From Pleomorphomonas sp. PLEO (GTDB lineage: Bacteria > Pseudomonadota > Alphaproteobacteria > Rhizobiales > Pleomorphomonadaceae): a DNA stretch of 64,000 bases. This document shows positions 1 to 64,000 of this stretch, one piece after another (within the stretch, counting starts at the first letter, position 1; every line of letters begins with the position of its first letter). Under the pieces are notes generated by a model. The model was given only the letters and a program-made list of their open reading frames with translations. It did no database searches and was not told the DNA's origin. Position numbers and translations under genes: made by a program. The DNA is taken from positions 4,028,001 to 4,092,000 of the forward strand of contig NZ_CP166625.1 of assembly GCF_041320595.1 (NCBI RefSeq), read 5' to 3'.

Positions 1-1
1 T

Positions 2-382
2 GGCTTCGTCAACCTCGCGGAAGGCAGTGCCCGGCGTCTCGTCAAGCCGGGACAGGTGTTCAACCGTATCCATGTCGAGGACATCGCGGCGGCCGTGGAA
101 GGCGCTTTCGCTAAAAGCGCCAGCGGCCTGTTCAACATAACCGACGACGAACCGGCACCGCCACAGGACGTCGTCGCCTACGCCGCCGAGCTGATGGGGA
201 TGGCACCACCGCCCGAACAGGACTTCGAGACGGCCGAGCTGTCGCCCATGGCCCGCAGCTTTTATGGCGAAAACAAGCGGGTCGCCAACGGCCTGAGCAA
301 GTCGGCGCTCGGGCTTGCCTACGCCTATCCCAACTATCGCGCCGCTTTCTCCCGCATGTGGGCGGAGGAAAGCTGGCGCTGA
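2..382 (+). CDS. SDR/NAD-dependent epimerase-type oxidoreductase, 3' part
   Basis: The window opens inside this gene. The frame is open from base 2 with no start, so only the C-terminal ~126 residues are present. The reading VKPGQVFNRIHVEDIA followed by an acidic and aromatic C-terminal segment is the hallmark of the extended SDR group that includes YeeZ-like nucleoside-diphosphate-sugar epimerase homologues. The Rossmann GxxGxxG motif and the catalytic YxxxK would lie before the window, so cofactor and activity cannot be checked. The gene ends at a TGA and converges on the chemoreceptor to its right. Family assignment is fairly safe; substrate is unknown. Confidence 0.75.
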   Translation, partial: GFVNLAEGSARRLVKPGQVFNRIHVEDIAAAVEGAFAKSASGLFNITDDEPAPPQDVVAYAAELMGMAPPPEQDFETAELSPMARSFYGENKRVANGLSKSALGLAYAYPNYRAAFSRMWAEESWR

Positions 383-442
383 GTAGCAAACCGCCGTTGT
401 CTATGGTCACGAGGGCGACTCGGATGATCGTAGAAAGGCCGT

Positions 443-1918
443 TCAGGCGAGCGTCGCCGCCGCCCTTTGCAGCTTGTTGGCGGCCTCGTCGATCGATTGC
501 GTCGAGTGGCTGATGCCATCCAACGCTTTGGCGATCTCTTCGACGCCGCTCGCAGCCGTGTGCATGCTGCCTGACATGTTCTGCGTCACCGCCGCTTGTT
601 CCTCCACGGCAGAGGCGATCGATGACGAGATGTCGTTGATGCGGCCAATGATGGCGGTAATGCCATCAATGGATTCGACCGCCTTTGACGAGATGGTCTG
701 TACCGCCGCGATTTCACTGGCGATCTCATCAGTGGCGCGGGAGGTTTGGGCGGCGAGTTGCTTGACTTCCTGCGCAACGACCGCGAAGCCCTTGCCCATC
801 TCGCCGGCGCGCGCCGCCTCGATCGTGGCGTTAAGCGCGAGAAGGTTGGTCTGGCCGGCAATGGTGTTGATCAACTCGACCACCTGGTCGATTTTCTGCG
901 CCGCCACCGCCAGCCCGGAGACCACCTTGGTCGCCGTATCGGCCTGAGTAACGGCGTCTTGCGACACCGATAGGGCGACACTCACCTGACGACTGATCTC
1001 GGCGACGGAGGACACGAGTTCTTCCGCGCCGGCAGCCACCGCCTGCACGTTGGAGGCAGTCGTGCCGGCGGTGGAGTTGGCACCGGCCGCCTCGGCGTTG
1101 GAACGTGCGATCATGCCGGCCACTTCACCCAATTCCCGATTGATTTCGGTCTGGGCGGCCTGCCGCTTGCGCCGCCGTTCCATGACGGCGGTGATGTCGG
1201 TTGCGAATTTGGTGACGCGGATAAGCCGGCCGCTGAGATCGAAGATCGGATTGTAGGTCGCCTGCAAGAAGACGTCGCGATTGCCCTTGCCAAGGCGATG
1301 AAACTCATCCGACTTGAACTGGCCGGACCTGAGATCCTCCCAGAACTTCTTATAGGCCGGGCTATTGCGTTCCTCGGGCGTGACGAACATCGAGTGATGC
1401 TTGCCGACAATTTCCTCCGGCCGGTAACCGAGCGCCTTCAGGAAGTTCTCGTTGGCTTCAATGACGGTGCCGTCCGGCTCGAAGGCGACGACAGCCTGAG
1501 CGCGATTGATGGCATCGATCTCGCCCTGGACCCTGGCGTCTTTCAGCTTACGCTCCGTGACATCGGAGGCAAACTTGACGACTCGGTAGAGTTTGCCGGA
1601 TTTGTCCAGCAGTGGATTGTAGGTGCCCTGGATCCAAACAGCGCGCCCCCCCTTGGCGACGCGCCTGAACTCCGCTGACATAAACTGCCCAGCCGAAAGA
1701 TCCCGCCAAAACGCAGCATAGCTCGGGCTCTGAACTTCCTTGGGATCGACGAACATCGAATGGTGCTTGCCGACGATCTCGGCAAGCTCATAGCCCATGA
1801 CCTTCAGGAAATTGGCGTTCGCGGTGATGACCTTACCGGTCGGATCGAACTCGATGACCGCCAGAGACCGATCGAGAGCCGCAAGGACTGCGGCCTCATG
1901 ATTTGAAAAGGGCCACAT
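443..1918 (-). CDS. Soluble PAS-PAS methyl-accepting chemotaxis protein
   Basis: This encodes a cytoplasmic chemoreceptor of about 491 residues with no membrane segment. Two PAS domains repeat almost exactly (residues ~10-110 and ~130-235), each containing a VGKHHSMFV core and followed by a [10 protein letters not shown] or VTKFATDIT tail. The MCP signalling domain follows, with the hairpin tip reading [16 protein letters not shown] (roughly residues 350-420). It should signal through CheA/CheW in a cytoplasmic array. I chose the ATG at 1918 because AAGGA lies six bases upstream; an in-frame GTG at 1957 lacks this. There is no C-terminal CheR-binding pentapeptide. PAS ligand or cofactor (heme or flavin) cannot be told. 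Confidence 0.9.
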
Positions 1919-2328
1919 AAATCCTTGCTCCCACCTTCTCCACCCGACCAACAGCACTTAACGATCATTTCAGAAATCGGCCGGTTCATATGCAACGCGC
2001 ATACAATAAATGTGAACCAAAAATATCGGAAATGATCAGCCGTTACATTGGCTTGTCACTTAATCGGCTATTCATTTACGGATAGTTTATGCTACCTGCG
2101 ATAACTGCATTTCATAAAGCATACTTTTGAGTGCCATTCGCCGCGGATCTCTTCTGAGGTCCTTGTGAAGACCTTTGGCAGGCGCAGTCTGACGTACACT
2201 CGCCCCCCAACGCGTTGCACGGATTTACATGCCTCCCGTCCGCCGCAGATCTGTCCGGCTCCGTGGGACTGGCATCCATCCGTGGAGCCGTATAAGAAAT
2301 GGGCGCCTTTTTAATTTCGGTGGCCCCA
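1919..2328. promoter_or_regulatory. Divergent intergenic region with nested inverted repeats
   Basis: This AT-richer stretch separates the leftward chemoreceptor from the rightward hisF and must hold both promoters. Three inverted repeats are nested in it. The outer arms are GATCATTTC at 1963-1971 and GAAATGATC at 2029-2037. The middle arms are GGTTCA at 1983-1988 and TGAACC at 2013-2018. The inner arms are TATGC at 1989-1993 and GCATA at 1999-2003. No convincing gene lies here. The assignment as regulatory DNA is inferred from position and symmetry. Confidence 0.5.
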
Positions 2329-3105
2329 ATGCTGAAAGCGCGCGTCATCCCCTGCCTCGACGTCAAGGACGGCCGGGTGGTCAAGGGGGTCAATTTCGTC
2401 GACCTTATCGACGCCGGCGATCCGGTTGAGGCCGCCGCCGCCTATGACGCCGCCGGCGCCGACGAGCTCTGCTTTCTCGACATCACCGCAAGTCACGAGA
2501 ATCGGGGCACCCTTCTCAATGTTGTCAGACGTACCGCCGAGCGCTGCTTCATGCCGGTGACGGTTGGCGGTGGCGTTCGTTCGGTCGAAGACATCCGGGA
2601 GCTGTTGCTGGCCGGTGCCGACAAGGCCTCCATCATGTCGGCCGCCGTACGCGATCGCGACCTGGTGCGCCGCGCCTCGGAGAAGTTCGGCGACCAGTGT
2701 ATCGTCGTCGCCATCGATGCCAAGCGCGTCTCTTCGGACGATGGAAAGCCGCGCTGGGAAGTGTTCACACACGGCGGCCGGCAGGCGACCGGTATTGACG
2801 CCGTCGAATATGCTCAGGAAGTCGTATCGCTCGGCGCCGGCGAAATCCTGTTGACCTCGATGGACCGCGACGGCACTAAGATCGGCTTCGATCTTGAGCT
2901 CACTCGTACCATTGCCGACGCGGTGTCGGTCCCGGTGATCGCCTCCGGTGGCGTCGGAACGCTGGACCATCTTGTCGAAGGCATCCGCGACGGGCATGCC
3001 GGCGCGGTGCTTGCCGCGTCGATCTTTCACTTTGGCACCTTCACTATCGGCGAGGCCAAGGCGCATCTCGCCGCGGCCGGCGTTCCCGTCCGCCTCCAAG
3101 GATGA
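2329..3105 (+). CDS. hisF: Imidazole glycerol phosphate synthase cyclase subunit HisF
   Basis: HisF takes the ammonia released by HisH and converts PRFAR to imidazole glycerol phosphate and AICAR in histidine synthesis. The (beta/alpha)8 barrel begins [20 protein letters not shown], with the catalytic first aspartate in CLDVKDG. The second catalytic Asp lies in LTSMDRDGT, and the phosphate-binding segments GGGVRS and ASGGVG are present. Length from 2329 is 258 residues, the family norm. An in-frame ATG at 2299 would add ten residues and has GGAG 11 bases upstream, so the start is not certain. hisH and hisA, usual neighbours, are absent here. It overlaps or nearly abuts hisE. Confidence 0.96.
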
Positions 3106-3110
3106 ACGGC

Positions 3111-3440
3111 ATGGCTGACAGCATCTTCACGCTTTCCGACCTTGAACTGATCGTTGCCGATCGCCTCAAGAACGGGGATGCCTCCTCCTACACGCGCAAG
3201 CTGGCTGAAAAGGGCCCCGCCAAGGCGGCGCAGAAACTCGGCGAAGAGGCGGTGGAAACCGTGATCGCCGCTGTTTCTGGCGATGCCGACGCTCTGATCT
3301 ACGAATGCGCCGACCTTCTCTATCATCTCGTCGTGGTGCTGGCGCTCAAGGGTGTGCCGCTCGATGACGTGCTCGCCGAACTCAAGCGCCGCACGGCACA
3401 GTCCGGATTGCAGGAAAAGGCCAGCCGCCCGGTCGACTGA
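3111..3440 (+). CDS. hisE: Phosphoribosyl-ATP pyrophosphohydrolase HisE
   Basis: HisE hydrolyses phosphoribosyl-ATP to phosphoribosyl-AMP, the second step of histidine synthesis. The protein is ~109 residues, a stand-alone HisE of the all-alpha MazG-like fold. Its metal-binding helices read [13 protein letters not shown] and [18 protein letters not shown] prefer the ATG at 3111 because AAGGA sits eight bases before it. An ATG at 3102 overlaps the hisF stop as ATGA but has no ribosome site. The gene is translationally linked to hisF. Confidence 0.95.
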
Positions 3441-3539
3441 CCTTAAGACCATGGCGCGCCGGCATTAGCCGGTGGCCGATTTCCCGCCATGCATCTGAAA
3501 CCAGCGGTTCGCCAGACAGCGATCCGGAGACGGTGACGA

Positions 3540-4493
3540 ATGGAACAGTTCGCGCGGAAAGCGCTGTCGCCTTATGACGTCTACACTCGAGCCGACTGGG
3601 CCGAACTCAGGGCCGGCATGCCGGTGACGTTGACACTCGACGACGTCATTCGACTGCGCGCCCTGAACGATCCGGTGCAACTCGACGAAGCGTCCGACAT
3701 CTTCCTGCCGCTCGCTCGCCTCCTGTCACTTTATGTCGAATCGGCACAATCGCTGCATTCTTCGGCTCGTCGCTTCCTGGGGCGTTCCGACACCAAGAAA
3801 CCCTTCATCATCGGCATCGCCGGTTCGGTAGCCGTCGGCAAATCGACGACGGCGCGTATCTTGAGGGCCATGATGTCGCGGTGGCCGTCGTCGCCGAAGG
3901 TCGACCTCGTCACCACCGACGGCTTTCTGTTTCCAAACGCGGTGTTGCGCGAAGAAGGCCTGATGGAAAAGAAGGGCTTCCCGGAAAGCTACGATCGGGC
4001 GGCGCTGCTCTCCTTCCTCACCGACATCAAGGCCGGCAAGCCGAATGTCTGGGCACCGGTCTATTCGCATCTGGTCTACGACATCGTGCCGGATGAGCGC
4101 ATCGTCGTCGATCAGCCGGATATCCTGATCCTCGAGGGGCTCAACGTCCTTCAGACCGGCAAGCTGCCACGCGACGGGCGCGGCATTCCCTTCGTTTCCG
4201 ACTTCTTCGATTTCTCGATCTACATCGACGCCGACGAAGCCGACCTGCAGCGCTGGTATGTCGAGCGCTTTCTGCGCCTCAGGCAGACCGCTTTCCGGGA
4301 CCCTCAGTCCTATTTCCGTCGCTACGCGGAGATCTCCGAGGAGGACGCGCTGGAAATCGCCCTCGGCCTATGGACGCGCATCAACCTCGCCAACCTCCAC
4401 GAGAACATTCAGCCGACCCGCCTTCGGGCAGATCTCGTGTTGCGCAAGAGCACCAACCACGCCATCGAGCAGGTCATGCTCAGGAAGCTGTGA
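3540..4493 (+). CDS. coaA: Type I pantothenate kinase CoaA
   Basis: CoaA phosphorylates pantothenate with ATP, the committed step of coenzyme A synthesis. The 317-residue length matches the prokaryotic type I (P-loop) family. The Walker A motif GSVAVGKST lies near residue 95, the DGFLFPN strand near 128, the SYDRAALL segment follows, and LEGLNVLQ is the Walker B-like strand. It follows hisE by ~100 bases in the same direction, a linkage common in Rhizobiales. GGAG lies nine bases before the ATG. Confidence 0.96.
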
Positions 4494-4525
4494 CGGAGCC
4501 ATTTGGCTTCGCTGCTGCGACCAAG

Positions 4526-5671
4526 CTAGACCGAGTACACCTTCGCGCCGCCGATCCAAGTCGACTTGAGGTCGAAATCCTTGCTCAGCAGCAGGAAATC
4601 GGCATCGAAGCCAGGCGCCACCCTACCCTTGCGATGTCCGACACGCATGGCCTCGGCGGGATAGACGGTCGCCATGCGGATCGCCTCGTCGAGGCCGATG
4701 TCGAAATGCTCGGCCGCATAGCGCACCGAGGAGAGCATATCGATGTCGGCACCGGCCAGCGTGCCGTCGGCAAGGGCCAGGCGACCGTCGCGGCGGAAGA
4801 TGGTACGACCGTTGAGCTGGAAATCAGGCAGATCGGTGCCAATGGTCAACATGGCATCGGTAACAAGGAACAGTCGGCCGGGGCCGCGCTTCGCCCTGAG
4901 GGCGATCCGCGCCGCCGCCGGATGCACATGAATACCATCGGCAATGAGACCGGCGGAGATGCCGCTGTCGAGCACTGCTCCGACCATGCCGGGGGTGCGG
5001 TGACCGAGCGGGCTCATGGCGTTGAACAGATGTGTTGCTGTGGTCGCACCGGCGGCGATGTAGGCGAGTGCCGTATCAAAATCGCAATCGGTATGACCAA
5101 GGCTGACGACGCCGCCGGCCGAGACCAGACGCCGGACCGCTTCGATCGAGGTCGACTCCGGGGCAACAGTCAGCATCGTCGGGCCGGCACCGACGATCGC
5201 ACCGACGAGTTCCTTGATATCCACGTTCTCCATCGGCCGCACGTAGGCGGCTGCGTGGACACCCCGCTTGGCAGCGGAGAGATGGGGGCCCTCAAGATGC
5301 AAACCGAGGAAGCCGGGCACGTCCGCCGCCCGCGCCGCCTTGCCGGCGGCAATCGCCTCGGTGCGAGTCTCGCGACGGTCGGTGATCAGGGTTGGCAGCA
5401 GGGCCGTGGTACCGAAATGGGCGTGGGCCGTGCAAATGCGCTCGATGGTGGGAACGCTCGGATCGTCATTGAAGTTGACACCACCGCCGCCGTTGACCTG
5501 TAGGTCGATAAAACCGGGCACGACGAGAAGACCGTCGGCATCGATCACCTCGGTTCCGGCCGGTGCATTGGCGGCGGGAACAAAGCGACCGCCGACCACG
5601 GCGATTTCTGCGTCGTCGCGCCAGGTATCGCCATCGAACAGGCGGGCACCACGAATGAGAAGGGCGGACAT
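4526..5671 (-). CDS. nagA: N-acetylglucosamine-6-phosphate deacetylase NagA
   Basis: NagA removes acetate from GlcNAc-6-phosphate to give glucosamine-6-phosphate, for catabolism or recycling of cell-wall sugars. The 381-residue amidohydrolase shows the metal-site and active-site motifs PGFIDLQVNGGGG, GLHLEGPHLS (metal-binding Glu), LGHTDCD (His), ATHLFNAMSPL (His) and the catalytic aspartate in FLVTDAM. It is the last gene of a leftward set with the GntR regulator (26 bases away) and the sugar kinase, so the three are probably one operon. A glucosamine-6-phosphate deaminase gene is not in the window. Confidence 0.95.
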   Translation of the reverse strand: MSALLIRGARLFDGDTWRDDAEIAVVGGRFVPAANAPAGTEVIDADGLLVVPGFIDLQVNGGGGVNFNDDPSVPTIERICTAHAHFGTTALLPTLITDRRETRTEAIAAGKAARAADVPGFLGLHLEGPHLSAAKRGVHAAAYVRPMENVDIKELVGAIVGAGPTMLTVAPESTSIEAVRRLVSAGGVVSLGHTDCDFDTALAYIAAGATTATHLFNAMSPLGHRTPGMVGAVLDSGISAGLIADGIHVHPAAARIALRAKRGPGRLFLVTDAMLTIGTDLPDFQLNGRTIFRRDGRLALADGTLAGADIDMLSSVRYAAEHFDIGLDEAIRMATVYPAEAMRVGHRKGRVAPGFDADFLLLSKDFDLKSTWIGGAKVYSV

Positions 5672-5697
5672 TGGAACGTCTCCATGATGGTGACGGA

Positions 5698-6462
5698 TCA
5701 GGATTGGGGAAGCGTCAGCTCAGCGACGAAGTCGTAGGCGTCGGCCCGATAAAGCGACCGGGTGAATTCGACCACCCGGCCGGAGGCAAGATAGGAGATG
5801 CGCGCGATGGAAAGGCCGGCATCGCCGGTCTGCACGCCAAGCAGCGCGGCGTCCTGCCCTCCGATATTGCAAGCGGAAATACGCTGCACGGCGCGCACCG
5901 GCCTGTGACCACTCCGGGCCAGCACCTCATAAAGCGAGCCTCCGACAGCGCCGGGATCGGGAAGCACCTCGGCCGAGAGCGATGCCCGTTCGAGGGCGAG
6001 CGGCAGATCGTTGGCGATCCGGAGACGCTCGAGCCGCGCGACACGACCGCCACCGGCCAAACCAAGCATCATCGCTTCCTCCGGCGACGGCAGGTGCAAG
6101 CCGCGGTCGAGCCAACGAGAGCTGGCTTTCAGACCGCGCCGGGCCATGTCTTCGGTGAAGGAGGTGAGCAAGGAAAGAGACTGCTCCACGCGCTGCAGCG
6201 GCTTCACCACAAACGTGCCGGAGCCGTGACGACGCATCAGTAAGCCAGCCTCGACCAGATCGTCCACCGCCTTTCGGACTGTGACGCGGCTGATGCCGGC
6301 GAAATCGGCGATCTCACGCTCCGGCGGCAGAGCGTCAGCGTGCTTCAGCCGGCCGTCGTTGATCGCTGCCTCGATCGCCTGGCGCAGCTTCATGTAGAGC
6401 GGCCCGGTGCCGGCTGCCTGCAGCTGCGCGGCGGAAAGGATGCTGGAAATATCACCGCTCAT
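5698..6462 (-). CDS. GntR-family (HutC/UTRA) transcriptional regulator
   Basis: This is a 254-residue repressor-type regulator. Residues ~20-85 form the winged helix (LPPEREIADFAGISRVTVRKAVDDLVEAGLLMRRHGSG, read here in parts), and the rest is a UTRA ligand-binding domain ending YRADAYDFVAEL. The family includes NagR/YvoA and DasR, which bind GlcN-6-P or GlcNAc-6-P. The start has an excellent GGGGGAGG site six bases upstream inside the kinase gene, and the kinase stop overlaps its ATG. Given nagA, kinase and murQ around it, control of this amino-sugar locus by a phosphosugar is the likely role (inference). Confidence 0.9.
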   Translation of the reverse strand: MSGDISSILSAAQLQAAGTGPLYMKLRQAIEAAINDGRLKHADALPPEREIADFAGISRVTVRKAVDDLVEAGLLMRRHGSGTFVVKPLQRVEQSLSLLTSFTEDMARRGLKASSRWLDRGLHLPSPEEAMMLGLAGGGRVARLERLRIANDLPLALERASLSAEVLPDPGAVGGSLYEVLARSGHRPVRAVQRISACNIGGQDAALLGVQTGDAGLSIARISYLASGRVVEFTRSLYRADAYDFVAELTLPQS

Positions 6463-7343
6463 GCGCGTCCTCCCCCACGTCCGAGGAAATGCCGCACGGC
6501 AAGCGCCACCGCGCCGGCCAGCGCGTTGCCGGCAGGCGGCATCAGGCGTGGCTGATGCCGCTCGGCAAGGTAAGGTGGATAGAGTGGCGCAAGGCCGCCC
6601 AATAGAGCGATGCGATCCGCGCCGTCGGCAACGATGCGATCGAATGCCATGTCGACCGACGCGGCCGCCTGCCTGATGATATCGAGCCCAACGGAATCAC
6701 CTCTCTCAGCCGCGGCGAAGACGGGCGGTGCGAAACGGCCGAAATCTCCCGGCGTCGCCGTTCGGGCAAACTCGACCATTGGGCCGGGCGCCCCGCCGAA
6801 CTCGGCCATTAACTGGTCGGTCAGCGGCGAGGCCACGATGATGCGGTCGTGGGCAAGCAGCGTCGCGGCAAGCGCCGCCCGCCCGAGGCTGGCACCGGAA
6901 CCGAAGTCGCCGATGACAAAGCCCCATCCGCCATAGGAGCGGACCGCATCGCCCTGTCGAGCGAAGAAGATCGAGCCGGTGCCCAGGATGGCCACAGCGC
7001 CGTCCCCGTTGCCGATGGCTCCCTCTAGGGCGATCAGGCCGTCGGAGACGACTTCCACCCGGCTGGCCGGCAATGACGCAGCGATGAAGGCACCGGTGTC
7101 GCCAACATTGCTGCCGGCAACTCCCAATAATACGCCGGAACGCTGGAGCGTAGCCTTGTCCAACCCGGCGGCAGCGATAGCCGCGTCGATGGCGACCATA
7201 ATGTTGCGAAGCGACCCAGCGCGATCGCTCAAGACGTTGGCTGCCCCGCCCGCGCCAGTGGCAATGATGCGCCCATCTTGGCCCGCCACCGCCGCCCGAC
7301 ACCCGGTTCCGCCACCGTCGACGCCGATCACGAAATCCACCAT
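6459..7343 (-). CDS. BadF/BadG-type ATPase, probable N-acetylglucosamine kinase
   Basis: The product is a ~294-residue ASKHA-fold kinase. It starts VDFVIGVDGGGTGCRAAV, the first phosphate-binding loop, and later shows VAILGTGSIFF and GGWGFVIGDFGSGASLGR, typical of eukaryote-like GlcNAc kinases and BadF-family ATPases. The likely reaction is phosphorylation of GlcNAc, or a related amino sugar, to the 6-phosphate used by NagA next door. ATG 7343 is chosen for the strong GGAGG five bases upstream; a longer in-frame start at 7388 has none. The stop overlaps the regulator start, implying coupled translation. Confidence 0.85.
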   Translation of the reverse strand: MVDFVIGVDGGGTGCRAAVAGQDGRIIATGAGGAANVLSDRAGSLRNIMVAIDAAIAAAGLDKATLQRSGVLLGVAGSNVGDTGAFIAASLPASRVEVVSDGLIALEGAIGNGDGAVAILGTGSIFFARQGDAVRSYGGWGFVIGDFGSGASLGRAALAATLLAHDRIIVASPLTDQLMAEFGGAPGPMVEFARTATPGDFGRFAPPVFAAAERGDSVGLDIIRQAAASVDMAFDRIVADGADRIALLGGLAPLYPPYLAERHQPRLMPPAGNALAGAVALAVRHFLGRGGGRA

Positions 7344-7382
7344 CGCCCCTCCTTCCTTCGACAGTACCAAAAAAATACCATT

Positions 7383-7429
7383 TGCCAACTAGCATGTTGG
7401 TAGGACTCTCTGATTTTTTGAGAAAATCA
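7383..7429. promoter_or_regulatory. Two adjacent dyads between kinase and murQ
   Basis: In the divergent control region, TGCCAAC (7383-7389) and GTTGGTA (7396-7402) form a near-perfect 20-base palindrome. A second dyad, TGATTTT (7411-7417) and AAAATCA (7423-7429), has perfect seven-base arms. The genes on both sides point away, so terminators are excluded and operators are likely. The first resembles the spacing of a GntR dimer site, but I cannot match it to a known consensus. Confidence 0.5.
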
Positions 7430-7518
7430 AAATATCTGGCTGAAATTGCACACATTAATCGCACCTAACACACGCTCCCCAGACGCAGCTTTCGCAAAAA
7501 TGAATGAATTATGATCAC

Positions 7519-7535
7519 ACCTCTGGACAAGTGGT
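7519..7535. promoter_or_regulatory. Weak dyad upstream of murQ, possible GntR/HutC site
   Basis: ACCTCTGGACAAGTGGT is an imperfect inverted repeat of 17 bases located 38 bases before the chosen murQ start. Its ACC...GGT ends recall HutC/NagR-type operators. The symmetry is only five of seven per arm, so this is tentative. Confidence 0.25.
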
Positions 7536-7572
7536 AGCTTTTTGGCATTATTGCATGGTGGGGAGTGGGACG

Positions 7573-8475
7573 ATGACGGCAAGGCTCGGCACCGAGGATC
7601 GCGATAGCCATGCGAAAGGGTTCGACACCCTGCCGCCGACGCGGATACTCGAGGTGCTGGCCACCGCCCAGGCTGCTGCTGCCCATAGCGTCGAGGCAGC
7701 CATTCCTGCCATTGCGCAGGCTGCCGACCTCGCGGCCAGAGCGCTGGCGACGGGCCATCGGCTTGCCTATGTCGGCGCCGGAAGCTCCGGCCTGATGGCA
7801 CTTGCCGATTGCCTGGAGCTGCCAGGCACCTATGGCCTCGGTGTCGAGGAGGCCATCGTCATCCTGGCCGGCGGCCGCGACAGCCTCGTCGATATGCTGG
7901 GAGCGGGCGAAGATGACATTGAGGCCGGTGCCGCCGACCTCGCAGCAGCCGGCATTGGACGGGGCGACTGCGTGATCGCGGTTTCGGCGTCGGGCTCGAC
8001 GCCCTATACGCTGGCCGCCGCTCGGGCCGCCAAGGCGCGCGGTGCATCGCTGGTCGGCATCGCCAACAACGAGGACGCGCCTCTCCTGCTCGCCGCCGAC
8101 GTGGCGGTGCTGCTGAGGACGCCGCCCGAAGTGATATCCGGCTCGACCCGCATGGGCGCCGCCACGGCGCAGAAGATTGCGCTCAACATGCTGTCGACGC
8201 TGATGGCCGTTCGTCTCGGCCACGTTCACGACGGCCACATGGTCAACGTCAGGGCCGATAACGACAAACTCCGGGCACGCGCTGCCCGTATCGTGACTGA
8301 CATCACAGGAATTACGACTGAGGCGGCAACAGGACTCCTTCGGGAGAGCCGTGGCTCGGTCAAACACGCCATTCTGCTCGCCGCCGGCGCGGGAGATATC
8401 GAGGCGGCGGACGCCGCTCTCGTCGAGGCCGGCCAAAACCTGCGTCGGGCGATGTCGTTCGTCGCAAAATCATAA
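7573..8475 (+). CDS. murQ: N-acetylmuramic acid 6-phosphate etherase MurQ
   Basis: MurQ cleaves the lactyl ether of MurNAc-6-phosphate to GlcNAc-6-phosphate and D-lactate, feeding NagA. The ~300-residue protein has the family start TEDRD, a SIS domain with YVGAGSSGLMALADCLELPGTYG, the AGGRDS loop, ISGSTRMGAATAQKIALNMLST, and the C-terminal helical segment. I chose ATG 7573 (GGGAGTGGGAC upstream) over 7504, whose extra 23 residues do not look like the family. It heads the rightward sugar-uptake genes, which suggests import of MurNAc- or GlcNAc-containing sugars. Confidence 0.93.
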   Translation: MTARLGTEDRDSHAKGFDTLPPTRILEVLATAQAAAAHSVEAAIPAIAQAADLAARALATGHRLAYVGAGSSGLMALADCLELPGTYGLGVEEAIVILAGGRDSLVDMLGAGEDDIEAGAADLAAAGIGRGDCVIAVSASGSTPYTLAAARAAKARGASLVGIANNEDAPLLLAADVAVLLRTPPEVISGSTRMGAATAQKIALNMLSTLMAVRLGHVHDGHMVNVRADNDKLRARAARIVTDITGITTEAATGLLRESRGSVKHAILLAAGAGDIEAADAALVEAGQNLRRAMSFVAKS

Positions 8476-8523
8476 TCGGGGTTCTCAACGCGCATCTTCG
8501 CGCGCGAACAAGGGAGACGGACG

Positions 8524-9780
8524 ATGTATCGCACCACGTTGCAGGGTATCCTGCTGGCATCGAGCATTCTCGCCGGCGTTGGCGCGGCCGCGGCGGCCGA
8601 CGTCACGCTCAACATCGAGAGCTGGCGCAACGACGACCTTCAGATCTGGCAAGAAAAGATCATTCCGGCGTTTGAAGCCAAGCATCCCGGTATCAAGATC
8701 ACCTTCTCGCCGAGCGCACCGACCGAATACAACGCCGCGCTCAACGCCAAGCTCGACGCGGGCTCTGCCGGCGATCTCGTCGCCTGCCGGCCGTTCGATA
8801 CCTCGCTACAGCTGTTCGACAAGGGCAAACTCGAGGATCTTACCGGCCTCGCCGGCATGAAGAACTTCTCCGAAGTCGCCAAGGCCGCTTGGAGCACCGA
8901 CGACGGTAAGAAGACCTTCTGCGTGCCGATGGCGTCAGTTATCCACGGCTTCATCTACAACAAGGACGCCTTCGCGAAGGTCGGCGCCGAGGTACCGAAG
9001 ACGGTCGATCAGTTCTTCGCCGTGCTCGACAAGCTGAAGGCCGACGGCACCTACATCCCCATGGCCATGGGCACCAAGGACATGTGGGAAGCCGCCACCA
9101 TGGCCTACCAAAATATCGGCCCGACCTACTGGAAGGGCGAAGAAGGCCGCAAGGCGCTGATCGCCGGCACCCAGAAGCTGACCGACGAGCCGTGGGTCGA
9201 ACCCTTCCGCGTGCTCGCCAAGTGGAAGCCGTATCTCGGTGATGGTTTCGAGGCGCAGACCTACCCCGACAGCCAGAACCTGTTCACGCTCGGCCGTGCT
9301 GCCATCTACCCGGCTGGTTCTTGGGAGATCTCGCTGTTCAACACCGCCGGCCTGAAGCTCGGCGCCTTCCCGCCGCCGGTCGTCAAGGACGGAGACGCCT
9401 GCTACATCTCCGACCACAATGACATCGCCATGGGCCTCAACGCGGCCAGCGCCCACAAGGAAGAGGCCAAGGCGTTCCTCGAGTGGGTCGCCTCGCCGGA
9501 GTTCGCCTCGATCTACGCCAACGCACTGCCGGGCTTCTTCAGCCTGAACTCGACGGCCGTCGACATGACCGACCCGCTGGCCAAGGAATTCGTTTCCTGG
9601 CGCGAGACCTGCAAGCCGACCATCCGTTCGACCTACCAGATCCTGTCGCGCGGCACGCCCAACCTCGAGAACGAGACCTGGACGGAATCGGCCAACGTCA
9701 TCAACGGCACCGATACGCCGGAGGCTGCTGCCAAGAAGCTGCAAGACGGCCTCGACAGCTGGTACAAGCCGGCCAAGTGA
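8524..9780 (+). CDS. Sugar ABC transporter substrate-binding protein
   Basis: This 418-residue periplasmic binding protein belongs to the family-1 (MalE/UgpB-like) group. A Sec signal peptide ends near residue 24 (ILLASSILAGVGAAAAADV). There is no lipobox cysteine, as expected for a soluble Gram-negative binding protein. Aromatic ligand-contact residues and the AIYPAGSWEISLF segment are typical. AGGGAGACGG precedes the ATG. It follows murQ by 48 bases, and its mRNA is followed by a strong hairpin (9796-9815), which often lets binding proteins outnumber their permeases. The ligand is probably an amino sugar by context. Confidence 0.92.
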   Translation: MYRTTLQGILLASSILAGVGAAAAADVTLNIESWRNDDLQIWQEKIIPAFEAKHPGIKITFSPSAPTEYNAALNAKLDAGSAGDLVACRPFDTSLQLFDKGKLEDLTGLAGMKNFSEVAKAAWSTDDGKKTFCVPMASVIHGFIYNKDAFAKVGAEVPKTVDQFFAVLDKLKADGTYIPMAMGTKDMWEAATMAYQNIGPTYWKGEEGRKALIAGTQKLTDEPWVEPFRVLAKWKPYLGDGFEAQTYPDSQNLFTLGRAAIYPAGSWEISLFNTAGLKLGAFPPPVVKDGDACYISDHNDIAMGLNAASAHKEEAKAFLEWVASPEFASIYANALPGFFSLNSTAVDMTDPLAKEFVSWRETCKPTIRSTYQILSRGTPNLENETWTESANVINGTDTPEAAAKKLQDGLDSWYKPAK

Positions 9781-9795
9781 TGTGAAACGCGGCGA

Positions 9796-9815
9796 CGGCG
9801 CGGTCTTCCGCGCCG
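9796..9815 (+). terminator. Intra-operon hairpin after the binding-protein gene
   Basis: CGGCGCGG TCTT CCGCGCCG forms an eight-base-pair stem with a four-base loop, 16 bases after the binding-protein stop and before the first permease gene. No U-run follows, so it is more likely an RNA stabiliser or partial attenuator than a full terminator. Confidence 0.5.
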
Positions 9816-9873
9816 CCGTCTCCTCCGCCCATCGGCCATTCGCCGACAGGCTGCCGGCGCCACAGAGATCGAC

Positions 9874-10818
9874 ATGACCGACCTTGCACCCGAACAGGGC
9901 GGGGAAGCTTCGCGGCCGCGCCGCTGGCATATCCTCGTCTTCCTTGCCCCCGCCGTCGTCATCTACACGGCGGTGATGATCCTGCCGTTGGTCGAGACGC
10001 TTCGGCAGTCCTTCTTCAATACCGTGAACGACCAGCACGTCTTCGTCGGCTTTGCGAACTTCGCGACACTGTTCGGAGACCCGCGCTGGTCCGCCGATTT
10101 CTGGAACGCGTTGCGCAACAACTTCATCTTCTTTGTGATCCATATGGCGGTGCAGAACCCGATCGGCGTCGCCCTCGCCGCGCTGCTATCACTGCCAGGC
10201 CTTCGGTTCGCCGCCTTCTATCGCACGGCCTTCTTTCTCCCGACGCTGCTGTCCTTTGTCATTGTCGGCTTCATCTGGAAGCTGATTCTGTCGCCGATCT
10301 GGGGCGTCGCACCCTGGCTGATGGACCTCGTCGGACTGAAGGCCGCGTTCGGACCCTGGCTCGGCAAGCCCGGCTCGGCGCTGATCGCCGTGTCGCTCGT
10401 CTCCGTCTGGCAGTTCATCGGCATTCCGATGATGCTGATCTACGCCGCGCTCCTCAGCATTCCCGAGGAGGTGATCGAGGCCGCCGAGATCGACGGCATC
10501 ACCGGCTGGGGCCAGTTTTTCAAGATCAAGCTGCCGCTGGTGCTGCCGGCCATCGGCATCATCTCGATCCTGACCTTTGTCGGCAACTTCAATGCCTTCG
10601 ATCTCGTCTACACCATGCAGGGTGCGCTGGCTGGACCGAACGGGGCGACCGATATCCTGGGCACCTTCCTCTACCGCACCTTCTTCGGCTTCCAGCTGCA
10701 GCTCGGCGACCAGTCGATGGGTGCCACCATCGCCACCATCATGTTCCTGATCATTCTCACCGGCGTCTGCATCTACCTGTTCGGTATCCAGCGGCGGATC
10801 CGCCGCTACCAGTTCTGA
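9874..10818 (+). CDS. Sugar ABC transporter permease (MalF-type)
   Basis: This 314-residue inner-membrane permease has about six transmembrane helices; the first is near residues 22-42 (HILVFLAPAVVIYTAVMILPL). The cytoplasmic EAA loop that contacts the ATPase reads EVIEAAEIDGITGWGQFFKIKLPLV in parts (residues ~190-215). It pairs with the next permease 14 bases downstream to form the heterodimeric channel. Confidence 0.93.
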   Translation: MTDLAPEQGGEASRPRRWHILVFLAPAVVIYTAVMILPLVETLRQSFFNTVNDQHVFVGFANFATLFGDPRWSADFWNALRNNFIFFVIHMAVQNPIGVALAALLSLPGLRFAAFYRTAFFLPTLLSFVIVGFIWKLILSPIWGVAPWLMDLVGLKAAFGPWLGKPGSALIAVSLVSVWQFIGIPMMLIYAALLSIPEEVIEAAEIDGITGWGQFFKIKLPLVLPAIGIISILTFVGNFNAFDLVYTMQGALAGPNGATDILGTFLYRTFFGFQLQLGDQSMGATIATIMFLIILTGVCIYLFGIQRRIRRYQF

Positions 10819-10832
10819 CGGAGGGCGGGGGA

Positions 10833-11672
10833 ATGTCCAAGGCAAGACAATCGACGCTGCGCACCAGCCTCGTTCATCTGGCGCTGATCGCCTACACGGT
10901 GGTGGCGCTGTTTCCGGTGTTTCTCACCATCGTCAACTCGTTCAAGAGCAAGCAGGCGATCTTTGGCCAGCCGCTCCGCCTGCCCGGCCCTTCGACCTTC
11001 AGCTTGATCGGCTATGAAACAGTGCTGAAACAGGGCGACTTCGTCACCTACTTCCAGAACAGCACCATCGTCACGGTGGTGTCGATCTTCCTGGTGCTGC
11101 TGTTCGGCGCCATGGCCGCCTTCGCGCTCGCCGAATACCGGTTCCGTGGCAACATGGTAATGGGGCTCTACCTCGCCCTCGGTATCATGATTCCGATCCG
11201 CCTCGGCACGGTGGCGCTGCTGCAGGGCATGGTAGCATCGGGCCTCGTCAACACGCTGACTGCGCTGGTGCTCGTCTACACGGCACAGGGACTGCCGCTC
11301 GCCATCTTCATCCTGTCGGAGTTCATGCGAACGGTGTCGGACGACCTCAAGAACGCCGGCCGCATCGATGGCCTCAGCGAATACGCAATCTTCTTCCGCC
11401 TGGTGCTGCCGTTGGTGCGGCCCGCCATGGCGACGGTGGCCGTCTTCACCATGATCCCCATCTGGAACGACCTGTGGTTTCCGCTGATCCTGGCGCCCAG
11501 TGAGAGCACCAAGACGGTGACGCTCGGCGCGCAGTTGTTCATCGGCCAGTTCGTCACCAACTGGAACGCCGTGCTGGCGGCGCTATCGCTCGCCATTTTC
11601 CCGGTGCTCGTTCTCTACGTCATCTTCTCGCGACAGCTGATCCGCGGCATCACTTCGGGAGCGGTCAAATGA
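10833..11672 (+). CDS. Sugar ABC transporter permease (MalG-type)
   Basis: The 279-residue second permease has six predicted membrane helices. The N-terminus reads TVVALFPVFLTIVNSFKS, and the EAA loop variant is DDLKNAGRIDGLSEYAIFFR. It starts 14 bases after the first permease with GGAGGGCGGGGGA before the ATG. Its last bases overlap the dehydrogenase start, so the genes are translationally coupled. Confidence 0.93.
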   Translation: MSKARQSTLRTSLVHLALIAYTVVALFPVFLTIVNSFKSKQAIFGQPLRLPGPSTFSLIGYETVLKQGDFVTYFQNSTIVTVVSIFLVLLFGAMAAFALAEYRFRGNMVMGLYLALGIMIPIRLGTVALLQGMVASGLVNTLTALVLVYTAQGLPLAIFILSEFMRTVSDDLKNAGRIDGLSEYAIFFRLVLPLVRPAMATVAVFTMIPIWNDLWFPLILAPSESTKTVTLGAQLFIGQFVTNWNAVLAALSLAIFPVLVLYVIFSRQLIRGITSGAVK

Positions 11673-12721
11673 CATCGCCGGTTCGCGTCCTTTCCGCCGG
11701 CCTCGGCAACATGGGCCGAAGCCACGCCCTCGCCTATCATCGCAACCCGGGCTTTGAGCTCGTCGGTCTCGTCAACCGCACCAAGGTGGCGGTGCCCGAC
11801 GAACTTGAGGGCTATGAGATCGCCCCGTCCTTTCCGGAGGCGCTCAAGGCGCTGAAACCGGACATGGCGTCGATCAGCACCTATTCTGAAAGCCACGCCG
11901 ACTACGCGCTGATGGCGATGGAACAGGGGTGCCACGTCTTCGTGGAGAAGCCGCTCGCCACCACGGTTGCCGACGCCCGACGCATCATCGACTGCGCCAT
12001 CGCCAACAAGCGCAAGCTGGTCGTCGGATATATCCTGCGACACCACCCCTCCTGGCAGCGCTTCATCACCGAGGCACGGGCGCTCGGCGGCCCGTACGTC
12101 TTCCGCATGAATCTCAACCAGCAGTCCTCCGGCAAGACCTGGGAGACCCACAAAGCGCTGATGAACACCACGGCGCCGATCGTCGATTGCGGCGTCCACT
12201 ATATCGACGTCATGTGTCAGGTGACCGACGCCGAGCCGAAAGAGGTGCGGGGCATGGGGCTTCGGCTTTCCAACGAGATCGCGCCCGACATGTACAACTA
12301 CGGCCACTTGCAGGTGCTGTTCTCCGACGGTTCGATCGGTTGGTACGAAGCCGGCTGGGGGCCGATGATGTCGGAGCAAGCCTTCTTCGTCAAAGACATC
12401 ATCTCCCCGAACGGCTCGGCCTCCATCGTCATGAAGGAAGGCAAGTCGGACGACGTCGACGCCCACACCCGTACCTCGACCATCCGTATCCACCGCGCAG
12501 CGACTGGCTCCGACGGCGCTTTTCTGGCGCCTGATGTCGATCACAAGATGGCTGGCGAGCCGGGGCACCAGGAACTCTGCGAGCTTGAGCAGGCCTATAT
12601 GCTCAAGGCGATCGTCGAGGATATCGACCTGACCCAACACATGAACGACGCGTTGAAATCGCTGGCCGTCTGCCTCGCCGCTGACGAGAGCGTTCGTACC
12701 GGCAAGCCGGTCAAGCTGTAA
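11669..12721 (+). CDS. Gfo/Idh/MocA-family oxidoreductase
   Basis: This encodes a 350-residue NAD(P)-dependent sugar or cyclitol dehydrogenase. The Rossmann motif is SAGLGNMGRSHALAYH near residues 8-22. The EKPLATT motif (lysine-proline of the family) lies near residue 95, and the catalytic HY pair in DCGVHYIDVM near 175. It sits between permease and ATPase genes of the transporter, overlapping the former by four bases, so it should act on the imported sugar or its derivative. The exact substrate cannot be told. Such enzymes are found in anhydro-sugar and muramyl-sugar pathways. Confidence 0.88.
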   Translation: MTSPVRVLSAGLGNMGRSHALAYHRNPGFELVGLVNRTKVAVPDELEGYEIAPSFPEALKALKPDMASISTYSESHADYALMAMEQGCHVFVEKPLATTVADARRIIDCAIANKRKLVVGYILRHHPSWQRFITEARALGGPYVFRMNLNQQSSGKTWETHKALMNTTAPIVDCGVHYIDVMCQVTDAEPKEVRGMGLRLSNEIAPDMYNYGHLQVLFSDGSIGWYEAGWGPMMSEQAFFVKDIISPNGSASIVMKEGKSDDVDAHTRTSTIRIHRAATGSDGAFLAPDVDHKMAGEPGHQELCELEQAYMLKAIVEDIDLTQHMNDALKSLAVCLAADESVRTGKPVKL

Positions 12722-12733
12722 GGAAGCAGGCCC

Positions 12734-13735
12734 GTGGGATCTCTGGAACTCAGGAACATCAGGAAGTCCTTCGGCGCGCAGGACGTGCTGAAAGGTATCG
12801 ACCTGCAGGTAAAGGACGGCGAATTCGTCATCTTCGTCGGCCCCTCCGGCTGTGGCAAATCGACGCTGCTGCGCTCGATCGCCGGCCTTGAGGACGTCAG
12901 CTCGGGCGCCGTGCTGATCAACGGCCAGGACGTGACCGTATCGCCGCCGGCCAAGCGCGGCATCGCCATGGTCTTCCAGACTTACGCGCTTTATCCGCAC
13001 CTCAGCGTGCGCGACAACATGGCGCTCGGTCTCAGGCAGGCCGGCACACCGACCGCCGAGATCGACCTCCGTGTCGCCAAGGCGACGGAAATGCTGTCGC
13101 TGGAGCCCTATCTGAAGCGCCGGCCATCGGAACTGTCGGGCGGCCAGCGTCAGCGCGTCGCTATCGGCCGGGCGCTGGTCCGTGAGCCCGAGCTGTTCCT
13201 GTTCGACGAGCCACTGTCCAACCTCGACGCGGCGCTGCGCGTTCAGACCCGCGTCGAAATTGCCCGCCTGCACCGGCGGCTCGGCGCCACCATGATCTAC
13301 GTGACGCACGATCAGGTGGAAGCTATGACGCTGGCCGACCGTATCGTGGTTCTGAACGGTGGCGTCATCGAGCAGATCGGCTCGCCGATGGAGCTCTACA
13401 ATCGGCCCGCCAACACGTTCGTCGCAGGCTTCATAGGCTCGCCGCAGATGAACTTCATCGAGGCCGCGCCGGTGGGCGAGAGGGGCGCCACCATCGGCAT
13501 ACGGCCGGAACACCTCAGCGTGTCGCCATCAGAAGGACGCTTCCGTGGCAAGGTGATTCACGCCGAGCATCTTGGTGCCGACACCAACCTTTATCTGGAG
13601 ACCGAGACAGCCGGCCTCGTCACCGTGCGGCTATTCGGCGAGCACCGTTATGCGCCCGACGATATCGTTTATGCGACGCCGGATGCGGCCAAGATTCACC
13701 GTTTCGACGAGAATGGCAGAACGATCGCCGCGTGA
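12734..13735 (+). CDS. Sugar ABC transporter ATP-binding protein (UgpC/MsmK type)
   Basis: This 333-residue ATPase energises the transporter. It has Walker [10 protein letters not shown] (residues ~37-45), a Q-loop at [11 protein letters not shown], the signature [15 protein letters not shown], Walker [13 protein letters not shown] and the switch histidine in [12 protein letters not shown]-terminal TOBE/OB regulatory domain follows (residues ~240-330, GIRPEHL). It uses a GTG start after AAGGAAGC. It closes the operon ahead of a terminator. Confidence 0.94.
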
Positions 13736-13759
13736 CTTTTCCTTGACAAGCTTCACGAG

Positions 13760-13790
13760 CGCCGCCTTCGGGCGGCGTTTCCGTTTCCAC
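13760..13790 (+). terminator. Rho-independent terminator of the sugar-uptake operon
   Basis: CGCCGCC TTCG GGCGGCG is a perfect seven-pair stem with a stable TTCG loop, followed by TTTCCGTTTCC. It lies 25 bases after the ATPase stop. Confidence 0.8.
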
Positions 13791-13878
13791 AAAAGGCGCA
13801 CAATCAGGCAAACCCGATCAAGCGGCGAATTCGGGGCTCGGGCATGAAGGGGATGCTTCTCAACGTCGCGAGGAAGAC

Positions 13879-14706
13879 ATGGGCGCACTTGAAAAGGCGA
13901 TCTGGTACCTGGAACTGAACATCGGACGGCAGTTGACGCTTGTCGAACTCGCCGACCTCTGTGCCGTCAGTCCATGGCATCTGTCGCGTCTCTTCCAAGG
14001 TGCCATCGGCCTCGCTCCGATGACTTATCTGAGGGCGCGGCGGCTCACCGTCGCCGCGAAGACGCTGGCGGAGGGTGAGCAGGAGATCCTGCCCATCGCT
14101 CTCGATGCCGGCTACAGCTCTCACGAAGCGTTCACCCGAGCCTTTGCTGGCTGTTTCGGCGTACTGCCGAGCACAGTCCGGCAGGCCCGTACGACCTGCA
14201 ATCTCTCTTTGATGGAGCCGTGGACCATGAACAAGGACATGATCGTCGACATTGGCGCCCCCGAGTTTCGGGAGCGCGGAGCCTTCCAGGTGACTGGTCT
14301 TTCGACGCGCTGCACCTTCGAAACCAATGTGGTAATCCCCCGCCTATGGCAGGATTTCGACCTGCGCAGCGACGAGGTGCCCTCCCCGGTGCCCGATGTG
14401 TACTACGGCGTGTGCTGCGATATGGAGGCGGATGGCCACTTCCGCTATGTCGCCGGGCTGGAGTCCAGGGCGGCGTATGTTCCGGACGCGCTCGATGCCG
14501 TGAACATTCCGGCGAGCCGATATGCCGTCTTCCAGCACGTCGGCCATATCTCGGCGTTCAACAAGACCGTCTACACCATCTGGAACAAGGCCCTGCCCGA
14601 TGCCGGCCTGAAGCCGGCCAAGACGCCGGACTTCGAGCTTTACGATGACCGCTTCGATCCGAAAACCGGCAGCGGAACGGTAGAGATCTGGATCCCTCTC
14701 GCCTGA
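13879..14706 (+). CDS. AraC-family regulator with GyrI-like effector domain
   Basis: The 275-residue protein has an N-terminal double helix-turn-helix (residues ~1-105: LVELADLCAVSPWHLSRLF and IALDAGYSSHEAFTRAFAGCFG). A GyrI-like/Rob-type small-molecule-binding domain follows (residues ~120-275, ending EIWIPLA). This Rob/SoxS-like order suggests a multidrug or stress activator. It follows the sugar operon terminator and is probably transcribed separately. Target genes are unknown. Confidence 0.88.
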   Translation: MGALEKAIWYLELNIGRQLTLVELADLCAVSPWHLSRLFQGAIGLAPMTYLRARRLTVAAKTLAEGEQEILPIALDAGYSSHEAFTRAFAGCFGVLPSTVRQARTTCNLSLMEPWTMNKDMIVDIGAPEFRERGAFQVTGLSTRCTFETNVVIPRLWQDFDLRSDEVPSPVPDVYYGVCCDMEADGHFRYVAGLESRAAYVPDALDAVNIPASRYAVFQHVGHISAFNKTVYTIWNKALPDAGLKPAKTPDFELYDDRFDPKTGSGTVEIWIPLA

Positions 14707-14745
14707 CCGAGATCCGGCGTCGCCCGCCGCCGAGCGGCGCCGGTC

Positions 14746-16113
14746 CTATCTGTGCCGGATGGAGGGTGTTCGCAGCGTCACCAGTTCCTCGGCGGCAGTG
14801 GGATGGACGGCCATGGTGCGATCGAAGTCACGCTTCGTCGCACCCATCGTCATGGCAACGCCGACGATCTGGATCATCTCTCCCGCTTCGGGGCCCATGA
14901 TATGGACTCCGAGTACGCGGTCGGTGATGGCATCGACGACCACCTTCATGAAGGTACGCTCGTCGCGGCCGGCGGGAATGTTGCGCATCGGCCGGAACTC
15001 GGTCTTGTAGATGTCGACCGCCTTGTAGGCGGCGCAGGCCGCTTCCTCGGAAAGCCCCACCGTGCCAACCTCCGGCGTGGTGAAAATCGCCGTCGGGATC
15101 ACTGAGAGATCTGCGAAACTCTCCTTGCCGCCGAACACCGTGTCGGCGAAGGCATGGCCCTCGCGGATTGCCACCGGTGTCAATTGGGCATGGTTGGTGA
15201 CATCGCCCACCGCGTAGATGTTGGGTATTGACGTTTCCGACAGCGCGTTGACGATGATGGCGCCGTCCTGATCGAGCGTCACGCCCAGCGCCTCAAGGCC
15301 TAGTCCCGTCGTGTTGGGCCGGCGGCCCGTGGCCGCTAGGACGAGGTCGGTGTCGAGATTGGCGCCGTCGACGAGCTGTACGGCCAGACCCGCCGCCGTT
15401 TTGTCGATCTTTTGCACCTGCACGCTCACACGCACATCAACGCCACGGCCTCTGAGGGCATCGGCGAGCTTGTCCCTGACCTCGCGGTCGAAACCACGCA
15501 GAACCTGTTCGCCGCGATAAAGCACGGTGGTGGCGACGCCGAGACCATTGAGAATCGACGCGAATTCGAGGGCGATGTAGCCGCCTCCCACCACCACAGC
15601 CTTTTCCGGCAGCGCCGGCAGATCGAACATATCGGTCGAAGTGACCGCATGCTCCATGCCGGGGATCTCCGGCAGCACGGGGCGGTTGCCGGTGGCGATC
15701 AAGATACGGCCGGCGGTAACCGTTCGTCCCTCCGCCACCAGACGGATCTCGTTGGGACCGGTGATGACGGCGCGGTCGCGGATGATCTCCGCGCCGGATC
15801 TCTGGAGATTGCCGATGTAGATGCCTTCGAGACGGGTGATCTCCCGCTCCTTGGCCGTCCTCAGCGCTGCCCAGTCGAAGGTCCGGTCGCCAACCGTCCA
15901 GCCAAAACCGTCGGCGTCGTTGAACTCGCCGGCAAATCGAGAGGCATAGACCAGGAGCTTCTTCGGCACACAACCACGGATGACGCAGGTGCCGCCGACC
16001 CGGGATTCTTCGGCGACGGCGACACGAGCACCATACCCAGCGGAAATGCGAGCGGCGCGAACTCCGCCGGAGCCCGCGCCGATGACGAAGAGATCATAAT
16101 CGAAGGATGCCAT
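14746..16113 (-). CDS. gor: Glutathione-disulfide reductase
   Basis: Gor reduces glutathione disulfide with NADPH. The ~455-residue flavoenzyme shows FAD-binding VIGAGSGGVRAARISA (residues ~9-24), the redox-active pair in GGTCVIRGCVPKKLLVYAS, the NAD(P) loop VVGGGYIALEFASILNGLG, and the dimer-interface base HPTAAEELVTL with its catalytic histidine near the C-terminus. The ATG at 16113 gives the family N-terminus SFDYDLFVIG. Closeness to other disulfide reductases leaves little doubt about Gor. Confidence 0.93.
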   Translation of the reverse strand: MASFDYDLFVIGAGSGGVRAARISAGYGARVAVAEESRVGGTCVIRGCVPKKLLVYASRFAGEFNDADGFGWTVGDRTFDWAALRTAKEREITRLEGIYIGNLQRSGAEIIRDRAVITGPNEIRLVAEGRTVTAGRILIATGNRPVLPEIPGMEHAVTSTDMFDLPALPEKAVVVGGGYIALEFASILNGLGVATTVLYRGEQVLRGFDREVRDKLADALRGRGVDVRVSVQVQKIDKTAAGLAVQLVDGANLDTDLVLAATGRRPNTTGLGLEALGVTLDQDGAIIVNALSETSIPNIYAVGDVTNHAQLTPVAIREGHAFADTVFGGKESFADLSVIPTAIFTTPEVGTVGLSEEAACAAYKAVDIYKTEFRPMRNIPAGRDERTFMKVVVDAITDRVLGVHIMGPEAGEMIQIVGVAMTMGATKRDFDRTMAVHPTAAEELVTLRTPSIRHR

Positions 16114-16187
16114 CACCAACCGCCGTATCGAGGAACCACCGTCCTCATATCACGACGTGAACCGATAGTGGCAACCAGCAGCGTCAC

Positions 16188-16694
16188 TTAGAAGTTATAG
16201 CCGCGCTTGTTCAGCTCATCCCGCGACCGGGTGACGATCTCGGTGGAAATGGCGTCGCGCCAAATGCCGGCAGAGCGCATCGAGTCCTGAATGATCTCCG
16301 GCGCCAGCTGGCCGTATTTCTCACCGACCGGCGACTTGAAGAAAGCCGAGATCTGCTTGAGTTCGTCCTCGCTAAAGCGGCCGGCCCAAACGCGCTCGAG
16401 CTCGCGATCGAGCTCTGGGCGGCGCTTGGCAAGGTCGAGAGCAACAGAACTCACGACATCCTCAATATCCTTGGCGGCACCAGGATTGGAGCGCTGGAAC
16501 AGCGCCTTGGTCTGATCGGCAAGCGTAATGAGAATTTCGTTGAACTGCTCGGAAGCATGCGCAGCGGCGATGGTCTCGCGAGCCGCGGCGATGTGGGACT
16601 CGGTGAAGTCCTCAGAAAATGCCGGAGACGCCAGCGCGGCGATCACCATGGCCGCCGCCAGCGGACGGCGGAGAAGGTTCAGGGTCCGGTGCAT
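16188..16694 (-). CDS. Secreted DUF2059 domain protein
   Basis: This is a 168-residue exported protein. The ATG at 16694 has GGAG eight bases upstream and is followed by a signal peptide (RRPLAAAMVIAALASPAFS). The body is helical with FKSPVGEKYGQLAPEI, the conserved DUF2059 stretch. Function is not established in this family. The frame is open further upstream to 17207, but that part overlaps the phosphatase gene and has no ribosome site. Confidence 0.85.
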   Translation of the reverse strand: MHRTLNLLRRPLAAAMVIAALASPAFSEDFTESHIAAARETIAAAHASEQFNEILITLADQTKALFQRSNPGAAKDIEDVVSSVALDLAKRRPELDRELERVWAGRFSEDELKQISAFFKSPVGEKYGQLAPEIIQDSMRSAGIWRDAISTEIVTRSRDELNKRGYNF

Positions 16695-17066
16695 ACACAA
16701 ATCTCCGATATCGACTTCGTCGTTGGCTTCATTGGTCCCGAAGGGCAAGCTTTCAGCACGACCACCACAGCGCCAACTCCACTCCATCATGGAATCGTTG
16801 GCGGTGCCAGTCGTATCGAAAGCGTCGTCGCCCCAGCCTGTGAAACCGAATTCTGGCGAAATGATGCGCCCGCCGCGATCAAGCCCCATTTCCCCGGAAA
16901 CGGCCCCCGCTGGTTTGCCGCAAACTGGCCGATGCCGCAAGCCCGTTGCGTAGAGACGAGACCTTGGTCGACCTGTGTCAGGTGTCGGTAAGGTCAAGTG
17001 ACCCTGGCTTATCTCCAGCGGCGTGCTACACCCCCCGATATAGCCTAAGGAAAAGCGGGGCGACCA
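16695..17066. promoter_or_regulatory. Divergent intergenic region
   Basis: This 372-base region separates the leftward DUF2059 gene from the rightward phosphatase. It presumably carries both promoters. I see no gene with a ribosome site and no strong dyad. Confidence 0.4.
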
Positions 17067-17738
17067 ATGCGTCCGGTTGTGGTTTTCGATCTTGACGGTA
17101 CGCTTCTCGACACAGCACCAGATCTTTTGCGGGCACTTAACCAGATTTTGAGCGATGAGGGCCTTTGCGCGGTCCAGCGCGCCGACGTGGCGGGGCTGTT
17201 CGGCCATGGGGCTCGAGCCCTGATCGGCGAAGGGTTTCGTATAGGTAACCGACCGCTCGACACTGTTCGGCTACCAGAGCTGGTCGAGCGATTCGTGGCG
17301 TTTTACGCAGCCGAGATCGCTGTCGAGACGCGGCCCTACCCTGGCCTCGTTGCGGCGCTCAGGCGCCTTTCCCTCCGCGGTTTTGGCCTGGCGGTCTGCA
17401 CCAACAAACGAGAAGACCTAAGCCATGCGGTGCTCAAGGGGACTGGCCTTTCCCCCCTGTTTTCCGCCGTGGTCGGCGGCGATAGCCTGCCCGAGCACAA
17501 GCCGCATCCACGCCCGCTGCTGGAAGCAATCGCGCTGGCCGGCGGCCGAGCAGATATGGCAGTGATGGTTGGCGACAGCGAGACTGACATTGCCACCGCG
17601 CGAGCCGCCGGCGTACCGGTAATCGCCGTGGATTTCGGCTATGGTGGTCGCCCGGCAATCGAGTTTGGCGCCGACGCCGTCATTAGCCATTACGAAGAAC
17701 TGGACCAAGTCCTCGAAGCACTTTTGCTGACAAGATAG
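17067..17738 (+). CDS. gph: Phosphoglycolate phosphatase-type HAD hydrolase
   Basis: This 223-residue HAD-IA phosphatase carries motif I VFDLDGTLLDT (residues ~5-15), motif II VCTNK, motif III lysine in PEHKPHP, and motif IV MVGDSETDIATARAAG. The length, cap type and HGARALIGEG segment fit Gph, which removes 2-phosphoglycolate arising from DNA repair or photorespiration-like side reactions. Specificity within HAD-IA is inferred. Confidence 0.85.
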   Translation: MRPVVVFDLDGTLLDTAPDLLRALNQILSDEGLCAVQRADVAGLFGHGARALIGEGFRIGNRPLDTVRLPELVERFVAFYAAEIAVETRPYPGLVAALRRLSLRGFGLAVCTNKREDLSHAVLKGTGLSPLFSAVVGGDSLPEHKPHPRPLLEAIALAGGRADMAVMVGDSETDIATARAAGVPVIAVDFGYGGRPAIEFGADAVISHYEELDQVLEALLLTR

Positions 17739-17830
17739 GCGAGAAAACCGCTAGCGGATGCGCCAAGTTCTATCAGCCGTTCTTTGGCGCTCACGTTACG
17801 ATCACCCAAGCAGGGTGAACCGATAGGGCA

Positions 17831-18072
17831 TCAGCCCGCCCCCCAGTCGTTCTTGAGGCCAGCTGAATACTGCAAATGGCGCAGTAGCCAGAGAACGACA
17901 CCGCCGGCAAAACTGGCAACCGACGCGACGAACCATATCCCAAGGCCGCCGGCGAGGCCGATGGCACCGGAAAGCCACATGCTAACAAGGCCGCACCGAG
18001 CGCTCTGATCAGCAAGCTCTCCATCGGCGGGGGGAATTCGAAGCTGAATTCCTTGATTACGCTTTGCGGCAT
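17831..18072 (-). pseudogene. Small membrane protein split between two frames (candidate)
   Basis: ATG 18072 follows GGAAAAGGA and begins MPQSVIKEFSFEFPPPMES, then LLIRALGAALLA. After this the frame becomes unprotein-like. The neighbouring frame continues with a convincing pair of membrane helices (MWLSGAIGLAGGLGIWFVA, then SFAGGVVLWLL) to a stop at 17831. Joining them needs a -1 shift (or one missing base), somewhere between about 18030 and 17975; a C6 tract lies near 18030. It could be a broken gene, a sequencing error, or two unrelated pieces. I do not recognise a family. Confidence 0.4.
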
Positions 18073-18476
18073 TGTCCTTTTCCGGAAGCTCCTCGTAGAC
18101 AAGGTTCCGGCAGGGCAACGGTTCCGGGCGGGGCGCATACGGTCTTTACAGATACCGACTCGCGAATGATTCGGCTTGGCGTGATGCCGCTCAAAAACTC
18201 CCGCCGACGCATTGATAAAAAGACACGCGCCATGATTGCACAAATAAAAATTGCGGCATCGCCCGTCAATCAATGTTTAGTACGCATTTACCTCGGCATA
18301 AATCCCGAGTGAACTGGTAAAATCCATCAAGAAAAAGCAAAGAGATAATACCCATTTTTGCTTAGGGCACCAGTACCGTTACGCCAATAGTCTAAGCGAA
18401 GACTATGAGGGTTATTGCTAGGAAAATATTTTCGCGTTGTTAACGGGTCACGACTAGATAAAAGAGGCTGCCCTCT
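18073..18476. promoter_or_regulatory. AT-rich intergenic region before the dCache chemoreceptor
   Basis: No convincing gene is present between the small split reading frame and the chemoreceptor. The last ~180 bases are AT-rich and likely contain the chemoreceptor promoter, but I could not place clear sigma-70 or sigma-28 boxes. Confidence 0.35.
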
Positions 18477-20699
18477 GTGACAGCGATAATAAAGCTGGGG
18501 GTTCCGGTGAACATTCAATCGATTAAAGTCAAGATCGTCGCGTTGTCTGTCGTTTGTCTCGTGACGACCGTCGCGGCCGTCGTTGGCTATGGCGTGTTCG
18601 CCAGCAAAAAGGTCAATGAGCAAACAGACAAGAGCGTCTCCCAACTGCTTGACGCCAAGTCCCGAGAGGCCCTGCAGGCCATCGCTACGACCCAGGCCGG
18701 AGACATTCGCGCTGAAGTGGACACTGCCTTCGCGGCGGCCCGCAACATGGCGCGTGCTTTCGAGGTGATGACTGGCGAAGGCCAATCCCCAACACCGGTC
18801 GAACTGCGCAGGGCGCAGCTCAATGACACGTTGCTCAACGTGCTCAAGGATAACCCCCGTTTCAACGGTACCTACAGTGCCTGGGTCGTCGACGGCCTCG
18901 ACGGCAACGACGCCGCATTCAAGGGCAAGGCGAACATTGGCTCGGATCAAACCGGGCGCGCCCTGCCATATTGGACGCGCGACAGTGCCGGCAAGATCGC
19001 GCTTCAGCCTCTCGTCGAATACGATAGCCGCGAGAGCCACGAAAATGGCCTCATGAAAGGTGGCTGGTTCATCGGCCCACAGGAAACGGGCAAGGAAAGT
19101 ATCCTCGCCCCCCTGCCCTATATCGTTCAGGGCAAAGCGGTCTTTTTGTCCACGATGTCGGTGCCGATTTCCGTAAATGGCAAATTCCTCGGCGTCGCCG
19201 GAGCTGACTTCGATCTGGCCGCCATCCAGAAACTGGCCGAAGCGGTCGACGGTCAGATTTATGGCGGCGAGGGCGCAGTCAGTATCGTGACCGATAAGGG
19301 GTTGATCGTCGCTTCCAGCCTCGATCCCACGTCGATCGGCGGGCCTCTGTCGAAGATTGACACCGCTTGGCAAGATGACATGACGACAATCTCGACCGGC
19401 AAACAAGCGATCAACTACGATCAGTCATCGGATCGTCTGCGCGTGTTCGCCCCCGTGCCACTCGGCCGAACCGGCACGAACTGGTCGGTGATTATCGGAA
19501 TTCCGCGCGCCGTGGTCATGTCGGATGTTACCAAGCTGGCCACCGAAACCGCCGCGGCGCAGAACAACAGCACCAGCAACCAAATCCTTGTGTCGATCGT
19601 GGTTGCCTTTGCCGGCATCATCGTGATGTGGATGGTATCGCTGTCGGTCAGCAAGCCCATTCAGCGTCTGACGGCCGCCATGGAAGGGCTCGCGGGTCGC
19701 AAGACCGGAATCGTCGTGCCCGGCACCGACCGTAAGGACGAGATTGGTGCCATGGCGCGGACCGTCGGCGTCATCCAAGAGAATGCCGTCGTCGATGCCA
19801 GAGCCGCCAGCGAACAGTCCGCCGCGAACGATGCGCGCATTGCCGCTGAGCGAAAGGTTGCAATGGACCGCATGGCCGATGAGTTCGAAAGATCGGTCGG
19901 TGCCATCGTTGGTTCGGTCTCCTCGGCATCAACCCAGCTTCAGTCGGCAGCCCAGACCTTGACCAGCACCGCCGAGGATACCTCGGTGCGCTCCTCCGAG
20001 GTCGCTCATGCGTCCGAAGAAGCTTCTGCCAACGTCAACACGGTAGCGTCGGCATCCGAAGAAATGGCAGTTTCCGTGCAGGAAATCAGCCGTCAGGTCG
20101 CCGAAAGCGCCAGAATGGCGGCCAGTGCCGTGCAGGAAGCCGGCGGAACGGCCAAGACGGTGAAGGAGCTGTCGGAGGCCGCTCAGCGTATCGGCGAGAT
20201 CGTCGACCTGATCGGCAATGTCGCCGGCCAGACAAACCTCCTGGCGCTCAACGCCACCATTGAGGCCGCCCGCGCCGGAGAGGCCGGCAAGGGCTTCGCC
20301 GTGGTCGCCTCCGAGGTCAAGAACCTTGCCGACCAGACGGCGAAGGCCACGGCTCAGATCAGCGCCCAGATCTCCGGCATCCAGGCGTCTACCGGAACGG
20401 CGGTGTCGGCGATCGACAGCATTTCCAAGACGATCGAGAAGATGGACGAGATCGCCGCGCTGATCGCCGCGGCGGTTGAAGAACAGGCGGCAACGACACA
20501 GGACATTGCCCAGAACGTCCAGAGTGCGTCGACTGGTACGACCAACGTATCCCGGAACATCGTACTGGTCACGCAAGCGGCCTCTGCCACCAGCGCCGCG
20601 GCCGAGCAGGTTCTGAGCTCGTCAGCGGAACTGTCGCAGCAGTCGGAAATGTTGAAGGAACAGGTGAGAAGCTTCCTGGCAACCGTCCGAGCTGCCTGA
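18477..20699 (+). CDS. Membrane methyl-accepting chemotaxis protein with Cache sensor
   Basis: This 740-residue transmembrane chemoreceptor has membrane helix 1 near residues 17-37 ([20 protein letters not shown]). A large periplasmic dCache_1 ligand domain follows (~45-355; [20 protein letters not shown] and GVAGADFDL are typical). Membrane helix 2 (~363-383), HAMP (~384-440) and the signalling domain with [20 protein letters not shown] complete it. dCache receptors usually bind amino acids, organic acids or amines. The start is GTG 18477 (GAGG upstream); GTG 18507 is an alternative. It stands alone and ends at a clear terminator. Confidence 0.93.
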
Positions 20700-20719
20700 G
20701 GCGAACTAAAAATCAGAAG

Positions 20720-20757
20720 GCCTGCGAGAAGCCGAAAGGTTTCCCGCGGGCTTTTTT
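20720..20757 (+). terminator. Rho-independent terminator after the chemoreceptor
   Basis: GCCTGCG (20720-20726) pairs with CGCGGGC (20745-20751), one G-U wobble, followed by six T residues. It lies 20 bases after the chemoreceptor stop. Confidence 0.8.
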
Positions 20758-20968
20758 GCGCGGCCTGCACGAACACCGCCTTCGCCCTGTAGCATCTCCA
20801 GTATCGTGACGGCGCGCGTCTTTGAAGGGCCATCATCATGGGGCTGGAAACCCCTGCGCCGATACGCGATGATCCTACCGTCAAGCGACCGCCAATTTGG
20901 TAAGCAGAGCAACCATATTTGGCTATGCAGGCTGCGCTGCCAGGAAAGCCCATCAAGGAATGCCGTCA

Positions 20969-21769
20969 ATGTCTCCCACTCTGAGCCAGGACGAAATCCG
21001 CCGTTACTCGCGTCATTTGCTGCTGCGGGACATCGGTGGTCCCGGTCAACAGAAGCTCAAGACGGCCAGGGTCCTGTGTGTCGGAGCGGGTGGGCTCGGC
21101 TCTCCCATCATCGAATATCTGGCCGCCGCCGGCGTCGGCACGCTCGGGCTGGTCGATGACGACGTGGTGTCGCTTTCCAATCTGCAGCGGCAGGTCGTTC
21201 ACTCCACGGCCAATGTTGGCAGACCCAAAGTCGAGAGCGCCGCCGAGCGGGTCGCGGCCTTGAACCCCCATGTGGCAGCCGAGCTGTTTCCTGTTCGCCT
21301 TGATGGCGGCAACATCGCCGACATCTTCGGTCGTTTCGACATCATCGTCGACGGAACGGACAATTTCCCGACCCGTTTTTTAGTGGCGGACACCGCCTAT
21401 GCGCTTCAAAAGCCGCTCGTTTCGGCCGCTGTTCAGGAGTTCTACGGCTCGGTGACGACGCTTCAGCCGTATTTGCTGGATGACGACGGCAAGCCCGCGC
21501 CGAGCTGGCGTTGCCTGATGCCACACGAGCCTGAAGGCGACGTGCCGACCTGCTCCCAAGTTGGAATTCTTGGTGCGGTGGTCGGTGTGCTCGGCACCCT
21601 CGCGGCCTGCGAGGTGCTGAAACTGATCACCGGCGTCGGCAAGCCGCTGATCGGACGTCTGCTGATGGTCGACATCCGCGATATGAAGTTCGACACCATC
21701 GGCTACCGCCGGCGACCCGACACGATGGCCCCGGTGCTGCCTAGCCGACAGGCAAACGCGGTCGCCTAG
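20969..21769 (+). CDS. MoeB/ThiF-type sulfur-carrier adenylyltransferase
   Basis: This ~266-residue E1-like enzyme adenylates the C-terminal Gly-Gly of a small sulfur carrier (MoaD or ThiS). It begins LSQDEIRRYSRHLLLRDIGG and contains the ATP loop VGAGGLGSPIIEYLAAAG, LSNLQRQVVHST, and VDGTDNFPTR. Only a truncated set of the usual zinc cysteines is evident (PTCSQVGILGAV), and there is no rhodanese domain. Convergent moeA and nearby moaC/moaA favour a MoeB role, with the MoaD-like protein at 39181 as one possible partner. ATG 20969 is chosen for AAGGA nine bases upstream. Confidence 0.88.
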   Translation: MSPTLSQDEIRRYSRHLLLRDIGGPGQQKLKTARVLCVGAGGLGSPIIEYLAAAGVGTLGLVDDDVVSLSNLQRQVVHSTANVGRPKVESAAERVAALNPHVAAELFPVRLDGGNIADIFGRFDIIVDGTDNFPTRFLVADTAYALQKPLVSAAVQEFYGSVTTLQPYLLDDDGKPAPSWRCLMPHEPEGDVPTCSQVGILGAVVGVLGTLAACEVLKLITGVGKPLIGRLLMVDIRDMKFDTIGYRRRPDTMAPVLPSRQANAVA

Positions 21770-21774
21770 ATGCC

Positions 21775-22974
21775 CTAGAGCCGGATTATGTCAGCGGTTT
21801 CCCCGGCTGACATGGCGGGTGCATATTCAGGCCGGATGACCAGCGCATTGGCCGCCGCCAAAGTCCTCATCAGGGACGAGTCCTGGCGTGCGAGTGGCGT
21901 CACGCGGAGCTGTCCATCCTTCATCAGCGCCTGACCGCGTAGGTAGTCGCGCCGCATGTCGTTGGGTTGGAGAGCTTTTTCCACGATAGCAGCCGATATC
22001 TCGGGCAAAATGTCGTTCCGCCCCAGCATGGCGCGGATCAACGGCGCCAGAAACAGCACGCCGCAGACCAGCGTCGACACTGGATTACCCGGAAGGCCGA
22101 GCACTTCGGACTCTCCGATGCGGCCGTGCATCAGCGGTTTGCCCGGACGCATGGCAACCTTCCAGAAGCCGATCGCCGCCCCCTCCGCTTCGAGCGCGGC
22201 ACGTGTGTAGTCATGATCGCCAACCGATGCGCCTCCAATCACCACCACGATGTCGGCGCCGTCGTCCAGGCCGCGCCGTATACGCCGGCGCAACAGCCCG
22301 AGATCGTCGGGAGCAATGCTGAGATCGATCGGTTCTCCCCCCGCCTCCCGAACCAAGTGGGAGAGCGCGACCGATGACGAAGCGATAATCTGGTTCGGCT
22401 GCGGGTCACCTCCAGGAGGCACGAGTTCGTCGCCAGAGGCAATCAGCGCAACACGCGGCCGGCGCCGCACCAACAGGCTTTCGTGGTTCATGGCGGCAAT
22501 CAGCCCAAGCGCGGCAAAGCCGAGGCGTACCCCAGCCTGAAGGCCGATGTCCCCTTCGTTGAAATCGAAGCCACGCGGTCGAACGTTAAGACCAGGAGAG
22601 GAAACTCCATTGAAACGAACACGGTCGAGGTCTCGTTCGGCGTCCTCCTGGATGACGACGCAATCCGTCCCCGATGGCAGCGGTGCGCCGGTGAAGATAC
22701 GAACTGCTTCGCCCTCGTTCACCGCCCCGGCAAAGCCATGCCCGGCGGCCGATTCCCCGATAACGCGAAGCCAGACGTCCCGGGTCGAAATCGCCGCGCG
22801 TATGGCATAGCCGTCCATCGACGACAGGGAAACGGGCGGCTGCGTCCGGCGTGCTTCAAGATCGGCGGCCAGCACACGACCACCCGCCTCGCTCAGCGGC
22901 ACCCGCTCACCGCCCGTTAGCTTGAGGGCTGAAAGGAGTTCGGACTGCGCGGCCTCAACGGAAATCAGCGTCAT
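21775..22974 (-). CDS. moeA: Molybdopterin molybdenumtransferase MoeA
   Basis: MoeA inserts molybdate into adenylylated molybdopterin to form Moco. The 399-residue protein shows SSMDGYAIRA, the MoCF-type domain signature IASGDELVPPGG, VVIGGASVGDHDYTR, MRPGKPLMHG and LPGNPVST. AGGAG lies five bases before the ATG. It is followed on its right by moaC, in the same direction and 30 bases upstream, so the two form an operon. Confidence 0.96.
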   Translation of the reverse strand: MTLISVEAAQSELLSALKLTGGERVPLSEAGGRVLAADLEARRTQPPVSLSSMDGYAIRAAISTRDVWLRVIGESAAGHGFAGAVNEGEAVRIFTGAPLPSGTDCVVIQEDAERDLDRVRFNGVSSPGLNVRPRGFDFNEGDIGLQAGVRLGFAALGLIAAMNHESLLVRRRPRVALIASGDELVPPGGDPQPNQIIASSSVALSHLVREAGGEPIDLSIAPDDLGLLRRRIRRGLDDGADIVVVIGGASVGDHDYTRAALEAEGAAIGFWKVAMRPGKPLMHGRIGESEVLGLPGNPVSTLVCGVLFLAPLIRAMLGRNDILPEISAAIVEKALQPNDMRRDYLRGQALMKDGQLRVTPLARQDSSLMRTLAAANALVIRPEYAPAMSAGETADIIRL

Positions 22975-23004
22975 GACAACTCCTGTCGACGTCTTTGAAA
23001 CAGG

Positions 23005-23487
23005 TCAGGCATTGGCCAGCCAGTGACCCGACTTGCCGCCACTCTTCTCGACGAGGCGGATGGCCTCGATACACACGCCTTTTTCCACGGCCTTGACCAT
23101 ATCGTAGATGGTCAGGCAAGCGACCGAAACGGCAGTGAGCGCCTCCATTTCAACGCCGGTCCTGCCCGTGCAGCGCACGGTTGCGGAGATGGCGATACCC
23201 GGCAATGCCGGATCCGGCTCAAGATCAAGCACGACGCCGGACAAGGCCAGGGGATGACAGAGAGGGATGAGATCGGCGGTCTTCTTGGCCGCCATGATGC
23301 CGGCCAACCGCGCGGTGGCAATAACATCGCCCTTTGGCACCCGACCGTCGACGATGAGCGCCAGCGTCTCGGCCGTCATGATGACCCGACCGCTGGCGGT
23401 CGCAGCGCGTTGCGTAATGCCTTTTTCCCCCACGTCGACCATATGGGCAGCGCCCTTGTCGTCCAGGTGACTGAGACCATCCTTCAT
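23005..23487 (-). CDS. moaC: Cyclic pyranopterin monophosphate synthase MoaC
   Basis: MoaC converts the 3',8-cyclo-GTP made by MoaA into cyclic pyranopterin monophosphate. The 160-residue protein has the conserved [20 protein letters not shown] and [10 protein letters not shown] motifs, and ends with [14 protein letters not shown] 23487 (after GGAG) gives the usual N-terminus [16 protein letters not shown]. It diverges from the HAD gene. Confidence 0.96.
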
Positions 23488-23585
23488 GATGTGCTTTTCT
23501 CCATCGAGGCTCAGGCTCGGGTTCGAGGCAATGCCATTTTGTAGGCCTCTAGCTCGAGAACGCTGAGGCAACGAGAGCAAATGAA

Positions 23586-24317
23586 ATGCCGGTGACAGAC
23601 ATTCCGTACCAGCCTTCGCCGCCGAGCCCGCATAGGCACGTCCTGGCCAATCTTAGGGTTCTTGCCGCCGACTATGACGGCACCATCGCCGAACATGGTC
23701 GAATGAGCGCGGCGACAGAAGCGGCGCTGCGGTCGTTGCGCGGCATCGGTTTCCGGTTGATCCTGGTGTCGGGCCGACGGCTCGAAAACATCCGGCAGAT
23801 CTGCGGGGTACTCGAGCTGTTTGACGCGGTCATTTTGGAAAACGGAGCGGTTACGTTCTGCCCGGCGACCGATACCGAGCAGTTGATCGCGCCGCCACTC
23901 GACGAACGTTTCGTTGACGACATCAAGCGGGAGTTTCCGGATGAGCCCTTGTTTGTCGGACGATCGATGGCCGCGATCGGCGCCAAGAACACGCCTCGCA
24001 TCAAGACGATGATCGCGCATGGCGGCTATCATCTCGACATCGTCGGCTGCGGCAGCCGAGTGCTGGTCCTGCCCGCCGGGGTCAATAAAGGCAGCGGCCT
24101 CTCCTACGCCCTCGCCGACCTCGGACTGCGACGCGACCAAGTGGTCGCGGTCGGAGACGAGGAGAACGACATCGACCTCCTCAGCGGCTGCGCCCTCAAG
24201 GCGGCCGTCGGCAACGCCACGCCAAAACTGAAGGCGACCGCCGATCTGGTGCTCCCTGGAGAGTCCGGACAAAGCGTGCAATGCCTTGTCGACATGTTGC
24301 TCGCAGGTGCCGCCTGA
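23586..24317 (+). CDS. HAD-IIB (Cof-type) hydrolase
   Basis: This 243-residue phosphatase carries motif [13 protein letters not shown], motif II LVSGRR, motif III at the lysine in GVNKGSGL, and motif [15 protein letters not shown]. It belongs with Cof and sugar-phosphate or sucrose-phosphate phosphatases. It is the only gene of the Moco group that is not obviously for cofactor synthesis, and it points opposite to moaC and converges on moaA. No specific substrate can be assigned. Confidence 0.85.
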
Positions 24318-24349
24318 GATGGCGGCCGGCCGGTCTTGATCGCCGGTCA

Positions 24350-25348
24350 TCAACCACCCAAAACCGACATCGGCCTTTCAAGAGCGGGCTCGCCATGGCG
24401 CCGGATCTCGAAATCGTGCCCCTTCGGCTTGCGCAGGATGGCGCGATCAATGGCGGCGTTCAGTTTGTCGTCGCTTTCAGAACCTCGGAGCGCCATGCGG
24501 AGATCGGCGCCTCCATGTTCGCCCAGGCAAGTGTAGAGCCTGCCAGTGGCGCTGACGCGGATCCGGTTGCAGGTCTCGCAGAAATTGTGGCTCATCGGCG
24601 TGATGAAGCCGATGCGGCCGCCGGTCTCGCCGACGCGCATATAGCGGGCCGGTCCGCCGGTATGCTCATCGACCTCGGCGAGTGTCCAGCGCTTTGCCAT
24701 ACGACTGCGCAGTTCATCGAGTGGCAGATATTGGTCGGCTCTATCGACGTCGAGATGACCGAGCGGCATGGTCTCGATCAGCGTGAGATCCATGCCCCGC
24801 CCGTGAGCAAAGGCGATCAGGTCATCGATTTCGTATTCGGTGACGCCGCGCAAAGCCACCGCGTTGAGCTTGACCTTGAGGCCGGCGGCCTGTGCAGCCT
24901 CAATGCCGGCGAGTGTCTTGGCGAGATCGCCGTGCCGGGTGATGGCCGCATAGCGAGCTGGATCAAGGGTATCGAGCGATATGTTGATCCGCCGCACGCC
25001 GGCGGCAGCCAGCGCCTGCGCAAAACGGGCAAGCTGCGTACCGTTGGTCGTCATCGTCAGCTCGCGCAAGGCCCCGCTGGAGAGGTGGCGCCCCAGGCTT
25101 TGGAACAGTTGCAGGATGTCCTTGCGCAGCAGTGGCTCACCACCGGTGATGCGAATCTTGTCGACGCCGCGTTCGATCAATGCCGACGACAACCGGTCGA
25201 GTTCTTCGAAGTTGAGCAGTTCGCGCCGCGGTAGAAAAACGACATCATCGGTCATGCAATAGACGCAGCGAAGGTCACAGCGATCAGTCACCGACAGGCG
25301 AAGGTAACGGATGGTTCGGCCATAGCCGTCGGTTAGAAAAACGCTCAT
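24350..25348 (-). CDS. moaA: GTP 3',8-cyclase MoaA
   Basis: MoaA is a radical SAM enzyme that starts molybdopterin synthesis from GTP. The 332-residue protein has the N-terminal SAM [4Fe-4S] motif [11 protein letters not shown], the [11 protein letters not shown] loop, [10 protein letters not shown], and the C-terminal second-cluster cysteines in [21 protein letters not shown]. It ends in the functionally important Gly-Gly tail. It lies ~105 bases downstream of the GAF-Crp regulator in the same direction, so that regulator could be co-transcribed with it. Confidence 0.96.
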
Positions 25349-25453
25349 GATCGTTGCTGCTACGCCTTGAACTTATCTTGGAACCGGCCCGTTGTTGCCG
25401 GTTGGAGGAGCGCGCCGCTCATCGCGACGCGGCTGGCGGTGATAGTCTGTGCC

Positions 25454-27196
25454 TCAGCGCAAAACTCGCAGCTCCTCCTTGAGACTTTCAATATCCGGGA
25501 TGACGAAGGTGCGCGGCGTCGGCCGCTGGACGTCGCCCGTTCGGATAAGCTCGGCCAGTACCGTCGACACGGACTGACGCGCCGCACCGATGGCCATGGC
25601 AAGGTCATCGCCGTGAGGTGCCGCGTCGATGACGACTCCAGCCGTGGTCTGGCGGCCATCGTGCTCGGCCATCTCGCAGAGATAGCGGATCAACCGATAG
25701 CGAACGCTGCGAAAGGCCATTTCGCCGACCATGGTGAGCGACCGGTTCAGCATCTTCTCGACGGCCGGCAGAATGCACATGCCGAACTCAGGATGGTCGC
25801 GGGTCAGCCGCCGGAACAGAGCGCGCGGTATCACGGCCGCCTCGCCCTCCTTGCGGACCTCCACCACCATCTCCGGCTGGAGCGGCACCGCGTCACCCGG
25901 GCCAAGCGTGAAAAGCGTGAGCTCTTTGCCCTCATGGGAGGCGAAGCAGCGGTAGCGGCCTGACGCGACGATGAGGATGGCTTCGCCGATCTCATCCATC
26001 AGATTGGCGCCGTAGACGAGTTGGCCGATCTTCATCTTGCGCAGCTTCGGGCCGCCTTCGGTTTGCAGCGTCTCGAGCACCACGTGCGGCAGCGCATCCT
26101 TGCCAACCGGTTCACCAAGCGCCGGCCGGACCGGTTCTGGCCCGATGGTTCTACTCGGCTCCGCGCCGCCTTGGGCTTTGCGCGGCATCTGCATGCGGGC
26201 GAAGAAGGTCGATCCCTGGGCGGACTGCACCACGCACTCATCGGTGGAGGCCTGCCGCGTCACGCTGGCATGCTGCACCGAGAAAAGCTGCCGAAAATGC
26301 ACGACGCCAATTGCCGACCAGCTGAGGCCGATCAGCTCGATGGCCATGCGGTTGGCTCCAATCAGGCGATCGCTGTCGAAAGCCAACAGCCCCTCGTTGG
26401 GGCTACCGAGCAGGCGCGGGTTCGAATGCAGATGCATCTGTTCGAAGCGGCCGTAGCGGCGCTCAAATAATCGCCGCTCGATTTCATTTGCCGCGCGCTT
26501 CAAAAGCGGCAGCGAATAGTCATGCGCAACCGTCACCGAGGTCGAAAGATCGATAACGCCAGCCAGAGCGCCGCATGGATCGATGATCGGCACAGCCGAA
26601 CAGCTGATGTCCGTGTTGCCGTTGCAGAAATGCTCGGCTCCAATCACGGACAGGGCGAAACGCTCGGACACGGCCGTCCCGATGGCATTGGTGCCCCTGG
26701 CCTGTTCCGACCAGTCACCTCCGGCGCACAGGCCGAGCCGTTCCGCTTCGTCGCTGAAGTTGTTGTCGCCAAGGCGAACCAGCACCACGCCATTGGGGTC
26801 GGTCAACACCACGACACCACCCAGCGGCTGTGTTTCGCGGCAGAGCGTGACAATCTCGCCCCAAGCGGAAACCAGAAGCTCCTCGTTACGCTCCCTCAGT
26901 TCCTTGAGGCCGGTTTCCGTCAGCCGCGCCTCGTGTCGTCGCGGCGTACCGTCGATCAAGCCGTGCATGCCGCTGCGCTCCCAAGAGCGCAAAATCGGCA
27001 GCGGAATGCCCTCGGGCACAACACCATCCGACATGAACTTCGAGCGAACGGCCAGCAGCCCTCCCTGATCAGGAAGGGAAGAGGCCCGCGCACCGCGCTC
27101 ATGTCGTCCGGATGTGGTTCTGCAGGTTCCGCAGGCGGTCGGTCCGCCCGTCGGAATCGCACATTTATCGGCATCGAGCCGTTGAGGCAGGACCAT
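25454..27196 (-). CDS. Hybrid regulator: AcoR-type GAF half joined to Crp/Fnr half
   Basis: The 580-residue protein starts at ATG 27196 with GGAGGGG seven bases upstream. The N-terminus has a cysteine group (C12, then CGTC at ~23-26). Residues ~70-270 match the sensor part of AcoR-like sigma-54 activators: SWERSG, a GAF core with LTDPNGVVLVRLGD and GTNAIGTAV, and CSAVPIIDPCGALAGVIDLS. A PAS-like segment (~278-325) follows. Where AcoR would carry its AAA+ domain, there is instead a linker and a cyclic-nucleotide-binding-type barrel (~385-475), then a Crp winged helix (~510-570, AMAIGAARQSVSTVLAELIRTG). It should bind DNA itself and not activate sigma-54. It lies downstream of the aldehyde oxidoreductase operon. 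The ligand is unknown. Confidence 0.85.
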   Translation of the reverse strand: MVLPQRLDADKCAIPTGGPTACGTCRTTSGRHERGARASSLPDQGGLLAVRSKFMSDGVVPEGIPLPILRSWERSGMHGLIDGTPRRHEARLTETGLKELRERNEELLVSAWGEIVTLCRETQPLGGVVVLTDPNGVVLVRLGDNNFSDEAERLGLCAGGDWSEQARGTNAIGTAVSERFALSVIGAEHFCNGNTDISCSAVPIIDPCGALAGVIDLSTSVTVAHDYSLPLLKRAANEIERRLFERRYGRFEQMHLHSNPRLLGSPNEGLLAFDSDRLIGANRMAIELIGLSWSAIGVVHFRQLFSVQHASVTRQASTDECVVQSAQGSTFFARMQMPRKAQGGAEPSRTIGPEPVRPALGEPVGKDALPHVVLETLQTEGGPKLRKMKIGQLVYGANLMDEIGEAILIVASGRYRCFASHEGKELTLFTLGPGDAVPLQPEMVVEVRKEGEAAVIPRALFRRLTRDHPEFGMCILPAVEKMLNRSLTMVGEMAFRSVRYRLIRYLCEMAEHDGRQTTAGVVIDAAPHGDDLAMAIGAARQSVSTVLAELIRTGDVQRPTPRTFVIPDIESLKEELRVLR

Positions 27197-27337
27197 TTCA
27201 GCACCCCTCCAGGTGCATCCACCGCTGAAGTATCAAAGACATCGTTCGCGTTTTTTTCGCGACGAGACCACCTCAGACAAGCCACCCGGCAGCGAGACCG
27301 GACTTCAGGTAAAAGTGGGCTTTCCTGTCATGAATTC

Positions 27338-27372
27338 GATCATAAGCTCTGCCGAGCTAAATCGTTATGATC
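27338..27372. promoter_or_regulatory. Nested dyad upstream of the hybrid regulator
   Basis: GATCATAA (27338-27345) and TTATGATC (27365-27372) are perfect outer arms. Inside them AGCTC (27345-27349) and GAGCT (27354-27358) form a second dyad. The element lies ~140 bases before the regulator start and ~60 bases after the CoA ligase stop. It could be an operator for autoregulation or a transcript hairpin ending the operon; no U-run follows. Confidence 0.45.
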
Positions 27373-27432
27373 CTTCAGTCGATATAACCTGATACTATAT
27401 AGCGGTCCTGTTTGTTTTTTTATTACAGTCAC

Positions 27433-28740
27433 TTATTCCTCCCCATGGGTCACCATCACTTTCCGTTTACGACAGAGAGACAAAGTTGACCCAGACGCTA
27501 ACTCAACAGCAATGTTAACTTTTTCCGACTGCAACCAGGGGCCGACAATCTGGTGGTGAACAAGTGCGGACCGAACATCCTCGATTGTCCGTGGTTCCGC
27601 CATGACATGGATCGCAAGACACGCTTGCCGACCCGTTCTCAGTTCGACCGAGAAATCAACGACGCCATCAACCGCGAAGATTGCATCATCGATGAGATCA
27701 GCGGGAAAGCGCGCGCCCTCTCCGAAGCTGATCGGCTCGCCAATCCGCCCACCGAGGCGCACCCGGCGGAGTACCGATCCACAACGACATGGGGTTTCTG
27801 CGATGCACCCACTGTCGCCGGTGCGATAGCGGATGAGAGGCAAGCCGCGACGCCGCAAAGACGTGACGACGATCTCGCCTTGCCGACCGGCCGGCAACAC
27901 CTCGGCGGTATTGGCGTCGACAATCTCGAGATAAAGGTCGGTTTCCCGGATATGCAAACCGTCATGCGCCTCACAGGAAAGCGCGCCGCCATACCCTGTC
28001 TCCGTCATGCCCCAATGTTCGAAAACTTCGGTTCCCCAAAGGACGGCCAGCGCTGCCTTGAAGCTCGGCGAAACGCTATCGGCGCTGACCAGCGCCGTCT
28101 CGATCCGGAGCTGCCCGCCACCATCGGTCTCCATCCGACGGGCGGCGGCACCGAGCGTCACGGGCATCCCGGCGATCGCGGCCGGCTGCAGTTCGCGCAA
28201 CGCGCTCACCAGCACATCCAGCGAACTATCGACGGGCAAAGCCACGGGAAAAGCGCCAAGCCGGGTCAAGCCTCGCATCAGCAGATCGCCGACGCTGTCC
28301 GGCCGCTGGGCGGGAAAAGCCACCGCCACACAGCTGCCAGGCCGAACAATGGTTGCCATGCCATGCTCGAAATAGGCAACGGTGGCCTCGATATCGGCTT
28401 CTGTAAAGAACAGGCGCTTCTGCCTGCCCGAGGTGCCGGACGTCGGAATGGTCACCAGACGCACCGCGTCGCGCATGGGTAAGGCGATCAGGGACGGATC
28501 ATTGCGCACAAGGTCGTCGGCCGTCGTCAAAGGCAACCGGGCTATGTCGCTGAGTTTGACAAGATCGTGCCGCTCCGGCCAAGTGGTTCGCAGCCGGTAG
28601 AAGGGGCTTTGGGAGCGCGCATAGGCGATCGTCTCGTTGAGGCAACGAAGCTGATAGGCGTCGATATCGGCACGGCTCGGCAGGTGTTCAAGGCCAATCG
28701 TCCGCCCCACCCAAGCGTCGAGTGTTCCAAACCCATTCAT
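27433..28740 (-). CDS. Phenylacetate-CoA ligase-like AMP-forming ligase
   Basis: This 435-residue adenylate-forming enzyme is PaaK-like: TIPTSGTSGRQKRLFFT is the phosphate loop (~95-110), EHWGMTETGYGG the A5 motif (~240), and LPLIRYRTGDSG the A7/A8 region (~308). A small C-terminal domain follows, shorter than in typical acyl-CoA synthetases. It would activate a carboxylate as acyl-AMP and probably transfer it to CoA or another thiol. It is last of the tight accessory operon, with its ATG overlapping the radical SAM stop. I recall an orthologous gene in the Desulfovibrio vulgaris DVU_1553 neighbourhood. The substrate is unknown. Confidence 0.85.
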   Translation of the reverse strand: MNGFGTLDAWVGRTIGLEHLPSRADIDAYQLRCLNETIAYARSQSPFYRLRTTWPERHDLVKLSDIARLPLTTADDLVRNDPSLIALPMRDAVRLVTIPTSGTSGRQKRLFFTEADIEATVAYFEHGMATIVRPGSCVAVAFPAQRPDSVGDLLMRGLTRLGAFPVALPVDSSLDVLVSALRELQPAAIAGMPVTLGAAARRMETDGGGQLRIETALVSADSVSPSFKAALAVLWGTEVFEHWGMTETGYGGALSCEAHDGLHIRETDLYLEIVDANTAEVLPAGRQGEIVVTSLRRRGLPLIRYRTGDSGCIAETPCRCGSVLRRVRLGGRIGEPISFGEGARFPADLIDDAIFAVDGVVDFSVELRTGRQACLAIHVMAEPRTIEDVRSALVHHQIVGPWLQSEKVNIAVELASGSTLSLCRKRKVMVTHGEE

Positions 28741-30131
28741 GTCGACGGCTCGCGGTAGAGCGACCGCCCCTTGAGGTCGGTCAGATTATAGGCGCAGAAC
28801 GGGATAACGCGGCCGTCCGACTTCGCCACGTGGATATGGCACTGGCGAAGGCGATCGAGGTCGAGCGTCCAGGCGTCCTGGAAGGCCATTCCGGACAGTG
28901 ACAGGCGCTGGCTCCGCTGCTCTAAAAACACATCGAAAGCCTCAAGGCCGGTAACCGGCGTTGCCCCCTGGGGCGCCTTCGTCCATTGGCCCGCGACATA
29001 ACGCTGGGCGCGCGAAACAGTCGGTGAGCGCCGCGTCGAAACGTCGCAACAATCCGCTTCGCTCGTTGCACTCTCGACATCGGGACCACAACAACCGGCC
29101 CCGGATTCCGGATCGGACCGGAATCGACCTGAACGATCGACAGCGAAGCGACCGCTGAAGGAGCAGAAGGGATTTTCCGCCGAACCGGGACGAAAGTCCT
29201 CGAGCCTGATGGCGCCGCCAGCATGATCGATCAGCGCCTGCATCACCTCCGGCAGGGTTATGCGGTTCTCGTCGCTCGGAGCCCCGAGATTGCGCCCGAA
29301 ATACGATACCGGCTGGAAATGGACGGCCCGAACCGTCGGCATCTCGTTCTTGGCGAAATCGACGATGGCACCGATTTCGCTCGTATTGACACCGGGAACC
29401 AACGTCGGCACCAGCACGACGCCGATACCCGCGGCACGCGCGCTGGCGATGGCGAGGCGCTTTGCCGCCAACAGGTTGCGGCCACGCAGCCGCCGATAGA
29501 CGGCATCGCTGACACCATCGAACTGCAGGAAGACGCAATCGAGACCGGCATCGACGAGAGCCGCGAGATAATCGGGCTCGCGGCCGATCCTGAGACCGTT
29601 GGTGTTGAGCTGGACAAAATCGAACCCTTTGCCCCGCACCAAGGCGACGATCTCAGGCAGATCATCGCGAACCGTGGGTTCACCGCCCGACAGCTGGATA
29701 TGCACCTGCCCACTACTTGACCTCAGCTCGTCGAGGGCAACGCCGATTTCGTCGATCGGCATGTCGACGCCATGCCGACCAGCAGAGGCGAAGCAGACCG
29801 GGCAGATCAGATCGCAACGCGACGTCACCTCGATCAGCACGCAGCATCCTTGCTGGCGATGATCGGCGCAGAGCCCGCAATCCCTGGGACAGCCTTCGGC
29901 GATGTCCGTTTTGACGCTGACCGGCAGAGATGTGGCGCGAGGACTGCGAGACCAGATCTCGTAGCTGCGAAGCCCCCTCCATACCGGCGTAGCAACGTGA
30001 CCGTGCTCGGGACAGGTCTTGTCGAGATAAACCGTGTCTCCGACGGCGAAACGCTCGGCCGGAATGGTCTTGAGGCACTCCGGACAGACGCTAAGGGTAC
30101 GCCCAAGGGACAGGCGAACGGGGCCGGTCAT
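28737..30131 (-). CDS. Radical SAM protein of the Mo-hydroxylase accessory operon
   Basis: The 464-residue protein has an N-terminal zinc-ribbon-like pair (CPEC...CPEHG), a CPRDCGLC segment (~80), then the radical SAM motif VTSRCDLICPVCFA (~103-116), the SAM-contact IQLSGGEPTVRDD and a barrel. This layout resembles the MJ0619/Tes-type branch, which often methylates or couples unactivated carbons. A later cysteine-rich stretch (GCCGPDVESATSEADCCD, ~345-362) may bind an auxiliary cluster. It begins two bases after the nucleotidyltransferase gene stop. The reaction is unknown. Confidence 0.85.
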   Translation of the reverse strand: MTGPVRLSLGRTLSVCPECLKTIPAERFAVGDTVYLDKTCPEHGHVATPVWRGLRSYEIWSRSPRATSLPVSVKTDIAEGCPRDCGLCADHRQQGCCVLIEVTSRCDLICPVCFASAGRHGVDMPIDEIGVALDELRSSSGQVHIQLSGGEPTVRDDLPEIVALVRGKGFDFVQLNTNGLRIGREPDYLAALVDAGLDCVFLQFDGVSDAVYRRLRGRNLLAAKRLAIASARAAGIGVVLVPTLVPGVNTSEIGAIVDFAKNEMPTVRAVHFQPVSYFGRNLGAPSDENRITLPEVMQALIDHAGGAIRLEDFRPGSAENPFCSFSGRFAVDRSGRFRSDPESGAGCCGPDVESATSEADCCDVSTRRSPTVSRAQRYVAGQWTKAPQGATPVTGLEAFDVFLEQRSQRLSLSGMAFQDAWTLDLDRLRQCHIHVAKSDGRVIPFCAYNLTDLKGRSLYREPST

Positions 30132-30133
30132 CG

Positions 30134-31294
30134 TCAGCCTCCCACCGGTACTGCGGGACTACCGGCCACCGGTATGTGACCGAGCGGTCCGACCACCGCC
30201 TCGACGGCGGAAAGGACGGCTGCGACGGCGGCGCGTCGACGTTGCGCACCGGCCAATGCGGCGGGATCCCCGGCAAAGGCGGCCAAGGCCGGCGCAAAGC
30301 GTTCTTCGAGATCGACGCGTCGCTCACCCTTGATCAGCTTGTCGGCGAGAAACACCAAGTGCCGTTCGTCGATCGGCTGGCCCGGCTCAAAAGTCATTTC
30401 CATGTGGGTCGCGACAATCTGGGCGACATGGGCAAAGCCGAATGCCGCGACATACCGCCCCCCCGCGACCGCGTGATCAGGCTCGCCCTTGGCTATGTCG
30501 TGAAGCAGCGCACCGGCCCGCACGGCATCGGCATTGATCGATAGACCCTTGGCGATCAGGCGTTCGGCTATCTCCAGAGCCAGCCGAGCGACGGCGGCGC
30601 AATGGCGGCGGGTCGGCTCCGGTGCCCCTATGGCATCTTGCATCGCTTCGCACTCCGCCGCGTCAGGATAGCGACGATGCGGCAATAGCGCTGTGAGACG
30701 GCGGTAGTCGTCGGAATAGTCCATGTCGCGCAGCACGCCGCTGTCAATGACAGGGATGGACTGGGCGTGCCGTTGGTGCCGCTCAAGAATGTCGCGCAGC
30801 GTTACCTCGGCCGGCGCCGCGAGGATTTCGGCGAAGAGCTGCCGACGAATGAAAGGCGGGTGACCGGACTGTCCGCGAAAAGTCGGGCGAAGAACGAAGG
30901 CCTCCCCTTCCCCGACGCTTCTTGCGATCTGCGCCAGAGTGCCTGCCCTGACGAGCGGTATGTCGACCGGTAGGATCATCGCGCCCTCGACCGTCTCGGG
31001 CAGCGCGGCGATCCCGGCCTTGATGCTGGACATCATGCCCTCGGCGAAGGCCGCGTTGAACACCGCCACCGCGCCGTGGGCCTCGACGACCGGAACCATG
31101 CGGGCCGCCTCATTGCCGACGACGACGTAGGCCTTGCCGATGGCGGCCTCGGTGATGGTCGCGATCACGTGCCCGAGCACGGTGTCATCGCCAAAGGGCA
31201 ACAGCGGCTTGAACGCCGCCATGCGGGACGACCAGCCCGCCGCCAATATCACCACGGCAATGCTCGGCGGCGGCGCCTCGACCGGATCACTCAC
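30134..31294 (-). CDS. MobA/MocA-like nucleotidyltransferase fused to an HD domain
   Basis: This ~386-residue fusion begins at GTG 31294, which has GGAGGAG five bases upstream and overlaps the previous stop as GTGA. Residues ~10-200 form a MobA-like NTP transferase (VVILAAGWSSRMAAFKPLLPFG, PVDIPLV). Residues ~230-340 form an HD phosphohydrolase-type domain (HCAAVARLALEIAERL and LLHDIAKGEPDH). MocA and MobA add CMP or GMP to molybdopterin, so a dinucleotide form of Moco for the Mop enzyme is a sensible guess. I know this fusion as the DVU_1551-type NTP transferase. Confidence 0.87.
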   Translation of the reverse strand: MSDPVEAPPPSIAVVILAAGWSSRMAAFKPLLPFGDDTVLGHVIATITEAAIGKAYVVVGNEAARMVPVVEAHGAVAVFNAAFAEGMMSSIKAGIAALPETVEGAMILPVDIPLVRAGTLAQIARSVGEGEAFVLRPTFRGQSGHPPFIRRQLFAEILAAPAEVTLRDILERHQRHAQSIPVIDSGVLRDMDYSDDYRRLTALLPHRRYPDAAECEAMQDAIGAPEPTRRHCAAVARLALEIAERLIAKGLSINADAVRAGALLHDIAKGEPDHAVAGGRYVAAFGFAHVAQIVATHMEMTFEPGQPIDERHLVFLADKLIKGERRVDLEERFAPALAAFAGDPAALAGAQRRRAAVAAVLSAVEAVVGPLGHIPVAGSPAVPVGG

Positions 31295-31746
31295 GGCTTC
31301 TCCTCCGGTGGAATAGCCGTGATATCGACGCCGTGATCGGCGAGCGTTTCCTTGATCTTGTCCCACGTGGCGATGATCAACGCCGGGCAACGTTGCCGCT
31401 TCAGGGACTCGTCGAACTTCATGATGTCGGAACAATTGATGCCGCCGTATTGGCCAGTCGCAGCGGCGCTGAACCAGCCGGCGAAGTCGTCGAGCATGCC
31501 CCCCAGCTCAGGGTGTTCGGTTTCACCATCGCCGCCACGTCCGGCATAATAGCCGATGACGCAGCAGCCAGCGGATAGAGCGCCACAATTGAAACCCTGT
31601 CCCATCCCGAGGGAGAGGCCGGACATGGCCCGGACCAAGTCCGGATCGTCGCGCCCCTGCGCCTCCAGGGCGAGCCGCATCAGGATGTGGCTGCATTTGA
31701 AGTCGTCGAGCAGCAACTCGGCAACGCGGAAGGACTCCTCGCTCAT
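31291..31746 (-). CDS. C-GCAxxG-C-C family redox protein
   Basis: This small ~151-residue protein carries the family core FNCGALSAGCCVIG (~52-65), with further cysteines at FKCSH near the N-terminus, GINCSD (~105) and RCPAL (~120). The family probably binds a metal or Fe-S cluster or does thiol redox work, and is often beside redox operons. The start overlaps the methyltransferase stop as ATGA and its end overlaps the nucleotidyltransferase start. No enzymatic role is established. Confidence 0.85.
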   Translation of the reverse strand: MSEESFRVAELLLDDFKCSHILMRLALEAQGRDDPDLVRAMSGLSLGMGQGFNCGALSAGCCVIGYYAGRGGDGETEHPELGGMLDDFAGWFSAAATGQYGGINCSDIMKFDESLKRQRCPALIIATWDKIKETLADHGVDITAIPPEEKP

Positions 31747-32423
31747 GGGTTTGCGCTCCCTTTCGATGGCGTCGGCTCGGCGGATCGCGCAGCAACGATC
31801 AGCCGATAGCGTGGCCGACCGGCCGTTTGCCCGGCGCAGGCACAATCGCCCCACAACGCGTCGAGCGAACCGTAGTGAAAGATGAAGCGTGCGACAAAGC
31901 CAGCCAGCACGTCCGATCTGTCTTCATCGCGAAGAATGGCAAAGCCGGCCGCCAAAATGTCCTCGCCAAGCTCGTCTCGCCCATCACGGCACGGCCAGTC
32001 GACATCGGCGAGTAGCAAACGCCCGCCCGGCCTCAGCACCCGGGCCCATTCGACGAGCGCCGCACGACGATCTGGCATCAGCGACAGGCTGCATTCGGAG
32101 AGGACCGCGTCAAAGCAGGCATCGGCAAATGGCAGGCGCGCGCCATCGCCATGAAACAGCGCCGAGACGACCCGCGAGGCAGCGATCGCCAGCGTTCTTG
32201 CGTCGCGGTCCACGCCGATGCCGATGAAGCCGTGTTTTTCAAGCCAAGCTAGGCTTTCACCTGCGCCACATCCGACATCCAGCACCAACTCACCGAGACG
32301 CAGGCCAGACCGTTCGAACAGTTCCCTGACGATCGCCCCGTCGCCTGGCCGCAGCCGTTCGCCGGTGGCGTCCTCGACGCAACCGCTACCAAACAGACCG
32401 GGGAGCGGGGAGGACTTCGCCAT
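31743..32423 (-). CDS. Class I SAM-dependent methyltransferase
   Basis: The ~226-residue UbiE-like methyltransferase has the SAM motif LVLDVGCGAGESLAWL (~45-60), VDRDARTLAIA and LRPGGRLLLADVDWP. ATG 32423 overlaps the zinc-ribbon gene stop as TGATG, so the upstream open frame is not used. It resembles the DVU_1556-type methyltransferase of the same conserved neighbourhood. The substrate is unknown. A cysteine-bearing C-terminal segment (WGDCACAG, ~198) is unusual for the fold. Confidence 0.85.
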   Translation of the reverse strand: MAKSSPLPGLFGSGCVEDATGERLRPGDGAIVRELFERSGLRLGELVLDVGCGAGESLAWLEKHGFIGIGVDRDARTLAIAASRVVSALFHGDGARLPFADACFDAVLSECSLSLMPDRRAALVEWARVLRPGGRLLLADVDWPCRDGRDELGEDILAAGFAILRDEDRSDVLAGFVARFIFHYGSLDALWGDCACAGQTAGRPRYRLIVAARSAEPTPSKGSANP

Positions 32424-32629
32424 CACTTGTCTTCCAGAGCCTGTTCGACCTTGAGCATCCTGCCGTACGCAAGCTCCTCGGAGACATAGACAAAACCACA
32501 GGAGGGGCAGCACGGAAGCTCGACCGGGAATGTCTGGCCAAGATAGCTCGCCTCTACCTTCCGCATTTCCAAAGGCTTGTCGCAGCGGGCACAGACCAGA
32601 TCGGGAATATCGGCGGATGTACCGGTCAT
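32423..32629 (-). CDS. Small zinc-ribbon/redox protein
   Basis: This is a 68-residue protein with two CxxC knuckles: CARCDKPL (~14-21) and CCPSCGFVYV (~41-50). The pattern fits a zinc ribbon or rubredoxin-like metal site. It overlaps both neighbours by one to four bases, so it is certainly translated with the operon. It corresponds to the DVU_1557-type redox protein as I recall it. A role in electron transfer or protein contacts is inferred. Confidence 0.85.
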   Translation of the reverse strand: MTGTSADIPDLVCARCDKPLEMRKVEASYLGQTFPVELPCCPSCGFVYVSEELAYGRMLKVEQALEDK

Positions 32630-34959
32630 GGTTTCACCTCGACCTGCATGCGGTGACCATAGGCGCGATGAACGATGAAGCCAGCTTCGGTTGGTTCATA
32701 TTCGACCCAGGTGGTGACCGTACCGATGCGACCAGAGGCGGTAAAATGGCCGCTGACCCGGTCCTTGAACTGACTGCCAGTCCGCTGCGCCTCTGCGATC
32801 ACCTCGGCGATATCGTCGACCAGCAACAGCTTGCGCTCAATGTCGGCCCGGACGGCATCAACGATGATGAGAGTGACGGATGAAGCGGGATCGCTCATAC
32901 TTTCTCCCCAGAGGTCACGCCGCATGCGCCGGCTCAGTCGTAGTCGATTGTCGCGCCGTCCCGAAAAGCCTGGGTCGGGGCGAGCCGCGGGATCGTCGGC
33001 GTCGGGGAAGATCAGGTCAATGAGATGAAGGGCGCGTTTGCCCCGCCGGGCAAAGTTGTCGCGGCACATGGCGCAATAGGCGAGGTAGTCGTCTTCGCTC
33101 TCCTCGATCCGCCGGTCGACGAAGGCGTTTCCGACCTCGGGATTGGCGAAGGAGACCAGCCCGCCATAGCCACAACAGGTGGTCTTCTCGGCGCCCGTCA
33201 GCTCTCGAACTTCCGCTCCCAAGGACGCGGCGATCGAACGCACCGCCGCCTGAACATCATGGGCATGTCGACTAGTGCAGGGATCGTGGATGGCGAGCGG
33301 CTTGGTGACGGATCTCGGTGCCGCGACGTCTGGCAGGCCGATCGTCACAAGCTCCGTCCAGAGCGACGAAACCGGTATGTCCGGCAGGAACTCGTCGATC
33401 TGCTTGAGGCAAGTCGAGCAGGCCGTGACGATGCGCGGCCTCCCCTGCTCTTCCCAGACGGCGTGAAGGTGATCGAGCACCTCCCTGTGCAGCGCCTTGC
33501 GCCCCGACCAGTGGGCTGGAGCGCCACAGCAATCCATCATGAAGCCGACGCCACCCGGCAGATGCTCCGAGAGGTGGCGATAGACCGCCTCGACCTGCCC
33601 TGGCGCTGAGGCCGGCAACTGGCAACCGGGAAAGAACAGCACGGCGCTCCGGTCATGTCCCGGCTGATGGCGAACGAAGGCGACCTCGTCGGAACGACTG
33701 AAAGCCATGTCGCGCAGCGCGAAATCATGATGGGAGGCAGGCATGTGATCGCGTTCGACCATGCTCTGCCGTGCGTCCAGGCAGACATCGCCCATGGCGA
33801 GATCGTTCGGGCAGAGCGTCTCGCAAAGTCCGCACAGGGCGCAACTATCGATCATCCGGTTGGACTTGCGATTGCCCATGATGATCGAGTCGTTGTTGTA
33901 GATCTCGCGCACCGCCCGCTTGGGATAGGTCTTGTAGTGGGCAAGATAGGCGCACGCCTTGACGCATTCGAGGCAATGACAAGGAAAGCAGCGCGCCGCT
34001 TCGCTCATCGCCTCGGCGCGATTGTATCCAGCTACGGGGTCGGATGGTTGAACGGGCGCCACGACAGCATGGCTGGCCGTGTTGACGTAAAGACACGTGC
34101 CAGTGGCATTGTCGTCGGCGCGGCTCGCCGTCAGCGAGGCGCCCTGCAGGAAGCGATCGATGGAGACGGCGGCCCGTCGGCCATCGCGGACCGAGAGGAT
34201 GGCTGAATAGGTTTCGACATCGCCAGTGTGGAGGCAGCTGCCGAAAACACCTGGCCGCGACGTCGCCAGCGTCAGCGCATCAAGATCGAGCCGATTGGCG
34301 GAGGTAAGACCGAGCGTTCCGGCAAATTGGCTGGCCGGGCCGGGACCGATCGCCAGAAGAACGGCATCGTGACCGGCAATGAGCTCGTCGAGCGCAGGCG
34401 AACCGGCGCCACCGGTCACCCTTTGCCGACACCGGACATCGACGCCGAGCGAGGTGAGCGCGCCGAGGTCGGCGTCGATCGCCGAGGGCGGTAGCGTTGC
34501 TTCATCAATGTCGTGACGCAGTCGCTCGAGCGGACGTGCCTCGGCTTCGAAAACGGTGACGGCATGGCCTTTCATGACGAGGTCGAAAGCCGCCGTGAGG
34601 CCGGCGAGGCCGGCACCGATGATGGCGATCGTCTTGGGCTTGCGCGCCCGCTGGGCCGTGCGGCGAATTGTCGGATAGGCATCTTCGACGAGCGCTCGTT
34701 CGAGAGCGCCCAAGCGGACGGCTCCGCCTGCCTCCGTCCGGCGGCAGACAGCCTCGCACGGGTGTTCACAGATATGAGCGATGATCGCCGGAAAGGGAAC
34801 AACGCGACTATAAAGTGCCATGGCGGCGGTGAAATCGCCGGCGGCCATCTTCTCGGCCATACCGCGCGCATCGACGCGAAGTGGACAGGCAGCGGCGCAT
34901 GCCGGTGGCTGTTCCTCGATGCAGAGCGCTTCCCATGCCTTGATTTGATCGCCATCCAT
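32626..34959 (-). CDS. Multi-cluster Fe-S/FAD oxidoreductase with CCG domains
   Basis: This 777-residue electron-transfer protein has, in order: a GltD-like N-terminal cluster domain (CAAACPLRVDARG and CEHPCEAVCRR, ~20-75); a Rossmann nucleotide domain (IAIIGAGLAGLTAAFDLV, ~110); two [4Fe-4S] sets (CFPCHCLECVKAC ~325 and CALCGLCETLCPNDLAMGDVC ~372); two CCG domains like heterodisulfide-reductase HdrB/D (FFPGC...DCCG ~445-480; HDPC...TCCGYGG ~560-610); and a C-terminal ~90-residue domain. It starts the accessory operon ~110 bases after the aldehyde oxidoreductase, so it is the likely electron partner of that enzyme. Confidence 0.88.
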   Translation of the reverse strand: MDGDQIKAWEALCIEEQPPACAAACPLRVDARGMAEKMAAGDFTAAMALYSRVVPFPAIIAHICEHPCEAVCRRTEAGGAVRLGALERALVEDAYPTIRRTAQRARKPKTIAIIGAGLAGLTAAFDLVMKGHAVTVFEAEARPLERLRHDIDEATLPPSAIDADLGALTSLGVDVRCRQRVTGGAGSPALDELIAGHDAVLLAIGPGPASQFAGTLGLTSANRLDLDALTLATSRPGVFGSCLHTGDVETYSAILSVRDGRRAAVSIDRFLQGASLTASRADDNATGTCLYVNTASHAVVAPVQPSDPVAGYNRAEAMSEAARCFPCHCLECVKACAYLAHYKTYPKRAVREIYNNDSIIMGNRKSNRMIDSCALCGLCETLCPNDLAMGDVCLDARQSMVERDHMPASHHDFALRDMAFSRSDEVAFVRHQPGHDRSAVLFFPGCQLPASAPGQVEAVYRHLSEHLPGGVGFMMDCCGAPAHWSGRKALHREVLDHLHAVWEEQGRPRIVTACSTCLKQIDEFLPDIPVSSLWTELVTIGLPDVAAPRSVTKPLAIHDPCTSRHAHDVQAAVRSIAASLGAEVRELTGAEKTTCCGYGGLVSFANPEVGNAFVDRRIEESEDDYLAYCAMCRDNFARRGKRALHLIDLIFPDADDPAARPDPGFSGRRDNRLRLSRRMRRDLWGESMSDPASSVTLIIVDAVRADIERKLLLVDDIAEVIAEAQRTGSQFKDRVSGHFTASGRIGTVTTWVEYEPTEAGFIVHRAYGHRMQVEVKP

Positions 34960-34983
34960 GATGGTCTCGATACGTTGTCATTG

Positions 34984-35058
34984 ACCCGAATTGGGTACGG
35001 GCGGCCCGGGAGAGGACGGGCCGCCCGCATTTCGGGGAGTGGGCGGGAAAGCTCCCCG
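34984..35058 (-). terminator. Stacked hairpins between the Mop gene and its accessory operon
   Basis: An 11-pair stem, CGGGCGGCCCG (34998-35008) with CGGGCCGCCCG (35017-35027), has an eight-base loop. Beside it CGGGGAG (35033-35039) pairs with CTCCCCG (35052-35058), and ACCC/GGGT flank 34984-34996. No U-run follows, so this may be a processing or attenuation site that lowers expression of the accessory genes relative to the oxidoreductase. Confidence 0.55.
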
Positions 35059-35069
35059 TTTATGTCACC

Positions 35070-37829
35070 TCAGTGGTGCTGGAGATCCTTTTTGGCCGCG
35101 GCCGCTCCTGCCTGCGCCTCAAGCCCCATCTTAATCGCCTCTGGCAGAGCGGGAATACGGAATATCCGCACGCCGCAGGCGTTGTAGATGGCATTGAGGA
35201 TCGCCGGATGAAGAGCAGTCAGCGGCGCTTCGCCGACACCTGCCGCACCAAAGGGACCAAGCGGGCGGGCGGTTTCGAGATAGAGGATCTCGATATCGTC
35301 CGGCACATCCTTCGGATAGGGAATGCCGCAATCCTTGAGCGTGGTGTGCAGCTCCAGATCCTCGAAGTCCTCGGTCAGGGCAAGACCAAGACCCTGAGCA
35401 AGACCGCCATAAACCTGACCATCGACAGTGGCCTTGTTGATGATGGTTCCGACGTCGATGGCCGTCGTCAGCTTGACCACGGACGCCTTGCCGGTCTCCA
35501 CGTCGACTTCGACTTCCGGCATGAACACTTCGTACATGTAGATCGGGAAGGGATTTCCCTGGCCGGTGTCCGGCGAACAGTCGGTGCAGGCCGCCGCCAC
35601 CCACTTGCCGTCGTAGGCGAGCGGAATGTTCTCGGCCACCATCTCCTTGTAGGTCCGGTAGCTGCCATCGGCCTTCGTCATGGCCTTGAGCATCATCTCG
35701 GCCGAGACGCGGATGGCATTGCCGCAGAAGACGTTGGAGCGGCTACCACCGGCAGGCCCGCCGTTCGGCCCGAAGGTATCGGCCATGACAAGTCCGATTT
35801 GCTCGGGCTTGACGCCGGCCACACGCAACACCTCATGCGCCATGGTCTGGGCGGAAAGATCGGCACCCTGGCCGTGGTCTTCCCAACCGGAATGGACGAT
35901 GAAGCCGGACGGCGTCATCTCGACACGAGCTTCCGAGCTGTCGGGACCGTCGAGACCGCAGCCGTAGATGCCGAGGGAAATGCCGACGCCGCGCTTGGTC
36001 TCGGGCGTCGACAATTTGGCAGCCCGCTGCTTGGCTTCCAGGTATTTCGGCCGGATCATGTCGAACAGCTGCTTGAGAACCAGCACCTCGGGCTTCTGGC
36101 CGGTCGGTGTTGTCGACGTCTCGTTGTAGAGATTCTTGTAGCGGAACTCGAGCGGATCCTCGCCCATCTTCTCGGCCAGCATGTCCATGGCGATTTCGCC
36201 GGCCAAGAAGGCCTGCGGCGAGCCATAGCCACGGAAAGCCGAGCCCCAGGCGTGGTTGGTCGCAACCGTCTTGCCCTTGCCGCGGATGTTTTCAAGATGG
36301 TAGCCGGCGCCGGTGAACTGGGCCTGACGCAGGGTCACCAGATCGCCGAATTCCGAATAGGGGCCGTGATCGAGCCACCAGTCGGTTTCCATGGCGGTGA
36401 GCTTGCCGTTCTTGTCGCAGGCCAGGCGGATGTTGATGTTGGCCGGGCTGCGCTTACCGGTATAGGTGATGTTCTGGAACTGGTCGTAGACCAGCGACAC
36501 CGGCTTCTTGGTGACGAGAGCGGCGACGCCGAGCAGGGCTTCCATGGTCGGCGAGAACTTGTAGCCGAAGGTGCCGCCGGTGGGGTTCTGGATCAGCCGC
36601 AGCTTCTCGGGAGGAATGCCGAGGCCGGGGCAGATCATGGCGTGATGCAGATGCACGCCGATCGACTTGGACAGGATCGTCAGCACGCCGTCATCGTCGA
36701 CGAAGGCTTCGCCACAGTCAGGCTCCAGATGCAGATGCGGCTGGCGCGAGCAGTAGGTGGTGATGTCGACGACCGCGGCGGCGCTGGCCATCAGCGGCTT
36801 GGTGTCGGCACCCTTGACGACGCCCTGCTCGTAATAGGCATTGGGAACGCCGGGGTGGATTTCCATGGCGTCGGGCGCGAGAGCCGCGAAACCGGACATA
36901 TAGGCCGGCAGCACTTCGAGGTCGACCTTGACCTTCTTGGCGGCGGCGCGGGCGTGTTCTTCAGTGTCGGCGGCAACGATGGCAATGGCATCGCCGAACT
37001 GGAAGATCTTCTCCTTGCACAGGATCGGACGATCCCAACCGTCACCCTTGTTGGTCGGGAAGGTGATGAGGCCGGTGATGGCGTTCTTGCCACCCACGTC
37101 CTTCCAGGTGATGATCCGCTCGACGCCGACCATCTTCTCGGCTTCCGCCGTATCGATGCCCTTGATGAGGGCATGGCTGACCTCGGCCTGGACAAGCGCG
37201 AGGCGCAACGTGCCGGCCGGCATCTTGAGCGCAACGTCGGCTCCGAAGTCCCACGTACCCGTGACCTTGGCGACGGCCGACGGACGGATGTACTCGGTGC
37301 CGAGAATGGAGCCGTCTTCCTTGGCCTTCGGCATGACGTCGTAAATGGTCTTCTCACCGCGCATGATGGCAGCGGCGTCCATCACCGAGTCGATCAGCGG
37401 CTTGTAGCCGGTGCAGCGGCAGAGATTGCGGTTGCGGTGGAACCAGGCGCGGACTTCCTCGCGGGTCGGGTTGAGGTTCTTGTCCAGCAACGCCTTGGCC
37501 GACATGATGAAGCCGGGTGAGCAGATGCCGCACTGGGCGCTGCCGTGGGCCATCCAGGCGACCTGCAGCGGATGAAGATTCTCCGGGGTTCCGATGCCTT
37601 CGATGGTGACGATCTTCGAGCCGGCAGCAAGCTTCTCCATCGGCGTCACGCAGGCACGGATGGGCTTGCTGTCGATCAGCACCGTGCAGGAACCGCACTG
37701 GCCGTCAGCGCAGCAAACCTTACAGCCGGTAAGCATCATCTGCTCGCGCAGCACGTCGGCGAGCGAACGCTTTGGGTCGGCAACGACCCAGCGTTCGACG
37801 CCGTTCACATTTAGAGAAATGCGTTTCAT
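35070..37829 (-). CDS. Molybdopterin-dependent aldehyde oxidoreductase (Mop type)
   Basis: This 919-residue single-chain xanthine-oxidase-family enzyme oxidises aldehydes to acids. The plant-type [2Fe-2S] domain has VCCADGQCGSC (~40-48). The second [2Fe-2S] domain has QCGICSPGF (~99) and NLCRCTGYKP (~136). Two large Moco domains follow, with GGTFGYKFSPT, AFRGYGSPQAF, GGPAGGSRSNV and the catalytic glutamate in GVGEAPLTALHPA near 870. No FAD domain is present. Whole-length similarity to the Desulfovibrio gigas Mop enzyme is clear from memory of that sequence. Expected acceptors are flavodoxin-like or the downstream oxidoreductase. XdhC lies just upstream. Confidence 0.95.
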   Translation of the reverse strand: MKRISLNVNGVERWVVADPKRSLADVLREQMMLTGCKVCCADGQCGSCTVLIDSKPIRACVTPMEKLAAGSKIVTIEGIGTPENLHPLQVAWMAHGSAQCGICSPGFIMSAKALLDKNLNPTREEVRAWFHRNRNLCRCTGYKPLIDSVMDAAAIMRGEKTIYDVMPKAKEDGSILGTEYIRPSAVAKVTGTWDFGADVALKMPAGTLRLALVQAEVSHALIKGIDTAEAEKMVGVERIITWKDVGGKNAITGLITFPTNKGDGWDRPILCKEKIFQFGDAIAIVAADTEEHARAAAKKVKVDLEVLPAYMSGFAALAPDAMEIHPGVPNAYYEQGVVKGADTKPLMASAAAVVDITTYCSRQPHLHLEPDCGEAFVDDDGVLTILSKSIGVHLHHAMICPGLGIPPEKLRLIQNPTGGTFGYKFSPTMEALLGVAALVTKKPVSLVYDQFQNITYTGKRSPANINIRLACDKNGKLTAMETDWWLDHGPYSEFGDLVTLRQAQFTGAGYHLENIRGKGKTVATNHAWGSAFRGYGSPQAFLAGEIAMDMLAEKMGEDPLEFRYKNLYNETSTTPTGQKPEVLVLKQLFDMIRPKYLEAKQRAAKLSTPETKRGVGISLGIYGCGLDGPDSSEARVEMTPSGFIVHSGWEDHGQGADLSAQTMAHEVLRVAGVKPEQIGLVMADTFGPNGGPAGGSRSNVFCGNAIRVSAEMMLKAMTKADGSYRTYKEMVAENIPLAYDGKWVAAACTDCSPDTGQGNPFPIYMYEVFMPEVEVDVETGKASVVKLTTAIDVGTIINKATVDGQVYGGLAQGLGLALTEDFEDLELHTTLKDCGIPYPKDVPDDIEILYLETARPLGPFGAAGVGEAPLTALHPAILNAIYNACGVRIFRIPALPEAIKMGLEAQAGAAAAKKDLQHH

Positions 37830-37870
37830 GTCTTCCTCCTAGGCCGTCTTGTCTGTTCCGACGTCCGCAC

Positions 37871-38719
37871 TCAGCTGGCGGCAGCGAAAGGCGCCGCCTC
37901 CTCTACAGCCCCACACCAGTCCATGGTCCGCGTCAGCGGGCATGCCTTGTCGACACCTCGGATGTGGGCGATCATTTCGGCGGTCACGCAGACCGCGATT
38001 TCCTCGGGCCCTTCGGCCCCGATCTCGAGACCGACGGGAGCGTGGACGCGTCCAAACGCTTCCGGGGCAAAGCCGGCGGCAACGAGATTCTTGTAGACAG
38101 TGAGCACCTTGCGCTTCGAACCGATCATGCCGATGTAACCAGCCGGCGTGCCAAGCGCCCAGGCAAGCGCCTCCTGATCGAGGGCATGGCCGCGCATGGC
38201 GATGAACACCAGCGACGAGGCGTTGGGCGACAGATGCGTGGTGGTCTCGGCGAGTGGTCCGCCATGGGTGCTGTTGGCGGCAGGAAAGCGCTCGGCATTT
38301 GCGAACTCGACACGATCGTCGACAACCACCGTTTCGAAACCCAGCGTCCGGCAGATCGTTTCCGTCATCAGGCCGACATGACCGCCGCCGAAAATATAGA
38401 CGGTCCGGTTGGGCATGATTGCCTCGATGTAAAACTGCAGTTTACCGCCGCAGATCATGCCGAGATCGAGCGTCGGATTCTTGTGAAGATCGATGGCCAG
38501 CATCTGCGACAGGCCTGATGCGATGACCTCGCGGGCGATCATGATCGCCCTGCCCTCGGCGGCTCCGCCACCGACCGTACCGGCGATCGTGCCGTCGGCT
38601 CGTACCAGCATCTTGGCGGCCGTCGCCGACGGCGTAGACCCCGATTGGGTAACAATGGAAACCAGCGCGGCGCGGCGACCGGCATCGCGCTCCCGGATGA
38701 GTTCCTTGTAGATATCCAT
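37871..38719 (-). CDS. xdhC: XdhC/CoxF-family Mo-hydroxylase maturation factor
   Basis: The ~282-residue protein binds Moco, protects its sulfurated form and delivers it to xanthine-oxidase-family enzymes. The N-terminal XdhC_CoxI domain has GSTPSATAAKMLV and GTVGGGAAEGRA. The C-terminal Rossmann domain has YIFGGGHVG (~130), GYIGMIGSKRK and HAPVGLEIGAEGPEEIAV. ATG 38719 is chosen for GGAGGACAGC upstream. It precedes the aldehyde oxidoreductase by 41 bases, so one transcript is likely. Confidence 0.93.
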   Translation of the reverse strand: MDIYKELIRERDAGRRAALVSIVTQSGSTPSATAAKMLVRADGTIAGTVGGGAAEGRAIMIAREVIASGLSQMLAIDLHKNPTLDLGMICGGKLQFYIEAIMPNRTVYIFGGGHVGLMTETICRTLGFETVVVDDRVEFANAERFPAANSTHGGPLAETTTHLSPNASSLVFIAMRGHALDQEALAWALGTPAGYIGMIGSKRKVLTVYKNLVAAGFAPEAFGRVHAPVGLEIGAEGPEEIAVCVTAEMIAHIRGVDKACPLTRTMDWCGAVEEAAPFAAAS

Positions 38720-39180
38720 GCTGTCCTCCGGCGGCCTGCAGACGCTGTAATCTCGACCGGCCGCCCTCTCCTGCTCCCCTGCCAAACCCGATTTTCCTCC
38801 TCGGGGTAGCGGCGAGTGGCGGCCTGTCCATGTTGAGGAGACTCTGCCGATGCGAGGGGAAAATCTGTCCGGTACAGGACTCGTGGTCCTAAAATCGCTG
38901 TCACCTGCACGACGATTTTGGGCGGTTCAAACGATATGAACCGAACGAAAATGCCAGAAATCCGGGACTTACTGGCACCAGCGCCCAATTAGGAAGCGAC
39001 ATGCGTATGATCACGCATGGGATAGGCGACAAACCTTGTTTGCCTCTTCGAAAGGTCGTGGATGACGGGTACGCGGCTGATATGAAAAAGCGGCTCGCCT
39101 TGTTCAAGGCGGCCGCTTAGGTGGGACAGTATGATTGGGGGCCGTCACGCTCTCATCGTAAGTGCGTCAGGAGATGAGCC
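38720..39180. promoter_or_regulatory. Control region of xdhC-mop with two strong dyads
   Basis: This 461-base gap has no convincing gene and should hold the promoter for the aldehyde oxidoreductase operon. CCTAAAATCG (38888-38897) and CGATTTTGGG (38913-38922) are ten-base arms with nine matches and a 15-base spacer. Directly beside them GGTTCA (38924-38929) and TGAACC (38937-38942) form a perfect six-base dyad with seven bases between. I could not place a sigma-54 GG/GC promoter. Confidence 0.55.
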
Positions 39181-39453
39181 TCAGCCCCCGGTCATGGGCG
39201 GAAAGAGAGCAATTTCCCGCGCGTCTCCGAGTGCTTCGTGCTGCTCGATATGCAACTGGTCGACGGCGACACGGATGGTCGATGGCGACTCCAGCGCATA
39301 GGCATAGTTGTCGCCACATCCGGACAGCCAGGCGATCAACTCACCGGCTGTCCGGACGTTGTCAGGCAGATTCAGATGCTCGTCGGAGAGACCGATGCGC
39401 TCGCGCACCCAGGCGAAATAGACGACGCGGACCTCTCGGCGCTGCGTTTCCAT
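39181..39453 (-). CDS. MoaD/ThiS-like sulfur-carrier protein
   Basis: This ~90-residue beta-grasp protein ends in FPPMTGG, the di-glycine tail that is adenylated and thiocarboxylated. It starts at ATG 39453 after GGAGGAACCG. It may act as MoaD for molybdopterin synthesis, fed by the MoeB/ThiF-like enzyme at 20969, or as a dedicated carrier for the Mo enzyme downstream. No MoaE partner is in the window. It follows the flavodiiron gene by 28 bases. Confidence 0.85.
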   Translation of the reverse strand: METQRREVRVVYFAWVRERIGLSDEHLNLPDNVRTAGELIAWLSGCGDNYAYALESPSTIRVAVDQLHIEQHEALGDAREIALFPPMTGG

Positions 39454-39481
39454 CGGTTCCTCCGACTTCCGGCAATGCCGA

Positions 39482-40669
39482 TCAGGCCGCGGCCTGCTTG
39501 GCGGCATGCGCGGCGGCGATATCGTCGGCGAGGCGGTCGAGCTCGGCGAACGCCGCTTCGCGCGGCAAGCCCTTGACCATCACCGGTTCGAAGAAGGTGG
39601 CACTCAGCTTCGGCAGCATCGATTGGATGATCTCCGGCAGATTGCCCTCCCAGCCGAAGGAGCCGATCACCGCCGCATACTTGGCTTTGAGGCCGAGCAC
39701 GTTGGCGAGGAGGGCCGCGTAGGCGACGCTGGGGTGCGGTCCCGACAACACCGTCGGCGAGGCGAACACCACGGTCGACGCTTCGACAAGGCTCATGGCG
39801 AACTCGCCGGTATCGAGATCGACGACGTTGATCGGCTTGGCGCCGATTCCACGCTCGATGAGTCGGTCAGTGAGGTAGCCGACCATCAGCGCCGTACTCT
39901 CGTACATCGACACGTAGGGGATGACCACGAAGGGCTTGGGCTCGTCGGATGTCCAGGACCTATATAGGTCGAGAATGAAGGGCGGACGGGCGTAGATCGG
40001 GCCATGGCTGGGGGCGATGAAGTCGAGCTCCAGCGCCCGGACCTTGTCGCCAGCTTCCTTCGAGAAGCTCCGGTAGGGCATCATGATCTCGGCATAGTAG
40101 CGCTTGGCCGCCGTCTCGACCCGCGCTTCGTCATCGGCAAAAAGATCGGTGGTGGCGAGGTGGGCGCCCAGGAAGTCGCAGGTGAAGGCGATGCGCGATT
40201 CCGGGATGTAGGTGACCATGGTATCGGGCCAGTGGACCCAAGGGGTCATCAGGAATTGCAGCGTCTTGTCGCCGAGCGACAGGGTGTGGCCATCACCGAC
40301 GGTGATGAAGGCATCGCGACTGACCGGCAGAGTATCGAGGATGAAGCGCTTGCACTTGGCGTTGGTCACCACCTTGGCGTCGGGGAAGAGCTCGAGGACG
40401 GCGGGAATGGAGCCGGAGTGATCCTGCTCGGCATGATTGGCGACGATATAGTCGATCCGCTCGATGCCGGACTTCTTGAGCGCGGCGATGAATTCCGCTG
40501 TTTTCGGCGGATAAATGGTGTCGATCAACGCCGTCTTTTCGCTGCCTTTGACCAGATAGGCGTTGTAGGTCGTGCCTTCCGGCAGGGGAACCAACTCATC
40601 GAAGAGCTCACGATCCCAGTCGATCGCCCGATATGAGAAAATGCCGTCCGTAACCTTTTGCGGGATCAT
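39482..40669 (-). CDS. Flavodiiron protein (FprA/ROO-type)
   Basis: This is a 395-residue A-type flavoprotein. The N-terminal metallo-beta-lactamase-like domain holds the diiron ligands (NHAEQDHSGS ~80-89; later SHGP), and the C-terminal flavodoxin domain binds FMN (VFASPTVLSGPHPS and GSFGWEGNLPEII). These enzymes reduce oxygen to water or nitric oxide to nitrous oxide and protect oxygen-sensitive metabolism. No extra rubredoxin or flavin reductase domain is fused. It sits between the ArsM-like and MoaD-like genes in one direction with short gaps. Confidence 0.93.
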   Translation of the reverse strand: MIPQKVTDGIFSYRAIDWDRELFDELVPLPEGTTYNAYLVKGSEKTALIDTIYPPKTAEFIAALKKSGIERIDYIVANHAEQDHSGSIPAVLELFPDAKVVTNAKCKRFILDTLPVSRDAFITVGDGHTLSLGDKTLQFLMTPWVHWPDTMVTYIPESRIAFTCDFLGAHLATTDLFADDEARVETAAKRYYAEIMMPYRSFSKEAGDKVRALELDFIAPSHGPIYARPPFILDLYRSWTSDEPKPFVVIPYVSMYESTALMVGYLTDRLIERGIGAKPINVVDLDTGEFAMSLVEASTVVFASPTVLSGPHPSVAYAALLANVLGLKAKYAAVIGSFGWEGNLPEIIQSMLPKLSATFFEPVMVKGLPREAAFAELDRLADDIAAAHAAKQAAA

Positions 40670-40709
40670 CGCGAATACCTTTCACTTGATGACGATAAAC
40701 AGGGTGGGC

Positions 40710-41759
40710 TCAGCAGCAGCCCGAGATCGGGGCGCCGCCGGTCTGAGCGCTCGAGCCGGATGGCGAGCACTCGAACCGACCGAAATGCGTGGTTCGATCG
40801 CCATCGACACGGAAATGACGCCTAAAGCGGCTTTCCCCGACCATGGCGGCCGTGTTGCCGCAGACCAGCATTGGTTTGCCGGCGATGAAGCGATGATGAT
40901 CGTCGAGAACGAAACCGGCGGGGGCATCGGGCACGGTGCCAAGATAGGTCGCCACCTGACCGTAGTCCTCGCAACAGTCTTCGAGGTTGTCGAGCTTGAA
41001 GGCCCTGACTGTCATCGACGAGAAGGTCGTCGGACCGACCAGCAGCTCGATGTAAGGGTGGTCGAGGACGATCGTTCGCCGGGCGAGCAATCGAAAATCC
41101 AGCCAGCCAGCAACTGCCATCAGGCGTCGGAAATCCTCCACATAGAGCGCCCCGCCAAGACATTCGCCGACCAGCAGCGGGTCGGCGGCCACGTCGGCCG
41201 GCAGACGACGGCTTGCGAAGATGTCGGAGAACAGCAGCTCCCCACCCGGCTTCAGAACCCGCCGTATCTCGGCAAATACCCTTGCCTTGTCGGCAGACAG
41301 ATTGAGGGCGCAGTTGGAGATCACCGCATCGACCGATCCATCGGCGACACCGACAGCCGACAAATCCTCGAACCGACCTTCGAGAAAACTGACGTTGGAT
41401 GCTTTGTGCCCAAAGATGCGCGCCTGTTCCGCCTGATGGTCACGGCCGACCGCCAGTTGCTCGGGGGTCATGTCGACGCCGATCGACCGACCGGTTTCCC
41501 CGACCAGAGCCGACAGCATGAACACGTCGCGCCCTGTGCCACAACCGAGGTCGAGTACGGTGAGGCCGTCGACATCGTCCGGAATCGGCGAGCCGCAGCC
41601 GTAGAACCGGTTCAACACCTCGGGATGGATGGTATTGAGAATCGACCGTAGTCTCGGAGAAAGTGGCTCGGTGGAACAGCAGGCGCCCGTCTTGAGGTCG
41701 TCTCGCCCCTTGAGCCGAGTCCCATAATAATCGCGAACGGTCGCTGTTACTTCATCCAT
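40710..41759 (-). CDS. ArsM-like arsenite methyltransferase
   Basis: The ~349-residue protein methylates trivalent arsenic with SAM if it behaves like its family. It has ACCSTEP near residue 30, SAM motif VLDLGCGTGRDVFMLSALVG (~70), the conserved cysteine in ISNCALNLS (~150), LKPGGELLFSDIFASRR, and GECLGGALY (~200), matching the three-cysteine As(III) site. It ends SGCC, a tail common in ArsM. ATG 41759 has GGAGGT upstream; a GTG at 41771 is less likely. No arsR, arsB or arsC is nearby. Confidence 0.88.
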   Translation of the reverse strand: MDEVTATVRDYYGTRLKGRDDLKTGACCSTEPLSPRLRSILNTIHPEVLNRFYGCGSPIPDDVDGLTVLDLGCGTGRDVFMLSALVGETGRSIGVDMTPEQLAVGRDHQAEQARIFGHKASNVSFLEGRFEDLSAVGVADGSVDAVISNCALNLSADKARVFAEIRRVLKPGGELLFSDIFASRRLPADVAADPLLVGECLGGALYVEDFRRLMAVAGWLDFRLLARRTIVLDHPYIELLVGPTTFSSMTVRAFKLDNLEDCCEDYGQVATYLGTVPDAPAGFVLDDHHRFIAGKPMLVCGNTAAMVGESRFRRHFRVDGDRTTHFGRFECSPSGSSAQTGGAPISGCC

Positions 41760-41934
41760 CACGACCTCCACTTCCTGCTCCTTCCCATCCAGCCGGATGT
41801 CGGGAAACGTCGGTCGAGATCATCGCGCCGAATTGGTGACTGGGTCTGTCATGTAGAAGACAAAGGGCGAAAATGACCGCCCGGCATCACAACATGGCCT
41901 CGTGCGTTGAGCTGTTGATCCGTCCGCCAAGGCT

Positions 41935-41976
41935 TAAAAAACAAAAGGCTTAGCTGTCACCAGCTAAGCCTTTTGT
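41935..41976 (-). terminator. Strong Rho-independent terminator of tRNA-Val
   Basis: Read leftward, ACAAAAGGCTTAGCTG (41961-41976 side) pairs with the complementary arm at 41941-41956 around a four-base loop, a perfect 16-pair stem, followed by TTTTGTTTTTT. It ends the tRNA transcript and separates it from arsM. Confidence 0.92.
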
Positions 41977-41980
41977 TGAA

Positions 41981-42055
41981 TGGTGGTCGCTGTAGGGATT
42001 GAACCTACGACCCCCGCAGTGTGAATGCGATGCTCTCCCGCTGAGCTAAGCGACC
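41981..42055 (-). tRNA. tRNA-Val (anticodon CAC)
   Basis: A complete cloverleaf reads leftward: acceptor GGTCGCT with AGCGACC, D arm GCTC/GAGC, anticodon stem TCGCA/TGCGG region with loop TTCACAC (anticodon CAC), T arm GTAGG TTCAATC CCTAC, discriminator A and an encoded CCA at 41981-41983. Confidence 0.95.
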
Positions 42056-42065
42056 TTAAACCAAC

Positions 42066-42094
42066 CTACTACAGTCTGAGACTACGTTTTTCAA
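42066..42094 (-). promoter_or_regulatory. Probable sigma-70 promoter of tRNA-Val
   Basis: Read leftward, TTGAAA (42089-42094) and TAGTAG (42066-42071) are separated by 17 bases and lie about ten bases before the tRNA. The -10 box is imperfect. Confidence 0.5.
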
Positions 42095-42102
42095 GCAAGA
42101 GA

Positions 42103-42145
42103 ACACTTGTCTGAACGAAGTGCCTTCCGGCTGAGCTACGCGCCC
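42103..42145 (-). pseudogene. Truncated tRNA-like 5' half (probable tRNA-Val remnant)
   Basis: Read leftward from 42145, GGGCGCGTAGCTCAGC and then CGGAAGGCACTTCGTTCA match the acceptor 5' strand, D arm and first anticodon-stem strand of an alphaproteobacterial tRNA-Val. After the TTCAGAC loop the 3' half is missing and no T arm follows. It sits about 50 bases upstream of the intact tRNA-Val. Confidence 0.6.
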
Positions 42146-42219
42146 GAACCTTGATGCGGTGGCGCGATATAAGGGCCCTCGGTGGGGCAAGTCAAGGCGT
42201 CATGGAAACGAAAATTCGA

Positions 42220-42237
42220 TCGCCGGATATCCGGCGA
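42220..42237. repeat. Perfect 18-base palindrome
   Basis: TCGCCGGATATCCGGCGA is perfectly self-complementary with no spacer. It lies between the tRNA remnant and the TerB-like gene and could be a dimeric protein-binding site. Confidence 0.6.
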
Positions 42238-42318
42238 AGAGAGGCCAGAAGTCTCGCCCACTGCCAGCGAAAATGCAGCCAGAACAGAAACAAGAGAAGA
42301 CGGCGGGCCATAAATTTT

Positions 42319-42350
42319 CGCGGCGCCCGGTGGGATGTCCGGGCGCCGCG
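42319..42350. terminator. Long GC hairpin downstream of the TerB-like gene
   Basis: CGCGGCGCCCGG and CCGGGCGCCGCG form a perfect 12-pair stem with loop TGGGATGT, 38 bases past the TerB-like stop. No U-run follows on the minus strand, so termination by the intrinsic mechanism is uncertain. Confidence 0.55.
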
Positions 42351-42387
42351 CGCAGGGCGCTGCGTAGGGGAAGCGCTCTTGACCGGG

Positions 42388-43344
42388 TCAGGCAGCGGTG
42401 TCGAGCAAAGTACGCAGCGATGGATGGATGTCCGGACTTTCCTCGGACAAGAATTTCAAAAGCGCCCTTTCGTTGGCGTGGATCACCCCGTCGCGGCCGA
42501 TTCGATCAGCCAGCCATTTCACTTCCTCCGAGGTGACCGCTTCCGCTTGGCGGATGCGGGTCTCATCGGCCTCATTTAGCATTGAGGATGTGTCGTCTTG
42601 CTGACGCCAGGCTGACCAGACACCCCGCAGGCCATTGGACAGCATGCTCGAGAGCATGTCGCCAAACAGCGCGGTGACGCCGCCGGTCGGGGCATCGAGC
42701 CAGGCATCGCGGCTGAGCGTTTCCTCGCGCGATAGCAGCGTATAGCCGCGCGCCGCCATCAGGAAGGAAGCGATCGCCTTGACGAATAGATCGGACCAGG
42801 CGGGATCGTTTTCCGCCTCGCGGCTATGATCGTTGAGGTCGAACAGCACTTCCGCTTCTTCGCGGCTGATGCCGACGGACCGCTCGCTGCCGAAAGCGTA
42901 GAGAATCGAGCGCAGGCGTTCGACGTCGGCGGCGGAGATGATGCCACCCTCGGCGCCAGTCAGTACGGACCGCGACACCTCTGCGAGTGCGAAGGCGGAA
43001 AGCTCCACGGGCACCGAATCAGCCCGGCGCATGATGTTGACCAGAAGATCGACTTCCATATCGGTGGTGATGCCGTCGGCCGAGAGCACACCAATCAGCC
43101 AGCGGGCCATTTCCTCGCTGACATGGCCGCTCGGAGCCGTCTGCAGGGCGACATAATCGGTCAAAGCTTCAGTATAGAGCTGACGACCGGTCGCCGTCGG
43201 GAAGCCCTCCTCGGCGGCGAGACGGCAAAGACGGCGGACTTCCTCGGCATCGACGGCGCCGTCGGCATAAACGGAGGCCCGCAAAAGAGCGACAGCGTCG
43301 AGCGGCGCGGCGTCTGGCGCTATCGTCTTTCCGCTGTCGGTCAT
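42388..43344 (-). CDS. TerB-like domain protein
   Basis: The 318-residue soluble acidic protein appears to hold helical TerB-like repeats. ALLRASVYADGAVDAEEVRRL (~18-40) and a related C-terminal stretch LADRIGRDGVIHANERALLKFL (~280-300) both resemble the D-G-x-x-x-x-E metal-binding loops of the family. The middle (~120-230) is also helical. TerB domains bind divalent metal and are linked to tellurite and other stress responses. It stands alone. A precise function is not assignable. Confidence 0.7.
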   Translation of the reverse strand: MTDSGKTIAPDAAPLDAVALLRASVYADGAVDAEEVRRLCRLAAEEGFPTATGRQLYTEALTDYVALQTAPSGHVSEEMARWLIGVLSADGITTDMEVDLLVNIMRRADSVPVELSAFALAEVSRSVLTGAEGGIISAADVERLRSILYAFGSERSVGISREEAEVLFDLNDHSREAENDPAWSDLFVKAIASFLMAARGYTLLSREETLSRDAWLDAPTGGVTALFGDMLSSMLSNGLRGVWSAWRQQDDTSSMLNEADETRIRQAEAVTSEEVKWLADRIGRDGVIHANERALLKFLSEESPDIHPSLRTLLDTAA

Positions 43345-43637
43345 GATCCCCGCTCCCAGTGGCTTACCCTTATGGGGAGGCTACACCACAATTCCGACTT
43401 CGAGCTTAAGGGAACCGGTTAAAAAACCTCTGAAGACAGATGGTTAATGATCCAATTCCGCAAGCTCCGGCGCTCATCAAAGCGGCGAACGAGGCTGCCA
43501 TCTTGACATCGAAGCGGAAGAACGGCACCTAAATCGTGACTGTCGGTGCCCCGGCAGCCGTAAGCGTTAACGTCAGCCAACGCGCCACAGGGCCTCTATG
43601 CCTGTCTTGGTGGCCCATGACGTTAACGGAGCTTTCC
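43345..43637. promoter_or_regulatory. Divergent region upstream of the TerB-like and DUF2798 genes
   Basis: About 290 bases without a supported gene. It should hold both promoters. I see no strong dyad or clear boxes. Confidence 0.35.
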
Positions 43638-43877
43638 ATGTTTCGCATTTCGGCGCGCTTTGCGCCCTTTCTCTTCGGCCTCGTCCTGTCGGGCCTGATG
43701 TCGCTCGTCGTGTCCGGCGTGTCTACCTTGCGCACGACCGGCTTGTCACCTGACCTCCCGGGCCACTGGTTCGCCGCCTGGCTGAGTTCCTGGCCAGTCG
43801 CCTTTCCAGTGGTGCTGGTGCTGGCGCCGCTCGTCCGGCAGCTCGTTGCTCGCCTCTGCACCCTTCCAACCGGATGA
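43638..43877 (+). CDS. Small DUF2798 membrane protein
   Basis: This is a 79-residue protein with two membrane helices: SARFAPFLFGLVLSGLMSLV (~4-23) and WPVAFPVVLVLAPLVRQLVA (~50-70). The start MFRISARFAPF has GGAG six bases upstream. The DUF2798 family has no known function. Longer in-frame starts exist upstream but lack ribosome sites. Confidence 0.75.
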   Translation: MFRISARFAPFLFGLVLSGLMSLVVSGVSTLRTTGLSPDLPGHWFAAWLSSWPVAFPVVLVLAPLVRQLVARLCTLPTG

Positions 43878-43895
43878 TGGGCGGAAACAACACTG

Positions 43896-45209
43896 TCAGC
43901 TCTCGCCCTGCCGTTCCTTACGCAGGCGTGCCCAGTAGTCGAGCCGCTTCTTGAGTTCTCGTTCGAAGCCGCGCTCGACCGGCTGGTAGAAGGCCCGGCG
44001 CCCCATCTTCTCTGGGAAATAATCCTGCCCGGAAAAGGCGTCGGGCTCATCGTGATCGTAGCGATAGCCTTCCCCATAGCCCTCGCCCTTCATCAACTTG
44101 GTGGGCGCATTGAGGATACGGCGCGGCGGTACGAGGCTGCCGAATTCCTTGGCCGCCGCCATCGCGGTTTTGAAGGCGGTGTAGACAGCGTTCGACTTCG
44201 GCGCGGTCGCCACATAGACGACCGCCTCGGCGATGGCAAGTTCGCCTTCCGGCGAGCCGAGCATTTCATAGGCGCCCTGAGCGGCGATGCAGACGGAGAG
44301 CGCCTGCGGGTCGGCAAGACCGATATCCTCGGCGGCCATGCGGATCACCCGGCGGATCACGTAGAGCGGGTCCTCACCGGCATCGATCATGCGGCAGAAA
44401 TAATAGAGCGCCGCGTCCGGATCGGAGCCGCGTACCGACTTATGCAGCGCCGAGATGAGATTGTAGTGACCGTCCTGCGCCTTGTCGTAGACCGGCGCCC
44501 GCCGCTGGACGATCTCCTGCAGCGTCTTGGCGTCGAACACCTCATCCTCGCCGGCCGCCCGCCAGACATCCTCGGCGAGCGTCAGCGCGGCGCGGCCATC
44601 GCCGTCGGCCATGCGAACGAGCGCCGCCCGCGCCTCCCCGTCAAGCGGCAGCGGCTTGCCGGTTACCGCCTCGGCGCGGTCCAGCAACTGGCCAATCGAG
44701 GTTTCATCATGCGCCTTGAAGACCAGCACATGGGCGCGCGACAACAGGGCGGCGTTGAGTTCGAAAGACGGGTTCTCGGTGGTGGCGCCGATCAGCGTCA
44801 CCGTTCCGTCTTCCATGACCGGCAGGAAACTGTCCTGCTGGGCCCGGTTGAAGCGATGGATCTCGTCGATGAACAAAAGCGTGCCACGGCCGAGCGCCCG
44901 TCGCTGGCGAGCGGCCTCGAACAGCTTCTTGAGATCGGCAACGCCGGTGAAGATGGCTGAGGCCTGTTCGAAGGCGAGATTGGTCTCATGCGCCAACAGG
45001 CGGGCAACGGTGGTCTTGCCCGAACCGGGCGGCCCCCAGAGAATCAGCGAACCGAGCGACCCGGAGGCCAGCATGCGGGTAATGGTGCCACTCGGCCCAA
45101 CCAGATGATCCTGACCGACCACTTCCGACAGGTTGGCCGGACGCAGACGATCGGCCAGCGGACGGCCGGCGCGATTATCCGTCGTGCTGGAACCGAACAG
45201 ATCGCTCAT
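43896..45209 (-). CDS. rarA: Replication-associated recombination protein RarA
   Basis: RarA (MgsA) is a clamp-loader-like AAA+ ATPase that acts at stalled replication forks. The 437-residue protein shows LADRLRPANLSEVVGQDHLVG, Walker A LWGPPGSGKTTVARLLA (~55-70), Walker B TLLFIDEIHRFNRAQQD, sensor I IGATTENPSFELNAALLSR, and the C-terminal tetramerisation domain with YKYDHDEPDAF-like text near the end. Its start overlaps the protease stop as ATGA, so the two are co-expressed. Confidence 0.95.
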   Translation of the reverse strand: MSDLFGSSTTDNRAGRPLADRLRPANLSEVVGQDHLVGPSGTITRMLASGSLGSLILWGPPGSGKTTVARLLAHETNLAFEQASAIFTGVADLKKLFEAARQRRALGRGTLLFIDEIHRFNRAQQDSFLPVMEDGTVTLIGATTENPSFELNAALLSRAHVLVFKAHDETSIGQLLDRAEAVTGKPLPLDGEARAALVRMADGDGRAALTLAEDVWRAAGEDEVFDAKTLQEIVQRRAPVYDKAQDGHYNLISALHKSVRGSDPDAALYYFCRMIDAGEDPLYVIRRVIRMAAEDIGLADPQALSVCIAAQGAYEMLGSPEGELAIAEAVVYVATAPKSNAVYTAFKTAMAAAKEFGSLVPPRRILNAPTKLMKGEGYGEGYRYDHDEPDAFSGQDYFPEKMGRRAFYQPVERGFERELKKRLDYWARLRKERQGES

Positions 45210-46630
45210 CTGAAGGCCATGCGCAGGACTTGGCCGTTGCGATCAATGGCGACGCGCCAGAACATCGGATCGGAGCCGGCGACGTCGGCCAAGACCTTTG
45301 TCGCGGTAATGTCGCTACCGTTGACCGACACCACGATGTCGCCCCGTTGCAGGCCGATGCGATCGGCCGGAGAGCCGGCAGCAACGGCGGTGATCACCAC
45401 ACCGGTCTGGCCGCGATAGGCGAGCCCGATCTCGGCGGCGACAGCGGGTGACACATTGGCGACGGTCGCCCCCTGGAAGGGCGAACGCGCATCGATCGTC
45501 AGCGTTTCGCGCGGCGTCGTCTCCGGCGCCGTCACCAGCTTCACGGACACCTCAATCAGCTTGCCCGCTCTGTTGAGAGTGAGCTTGGCCACGTTGCCGA
45601 CGCCCTTGGTGGCCAAACGATAATTGAAGACGCGCGGATCGCTGACCTCGACACCATCGACGGCAACGATGAGGTCGCCGGCGTCGAGGCCGGCTTCCTC
45701 GGCGGGGCTCTTGCGCAGTATCGAAGTAATTAGCACGCCCGACGGCCGATCGAGGCCGAGGCTCTCGGCGATGTCGGAGGTGACCGGCTGCAGCTCAGCG
45801 CCGATCCACGGCAGCTCGACAGCGGAGCCGCCGCGACGGGCCGAATCGACGAACACCTTCACCATGTTGGAGGGAATGGCGAAACCGATGCCGTTGGAGC
45901 CGCCGCCGCGGGTGAAGATGGCCGTGTTGATGCCGGCCAGCTTACCGTCCATATCGACCAACGCACCGCCGGAATTACCTGGATTGATGGCGGCATCTGT
46001 TTGGATGAAGAACTGATAATCTGAAATACCAACCTGACTGCGCGCCAGCGCCGAGACGATGCCCTGCGTCACCGTCTGTCCGACGCCGAAGGGATTGCCA
46101 ATCGCCAATACCAGGTCCCCCACCTGCAATTGATCGGAATCAGCCAGCGGCAATGTCGGCAGTTCACCCTTGGGGTTGCGTATTTTCAGCACGGCGAGAT
46201 CGAGCTGCTCGTCCTTCAGCACCACATCGCATTCGAACTCGCGCCTGTCGGCGAGTGCCACCTTCACGTCGTCACCGTCCTCGATGACATGGTTATTGGT
46301 CACGATGAGGCCGGAGGGATCGACGATGACGCCGGAGCCGAGTGATTGCTGGTGCCGCTCGCGCTGTCCACCGATGCCGGGAATATCGCCGCCGAAGAAC
46401 TGACGGAAAAACGGGTCGTCCATCAGCGGCGAAGAGGCCACCTTGACGGTCTTGGTCGAATAAACGTTGACCACAGCCGGCCCAGCAACCTTGGCGACCG
46501 GTGCGAAGGACAATTTGACCTGCGCCTCCGAGGTCGGCAATGCCCGATCGGCCGCCGTTGCCATCCCCGTTGATACGCAAGCCACAAAGCCGAAAGCCAG
46601 GATAAGGCGAGACAGTCCGTTCGGTCGCAT
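45206..46630 (-). CDS. DegP/DegQ-family periplasmic serine protease
   Basis: This ~474-residue periplasmic quality-control protease has a signal peptide (LSRLILAFGFVACVSTGMATAA). The trypsin-like domain carries the catalytic His in TNNHVIEDG, Asp in DLAVLKI and Ser in NPGNSGGALV. Two PDZ domains follow (~270-365 and ~385-470). ATG 46630 has GGAG seven bases upstream. DegP, DegQ and MucD names cannot be separated by sequence alone. Confidence 0.93.
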   Translation of the reverse strand: MRPNGLSRLILAFGFVACVSTGMATAADRALPTSEAQVKLSFAPVAKVAGPAVVNVYSTKTVKVASSPLMDDPFFRQFFGGDIPGIGGQRERHQQSLGSGVIVDPSGLIVTNNHVIEDGDDVKVALADRREFECDVVLKDEQLDLAVLKIRNPKGELPTLPLADSDQLQVGDLVLAIGNPFGVGQTVTQGIVSALARSQVGISDYQFFIQTDAAINPGNSGGALVDMDGKLAGINTAIFTRGGGSNGIGFAIPSNMVKVFVDSARRGGSAVELPWIGAELQPVTSDIAESLGLDRPSGVLITSILRKSPAEEAGLDAGDLIVAVDGVEVSDPRVFNYRLATKGVGNVAKLTLNRAGKLIEVSVKLVTAPETTPRETLTIDARSPFQGATVANVSPAVAAEIGLAYRGQTGVVITAVAAGSPADRIGLQRGDIVVSVNGSDITATKVLADVAGSDPMFWRVAIDRNGQVLRMAFR

Positions 46631-46704
46631 CGCGTAACTCCAAGAGCGCACAGTCGACATGCCGTTCTTTTACGCCGCCGAATATGGCAACGGAAGGACG
46701 CTCA

Positions 46705-46739
46705 AACAACAAGGGGCGGCCCGATGGACCGCCCCTTGC
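46705..46739 (-). terminator. Rho-independent terminator of the alpha operon
   Basis: Read leftward, AAGGGGCGG (46729-46737 side) pairs with CCGCCCCTT (46711-46719 side), a nine-pair stem, followed by GTTGTTTGAG. It lies 27 bases after the rplQ stop. Confidence 0.82.
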
Positions 46740-46763
46740 TCAACTTTCAGCGAAGCCTACCGA

Positions 46764-47198
46764 TCAGGCGGCGACCGTCTCGGCCTCGGCCGGAGCGGCA
46801 GCCAGGCGGGCCTTGTCGGCAGCGCCCTTGGCAGCGACGTCGCGATCAACGAACTCGATCACGGCGACAGCGGCCGAGTCGCCCTGACGGAAGCCAGCCT
46901 TCAGCACGCGGGTGTAACCACCGGCGCGGGCCTTGTAGCGGGGGCCGAGCACGTCGAACAGCTTCTTGGCGGCGATCTCGTTGTTCTGCAGCTCAGCAGC
47001 GAGCTGACGACGAGCGGCGAGGTCGCCCTTCTTGGCAATGGTCACCAGCTTCTCGACGATCGGACGCAGGTCCTTCGCCTTCGGCAGGGTGGTGACGATC
47101 TGCTCATGCTCGACGAGCGAGATGGCGAGGTTGGCGAGCATCGCCTTACGATGGCTCTGTGTGCGGTTGAACCGACGGCCCGCATTACCGTGACGCAT
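46764..47198 (-). CDS. rplQ: 50S ribosomal protein L17
   Basis: L17 sits near the peptide exit tunnel. The 144-residue protein starts [21 protein letters not shown], contains the [17 protein letters not shown] core, and carries an Ala/Glu-rich tail after residue ~125, as usual in alphaproteobacteria. AGGAG lies six bases upstream. It is the last gene of the ribosomal series and is followed by a terminator. Confidence 0.97.
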
Positions 47199-47289
47199 GG
47201 CCTACTCCTATTTGTCTTCGCGCGGCTCACGCCGGGCAGGATTGTTTAGAACGAGCCGGAGAGCCTGGCCCTCCGGCGAGCTTTTCGGC

Positions 47290-48312
47290 TCAGTAGTTGT
47301 GGTCTTCGTAGCGCTTGGCCAGGTCTTCGATATTCTCGGGCGGCCAGTTCGGGACTTCCATGCCGAGATGCAACCCCATCTGCGCCAGCACTTCCTTGAT
47401 CTCGTTGAGCGACTTGCGGCCGAAATTCGGCGTGCGGAGCATTTCCGCTTCGCTCTTCTGGATCAGATCGCCGATGTAGACGATATTGTCGTTCTTCAGG
47501 CAGTTGGCCGAACGGACCGACAGCTCGAGTTCGTCGACCTTCTTGAGCAGCGCCGGATTGAAGGCAAGCTCCGGAACGGTCTCGACCTTGGTGTCCTTCT
47601 GCGGCTCTTCGAAGTTGACGAAGATCGCCAGCTGGTCCTGCAGGATGCGAGCGGCATAGGCGACGGCGTCCTCGGGCTTCACCGAGCCGTCGGTCTCGAC
47701 GGTCAGCGTCAGCTTATCGAGGTCGAGATCCTGACCCTCACGGGTGTTCTCGACCTTGTATGACACCTTGCGAACCGGCGAGTAGAGGCTGTCGACCGGG
47801 ATCAGACCGATCGGAGCGTCTTCAGGACGGTTGCGGTCGGCCGGGACGTAGCCCTTGCCGGTATCGACCGTGAACTCCATGCGGATCTCTGCGCCCTCGT
47901 CGAGGGTGCAGAGGACCAGCTCGGGATTCAGGATCTCGATGTCGCCAACGGTCTGGATGTCACCGGCGCTAACTACGCCCGGACCCTGCTTGCGCACGAC
48001 CATCCGCTTCGGGCCTTGGCCCTGCATGCGGACGGCGATTTCCTTGATGTTGAGGATGATGTCAGTGACGTCCTCACGCACGCCGCCGATCGAGGAGAAC
48101 TCGTGCAGCACGCCGTCGATCTGAACCGCCGTCACCGCCGCACCCTGCAGCGAGGACAAGAGGACACGACGGAGCGCGTTGCCGAGCGTCAGACCGAAGC
48201 CACGCTCGAGCGGCGAGGCGACGACAGTCGCGAAGCGCTTCGGATCGCGGCTCGGGATGACCTCGAGCTTGTTCGGCTTCTTGAGCTCTTGCCAGTTCTT
48301 CTGGATGCTCAC
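47290..48312 (-). CDS. rpoA: RNA polymerase alpha subunit
   Basis: The 340-residue alpha subunit nucleates RNA polymerase assembly. The N-terminal dimerisation domain contains [27 protein letters not shown]. The C-terminal domain (~250-325: [23 protein letters not shown]) contacts UP elements and activators. It uses a GTG start after AAGGG. Position between rpsK and rplQ is standard; rpsD is absent here, as in other alphaproteobacteria. Confidence 0.98.
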
Positions 48313-48427
48313 GTTGATACCCTTTCATGTGAAGCGGTTCGCCGCGGGCCGCATCCCCCGCAGGGACCACCGCCTTGACGGGCCATGCCCGGCGCCTTTC
48401 CGGCCACCGGACGTTCGCGGATGAGCG

Positions 48428-48820
48428 TCAGACGCGGCGACGCTTACGCGGACGGCAACCGTTGTGCGGGATCGGGGTAACGTCGCGGATGGAGCTCACC
48501 AGGAAACCGGCGGCCTGCAGAGCGCGCAGCGCCGATTCACGACCGGAGCCCGGACCGCAGACTTCGACTTCCAGGGTCTTGACGCCATGCTCGGAAGCCT
48601 TGCGAGCGGCATCCTCGGCGGCCATCTGGGCGGCATACGGAGTCGACTTGCGCGAACCCTTGAAGCCCATGGTGCCGGCTGACGACCAGGAGATGGTGTT
48701 GCCCTGCGCGTCGGTGATGGTGATCATCGTGTTATTGAAGGTGGAATTCACGTGGGCAATGCCTGACGTGATGTTCTTGCGTTCTTTCCGGCGGACGCGA
48801 CCTGCGGCTTCCTTGGCCAT
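48428..48820 (-). CDS. rpsK: 30S ribosomal protein S11
   Basis: S11 forms part of the 30S platform and mRNA exit site. The 130-residue protein begins [16 protein letters not shown], has [35 protein letters not shown], and ends [13 protein letters not shown] 48820 gives the family length; an upstream extension to 48886 is not used. Confidence 0.98.
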
Positions 48821-49040
48821 GTTCTCTAACTCTCTCGCTTTCGATCTCTTCACCGCCGTAATACCAGCGGCTACACCGGAGCGCACGCCTTCAAAAGAAA
48901 CTCAGCGCACCGGAACGACTTCGGAGAAGAGCACCCTGCCCTTCCCCCCAAATTGGCGAACGGTCCTGCCGGACCTTCCGCCATGGACAAAGCGCCGTCC
49001 GCGATTGCTCACGGAACCGGCGCCATGACCGAACCTTTTC

Positions 49041-49068
49041 GCCGGACCGACGCACCGCCGGACCGACG
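49041..49068. repeat. 12-base direct repeat in the rpsM-rpsK gap
   Basis: GCCGGACCGACG occurs at 49041-49052 and again at 49057-49068. It lies just after the rpsM stop in transcription direction, within a 256-base spacer that is longer than usual. Confidence 0.6.
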
Positions 49069-49076
49069 AAATGGAA

Positions 49077-49445
49077 TCACTTCTTCTTGCCGGCAATCGC
49101 CTTCGCCGGACCCTTGCGGGTACGAGCGTTGGTGTGCGTGCGCTGACCACGGACCGGCAGGCCCTTGCGGTGACGCAGACCACGATAGCAACCGAGGTCC
49201 ATGAGACGCTTGATGTTCATCGCAGTCTCACGGCGAAGGTCACCCTCGACGACGTAGTCGCGGTCGATCACTTCGCGGATCTGCAGAACTTCGGCATCCG
49301 AAAGCTCATTGACGCGCTTGGCCTGATCGATACCGACCTTGCCCAGGATTTCCTCGGCGAACCTCGGGCCGATGCCATGGATATACTGCAGCGCGATCAG
49401 GGCGCGCTTGGCGGTGGGGATATTGACGCCAGCGATACGGGCCAC
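49077..49445 (-). CDS. rpsM: 30S ribosomal protein S13
   Basis: S13 contacts P-site tRNA and the inter-subunit bridges. The 122-residue protein begins [18 protein letters not shown] (GTG start after AGGAG), has [14 protein letters not shown], and ends with the basic [15 protein letters not shown] tail. It precedes rpsK. Confidence 0.98.
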
Positions 49446-49765
49446 TTCACTTCACTCCTGTCGTCGCGATCCTTTTGGATCGCTCCCTCCCCCGTTCGAG
49501 CCGTGGAGGTCGGTGTCTAGACGGCGGCTCCATAGGCGGCGCCGGCCGGGTTATTTTCGCGACAACCATGGCGCTCCGTCCAACATGGGCAAACGCATAC
49601 AGGCCATCGCACGAAGAACCCGTGGATAGGTGGCGGTTAATAGCCGGAACCGGCCTCTCCGTCAACCTTTCGGACACGGGTTTGTCGCCGAAATCGCCGC
49701 CGGAAAGCCCGGTCGGCGACCGATCGCCCAGCTTTGGAACGCTCGTTCCTCGCCGGACGTCCGTC
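49446..49765. promoter_or_regulatory. Gap between adk and rpsM with a hairpin
   Basis: This 320-base spacer has no supported gene. GCGATCC TTTT GGATCGC (49466-49483) is a perfect seven-pair hairpin just upstream of the rpsM ribosome site. It may be a translational control element or the start of a separate transcript for rpsM-rpsK-rpoA-rplQ. Confidence 0.45.
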
Positions 49766-50344
49766 TCACTCGAGGGCAGCGCGAATCGCGCCGGCAACCT
49801 CTTCGATGGGCGCCATGCCATCAACCGGCTTCAGCAACCCGCTCGTGGCATAGAAAGGCGTCAGCGCCGCCGTCAGGGCGCGGAACTCTTCCAGACGCTT
49901 GCGGAACACTTCCGGATTGTCATCTTTGCGCACCGGTTGCCCGGCCGCCTTGGCTTCTTCGGCGCGGCGAACGATCCGGTCGACGAGCTTTTCAGCGTCG
50001 ACCTTGAACTCGATCACGGCGTCAAGCTTGAGCTTCTTGTCAGCCAGCAGCTTGTCCAGCGCCTCAGCCTGAGCGACGGTGCGCGGGAAGCCATCCAGCA
50101 CGAAGCCGTTCTTGGCGTCCGGCTCTTCGATTCGGTCGGAGACGATGCCAATGACGATTTCGTCGGAAACGAGTTGGCCAGCGTCCATCACGGCCTTGGC
50201 CTTCTTGCCGATCTCGGTGCCGGCAGCGACAGCCGCGCGCAGCATGTCACCGGTCGACAACTGGACGATACCGTAACGATCGACCAGCTTCTGCGCCTGC
50301 GTCCCCTTGCCGGCGCCCGGCGGCCCGAGAAGAATCAGCCTCAT
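49766..50344 (-). CDS. adk: Adenylate kinase
   Basis: Adk interconverts ATP, AMP and ADP. The 192-residue protein is a short type lacking the zinc-binding LID. It has P-loop [16 protein letters not shown] (~4-19), [10 protein letters not shown] and [16 protein letters not shown]. The start overlaps the secY stop by four bases, the usual secY-adk coupling. Confidence 0.97.
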
Positions 50345-51675
50345 CTACGCTTCCCCCGAAGTTTGCTCTTCTTGATCAGCCCCTCGTACTGATGGGCGAG
50401 GAGATGACCCTGGATCTGGGACACGGTGTCCATGGTCACCGACACGACGATCAGCAACGACGTGCCGCCGAAGTAGAACGGAACACCGGTGGTGGAGATC
50501 AGGAACTCCGGCAGCAGACAAACAACGACGAGATAGATGGCACCGAGGACGTTGATGCGGGTCAGAACATAGTCGATGTAGATGGCGGTACGCTCGCCCG
50601 GTCGGATACCGGGAACGAAGCCGCCCTGCTTCTTGAGATTCTCGGCGGTATCGGTCGGGTTGAACACGATAGCCGTATAGAAGAAGGCGAAGAACACGAT
50701 CATCGCGGCATAGGACAGCATGTAAAGCGGTTGACCGTGTGCCATCAGCGTACCGAAGGTCTGCAGCCAGCCGCCTGCGGCGTTGGCACCGGCAAAGCCA
50801 GTGATGGTGCCGGGGATGAGCAGGATCGACGAGGCGAAGATCGGCGGAATGACACCAGACGTATTGAGCTTCAGCGGCAGGTGGCTCGACTCGCCCTGGA
50901 ACATTTTGTTCCCGACCTGGCGCTTCGGATACTGGATGAGCAACCGGCGCTGGGCGCGCTCGAAGAACACGATGCCGCCAATGACCGCCACGGCCAGCAC
51001 CAGCACGGCCAGGATGATCGGCGTGGCAAGGGCGCCCTGACGGCCGAGCTCCAGCATACCGACAAGGGCGTGCGGCAGATTGGCGATAATGCCGGCGAAG
51101 ATGATCAGCGACGTACCCTGGCCGATGCCGCGGGACGTAATCTGTTCGCCAAGCCAAAGCAGGAACATCGTGCCGCCCATCAACGACAGCACGGTGGAAA
51201 TGATGAAAGTCGGCCCGGGATTGAGAACAATCGAACCCTGCCCCTGCAACCCGGCGGCGATGCCATAGGACTGAACCGCGGCGAGCAGCACAGTCAGGTA
51301 GCGGGTGTACTGATTGATCTTCTTTCGGCCTGACTCGCCTTCCTTCTTCACCGCTTCCAGCGCCGGAATGACTGACGTCAAAAGCTGAATGATGATCGAG
51401 GCGGAGATGTAGGGCATGATGCCCAAGGCGAAGATGGCCATGCGGCCGACGGCGCCGCCGGAGAACATGTTGAACAGGCCGAGAATGCCCTGGCTCTGCT
51501 GCTTGAACGCATCGGCAAGCGCCTGCAGGTTGATGCCCGGCAGCGGGATATAGGTTCCGAGGCGATACACCAGAAGTGCGCCAAGGGTGAACCAAATCCG
51601 CTTCTTGAGCTCTTCCGCCTTAGCGAGCGCGCCGAAATTCAGATTTGCAGCGAGTTGTTCTGCCGCAGAGGCCAT
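50341..51675 (-). CDS. secY: Preprotein translocase channel subunit SecY
   Basis: SecY is the ten-helix protein-conducting channel of the inner membrane. The 444-residue protein has the plug region [16 protein letters not shown], the [15 protein letters not shown] helix, [33 protein letters not shown], and the C-terminal cytoplasmic [26 protein letters not shown]. It lies between rplO and adk, as expected. Confidence 0.98.
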
Positions 51676-51879
51676 GTCTCACTCCGCCCGAATGGGGAAC
51701 CTCGGGGCGCACCGCCCCGCATGCCGCGAGACCGTTCCACCCTTCATACCGCTGGCCTTAGCGCCTTCGAGCGATTCGCTGAAGCGCCTTGTTCCAGCTT
51801 CGGACCGCCAAAGCGCGGCAAACCGCGCACAAGCTAATCCAAACGTCCGCTATATAGACCCAAGTCGCGGACGAAATAA

Positions 51880-51948
51880 GCCCCCGGGAGACACCTAATC
51901 CCACGCGTCGCGCAAACGATCACGTGAAGACGGCATCTGCCCGGGGGC
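51880..51948. repeat. Long-range inverted repeat in the rplO-secY gap
   Basis: GCCCCCGGG (51880-51888) and CCCGGGGGC (51940-51948) are perfect nine-base inverted arms 51 bases apart. The rest of the 280-base gap (51676-51955) shows no gene. The arms could pair in the mRNA just after the rplO stop and affect secY levels. Confidence 0.5.
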
Positions 51949-51955
51949 ATTGTCT

Positions 51956-52426
51956 TTACGCCTTCTTGGCAGCCACCGACACGGTGACCTTGCCACCGGC
52001 AGCCTCGACCGCCGCGATCGCGGGCGCTGAAGCACCGACGACCTCGAAGGTCAGCGCCGACTTGATCTCGCCGCCGAGAACCCGCACGCCGTCAAGCGTA
52101 CGGCGCAGCAGACCGGCCGAAACCAGAGCCTCGACAGTCACAGGCACCTTGGCGTCGAGCTTACCAGCGTCGACGGCGGCCTGGACTTTCGTCAGGCTGA
52201 TCTCGTTGAGATCGAGGGCGAAAATATTCGTAAAACCGCGCTTGGGCAGACGACGATGCAGAGGCATCTGACCGCCTTCAAACCCGGCAATGGCAACGCC
52301 CGACCGCGAGGTCTGGCCCTTGACGCCGCGACCGGCGGTCTTGCCCTTGCCCGAGCCGATGCCACGGCCGACGCGCATACGCGGCTTGGTCGCGCCTTCG
52401 TTATCCTTGAGCTCGTTGAGCTTCAT
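51956..52426 (-). CDS. rplO: 50S ribosomal protein L15
   Basis: L15 is a late-assembling 23S rRNA-binding protein. The 156-residue protein starts [22 protein letters not shown], with the glycine-rich [15 protein letters not shown] segment and [15 protein letters not shown], both signatures. It follows rpmD by 29 bases. Confidence 0.98.
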
Positions 52427-52455
52427 TTCATCGATCCTTTCGACCGGCGGGTATC

Positions 52456-52659
52456 TCAGGCCTCGTCCACGACGCGGATGAGGTGCTGGACCTTCGCGAT
52501 CATGCCGCGAACCGAAGGAGTATCCTCCAGCGTCGACGTGCGATGCAGCTTGTTGAGACCGAGACCGACCAACGTCGCGCGCTGATCAGCGGGACGGCGG
52601 ACGGGGCTATAGATCTGCTCGACCGTAACGGTCTTGCCCGACTTCTTGTTGGTCGACAT
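52456..52659 (-). CDS. rpmD: 50S ribosomal protein L30
   Basis: L30 is a small protein of ~67 residues near the 5S region. It contains [33 protein letters not shown] 52659 has AAGGTG upstream; a GTG at 52668 is less likely. It lies between rpsE and rplO. Confidence 0.95.
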
Positions 52660-52728
52660 GGTTTTCACCTTACGAAAGCCAGTTTACGAATGAGGAGGGA
52701 GAGATCCCCCTCCCCCGTTCGATATCCA

Positions 52729-53301
52729 TCAGCCTTCGGCCGACGCCGCAGCTTCCGGGTCAATGTCGCGACGACGGGACTGCAAGGTCGAAACCTTGAG
52801 ACCACGGCGGGCGGCAACCGACCGCGGACTATCTTCGTTCGCCAAAGCGGAGAAGGTAGCGCGGATCATGTTGTAGGGATTGGTGGAACCGAGCGACTTG
52901 GCCACCACGTCCTGGACGCCAAGCGTTTCGAACACGGCGCGCATCGGGCCGCCGGCGATGATGCCGGTACCAGCCGGAGCGGTGCGCACGTAGACACGAC
53001 CGGCACCCCAACGCCCTGCGACGTCATGGTGCAGCGTCCGGCCTTCCTTGAGCGGCACGCGCACGAGGGCACGCTTGGCGGCTTCCGTCGCCTTGCGAAT
53101 GGCCTCGGGCACTTCGCGCGCTTTGCCGTGGCCGTAGCCGACCCGGCCCTTCTGATCGCCAACGACGACGAGCGCGGCGAAGCCGAAGCGACGACCACCC
53201 TTCACCACCTTGGCGACGCGGTTGATATGGACCAGGCGATCGACGAACTCGCTGTCGCGCTCGTCGTTGCGATCCCGGTTGTTGCGTTCACGTTCAGCCA
53301 T
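52729..53301 (-). CDS. rpsE: 30S ribosomal protein S5
   Basis: S5 takes part in decoding accuracy. The 190-residue protein has [34 protein letters not shown], and [25 protein letters not shown]. The N-terminus has an [11 protein letters not shown] charged extension and the C-terminus an acidic tail, both common in alphaproteobacteria. Confidence 0.98.
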
Positions 53302-53331
53302 TGTCTTTGTCTCTCTCGATCGGGACCGGCC

Positions 53332-53691
53332 TTAGAAGTCGAGTCCGCCCTCGCGGGCGGCATCCGCCAGCGCCTTGATGCGGCCGTGGTACAGGAACTG
53401 ACCACGATCGAAGATGACCGCAGTCACCCCCGCCGCCTTGGCGCGCTCTGCGATGAGCTTGCCGACCACGGCGGCCGCGGCCACGTTGGCCCCGGTCTTC
53501 AGAGCGTCGCGGACGTCCTTGTCGAGAGTCGACGCGGACGCCAGGGTGCGACCCTGAACGTCATCGATAACTTGAGCATAGATGTGCAACGACGAGCGGT
53601 GCACGGAGAGCCGGAGGCGACCGTTGGCCGCCGCCTTGATCGCGCGGCGCACGCGGGCGCGGCGGCGATCGTTGCCGGTGAGGTGAGCCAT
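53332..53691 (-). CDS. rplR: 50S ribosomal protein L18
   Basis: L18 binds 5S rRNA. The 119-residue protein has [31 protein letters not shown], and ends [26 protein letters not shown], the conserved C-terminus. Confidence 0.98.
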
Positions 53692-53701
53692 GATCGTCCC
53701 C

Positions 53702-54238
53702 TTACTTCTTCTTGCCTTCCTTGCGGACGATAAACTCGCCCGCGTACCTTACACCCTTGCCCTTGTAGGGCTCCGGCGGACGGTACTTGCGGATTTCGGC
53801 GGCGACTTGACCGACGCGCTGGGCGTCGATACCGGAGACGACGATTTCTGTCGGCTTCGGAACGACGATCGCGATGCCTTCCGGCACCGGATAGGCGACG
53901 TCGTGGCTATAGCCCAGCGAGAGCTGCAGGGTCTTGCCCTGAAGCGCCGCCTTGTAGCCAACGCCTGTAATCTCGAGCTTCTTCTCGAAGCCGACCGTCA
54001 CACCCTTGATCAGGTTGGCGATCTGCGTGCGGGACATACCCCAGCTGGCGCGAGCCAGCTTGGACTCGTCCTTGGGATCGATCTTGATCGAACCGTCTTC
54101 CGTCTTAACGACGTTGACATGCTCGTTCAGAGCGAAAGTGAGCGTACCTTTCGGTCCCTTGACCGAAACGGTCTGCCCAGCGATGTCGGCCGTGACCCCC
54201 GAAGGGACCGGAACAGCCTTCTTGCCAATGCGCGACAT
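53702..54238 (-). CDS. rplF: 50S ribosomal protein L6
   Basis: L6 lies near the sarcin-ricin loop. The 178-residue protein starts [15 protein letters not shown], has two similar domains, and ends with [24 protein letters not shown], the family signature. Confidence 0.98.
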
Positions 54239-54265
54239 GGTTTTTAACCCGTTTCCAGTCGAAGG

Positions 54266-54661
54266 TTAGAAGACGCGGCAGAGAACTTCACCACCGACAT
54301 TCTGCTCACGAGCGTCGTGGTCGGCCATCACACCCCGGGGGGTACTGAGGATCGACACGCCGAGGCCGTTGGCAACTCGGGGGAGGTTCTTAACCGAAGC
54401 GTAAACGCGGCGGCCCGGCTTGGAGACGCGCTCGATGGTACGGATGACACCAAGGCCATCATAGTACTTGAGCTCGATCTCGAACTCGGTACGGCCTTCG
54501 GCATCAACCTCGGCGTAACCGCGCAGGAAACCCTCAGCGACCAGGACATCAAGGACGTTCTTACGCAGCTTGGAGGCCGGCGTAGACACCTTCGACATCT
54601 TGCGCATCTGGGCATTACGAATGCGGGTGAGCATATCACCCAAAGGATCGGTCATCGGCAT
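54266..54661 (-). CDS. rpsH: 30S ribosomal protein S8
   Basis: S8 is a primary 16S rRNA binder. The 131-residue protein has [16 protein letters not shown] and the C-terminal [23 protein letters not shown]. The first ATG (54661) has AAGGAG nine bases away; ATG 54655 is two codons on. In E. coli S8 represses its own operon; no such site can be confirmed here. Confidence 0.97.
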
Positions 54662-54674
54662 GGGACCGCTCTCC

Positions 54675-54980
54675 TTACCAGCTCGACTTCACAAGGCCCG
54701 GGATGAGACCGAGCGACCCCAGCTCACGCAGGGCGATACGGCTCATCTTGAGCTTGCGATAATAGGACCGCGGACGGCCGGTGACTTCGCAGCGGTTGCG
54801 GACACGCACCGGCGACGAGTTGCGCGGAAGCTCGGCGAGCTTCAGGCGAGCAGCGAACTGCTCCTCGATCGACAGCGACTTGTCACCCGCGACAGCCTTG
54901 AGGGCCTCACGCTTGGCGGAGAACTGCTTCACCAGCTTCTGGCGATGCTTGTTCTTCTCGATGGCGCTCTTCTTAGCCAT
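54675..54980 (-). CDS. rpsN: 30S ribosomal protein S14
   Basis: This 101-residue long form of S14 ends with [22 protein letters not shown]. The zinc CxxC pairs of the short form are absent, so this is the zinc-independent type. It sits between rplE and rpsH. Confidence 0.97.
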
Positions 54981-55000
54981 TTAAATCCGAACCCTTCTCG

Positions 55001-55558
55001 TCACTGCCGGAACGGGAAATTGAAGGCCTTGAGAAGCGCGCGCGCCTCGTCATCAGTCTTCGCCGTGGTGCAGACGATGATGTCCATACCCCAGACCTGA
55101 TCGACCTTGTCGTACTCGATCTCGGGGAAAACGATGTGCTCCTTGATGCCCATGGCAAAGTTGCCACGGCCGTCAAAGGACTTCGGGTTCAGACCACGGA
55201 AGTCACGCACACGCGGCAAGGCGATGGTGATGAGGCGGTCGAGGAACTCGTACATGCGCTGACGGCGAAGCGTCACCTTGGCACCGATATTCATTCCTTC
55301 GCGCAGCTTGAACGTGGCGATGGAATTACGAGCCTTGGTGATCACCGGCTTCTGGCCGGCAATGAGGGTCAGATCGCCGACGGCCGAATTGATCTTCTTG
55401 CCGTCCGCAACCGTCTCGCCGACGCCCATGTTCAGGACGATCTTTTCGACGACGGGCACTTCCATCGTGTTCTTGTAACCGAACTGTTCGATGAGAGCCG
55501 CGCGGATGGTCTCGTCGTAGGTGCGCTTGAGGCGCGGAATGTAAACCGCATCAGCCAT
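55001..55558 (-). CDS. rplE: 50S ribosomal protein L5
   Basis: L5 binds 5S rRNA in the central protuberance. The 185-residue protein has [34 protein letters not shown], and [19 protein letters not shown]. It overlaps rplX by eight bases. Confidence 0.98.
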
Positions 55559-55868
55559 CGATCACATCTCCAGAACGCTTGGCGAAGCGGACCTTGCGAC
55601 CGTCGTCGAGCAGTTTGAAACCAACGCGGGTCGGCTTGCCGTCCTTGGGATCGGCAACAGCGAGGTTCGAAAGGTCGAGCGCCGCTTCCTTCGCGACGAT
55701 GCCACCCTCGGACTTGGCCGACTGCTTCTGATGATGACGAACGATGTTGACGCCACGGACTAAAGCGCGATTCTCGGTCGGACGGACTTCAATGACCTCA
55801 CCGGTCTTGCCCTTGTCCTTGCCTGTGAGAACCACAACCTTGTCGCCCTTCTTGATCTTGGCGGCCAT
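55551..55868 (-). CDS. rplX: 50S ribosomal protein L24
   Basis: L24 starts 50S assembly. The 105-residue protein has the KOW motif [20 protein letters not shown] at its N-terminus and [11 protein letters not shown] further on. Confidence 0.97.
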
Positions 55869-55870
55869 GG

Positions 55871-56239
55871 TTACAGAACCTCCGGGGCGAGCGAGATGAT
55901 CTTCATGTGGTTCTTGGCGCGAAGTTCGCGCGGAACCGGTCCGAAGATACGAGTCCCGATCGGCTCTTTCTGGTTATTGATGAGAACGGCGGCATTCTTG
56001 TCGAAACGAATGACCGAACCGTCCGTGCGCCGGATGTCCTTGGCCGTGCGGACCACGACCGCCTTCATCACGTCGCCCTTCTTCACGCGACCACGAGGGA
56101 TGGCTTCCTTGATGGAGACGACAATGATGTCGCCCACCGAGGCGTACCGCCGCTTCGCGCCGCCGAGCACTTTGATGCACATAACACGACGTGCGCCGGA
56201 ATTATCCGCCACGTCGAGGTTGGTTTGCATCTGAATCAT
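55871..56239 (-). CDS. rplN: 50S ribosomal protein L14
   Basis: L14 forms an inter-subunit bridge. The 122-residue protein starts [21 protein letters not shown], has [20 protein letters not shown], and ends [12 protein letters not shown]-like text. It is preceded by an abnormally long gap to rpsQ. Confidence 0.98.
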
Positions 56240-56687
56240 GACTTGGCCGCCTTATCTTGATGCATGCGCCCACCGGCGCCGGAAGACGCAGATGGACAGC
56301 GACTTTGTTTTGGAACTCGGAAAATAGGGGTACGGCGTGCCGGACCCTCATTTTCGAGTTCATCCCAGTCCCTGGCCGTATCCGCAGCCTGGGAGGCCTA
56401 GCTCCTACCCCACCGCCTCTTAGGGCGACAGGAAAACGAAGCTAGATGTCTCGTTTTCGCCGTCAGGTCGTGGCGCCCTCAGGCTACCCGACTAAACAAT
56501 CCGAAACGGAACGGCATAGACTGCCATTCCGTTCTGAAACTAGCGTCTGCCGCATAAGCTTCTCCGAGTCGGAAGTCAATGACCCGGGGATGCTATTTAG
56601 AGACAATCGCCCAAAAGCGCCCGTCTCTGGCAGCTTTCCACCTCGCACGACACCACGGTCGGTGCCGGAGGCAGCTATCTCACCCGC
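56240..56687. other. Abnormal 448-base gap between rpsQ and rplN
   Basis: These genes are normally within tens of bases. The gap has no gene with ribosome site and family resemblance, and its base texture differs from the coding neighbours. It holds three inverted repeats: GAAAACGA/TCGTTTTC (56432-56458); AACGGAACGGCA with TGCCATTCCGTT (56505-56533, 11 of 12 matches, five-base loop); and AGAGAC/GTCTCT (56599-56628). It could be an inserted remnant, an internal promoter, or an RNA element. Confidence 0.6.
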
Positions 56688-56930
56688 TCAGCTTGCGCTT
56701 GCGGTGGAGAGCACAACCCAGCGCTTGGTCTTGGAAATGGGCTTGCTTTCCTCGATGGAAACCACGTCCCCGACCTTGTACTGGTTCGTCTCGTCATGCG
56801 CCTGGTAGTTTTTCGTCCGGCGCACGGTCTTCTTGAGCACCGGATGGGTGAAGCGACGCTCCACCTTAACTACGACCGTCTTGTCGGTCTTGTCGCTGAC
56901 GACGACGCCTTGCAGGATGCGCTTCGGCAA
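56688..56930 (-). CDS. rpsQ: 30S ribosomal protein S17
   Basis: S17 binds 16S rRNA helix 11. The 80-residue protein has [20 protein letters not shown] and [19 protein letters not shown]. It follows rpmC by 11 bases. Confidence 0.97.
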
Positions 56931-56941
56931 CTCGTCTCTCC

Positions 56942-57142
56942 TTAAGCGTTCGCAATCGCGCGCTTATCGCGCAGAACCGTCTGGATGCGGGCGATGTCGC
57001 GACGCACGACCCGCACGCGGGACGTATTCTCGAGCTGGCCCGTAGCCTTCTGGAAGCGCAGGTTGAACTGCTCTTTCTTCAGCTTGGCCATCTCGTCCTC
57101 GAGCTGGTCGGGCGTCATGGCCCGAACGTCGTTCGCCTTCAT
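56942..57142 (-). CDS. rpmC: 50S ribosomal protein L29
   Basis: L29 lies at the tunnel exit and helps bind trigger factor and SRP. This 66-residue helical protein has [20 protein letters not shown], and ends with [15 protein letters not shown]. Confidence 0.97.
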
Positions 57143-57192
57143 CGTTTTCTCGTCCTAACAGTAGGGCCGGTCTTCCGATCGGCACCCGCTTG

Positions 57193-57215
57193 CCGGAAGG
57201 TTATCGACCTTCCGG
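57193..57215. repeat. Hairpin between rplP and rpmC
   Basis: CCGGAAGGT and ACCTTCCGG form a perfect nine-pair stem with a five-base loop, 17 bases after the rplP stop. GCGGG/CCCGC-type flanks extend it. No U-run follows. Confidence 0.6.
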
Positions 57216-57231
57216 GCGGGCGCCCTGCGGA

Positions 57232-57645
57232 TCACTCGGCAATGCGCTGAATGAAGCGCGTCTTGATCGGAAGTTTGGCCGCGCCGAGACGGAGCGCCTC
57301 GCGGGCAACCTCCTCGGGCACGCCGTCGAGCTCGAACATGATCCGGCCGGGCTTGATGCGGACGCACCAGAACTCCGGTGAACCCTTGCCCTTACCCATA
57401 CGGACTTCGGTCGGCTTAGCGGTGACCGGAACGTCCGGGAACACGCGGATCCAGACTCGGCCAATACGCTTCATCTGGCGGGTGATCGCGCGGCGAGCCG
57501 CCTCGATCTGCCGCGCGGTGACGCGCTCGGGCTCCATGGCCTTGAGGCCAAAAGCGCCGAAGTTCAGGTCGGTACCGCCCTTGGACACGCCATGGATGCG
57601 GCCCTTGAACTGCTTACGGAATTTGGTGCGCTTCGGTTGAAGCAT
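57232..57645 (-). CDS. rplP: 50S ribosomal protein L16
   Basis: L16 helps position tRNA at the A and P sites. The 137-residue protein starts [19 protein letters not shown], has [19 protein letters not shown], and [20 protein letters not shown]. Confidence 0.98.
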
Positions 57646-57667
57646 CGTCCTTCTCCCAAAACTCTAG

Positions 57668-58450
57668 TTAACGCGCACCATCGCCGTCGCGTTCGCGACC
57701 ACGGCCACGGCCACGACCTTCACGGTCGCCACGGGGATTGTCACGCTCACGACGGCGGTCGCCGCCAGAACGTTCACCTTCGTTACCCTCAAGCGCGCGA
57801 CGCTCGGAAGCGAGCGGGTCGTGCTCCAGGATCTCGCCCTTGAACACCCAGACCTTCAGGCCGTTGGTGCCGTAAGCGGTGTGGGCGGTGGCGATGCCGT
57901 AATCGATGTCGGCACGAAGCGTATGCAGGGGCACGCGGCCCTCGCGATACCACTCCAGACGAGCGATTTCGGCGCCGCCGAGACGGCCACCGGCGTTGAT
58001 GCGGATGCCTTCGGCACCGAGACGCATCGCCGACTGCACCGAACGCTTCATCGCACGGCGGAAAGCCACACGACGCTCGAGCTGCTGGGCGATCGACGCG
58101 GCGATCAGTGTCGCGTCGGTCTCGGGCTTGCGCACCTCGACGATATTGAGATGCACTTCCGAGGAAGTGAACTTGGCGATCAGCTTGCGCAGTTTCTCGA
58201 TGTCAGCACCCTTCTTGCCGATCACCACGCCCGGACGAGCCGAGTGGATGGTGACGCGGCACTTCTTGTGCGGACGCTCGATGACAACCTTGGATACCGC
58301 AGCCGTCTTCAGTTCCTCGAAGAGGAATTTGCGGATGGCGAGATCCTCGTGCAGCAGCGCGCCGTACTCGGCCTTACTCGCGAACCAACGCGAGTCCCAG
58401 GTCCGGTTGATGCCGAGACGCAGACCGATCGGATTAACTTTGTGGCCCAT
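57668..58450 (-). CDS. rpsC: 30S ribosomal protein S3 with charged C-terminal tail
   Basis: S3 is part of the mRNA entry helicase. The first ~215 residues are canonical ([22 protein letters not shown] domain [16 protein letters not shown]). The final ~40 residues form an Arg/Gly/Glu/Asp-rich tail ([20 protein letters not shown] and [12 protein letters not shown]) longer than the 233-residue E. coli protein. It overlaps rplV by one base. Confidence 0.98.
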
Positions 58451-58830
58451 CAGGCGGTCTCCTCGACTTCGCGAACCACAATCGTGAGGTTCGCAAACGG
58501 CTTCTGGATCTGACCGACACGACCACGAGCTCGCGGCGAGAAGCGCTTCATGACGAGGCCCTTGCTCACGAAAGCTTCCTTGACGACGAGAGCATCGACG
58601 TCCAGGTCGTGGTTATTCTCGGCATTGGCGATCGCCGACTCCAGCGTCTTCTTCACGTCGTCAGCAATACGCTTGCGCGAGAAGGTGAGATCGGCCAGCG
58701 CCGTGTTGACCTTCTTGCCGCGGATGAGAGCCGCGACAAGATTGAGCTTCTGCGGCGAGACGCGAAGGTTGCGGGTCACCGCCTGCGCCTCAGTGTCGGC
58801 GAGCGTGCGTTCACGCTTCGGCTTGCCCAT
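58450..58830 (-). CDS. rplV: 50S ribosomal protein L22
   Basis: L22 lines the exit tunnel with its beta hairpin. The 126-residue protein has [19 protein letters not shown], and [21 protein letters not shown], the hairpin region where macrolide-resistance changes occur in other bacteria. Confidence 0.98.
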
Positions 58831-58833
58831 GGG

Positions 58834-59112
58834 TTACTTCCTCTTCGCCTTCTTATCCGAGCCATGGCCATAGTAGGTGCGGGTCGGCGCGAACTCGCCG
58901 AACTTGTGACCCACCATGTCCTCGTTCACGGACACCGGAATGTGCTTCAGGCCGTTGTAAACGCCGAACGTAAGTCCGACGAAATTCGGCAGGATCGTGG
59001 AGCGACGGCTCCAGATCTTGATGACTTCATTGCGGCCACTCGCGCGACTGACTTCCGCCTTCTTGAGGAGGTAGCCGTCGACGAACGGGCCTTTCCAAAC
59101 CGAACGAGTCAC
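58834..59112 (-). CDS. rpsS: 30S ribosomal protein S19
   Basis: S19 lies in the 30S head. The 92-residue protein has [40 protein letters not shown] and [18 protein letters not shown]. Confidence 0.98.
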
Positions 59113-59127
59113 GGTCGTTCCTCTCTC

Positions 59128-59967
59128 TTACTGCGACTTCTTGCGCGCATGGCGGCTACGGACGATGAACTTGTCCGTGGACTTGTTCGATCTCGTCTTC
59201 TTGCCCTTGGTCGGCTTGCCCCATGGGGTAACCGGATGACGGCCACCCGAGGTGCGGCCTTCGCCGCCGCCGTGCGGATGGTCGATCGGGTTCATCGTCA
59301 CGCCGCGGTTGACCGGGCGCTTGCCCAGCCAGCGATTGCGGCCAGCCTTACCGATCGACACGTTGGAGTGGTCGGGGTTCGACACAGCGCCGATGGTGGC
59401 AAAGCAAGTGCCGAGCACCTTGCGCTGTTCGCCAGAGTTGAGGCGCACAACGGTGTAGCCTTGGTCGCGACCGACGATCTGGGCGTAGGAGCCAGCCGAG
59501 CGGGCAACCTGACCGCCCTTACCGGGCTTCAGCTCGACATTGTGGACGAGCGTGCCGACCGGAATGGCCGACAGCTGCATCGCATTGCCGGGCTTCACGT
59601 CGGCGGCGGGCGCGGCGACGACGTTGTCGCCAACGGCCAGACGCTGCGGGGCCAGGATGTAGCTCAGCTCGCCGTCCTCATACTTGATGAGGGCGATGAA
59701 GCCGGTGCGGTTGGGATCGTACTCCAGACGCTCAACCACGGCATTCATGCCGAGCTTGCGACGCTTGAAATCGATGAGACGATAAGAGCGCTTGTGACCA
59801 CCGCCGCGATGATAAGCGGTGATGCGGCCGTGATTGTTGCGACCGCCGGTCTTGCTAAGACCCTCGGTCAACGCCTTCACTGGCGCGCCCTTATGAAGCT
59901 CGGAGCGATCGACGAGGACCAGCTGGCGCTGGCCCGGGGTCGTCGGCTTGTAATATTTGAGTGCCAT
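59128..59967 (-). CDS. rplB: 50S ribosomal protein L2
   Basis: L2 is needed for subunit association and peptidyl transfer. The 279-residue protein has [25 protein letters not shown]-like [19 protein letters not shown], and the conserved [20 protein letters not shown], including the functionally important histidine. Confidence 0.98.
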
Positions 59968-59986
59968 AATCGTCCTGCCGCTCGGA

Positions 59987-60280
59987 TCAGAGGCCCGTCG
60001 TGATGTCGATCGAATGGCCCTCTTCGAGGGTCACGATCGCTTTCTTCACGTCGGACTGGGTACCGATGATGCCCCGGAAGCGCTTCGTCTTGCCCTTACG
60101 CACGAGCGTGTTGACGCTCTTGACCTTAACCGAGAACAGCTGCTCGACGGCGGCTTTGATCTCGGGCTTGGTCGCGGTCTTGGCAACGTTGAAGACCACC
60201 TTGTTGTTCTCAGCCTGAATGGTCGCCTTTTCAGTGACCACCGGCATGCGAATGATGTCGTAGTGCTTCAGATTGGTCAT
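59987..60280 (-). CDS. rplW: 50S ribosomal protein L23
   Basis: L23 docks trigger factor and SRP at the tunnel exit. The 97-residue protein has [18 protein letters not shown] and [15 protein letters not shown]. It overlaps rplD by four bases. Confidence 0.98.
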
Positions 60281-60897
60281 TTGAACCGCTCCTCAAGCGC
60301 CGACACGGCCGCCTTGGTGAGAACCAACGTGTCACGACGCAGAATGTCGTAGACGTTGATGCCCTGTACGGGCAGCACGTCGATCTGCGGAATGGCACGG
60401 GCCGCCAGGCGAAACTGATCCTGCGGATTGGCTCCGTCGATGATCAGCGCGTTGGTGAGACCGAGCGCGGCGAGCTTCGTCTTCAGGACCTTCGTCTTGG
60501 ACTCGGCGGCGATCGCCTCGTCCAGCACGAATATGTTGGCACCCTTGGCCTTGGCCGACAGGGCAAGCTTCAGGCCGAGGGCCCGAACCTTCTTGGGCAG
60601 ATCGTGCGCATGGCTGCGAACCACGGGACCGAAAGCCTTGCCACCACCACGAAACTGCGGAGCGGCTTTGTTGCCGTGACGGGCGCCACCGGTGCCCTTC
60701 TGACGGTACATCTTCTTGCCGGTCTTGGTGATCTCTGTACGAGTCAGAGTCTTGTGCGTTCCGGCCTGGCGCTTGGCGAGCTGCCAGCGCACGACGCGCT
60801 GCAGGATGTCGGCACGCGGATCGAGACCAAAGATCTCGTCCGAAAGCGCGACCGTCCCGGCAACAGCGCCATCGAGGGTCTTGACTTCGAGTTCCAT
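60277..60897 (-). CDS. rplD: 50S ribosomal protein L4
   Basis: L4 lines the exit tunnel. The 206-residue protein has [12 protein letters not shown]-like [20 protein letters not shown] (tunnel loop) and [22 protein letters not shown] 60897 overlaps the rplC stop as TGATG. In E. coli L4 represses the S10 operon through its leader. Confidence 0.98.
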
Positions 60898-61604
60898 CAC
60901 TCACCTGCCTCCGCGGTCGCAGCGGGCGCCGCCTTGCGGAACTTGCCCGGGGTGGGAACACCTTCCGGAAGCTTCTTCTTGACCGCGTCGCGGACGAGGA
61001 TCCAGCCGCCCTTGGCGCCAGGAACCGCGCCTTCGACCAGGATCAAACCGCGATCGGCGTCGGTGCGCACGATCTTCAGGTTCAACGTGGTCACGCGCTC
61101 ATCGCCCATGTGGCCAGGCATCTTCTTGTTCTTGAAGACCTTGCCCGGATCCTGACGCTGACCGGTCGAACCCAGCGAGCGGTGCGAGACCGAGTTACCG
61201 TGGGTGGCGCGACCGCCGTGGAAGTTCCAGCGCTTCATGGCGCCGGCGAAACCCTTACCAATCGAGGTACCGGTAACGTCGACGAACTGCCCAGCAACGA
61301 AGTGATCGGCCGTTAGTTCGGCACCCACCTCGATGAGGTTCTCGGGAGAAACCCGGAACTCGGCAACTTCACGCTTCGGCTCGACCTGCGCCACGGCAAA
61401 GTGGCCGCGCATCGCCTTCGAGACATTCTTAACCTTGACAGTACCGGCTCCCAACTGGATCGCGGTATAGCCATTCTTTTCTTCGGTACGGTGAGCAACT
61501 ACCTGGCAGTTCTCAAGCTTGAGAACCGTCACGGGAACATGCTCGCCTGCGTCGTTGTAGACGCGGGTCATGCCGACCTTCTGTGCAATGACACCTGAGC
61601 GCAT
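60897..61604 (-). CDS. rplC: 50S ribosomal protein L3
   Basis: L3 starts 50S assembly near the peptidyl-transferase centre. The ~235-residue protein begins [20 protein letters not shown], and has [21 protein letters not shown] and [20 protein letters not shown]. An in-frame ATG at 61619 is unlikely. The C-terminus is Ala-rich. Confidence 0.98.
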
Positions 61605-61633
61605 AGCGTTCTCTCTCAACCCGGCTCTTGTTC

Positions 61634-61942
61634 TCAGAGCTTGATCTCGACGTCCACGCCGGCCGCGAGGTCGAGCTTCATCAGCGCGTCCACGGTCTGC
61701 GGGGTCGGATCGATGATGTCCAGGAGGCGCTTGTGGGTGCGCATCTCGAACTGTTCGCGGCTCTTCTTATCGATATGGGGCGAGCGGTTGACCGTGAACT
61801 TCTCGATACGAGTCGGAAGCGGAACCGGGCCCCGGACCTGTGCGCCCGTGCGCTTGGCCGTGTTGACGATCTCGCGCGTCGAAGCATCGAGGATACGATG
61901 ATCGAACGCTTTGAGACGGATACGGATATTCTGACCGTTCAT
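61634..61942 (-). CDS. rpsJ: 30S ribosomal protein S10
   Basis: S10 acts in the 30S head and in NusB/NusE antitermination. The 102-residue protein has [20 protein letters not shown] and [23 protein letters not shown] 61942 gives the family length. Confidence 0.98.
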
Positions 61943-61965
61943 TTCTTTACCTCTAGAGGGGACGT

Positions 61966-61985
61966 GGGCGGAGCGAACTCCGCCC
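61966..61985 (-). terminator. UUCG-capped hairpin between tuf and rpsJ
   Basis: Read leftward, GGGCGGAG TTCG CTCCGCCC is a perfect eight-pair stem with the very stable UUCG loop, 22 bases after the tuf stop. No U-run follows, so it may mark a processing or partial-stop point between the str and S10 units. Confidence 0.6.
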
Positions 61986-62007
61986 CGTATCACCTCGAAA
62001 CGATCAA

Positions 62008-63198
<1,191 letters not shown>

Positions 63199-63249
63199 CG
63201 GATATCTTCCTTTGTCTCGTGTAAGCGGGTGAGGTCAACGGTCCGGAAC

Positions 63250-64000
63250 TCAGGCGTACTTGGCCTGGACTTCCTGAGCGACCGCAGCCGGGACCTGCTC
63301 GTAGTGGTCGAACTGCATGGTGTAGCTGGCGCGTCCCTGGCTCATCGAACGGAGCTGGTTCACGTAACCGAACATGTTGGCGAGCGGAACGAAGGCCGTG
63401 ATGACATTGGCGTTGCCGCGCATGTCCTGGCCCTGGATCTGGCCGCGACGGGAGTTGACGTCGCCGATGACGGAACCGACGTACTCTTCCGGCGACACGA
63501 TCTCGACCTTCATGATCGGCTCCAGCAGAGCCGGCGAAGCCTTTTCCATCGCTTCACGCAGAGCGGCGCGGGAGGCGATTTCGAAGGCGATGGCCGAAGA
63601 GTCAACCTCGTGATAGCCACCGTCGATCAGCGTCACCTTGACGTCGACCACCGGGAAGCCGGCGATCGGACCAGAGGTCATCACCGAGTTCAAGCCCTTC
63701 TCGACGCCGGGGATGTATTCCTTGGGAACCACACCGCCGATGATCTTGTTCTCGAATACGAAGCCTGTACCGACTTCGCCCGGTTCGACGACAAAACTCA
63801 CCTTGGCAAACTGACCAGTACCACCGGTCTGCTTCTTGTGGGTGTAGTCGATCTCGGTCTTCTTGCGGATGGTCTCGCGATAGGCAACCTGCGGGGCGCC
63901 GACGTTCACCTTGATGTTGTGCGGAGCACGACGGAGAATGTCGATCTTGATGTCGAGGTGAAGCTCGCCCATGCCCTTGATGATCGTCTGGCCCGACTCC
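63250..64000 (-). CDS. fusA: Elongation factor G, 3' part
   Basis: The gene runs off the right edge; only the C-terminal ~250 residues are present. The visible frame reads [16 protein letters not shown] (domain III/IV), domain IV with [18 protein letters not shown], and domain V with [21 protein letters not shown] and [21 protein letters not shown] drives translocation on the ribosome. The GTPase domain lies outside the window. Confidence 0.97.

Follow-up and report, generated by a model that had tools for sequence, protein, structure and literature searches.

Nine consecutive genes, all on the minus strand of a Pleomorphomonas genome, comprise a molybdopterin-dependent aldehyde oxidoreductase (Mop) and a set of helper genes whose functional link to this enzyme, as proposed in the original prediction, is strongly supported by the co-occurrence of two helpers (the radical SAM protein TrsS and a zinc-ribbon protein) with Mop and by clustering at the locus. 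New here are the fixed C-terminal lysine of the zinc-ribbon protein and the flavoprotein Diclust as a candidate flavin partner of Mop. What can be observed is the gene set, its clustering and co-occurrence, one fixed C-terminus and several conserved cysteine sets; from these we propose, tentatively and as less likely than not in its full form, that the locus serves specifically to support aldehyde oxidoreductases of the Mop type. As suggested by the protein families, (a) a MocA-like NTP transferase-HD protein and XdhC would make and insert ordinary molybdopterin cytosine dinucleotide (MCD), (b) electrons from Mop would pass to the flavin of Diclust and then onward by Fe-S/thiol chemistry, not NAD(P), and, more speculatively, (c) an AMP-forming ligase, TrsS, a methyltransferase and a C-GCAxxG-C-C protein would modify the zinc-ribbon protein at its invariant C-terminal lysine.

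In the window, i.e., the whole stretch of 64,000 nucleotides that was analysed, the run begins with an XdhC-family Mop maturation factor (37871..38719, 282 aa from ATG; Pfam XdhC_CoxI and XdhC_C), followed at a spacing of 41 bp by Mop (35070..37829, 919 aa; NF045668, 1548 bits, cut-off 1100) and at 110 bp by Diclust, an FAD/Fe-S/CCG protein (32626..34959, 777 aa; NF045663, 968 bits). Next come the DVU_1557/DUF7479 zinc-ribbon protein (32423..32629, 68 aa with the C-terminus VEQALEDK; NF045645, 100 bits), a DVU_1556-family SAM methyltransferase (MTase, 31743..32426; NF045667, 173 bits), a DVU_1555-family C-GCAxxG-C-C protein (CGCA, 31291..31746, 151 aa from the chosen ATG of MSEESF; NF045669, 154 bits, scored on a longer reading), a DVU_1551-family fusion of a MocA-like NTP transferase with an HD domain (NTP-HD, 30134..31294, 386 aa; NF045665, 408 bits), the Tes-like radical SAM protein TrsS (28737..30131, 464 aa; NF045646, 579 bits, cut-off 490) and a DVU_1553-family PaaK-like AMP-forming ligase (27433..28740, 435 aa; NF045666, 378 bits). 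All are open frames at these coordinates. Overlaps of 4 bp join ligase and TrsS, NTP-HD and CGCA, CGCA and MTase, MTase and zinc protein, and zinc protein and Diclust, and TrsS and NTP-HD are separated by 2 bp; the overlaps depend on the start codons of MTase (GTG at 32426 or ATG at 32423), CGCA and NTP-HD (GTG), which are our choice. A regulator with GAF and Crp-type HTH domains (25454..27196, minus strand; Pfam GAF, HTH_Crp_2) lies downstream of the operon. Inside the window, the operon is flanked by a ThiS/MoaD-family gene and by a gene that we take to be MoaA-like.

The open frames, overlaps and 2-bp gap confirm the compact gene run predicted after xdhC and Mop, and the likeness to DVU_1551-1559 of Desulfovibrio vulgaris, originally proposed, holds by NCBIfam name, under which DVU_1557 is a redox protein. 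Eight of the nine genes (Mop, Diclust, DVU_1557, 1556, 1555, 1551, TrsS and DVU_1553) exceed their NCBIfam cut-offs; XdhC falls below that of XdhC_rel_AOR (268.7 bits, cut-off 350), and set membership is therefore claimed for an eight-gene core and an XdhC relative. NTP-HD scores 134 bits against the MocA model TIGR03310, below its cut-off of 186. The D. vulgaris set (NCBIfam NF045645, NF045646, NF045663-NF045669) consists of the same nine families; the Pleomorphomonas version differs in its XdhC, which is under the cut-off and directly precedes Mop, and in the GAF-Crp regulator after the operon. DVU_1559 is listed as Aor in a D. vulgaris table within the available part of PMC10920352. In the open-licence literature, no paper treating the DVU_1551-1559 unit was found, and TrsS appears there as a table row.

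Mop and TrsS accompany each other across genomes (raw counts, kinship ignored): among 199 Desulfovibrionales, 124 carry both, 5 Mop alone, 3 TrsS alone and 67 neither, and among 196 Clostridia, 8 carry both, 1 a Mop fragment alone and 0 TrsS alone. Judged by TrsS, helper homologues thus do not mostly occur without Mop in either group. A contig edge lies inside or beside the operon in two of the three TrsS-only genomes (G487, G565), and in one genome (G423) a full Mop is present but both TrsS and the zinc protein are missing. The sample centres (G402, G403, G000) were picked as carriers of the unit and are included in their own samples. Mop was counted at E 1e-150, which admits two proteins under the cut-off, one of 722 bits with 38% identity to the D. 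gigas enzyme (G458) and one split over two contigs (G439). Two matches under the cut-off were kept as TrsS (G487, 467.8 bits; G612, 421.6 bits); seven Desulfovibrionales matches of about 290-350 bits were dropped (G422, G442, G452, G453, G462, G463, G467; none of these genomes has Mop), as were two in Clostridia (G622, G750) and two weak zinc-protein matches (G555, G607).

Clustering of Mop with the helper genes is far from chance. Among the best 80 Mop matches, 56 have at least 9 kb of downstream sequence, and these long loci contain Diclust and the zinc protein (counted with a clean HMM) in 55 cases each, the ligase and CGCA in 53 each, TrsS in 51 and MTase in 49, with all six core genes present in 47. 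Judging from the genomes, a radical SAM module is an almost obligatory companion of Mop. Fifteen neighbour clusters recur around the best 80 Mop loci, and representatives of 11 were scanned, two of them without any match. DhaR-like sigma-54 regulators are repeatedly found, in 11 loci, mostly elsewhere than in the alphaproteobacterial version.

By its Pfam domains, Mop has two [2Fe-2S] and Moco domains and no FAD domain. It is 60% identical to the aldehyde oxidoreductase of D. gigas (1sij/1vlb), with the same domains and with the same operon adjoining in D. gigas, and 59% identical to 1dgj; its predicted catalytic glutamate, E867, aligns with E869, the residue named for the D. gigas enzyme (PMC10223205, in the part available). 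Mop is thus of the D. gigas type and is predicted to oxidize aldehydes with MCD. The whole operon could instead make or repair a special molybdenum cofactor for Mop, since a MocA-like NTP transferase and XdhC belong to the set, the operon is bordered in the window by ThiS/MoaD-family and presumably MoaA-like genes, 12 of the best 80 loci have a gene with a MoeA-like domain close to Mop, and TrsS tracks Mop genome by genome. However, the genome of D. gigas carries the operon, yet its crystallized enzyme holds ordinary MCD, with an oxo replacing the sulfido ligand (PMC10223205, same part); a permanently modified Moco, one form of the special cofactor first suggested, is unlikely for this reason, whereas a transient special form may occur. 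Moreover, XdhC and the NTP transferase are present in only 37 and 41 of the 56 long loci, compared to 51-55 for TrsS, ligase, Diclust and zinc protein. Cofactor maturation as the task of the entire operon is accordingly improbable.

Diclust contains a flavin domain, two [4Fe-4S] regions and two CCG modules, together with a C-terminal domain that no Pfam family matches; 24 tested cysteines are kept in 38 of 38 aligned rows. Its model (pLDDT 90.8) has Foldseek matches to NfnABC, StnABC, NfnL and GltD, and Fer4_20 plus a flavin-type domain are common to Diclust and the Nfn/GltD flavoproteins (5jca, StnABC, NfnABC). Unlike these, Diclust has a dicluster, two CCG modules and the unmatched C-terminal domain added, and apparently misses the NAD(P) domain: segment 98-316 (177-218 residues across the 38 rows) is more than 100 residues too short when compared to the roughly 330-345 residues that follow the equivalent position of NfnI alpha (474 aa), and we read a single Rossmann unit from the elements of the model. 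Counts of GxGxxG are noisy for the NAD(P) question, with the strict motif missing in 6 of 38 rows and occurring more than once in fifteen. Since Diclust has a flavin and apparently no NAD(P) domain, and Mop lacks FAD, Diclust may be the missing flavin partner of Mop and a candidate electron outlet, and the apparent lack of the NAD(P) domain is why onward transfer by Fe-S/thiol chemistry is proposed. Diclust is not proven necessary, though, because flavodoxin took electrons onward from the D. gigas enzyme in vitro (PMC10223205, in the part available). According to the same part of that source, the D. gigas enzyme has been studied for almost 40 years and flavodoxin is still its "putative" cellular partner (PMC10223205); judging by the genomes, candidate partners are two products of genes next to Mop, a specific flavin/Fe-S protein and the zinc-ribbon protein. 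A toxin-antitoxin origin of the Diclust C-terminal domain and the zinc protein (weak MqsA match) was dropped, as scans of the pieces gave no Pfam support.

The zinc-ribbon protein combines CxxC pairs with a fixed C-terminus: a terminal lysine stands 24 residues past the last CxxC in 82 of 82 distinct sequences, 80 of which end in LEDK, and at the same spacing in all 45 loci of a second draw (41 absent from the first set). V61, E62, L65, E66 and K68 of the tail are invariant and D67 is nearly so. No such constancy is seen at the ends of the other eight operon proteins, in which the commonest tail length accounts for at most 24% of rows. The C-terminal end may thus be the site of the helpers' chemistry, and we infer that the operon modifies the terminal lysine: the ligase would adenylate an acid and couple it to the lysine amine, TrsS would work on the attached chain, and the modified zinc protein would act in trans, as a carrier or redox arm for Mop and Diclust. 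If the lysine is indeed modified, it would represent a novel type of protein-bound cofactor or carrier. The amino-group carrier LysW/ArgW is similar in its small size, its CxxC pairs and its invariant last residue (PMC10433800, in the part available). The zinc protein differs from LysW in ending in Lys, not Glu, and in having an adenylate-forming ligase at its side in place of LysX. Identity with LysW was rejected, as the ending is LEDK instead of EDWGE with its terminal Glu, and LysW is absent from the listed Foldseek hits of the zinc-protein model (pLDDT 74; best hit the MqsA zinc domain at E 0.039, none at E ≤0.001).

Against lysine modification, the C-terminus could be invariant simply because it docks into a partner; binding, too, can give rise to invariant tails. 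The zinc protein would then be an unmodified adaptor with LEDK in a pocket of Mop, Diclust or TrsS, and the other enzymes would provide a diffusible cofactor or redox maintenance. Indeed, the zinc-protein gene follows Diclust in most Mop loci, and a stand-alone relative of the Diclust C-terminal domain in a sister cluster. Docking alone, however, does not account for the presence of a Tes-like radical SAM protein and of an adenylate-forming ligase whose C-terminal Lys is conserved (90% of rows have K425, and 90% have R426; at least two homologues, L100 and L105, lack the C-terminal domain), and we consider it possible but somewhat doubtful. The remaining enzymes proposed to modify the lysine also carry conserved cysteines, namely Cys112 in MTase and C42, C78-G79, C129 and C144 (numbered in the longer reading that was scored, at least 95% of rows) in CGCA.

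TrsS aligns with the tetraether synthase (Tes/GDGT-MAS) 7tol at E 1e-79, and the ligands of the rubredoxin-like, N-terminal cluster and radical SAM sites of Tes, as given in the available part of PMC9433317, are all kept in at least 95% of rows (C16, C19, C40, H43; C81, C85, C88, H91; C106, C110, C113). The same holds for M415, C431 and C446 in the C-terminal cluster region, where M415 aligns with Met439, kept in 54 of 54 rows; two Cys beside the cluster residues are not kept throughout. TrsS is nevertheless not classed as Tes itself (343.6 bits, cut-off 450): it has 464 instead of 526 residues, is encoded beside Mop in bacteria, and in 53 of 54 rows has V, E, T or I at the position of Tyr459, which is completely conserved in archaeal Tes (PMC9433317, same part). 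Selenocysteine in TrsS was rejected, because the TGAs of TrsS matches coincide with the usual C-terminal stop, lie close to it or, in L095, precede the matched segment, and no clear internal Sec was seen. One Clostridia TrsS (G775:C203) has an internal TGA.

Precursor peptides such as PqqA and MftA offer another precedent, in which TrsS would turn the invariant C-terminal residues of the zinc protein into a small redox cofactor for Mop. The invariant V61, E62, L65, E66 and K68, the near-invariant D67 and the nearby radical SAM gene would fit. TrsS is Tes-like, however, and scores much lower against the NCBIfam models of peptide-maturing radical SAM families, and none of the 11 neighbour clusters scanned was named as a peptidase, which makes a peptide-derived cofactor very unlikely.

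For lysine acylation followed by radical SAM chemistry, lipoate provides a model: an acid is joined to a Lys amine and LipA performs radical SAM chemistry on its chain. The operon differs in that no lipoyl domain or LipA is named in it, and its covalent acyl-lysine is hypothetical. Tes makes a bond between a substrate carbon and a cluster sulfur (PMC9433317, in the part available), and DVU_1557 could be a new carrier whose ligase-acylated lysine bears a TrsS-built, sulfur-bearing, lipoate-like redox arm carrying electrons between Mop and the CCG/flavin reductase, an arm that dihydrolipoyl dehydrogenase would serve in a sister cluster. This version is rated lower, as an improbable one, because Tyr459 of Tes is not kept. 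The dehydrogenase-bearing sister cluster is a single case, from one Clostridia genome with Mop elsewhere (L142, G729:C158). It holds TrsS, ligase and dihydrolipoyl dehydrogenase over cut-off, a zinc protein ending in LEGK, a second TrsS-like protein and, below NCBIfam cut-offs, MTase, C-GCAxxG-C-C and stand-alone Diclust C-terminal-domain relatives, one of which the zinc-protein gene follows. The related cluster L138 (G607) has no zinc protein by HMM; the only match in G607 is weak and on another contig.

Copy numbers of Mop and its helpers are mixed. In each of three genomes (G536, G618, G708) there is a single TrsS for three Mops over cut-off, which argues for action in trans; G708 has three zinc proteins as well, several Desulfovibrionales with multiple Mops have one zinc protein, and two copies of both Mop and TrsS are present in each of G775 and G797. 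Single TrsS copies bear also on the complete aldehyde-to-acyl-CoA route considered originally, in which the PaaK-like ligase would convert the acid made by Mop to a CoA thioester and the rest would supply or process a particular aldehyde. The ligase does have an AMP-binding domain and is PaaK-like, and D. vulgaris Aor is assigned to an ethanol pathway (PMC10920352, in the part available). However, one TrsS for three Mops fits such a route poorly, the ligase is also present in the Mop-less cluster, and no substrate-specific catabolic gene was found among the 11 scanned representatives of the 15 neighbour clusters. With TrsS, MTase, CGCA and the zinc protein left unexplained, the route was not borne out and is unlikely.

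The association of the operon with Mop is seen in several bacterial phyla, and the predicted transferable unit is supported by its distribution. Plasmid-borne copies were dropped as a candidate, since PLSDB gave no match for TrsS (E limit 1e-60) or the zinc protein (E limit 1e-3). TrsS exceeds its cut-off in one of 349 sampled Pseudomonadota, the window's own genome, whose closest named relatives point to Pleomorphomonas (Hyphomicrobiales) as the host. In quick, midpoint-rooted trees of Mop, TrsS and Diclust, the alphaproteobacterial copies form one fully supported clade in mainly Bacillota surroundings. Among the best 80 Mop loci, GAF relatives follow the operon in 8 alphaproteobacterial ones.

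In the genome of Pleomorphomonas sp. PLEO (5.48 Mb, one contig), nine genes on the reverse strand run from 38719 to 27433 of the window: XdhC, the molybdopterin aldehyde oxidoreductase (Mop), a flavin and iron-sulfur protein with CCG modules (Diclust), a 68-residue zinc-ribbon protein, a methyltransferase, a C-GCAxxG-C-C protein, an NTP transferase-HD fusion, the Tes-like radical SAM protein TrsS, and a PaaK-like AMP ligase. The eight proteins other than XdhC pass their NCBIfam cut-offs, and five of the families are named for DVU_1551 to DVU_1557, which bears out the Desulfovibrio gene set named in the original prediction. The families of the unit have previously been modelled by NCBIfam curators; no publication describing the unit was found in the open-licence literature. 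The GC content at third positions is 0.82 in Mop vs. 0.68-0.73 in Diclust, the NTP transferase-HD fusion, TrsS and the ligase (window 27433-37829), a difference in composition that may reflect stronger expression of Mop.

The unit is almost certainly linked to Mop. With TrsS and the zinc protein as queries, the finding set beforehand as speaking against a functional tie, i.e., homologues occurring mostly without Mop, was not obtained, and the proposed tie held: both proteins track Mop in Desulfovibrionales and Clostridia, and TrsS does so among relatives of the genus. Among 60 relatives, TrsS exceeds its cut-off in 14/14 genomes of the genus and in 0/46 others; Mop is present in the same 14 genomes (12 over cut-off, two as contig-end fragments) and over cut-off in none of the 46, three of which hold weaker Mop-like matches. 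An even sample of 199 Desulfovibrionales contains Mop in 129 genomes and TrsS in 127 (both 124, Mop only 5, TrsS only 3, neither 67; Fisher p ~7e-43, uncorrected for relatedness and with seven weaker TrsS matches of about 290-350 bits left out), and the corresponding counts for the zinc protein are given by the same sample (both 124, Mop only 5, zinc protein only 1, neither 69). Nine of 196 Clostridia carry Mop, one of them as a fragment; TrsS is over cut-off in eight, all within those nine, and the zinc protein in exactly the nine. In 16 of 20 selected Mop loci, many of them truncated at contig ends, no TrsS reaches 250 bits; all 19 genomes carrying the 20 loci have TrsS over cut-off somewhere. 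The clearest exception is one genome (G423) with a full Mop and with neither TrsS nor the zinc protein.

The idea of a transferable unit is supported. TrsS exceeds its cut-off in 1/349 sampled Pseudomonadota, namely the window's own genome, and the alphaproteobacterial TrsS, Mop and Diclust form a single clade in each tree, with full SH-aLRT support and near Bacillota-rich groups (quick trees, midpoint root). The three trees share 28-29/50 splits pairwise, and the pattern fits a single entry into alphaproteobacteria as a block, followed by exchange among them. Transfer as a block is quite probable; no copy of the unit was found among PLSDB plasmids at the limits used.

Two functions had been proposed for the unit, a complete aldehyde-to-acyl-CoA route and a special form of the molybdenum cofactor. 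The route is not favoured, because three genomes (G536, G618, G708) each combine three Mops over cut-off with a single TrsS. Two others (G571, G534) hold two Mops over cut-off, one weaker Mop and a single TrsS. There are three zinc proteins in G708 and one each in G536, G618, G571 and G534. These counts agree better with a product serving several Mops than with a route dedicated to a single aldehyde, although two genomes with two Mops and two TrsS (G775, G797) count against action in trans. As for the cofactor, a protein of genome G513 is 100% identical to the crystallised D. gigas aldehyde oxidoreductase (AOR) across 901 residues, and its gene adjoins those for Diclust, the zinc protein, the methyltransferase, the C-GCAxxG-C-C protein, TrsS, the ligase and XdhC. 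The D. gigas enzyme was isolated from its native host, and its structure contains molybdopterin cytosine dinucleotide, with an oxo replacing the sulfido ligand, unlike in xanthine oxidase (PMC10223205). An ordinary dinucleotide in an enzyme encoded beside the operon argues against a permanently special cofactor and leaves room for a transient modification.

Diclust is somewhat favoured as the electron outlet of Mop. It is encoded in 55/56 long Mop loci (at least 9 kb downstream, from the best 80 Mop matches), and in 54 of these 55 its match begins <1 kb from the Mop end. Diclust combines a Fer4_20 region with a dicluster part and a pair of CCG modules, and 24 tested cysteines are kept in 38/38 aligned rows. 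By Foldseek, it groups with NfnABC, StnABC and GltD. Its model, by a reading of its elements, would contain one flavin-type Rossmann unit, and since the flavin segment spans 177-218 residues vs. roughly 330-345 in the matching part of NfnI alpha, an NAD(P) domain seems to be absent; counts of GxGxxG motifs alone are noisy on this point. The D. gigas study names flavodoxin as a putative partner of AOR, describes a search for the absent flavin domain, and reports an aldehyde-to-hydrogen chain reconstituted from D. gigas proteins (PMC10223205). Reminiscent of that chain, five alphaproteobacterial loci (L032, L033, L034, L037, L046) encode, upstream of Mop, a large subunit resembling those of group-4 [NiFe]-hydrogenases, in which CxxC pairs lie close to each end; two Desulfosporosinus loci have a relative in the corresponding place. 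No hydrogenase subunits were found among the three scanned upstream genes of the window (39181-41771).

The zinc protein has a lysine immediately before the stop codon, exactly 24 residues past the last CxxC, in 82/82 distinct sequences (80 ending in LEDK, one in LENK, one in LEGK). A second draw gave the same end in 45/45 loci, 41 of them absent from the first set. The tails of the eight other operon proteins in the same loci vary, the commonest length accounting for <=24% of rows; the C-terminal lysine of the ligase is kept in 90% of rows. A fixed C-terminal residue is also a feature of carriers such as LysW, whose terminal glutamate holds the substrate (PMC10433800). The zinc protein is not LysW itself: it ends in lysine, and LysW is not among the fold matches listed. 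A carrier ending in an amine would suit an adenylate-forming ligase such as that of the operon, and the lysine would be covalently modified by operon enzymes. The full explanation, this modification included, is offered tentatively, at about one chance in three. Three of the Tes metal sites have their ligands conserved in TrsS; at the fourth, Met439 and two cysteines are kept and Tyr459 is not. Tes joins a saturated carbon to a cluster sulfur (PMC9433317). One TrsS copy (G775:C203, L143) contains one in-frame TGA and is possibly a selenocysteine form.

Clusters without Mop suggest that TrsS, the ligase, the methyltransferase, the C-GCAxxG-C-C protein and the zinc protein belong to a module that can part from Mop; these clusters also hint at dithiol chemistry. 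One sister cluster (Clostridia G729, contig C158, L142; Mop lies on other contigs) encodes TrsS, the ligase and a dihydrolipoyl dehydrogenase over NCBIfam cut-offs, together with a C-GCAxxG-C-C relative, a stand-alone Diclust C-terminal domain, a methyltransferase relative and a second TrsS-like protein under them; its zinc protein ends in LEGK, passes Pfam DUF7479 and fails the NCBIfam cut-off. It is the sole cluster seen with dihydrolipoyl dehydrogenase. A lipoate-like arm on the zinc protein is improbable. A genome without a Mop match (G607, L138) encodes a TrsS pair, a ligase-like gene, a DUF5714 protein (7641-8234) and an HGD-D protein of the 2-hydroxyacyl-CoA dehydratase/double-cubane type (12351-13316).

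Upstream of XdhC-Mop, a ThiS/MoaD-family gene (window 39181-39507) overlaps a flavodiiron/flavorubredoxin-like gene (39482-40669), assigned through a relative (L027:7296-8480) that matches flavorubredoxin under cut-off; such a gene precedes Mop in five further Pleomorphomonas loci (L026, L027, L029, L031, L098). Downstream of the operon, the gene at 24350-25348 is probably a MoaA-like radical SAM gene, so that Moco-type genes may lie at both flanks. A CobC-like histidine phosphatase occurs near Mop in 18/80 loci (best 80 matches), its representative (L084:21389-22048) scoring 152.6 bits and so falling short of the 162.9 required for alpha-ribazole phosphatase. Further upstream in the window lie a second UbiE/ArsM-like methyltransferase (40710-41771, Pfam Methyltransf_31) and, near it, a tRNA-Val gene (41981-42055).
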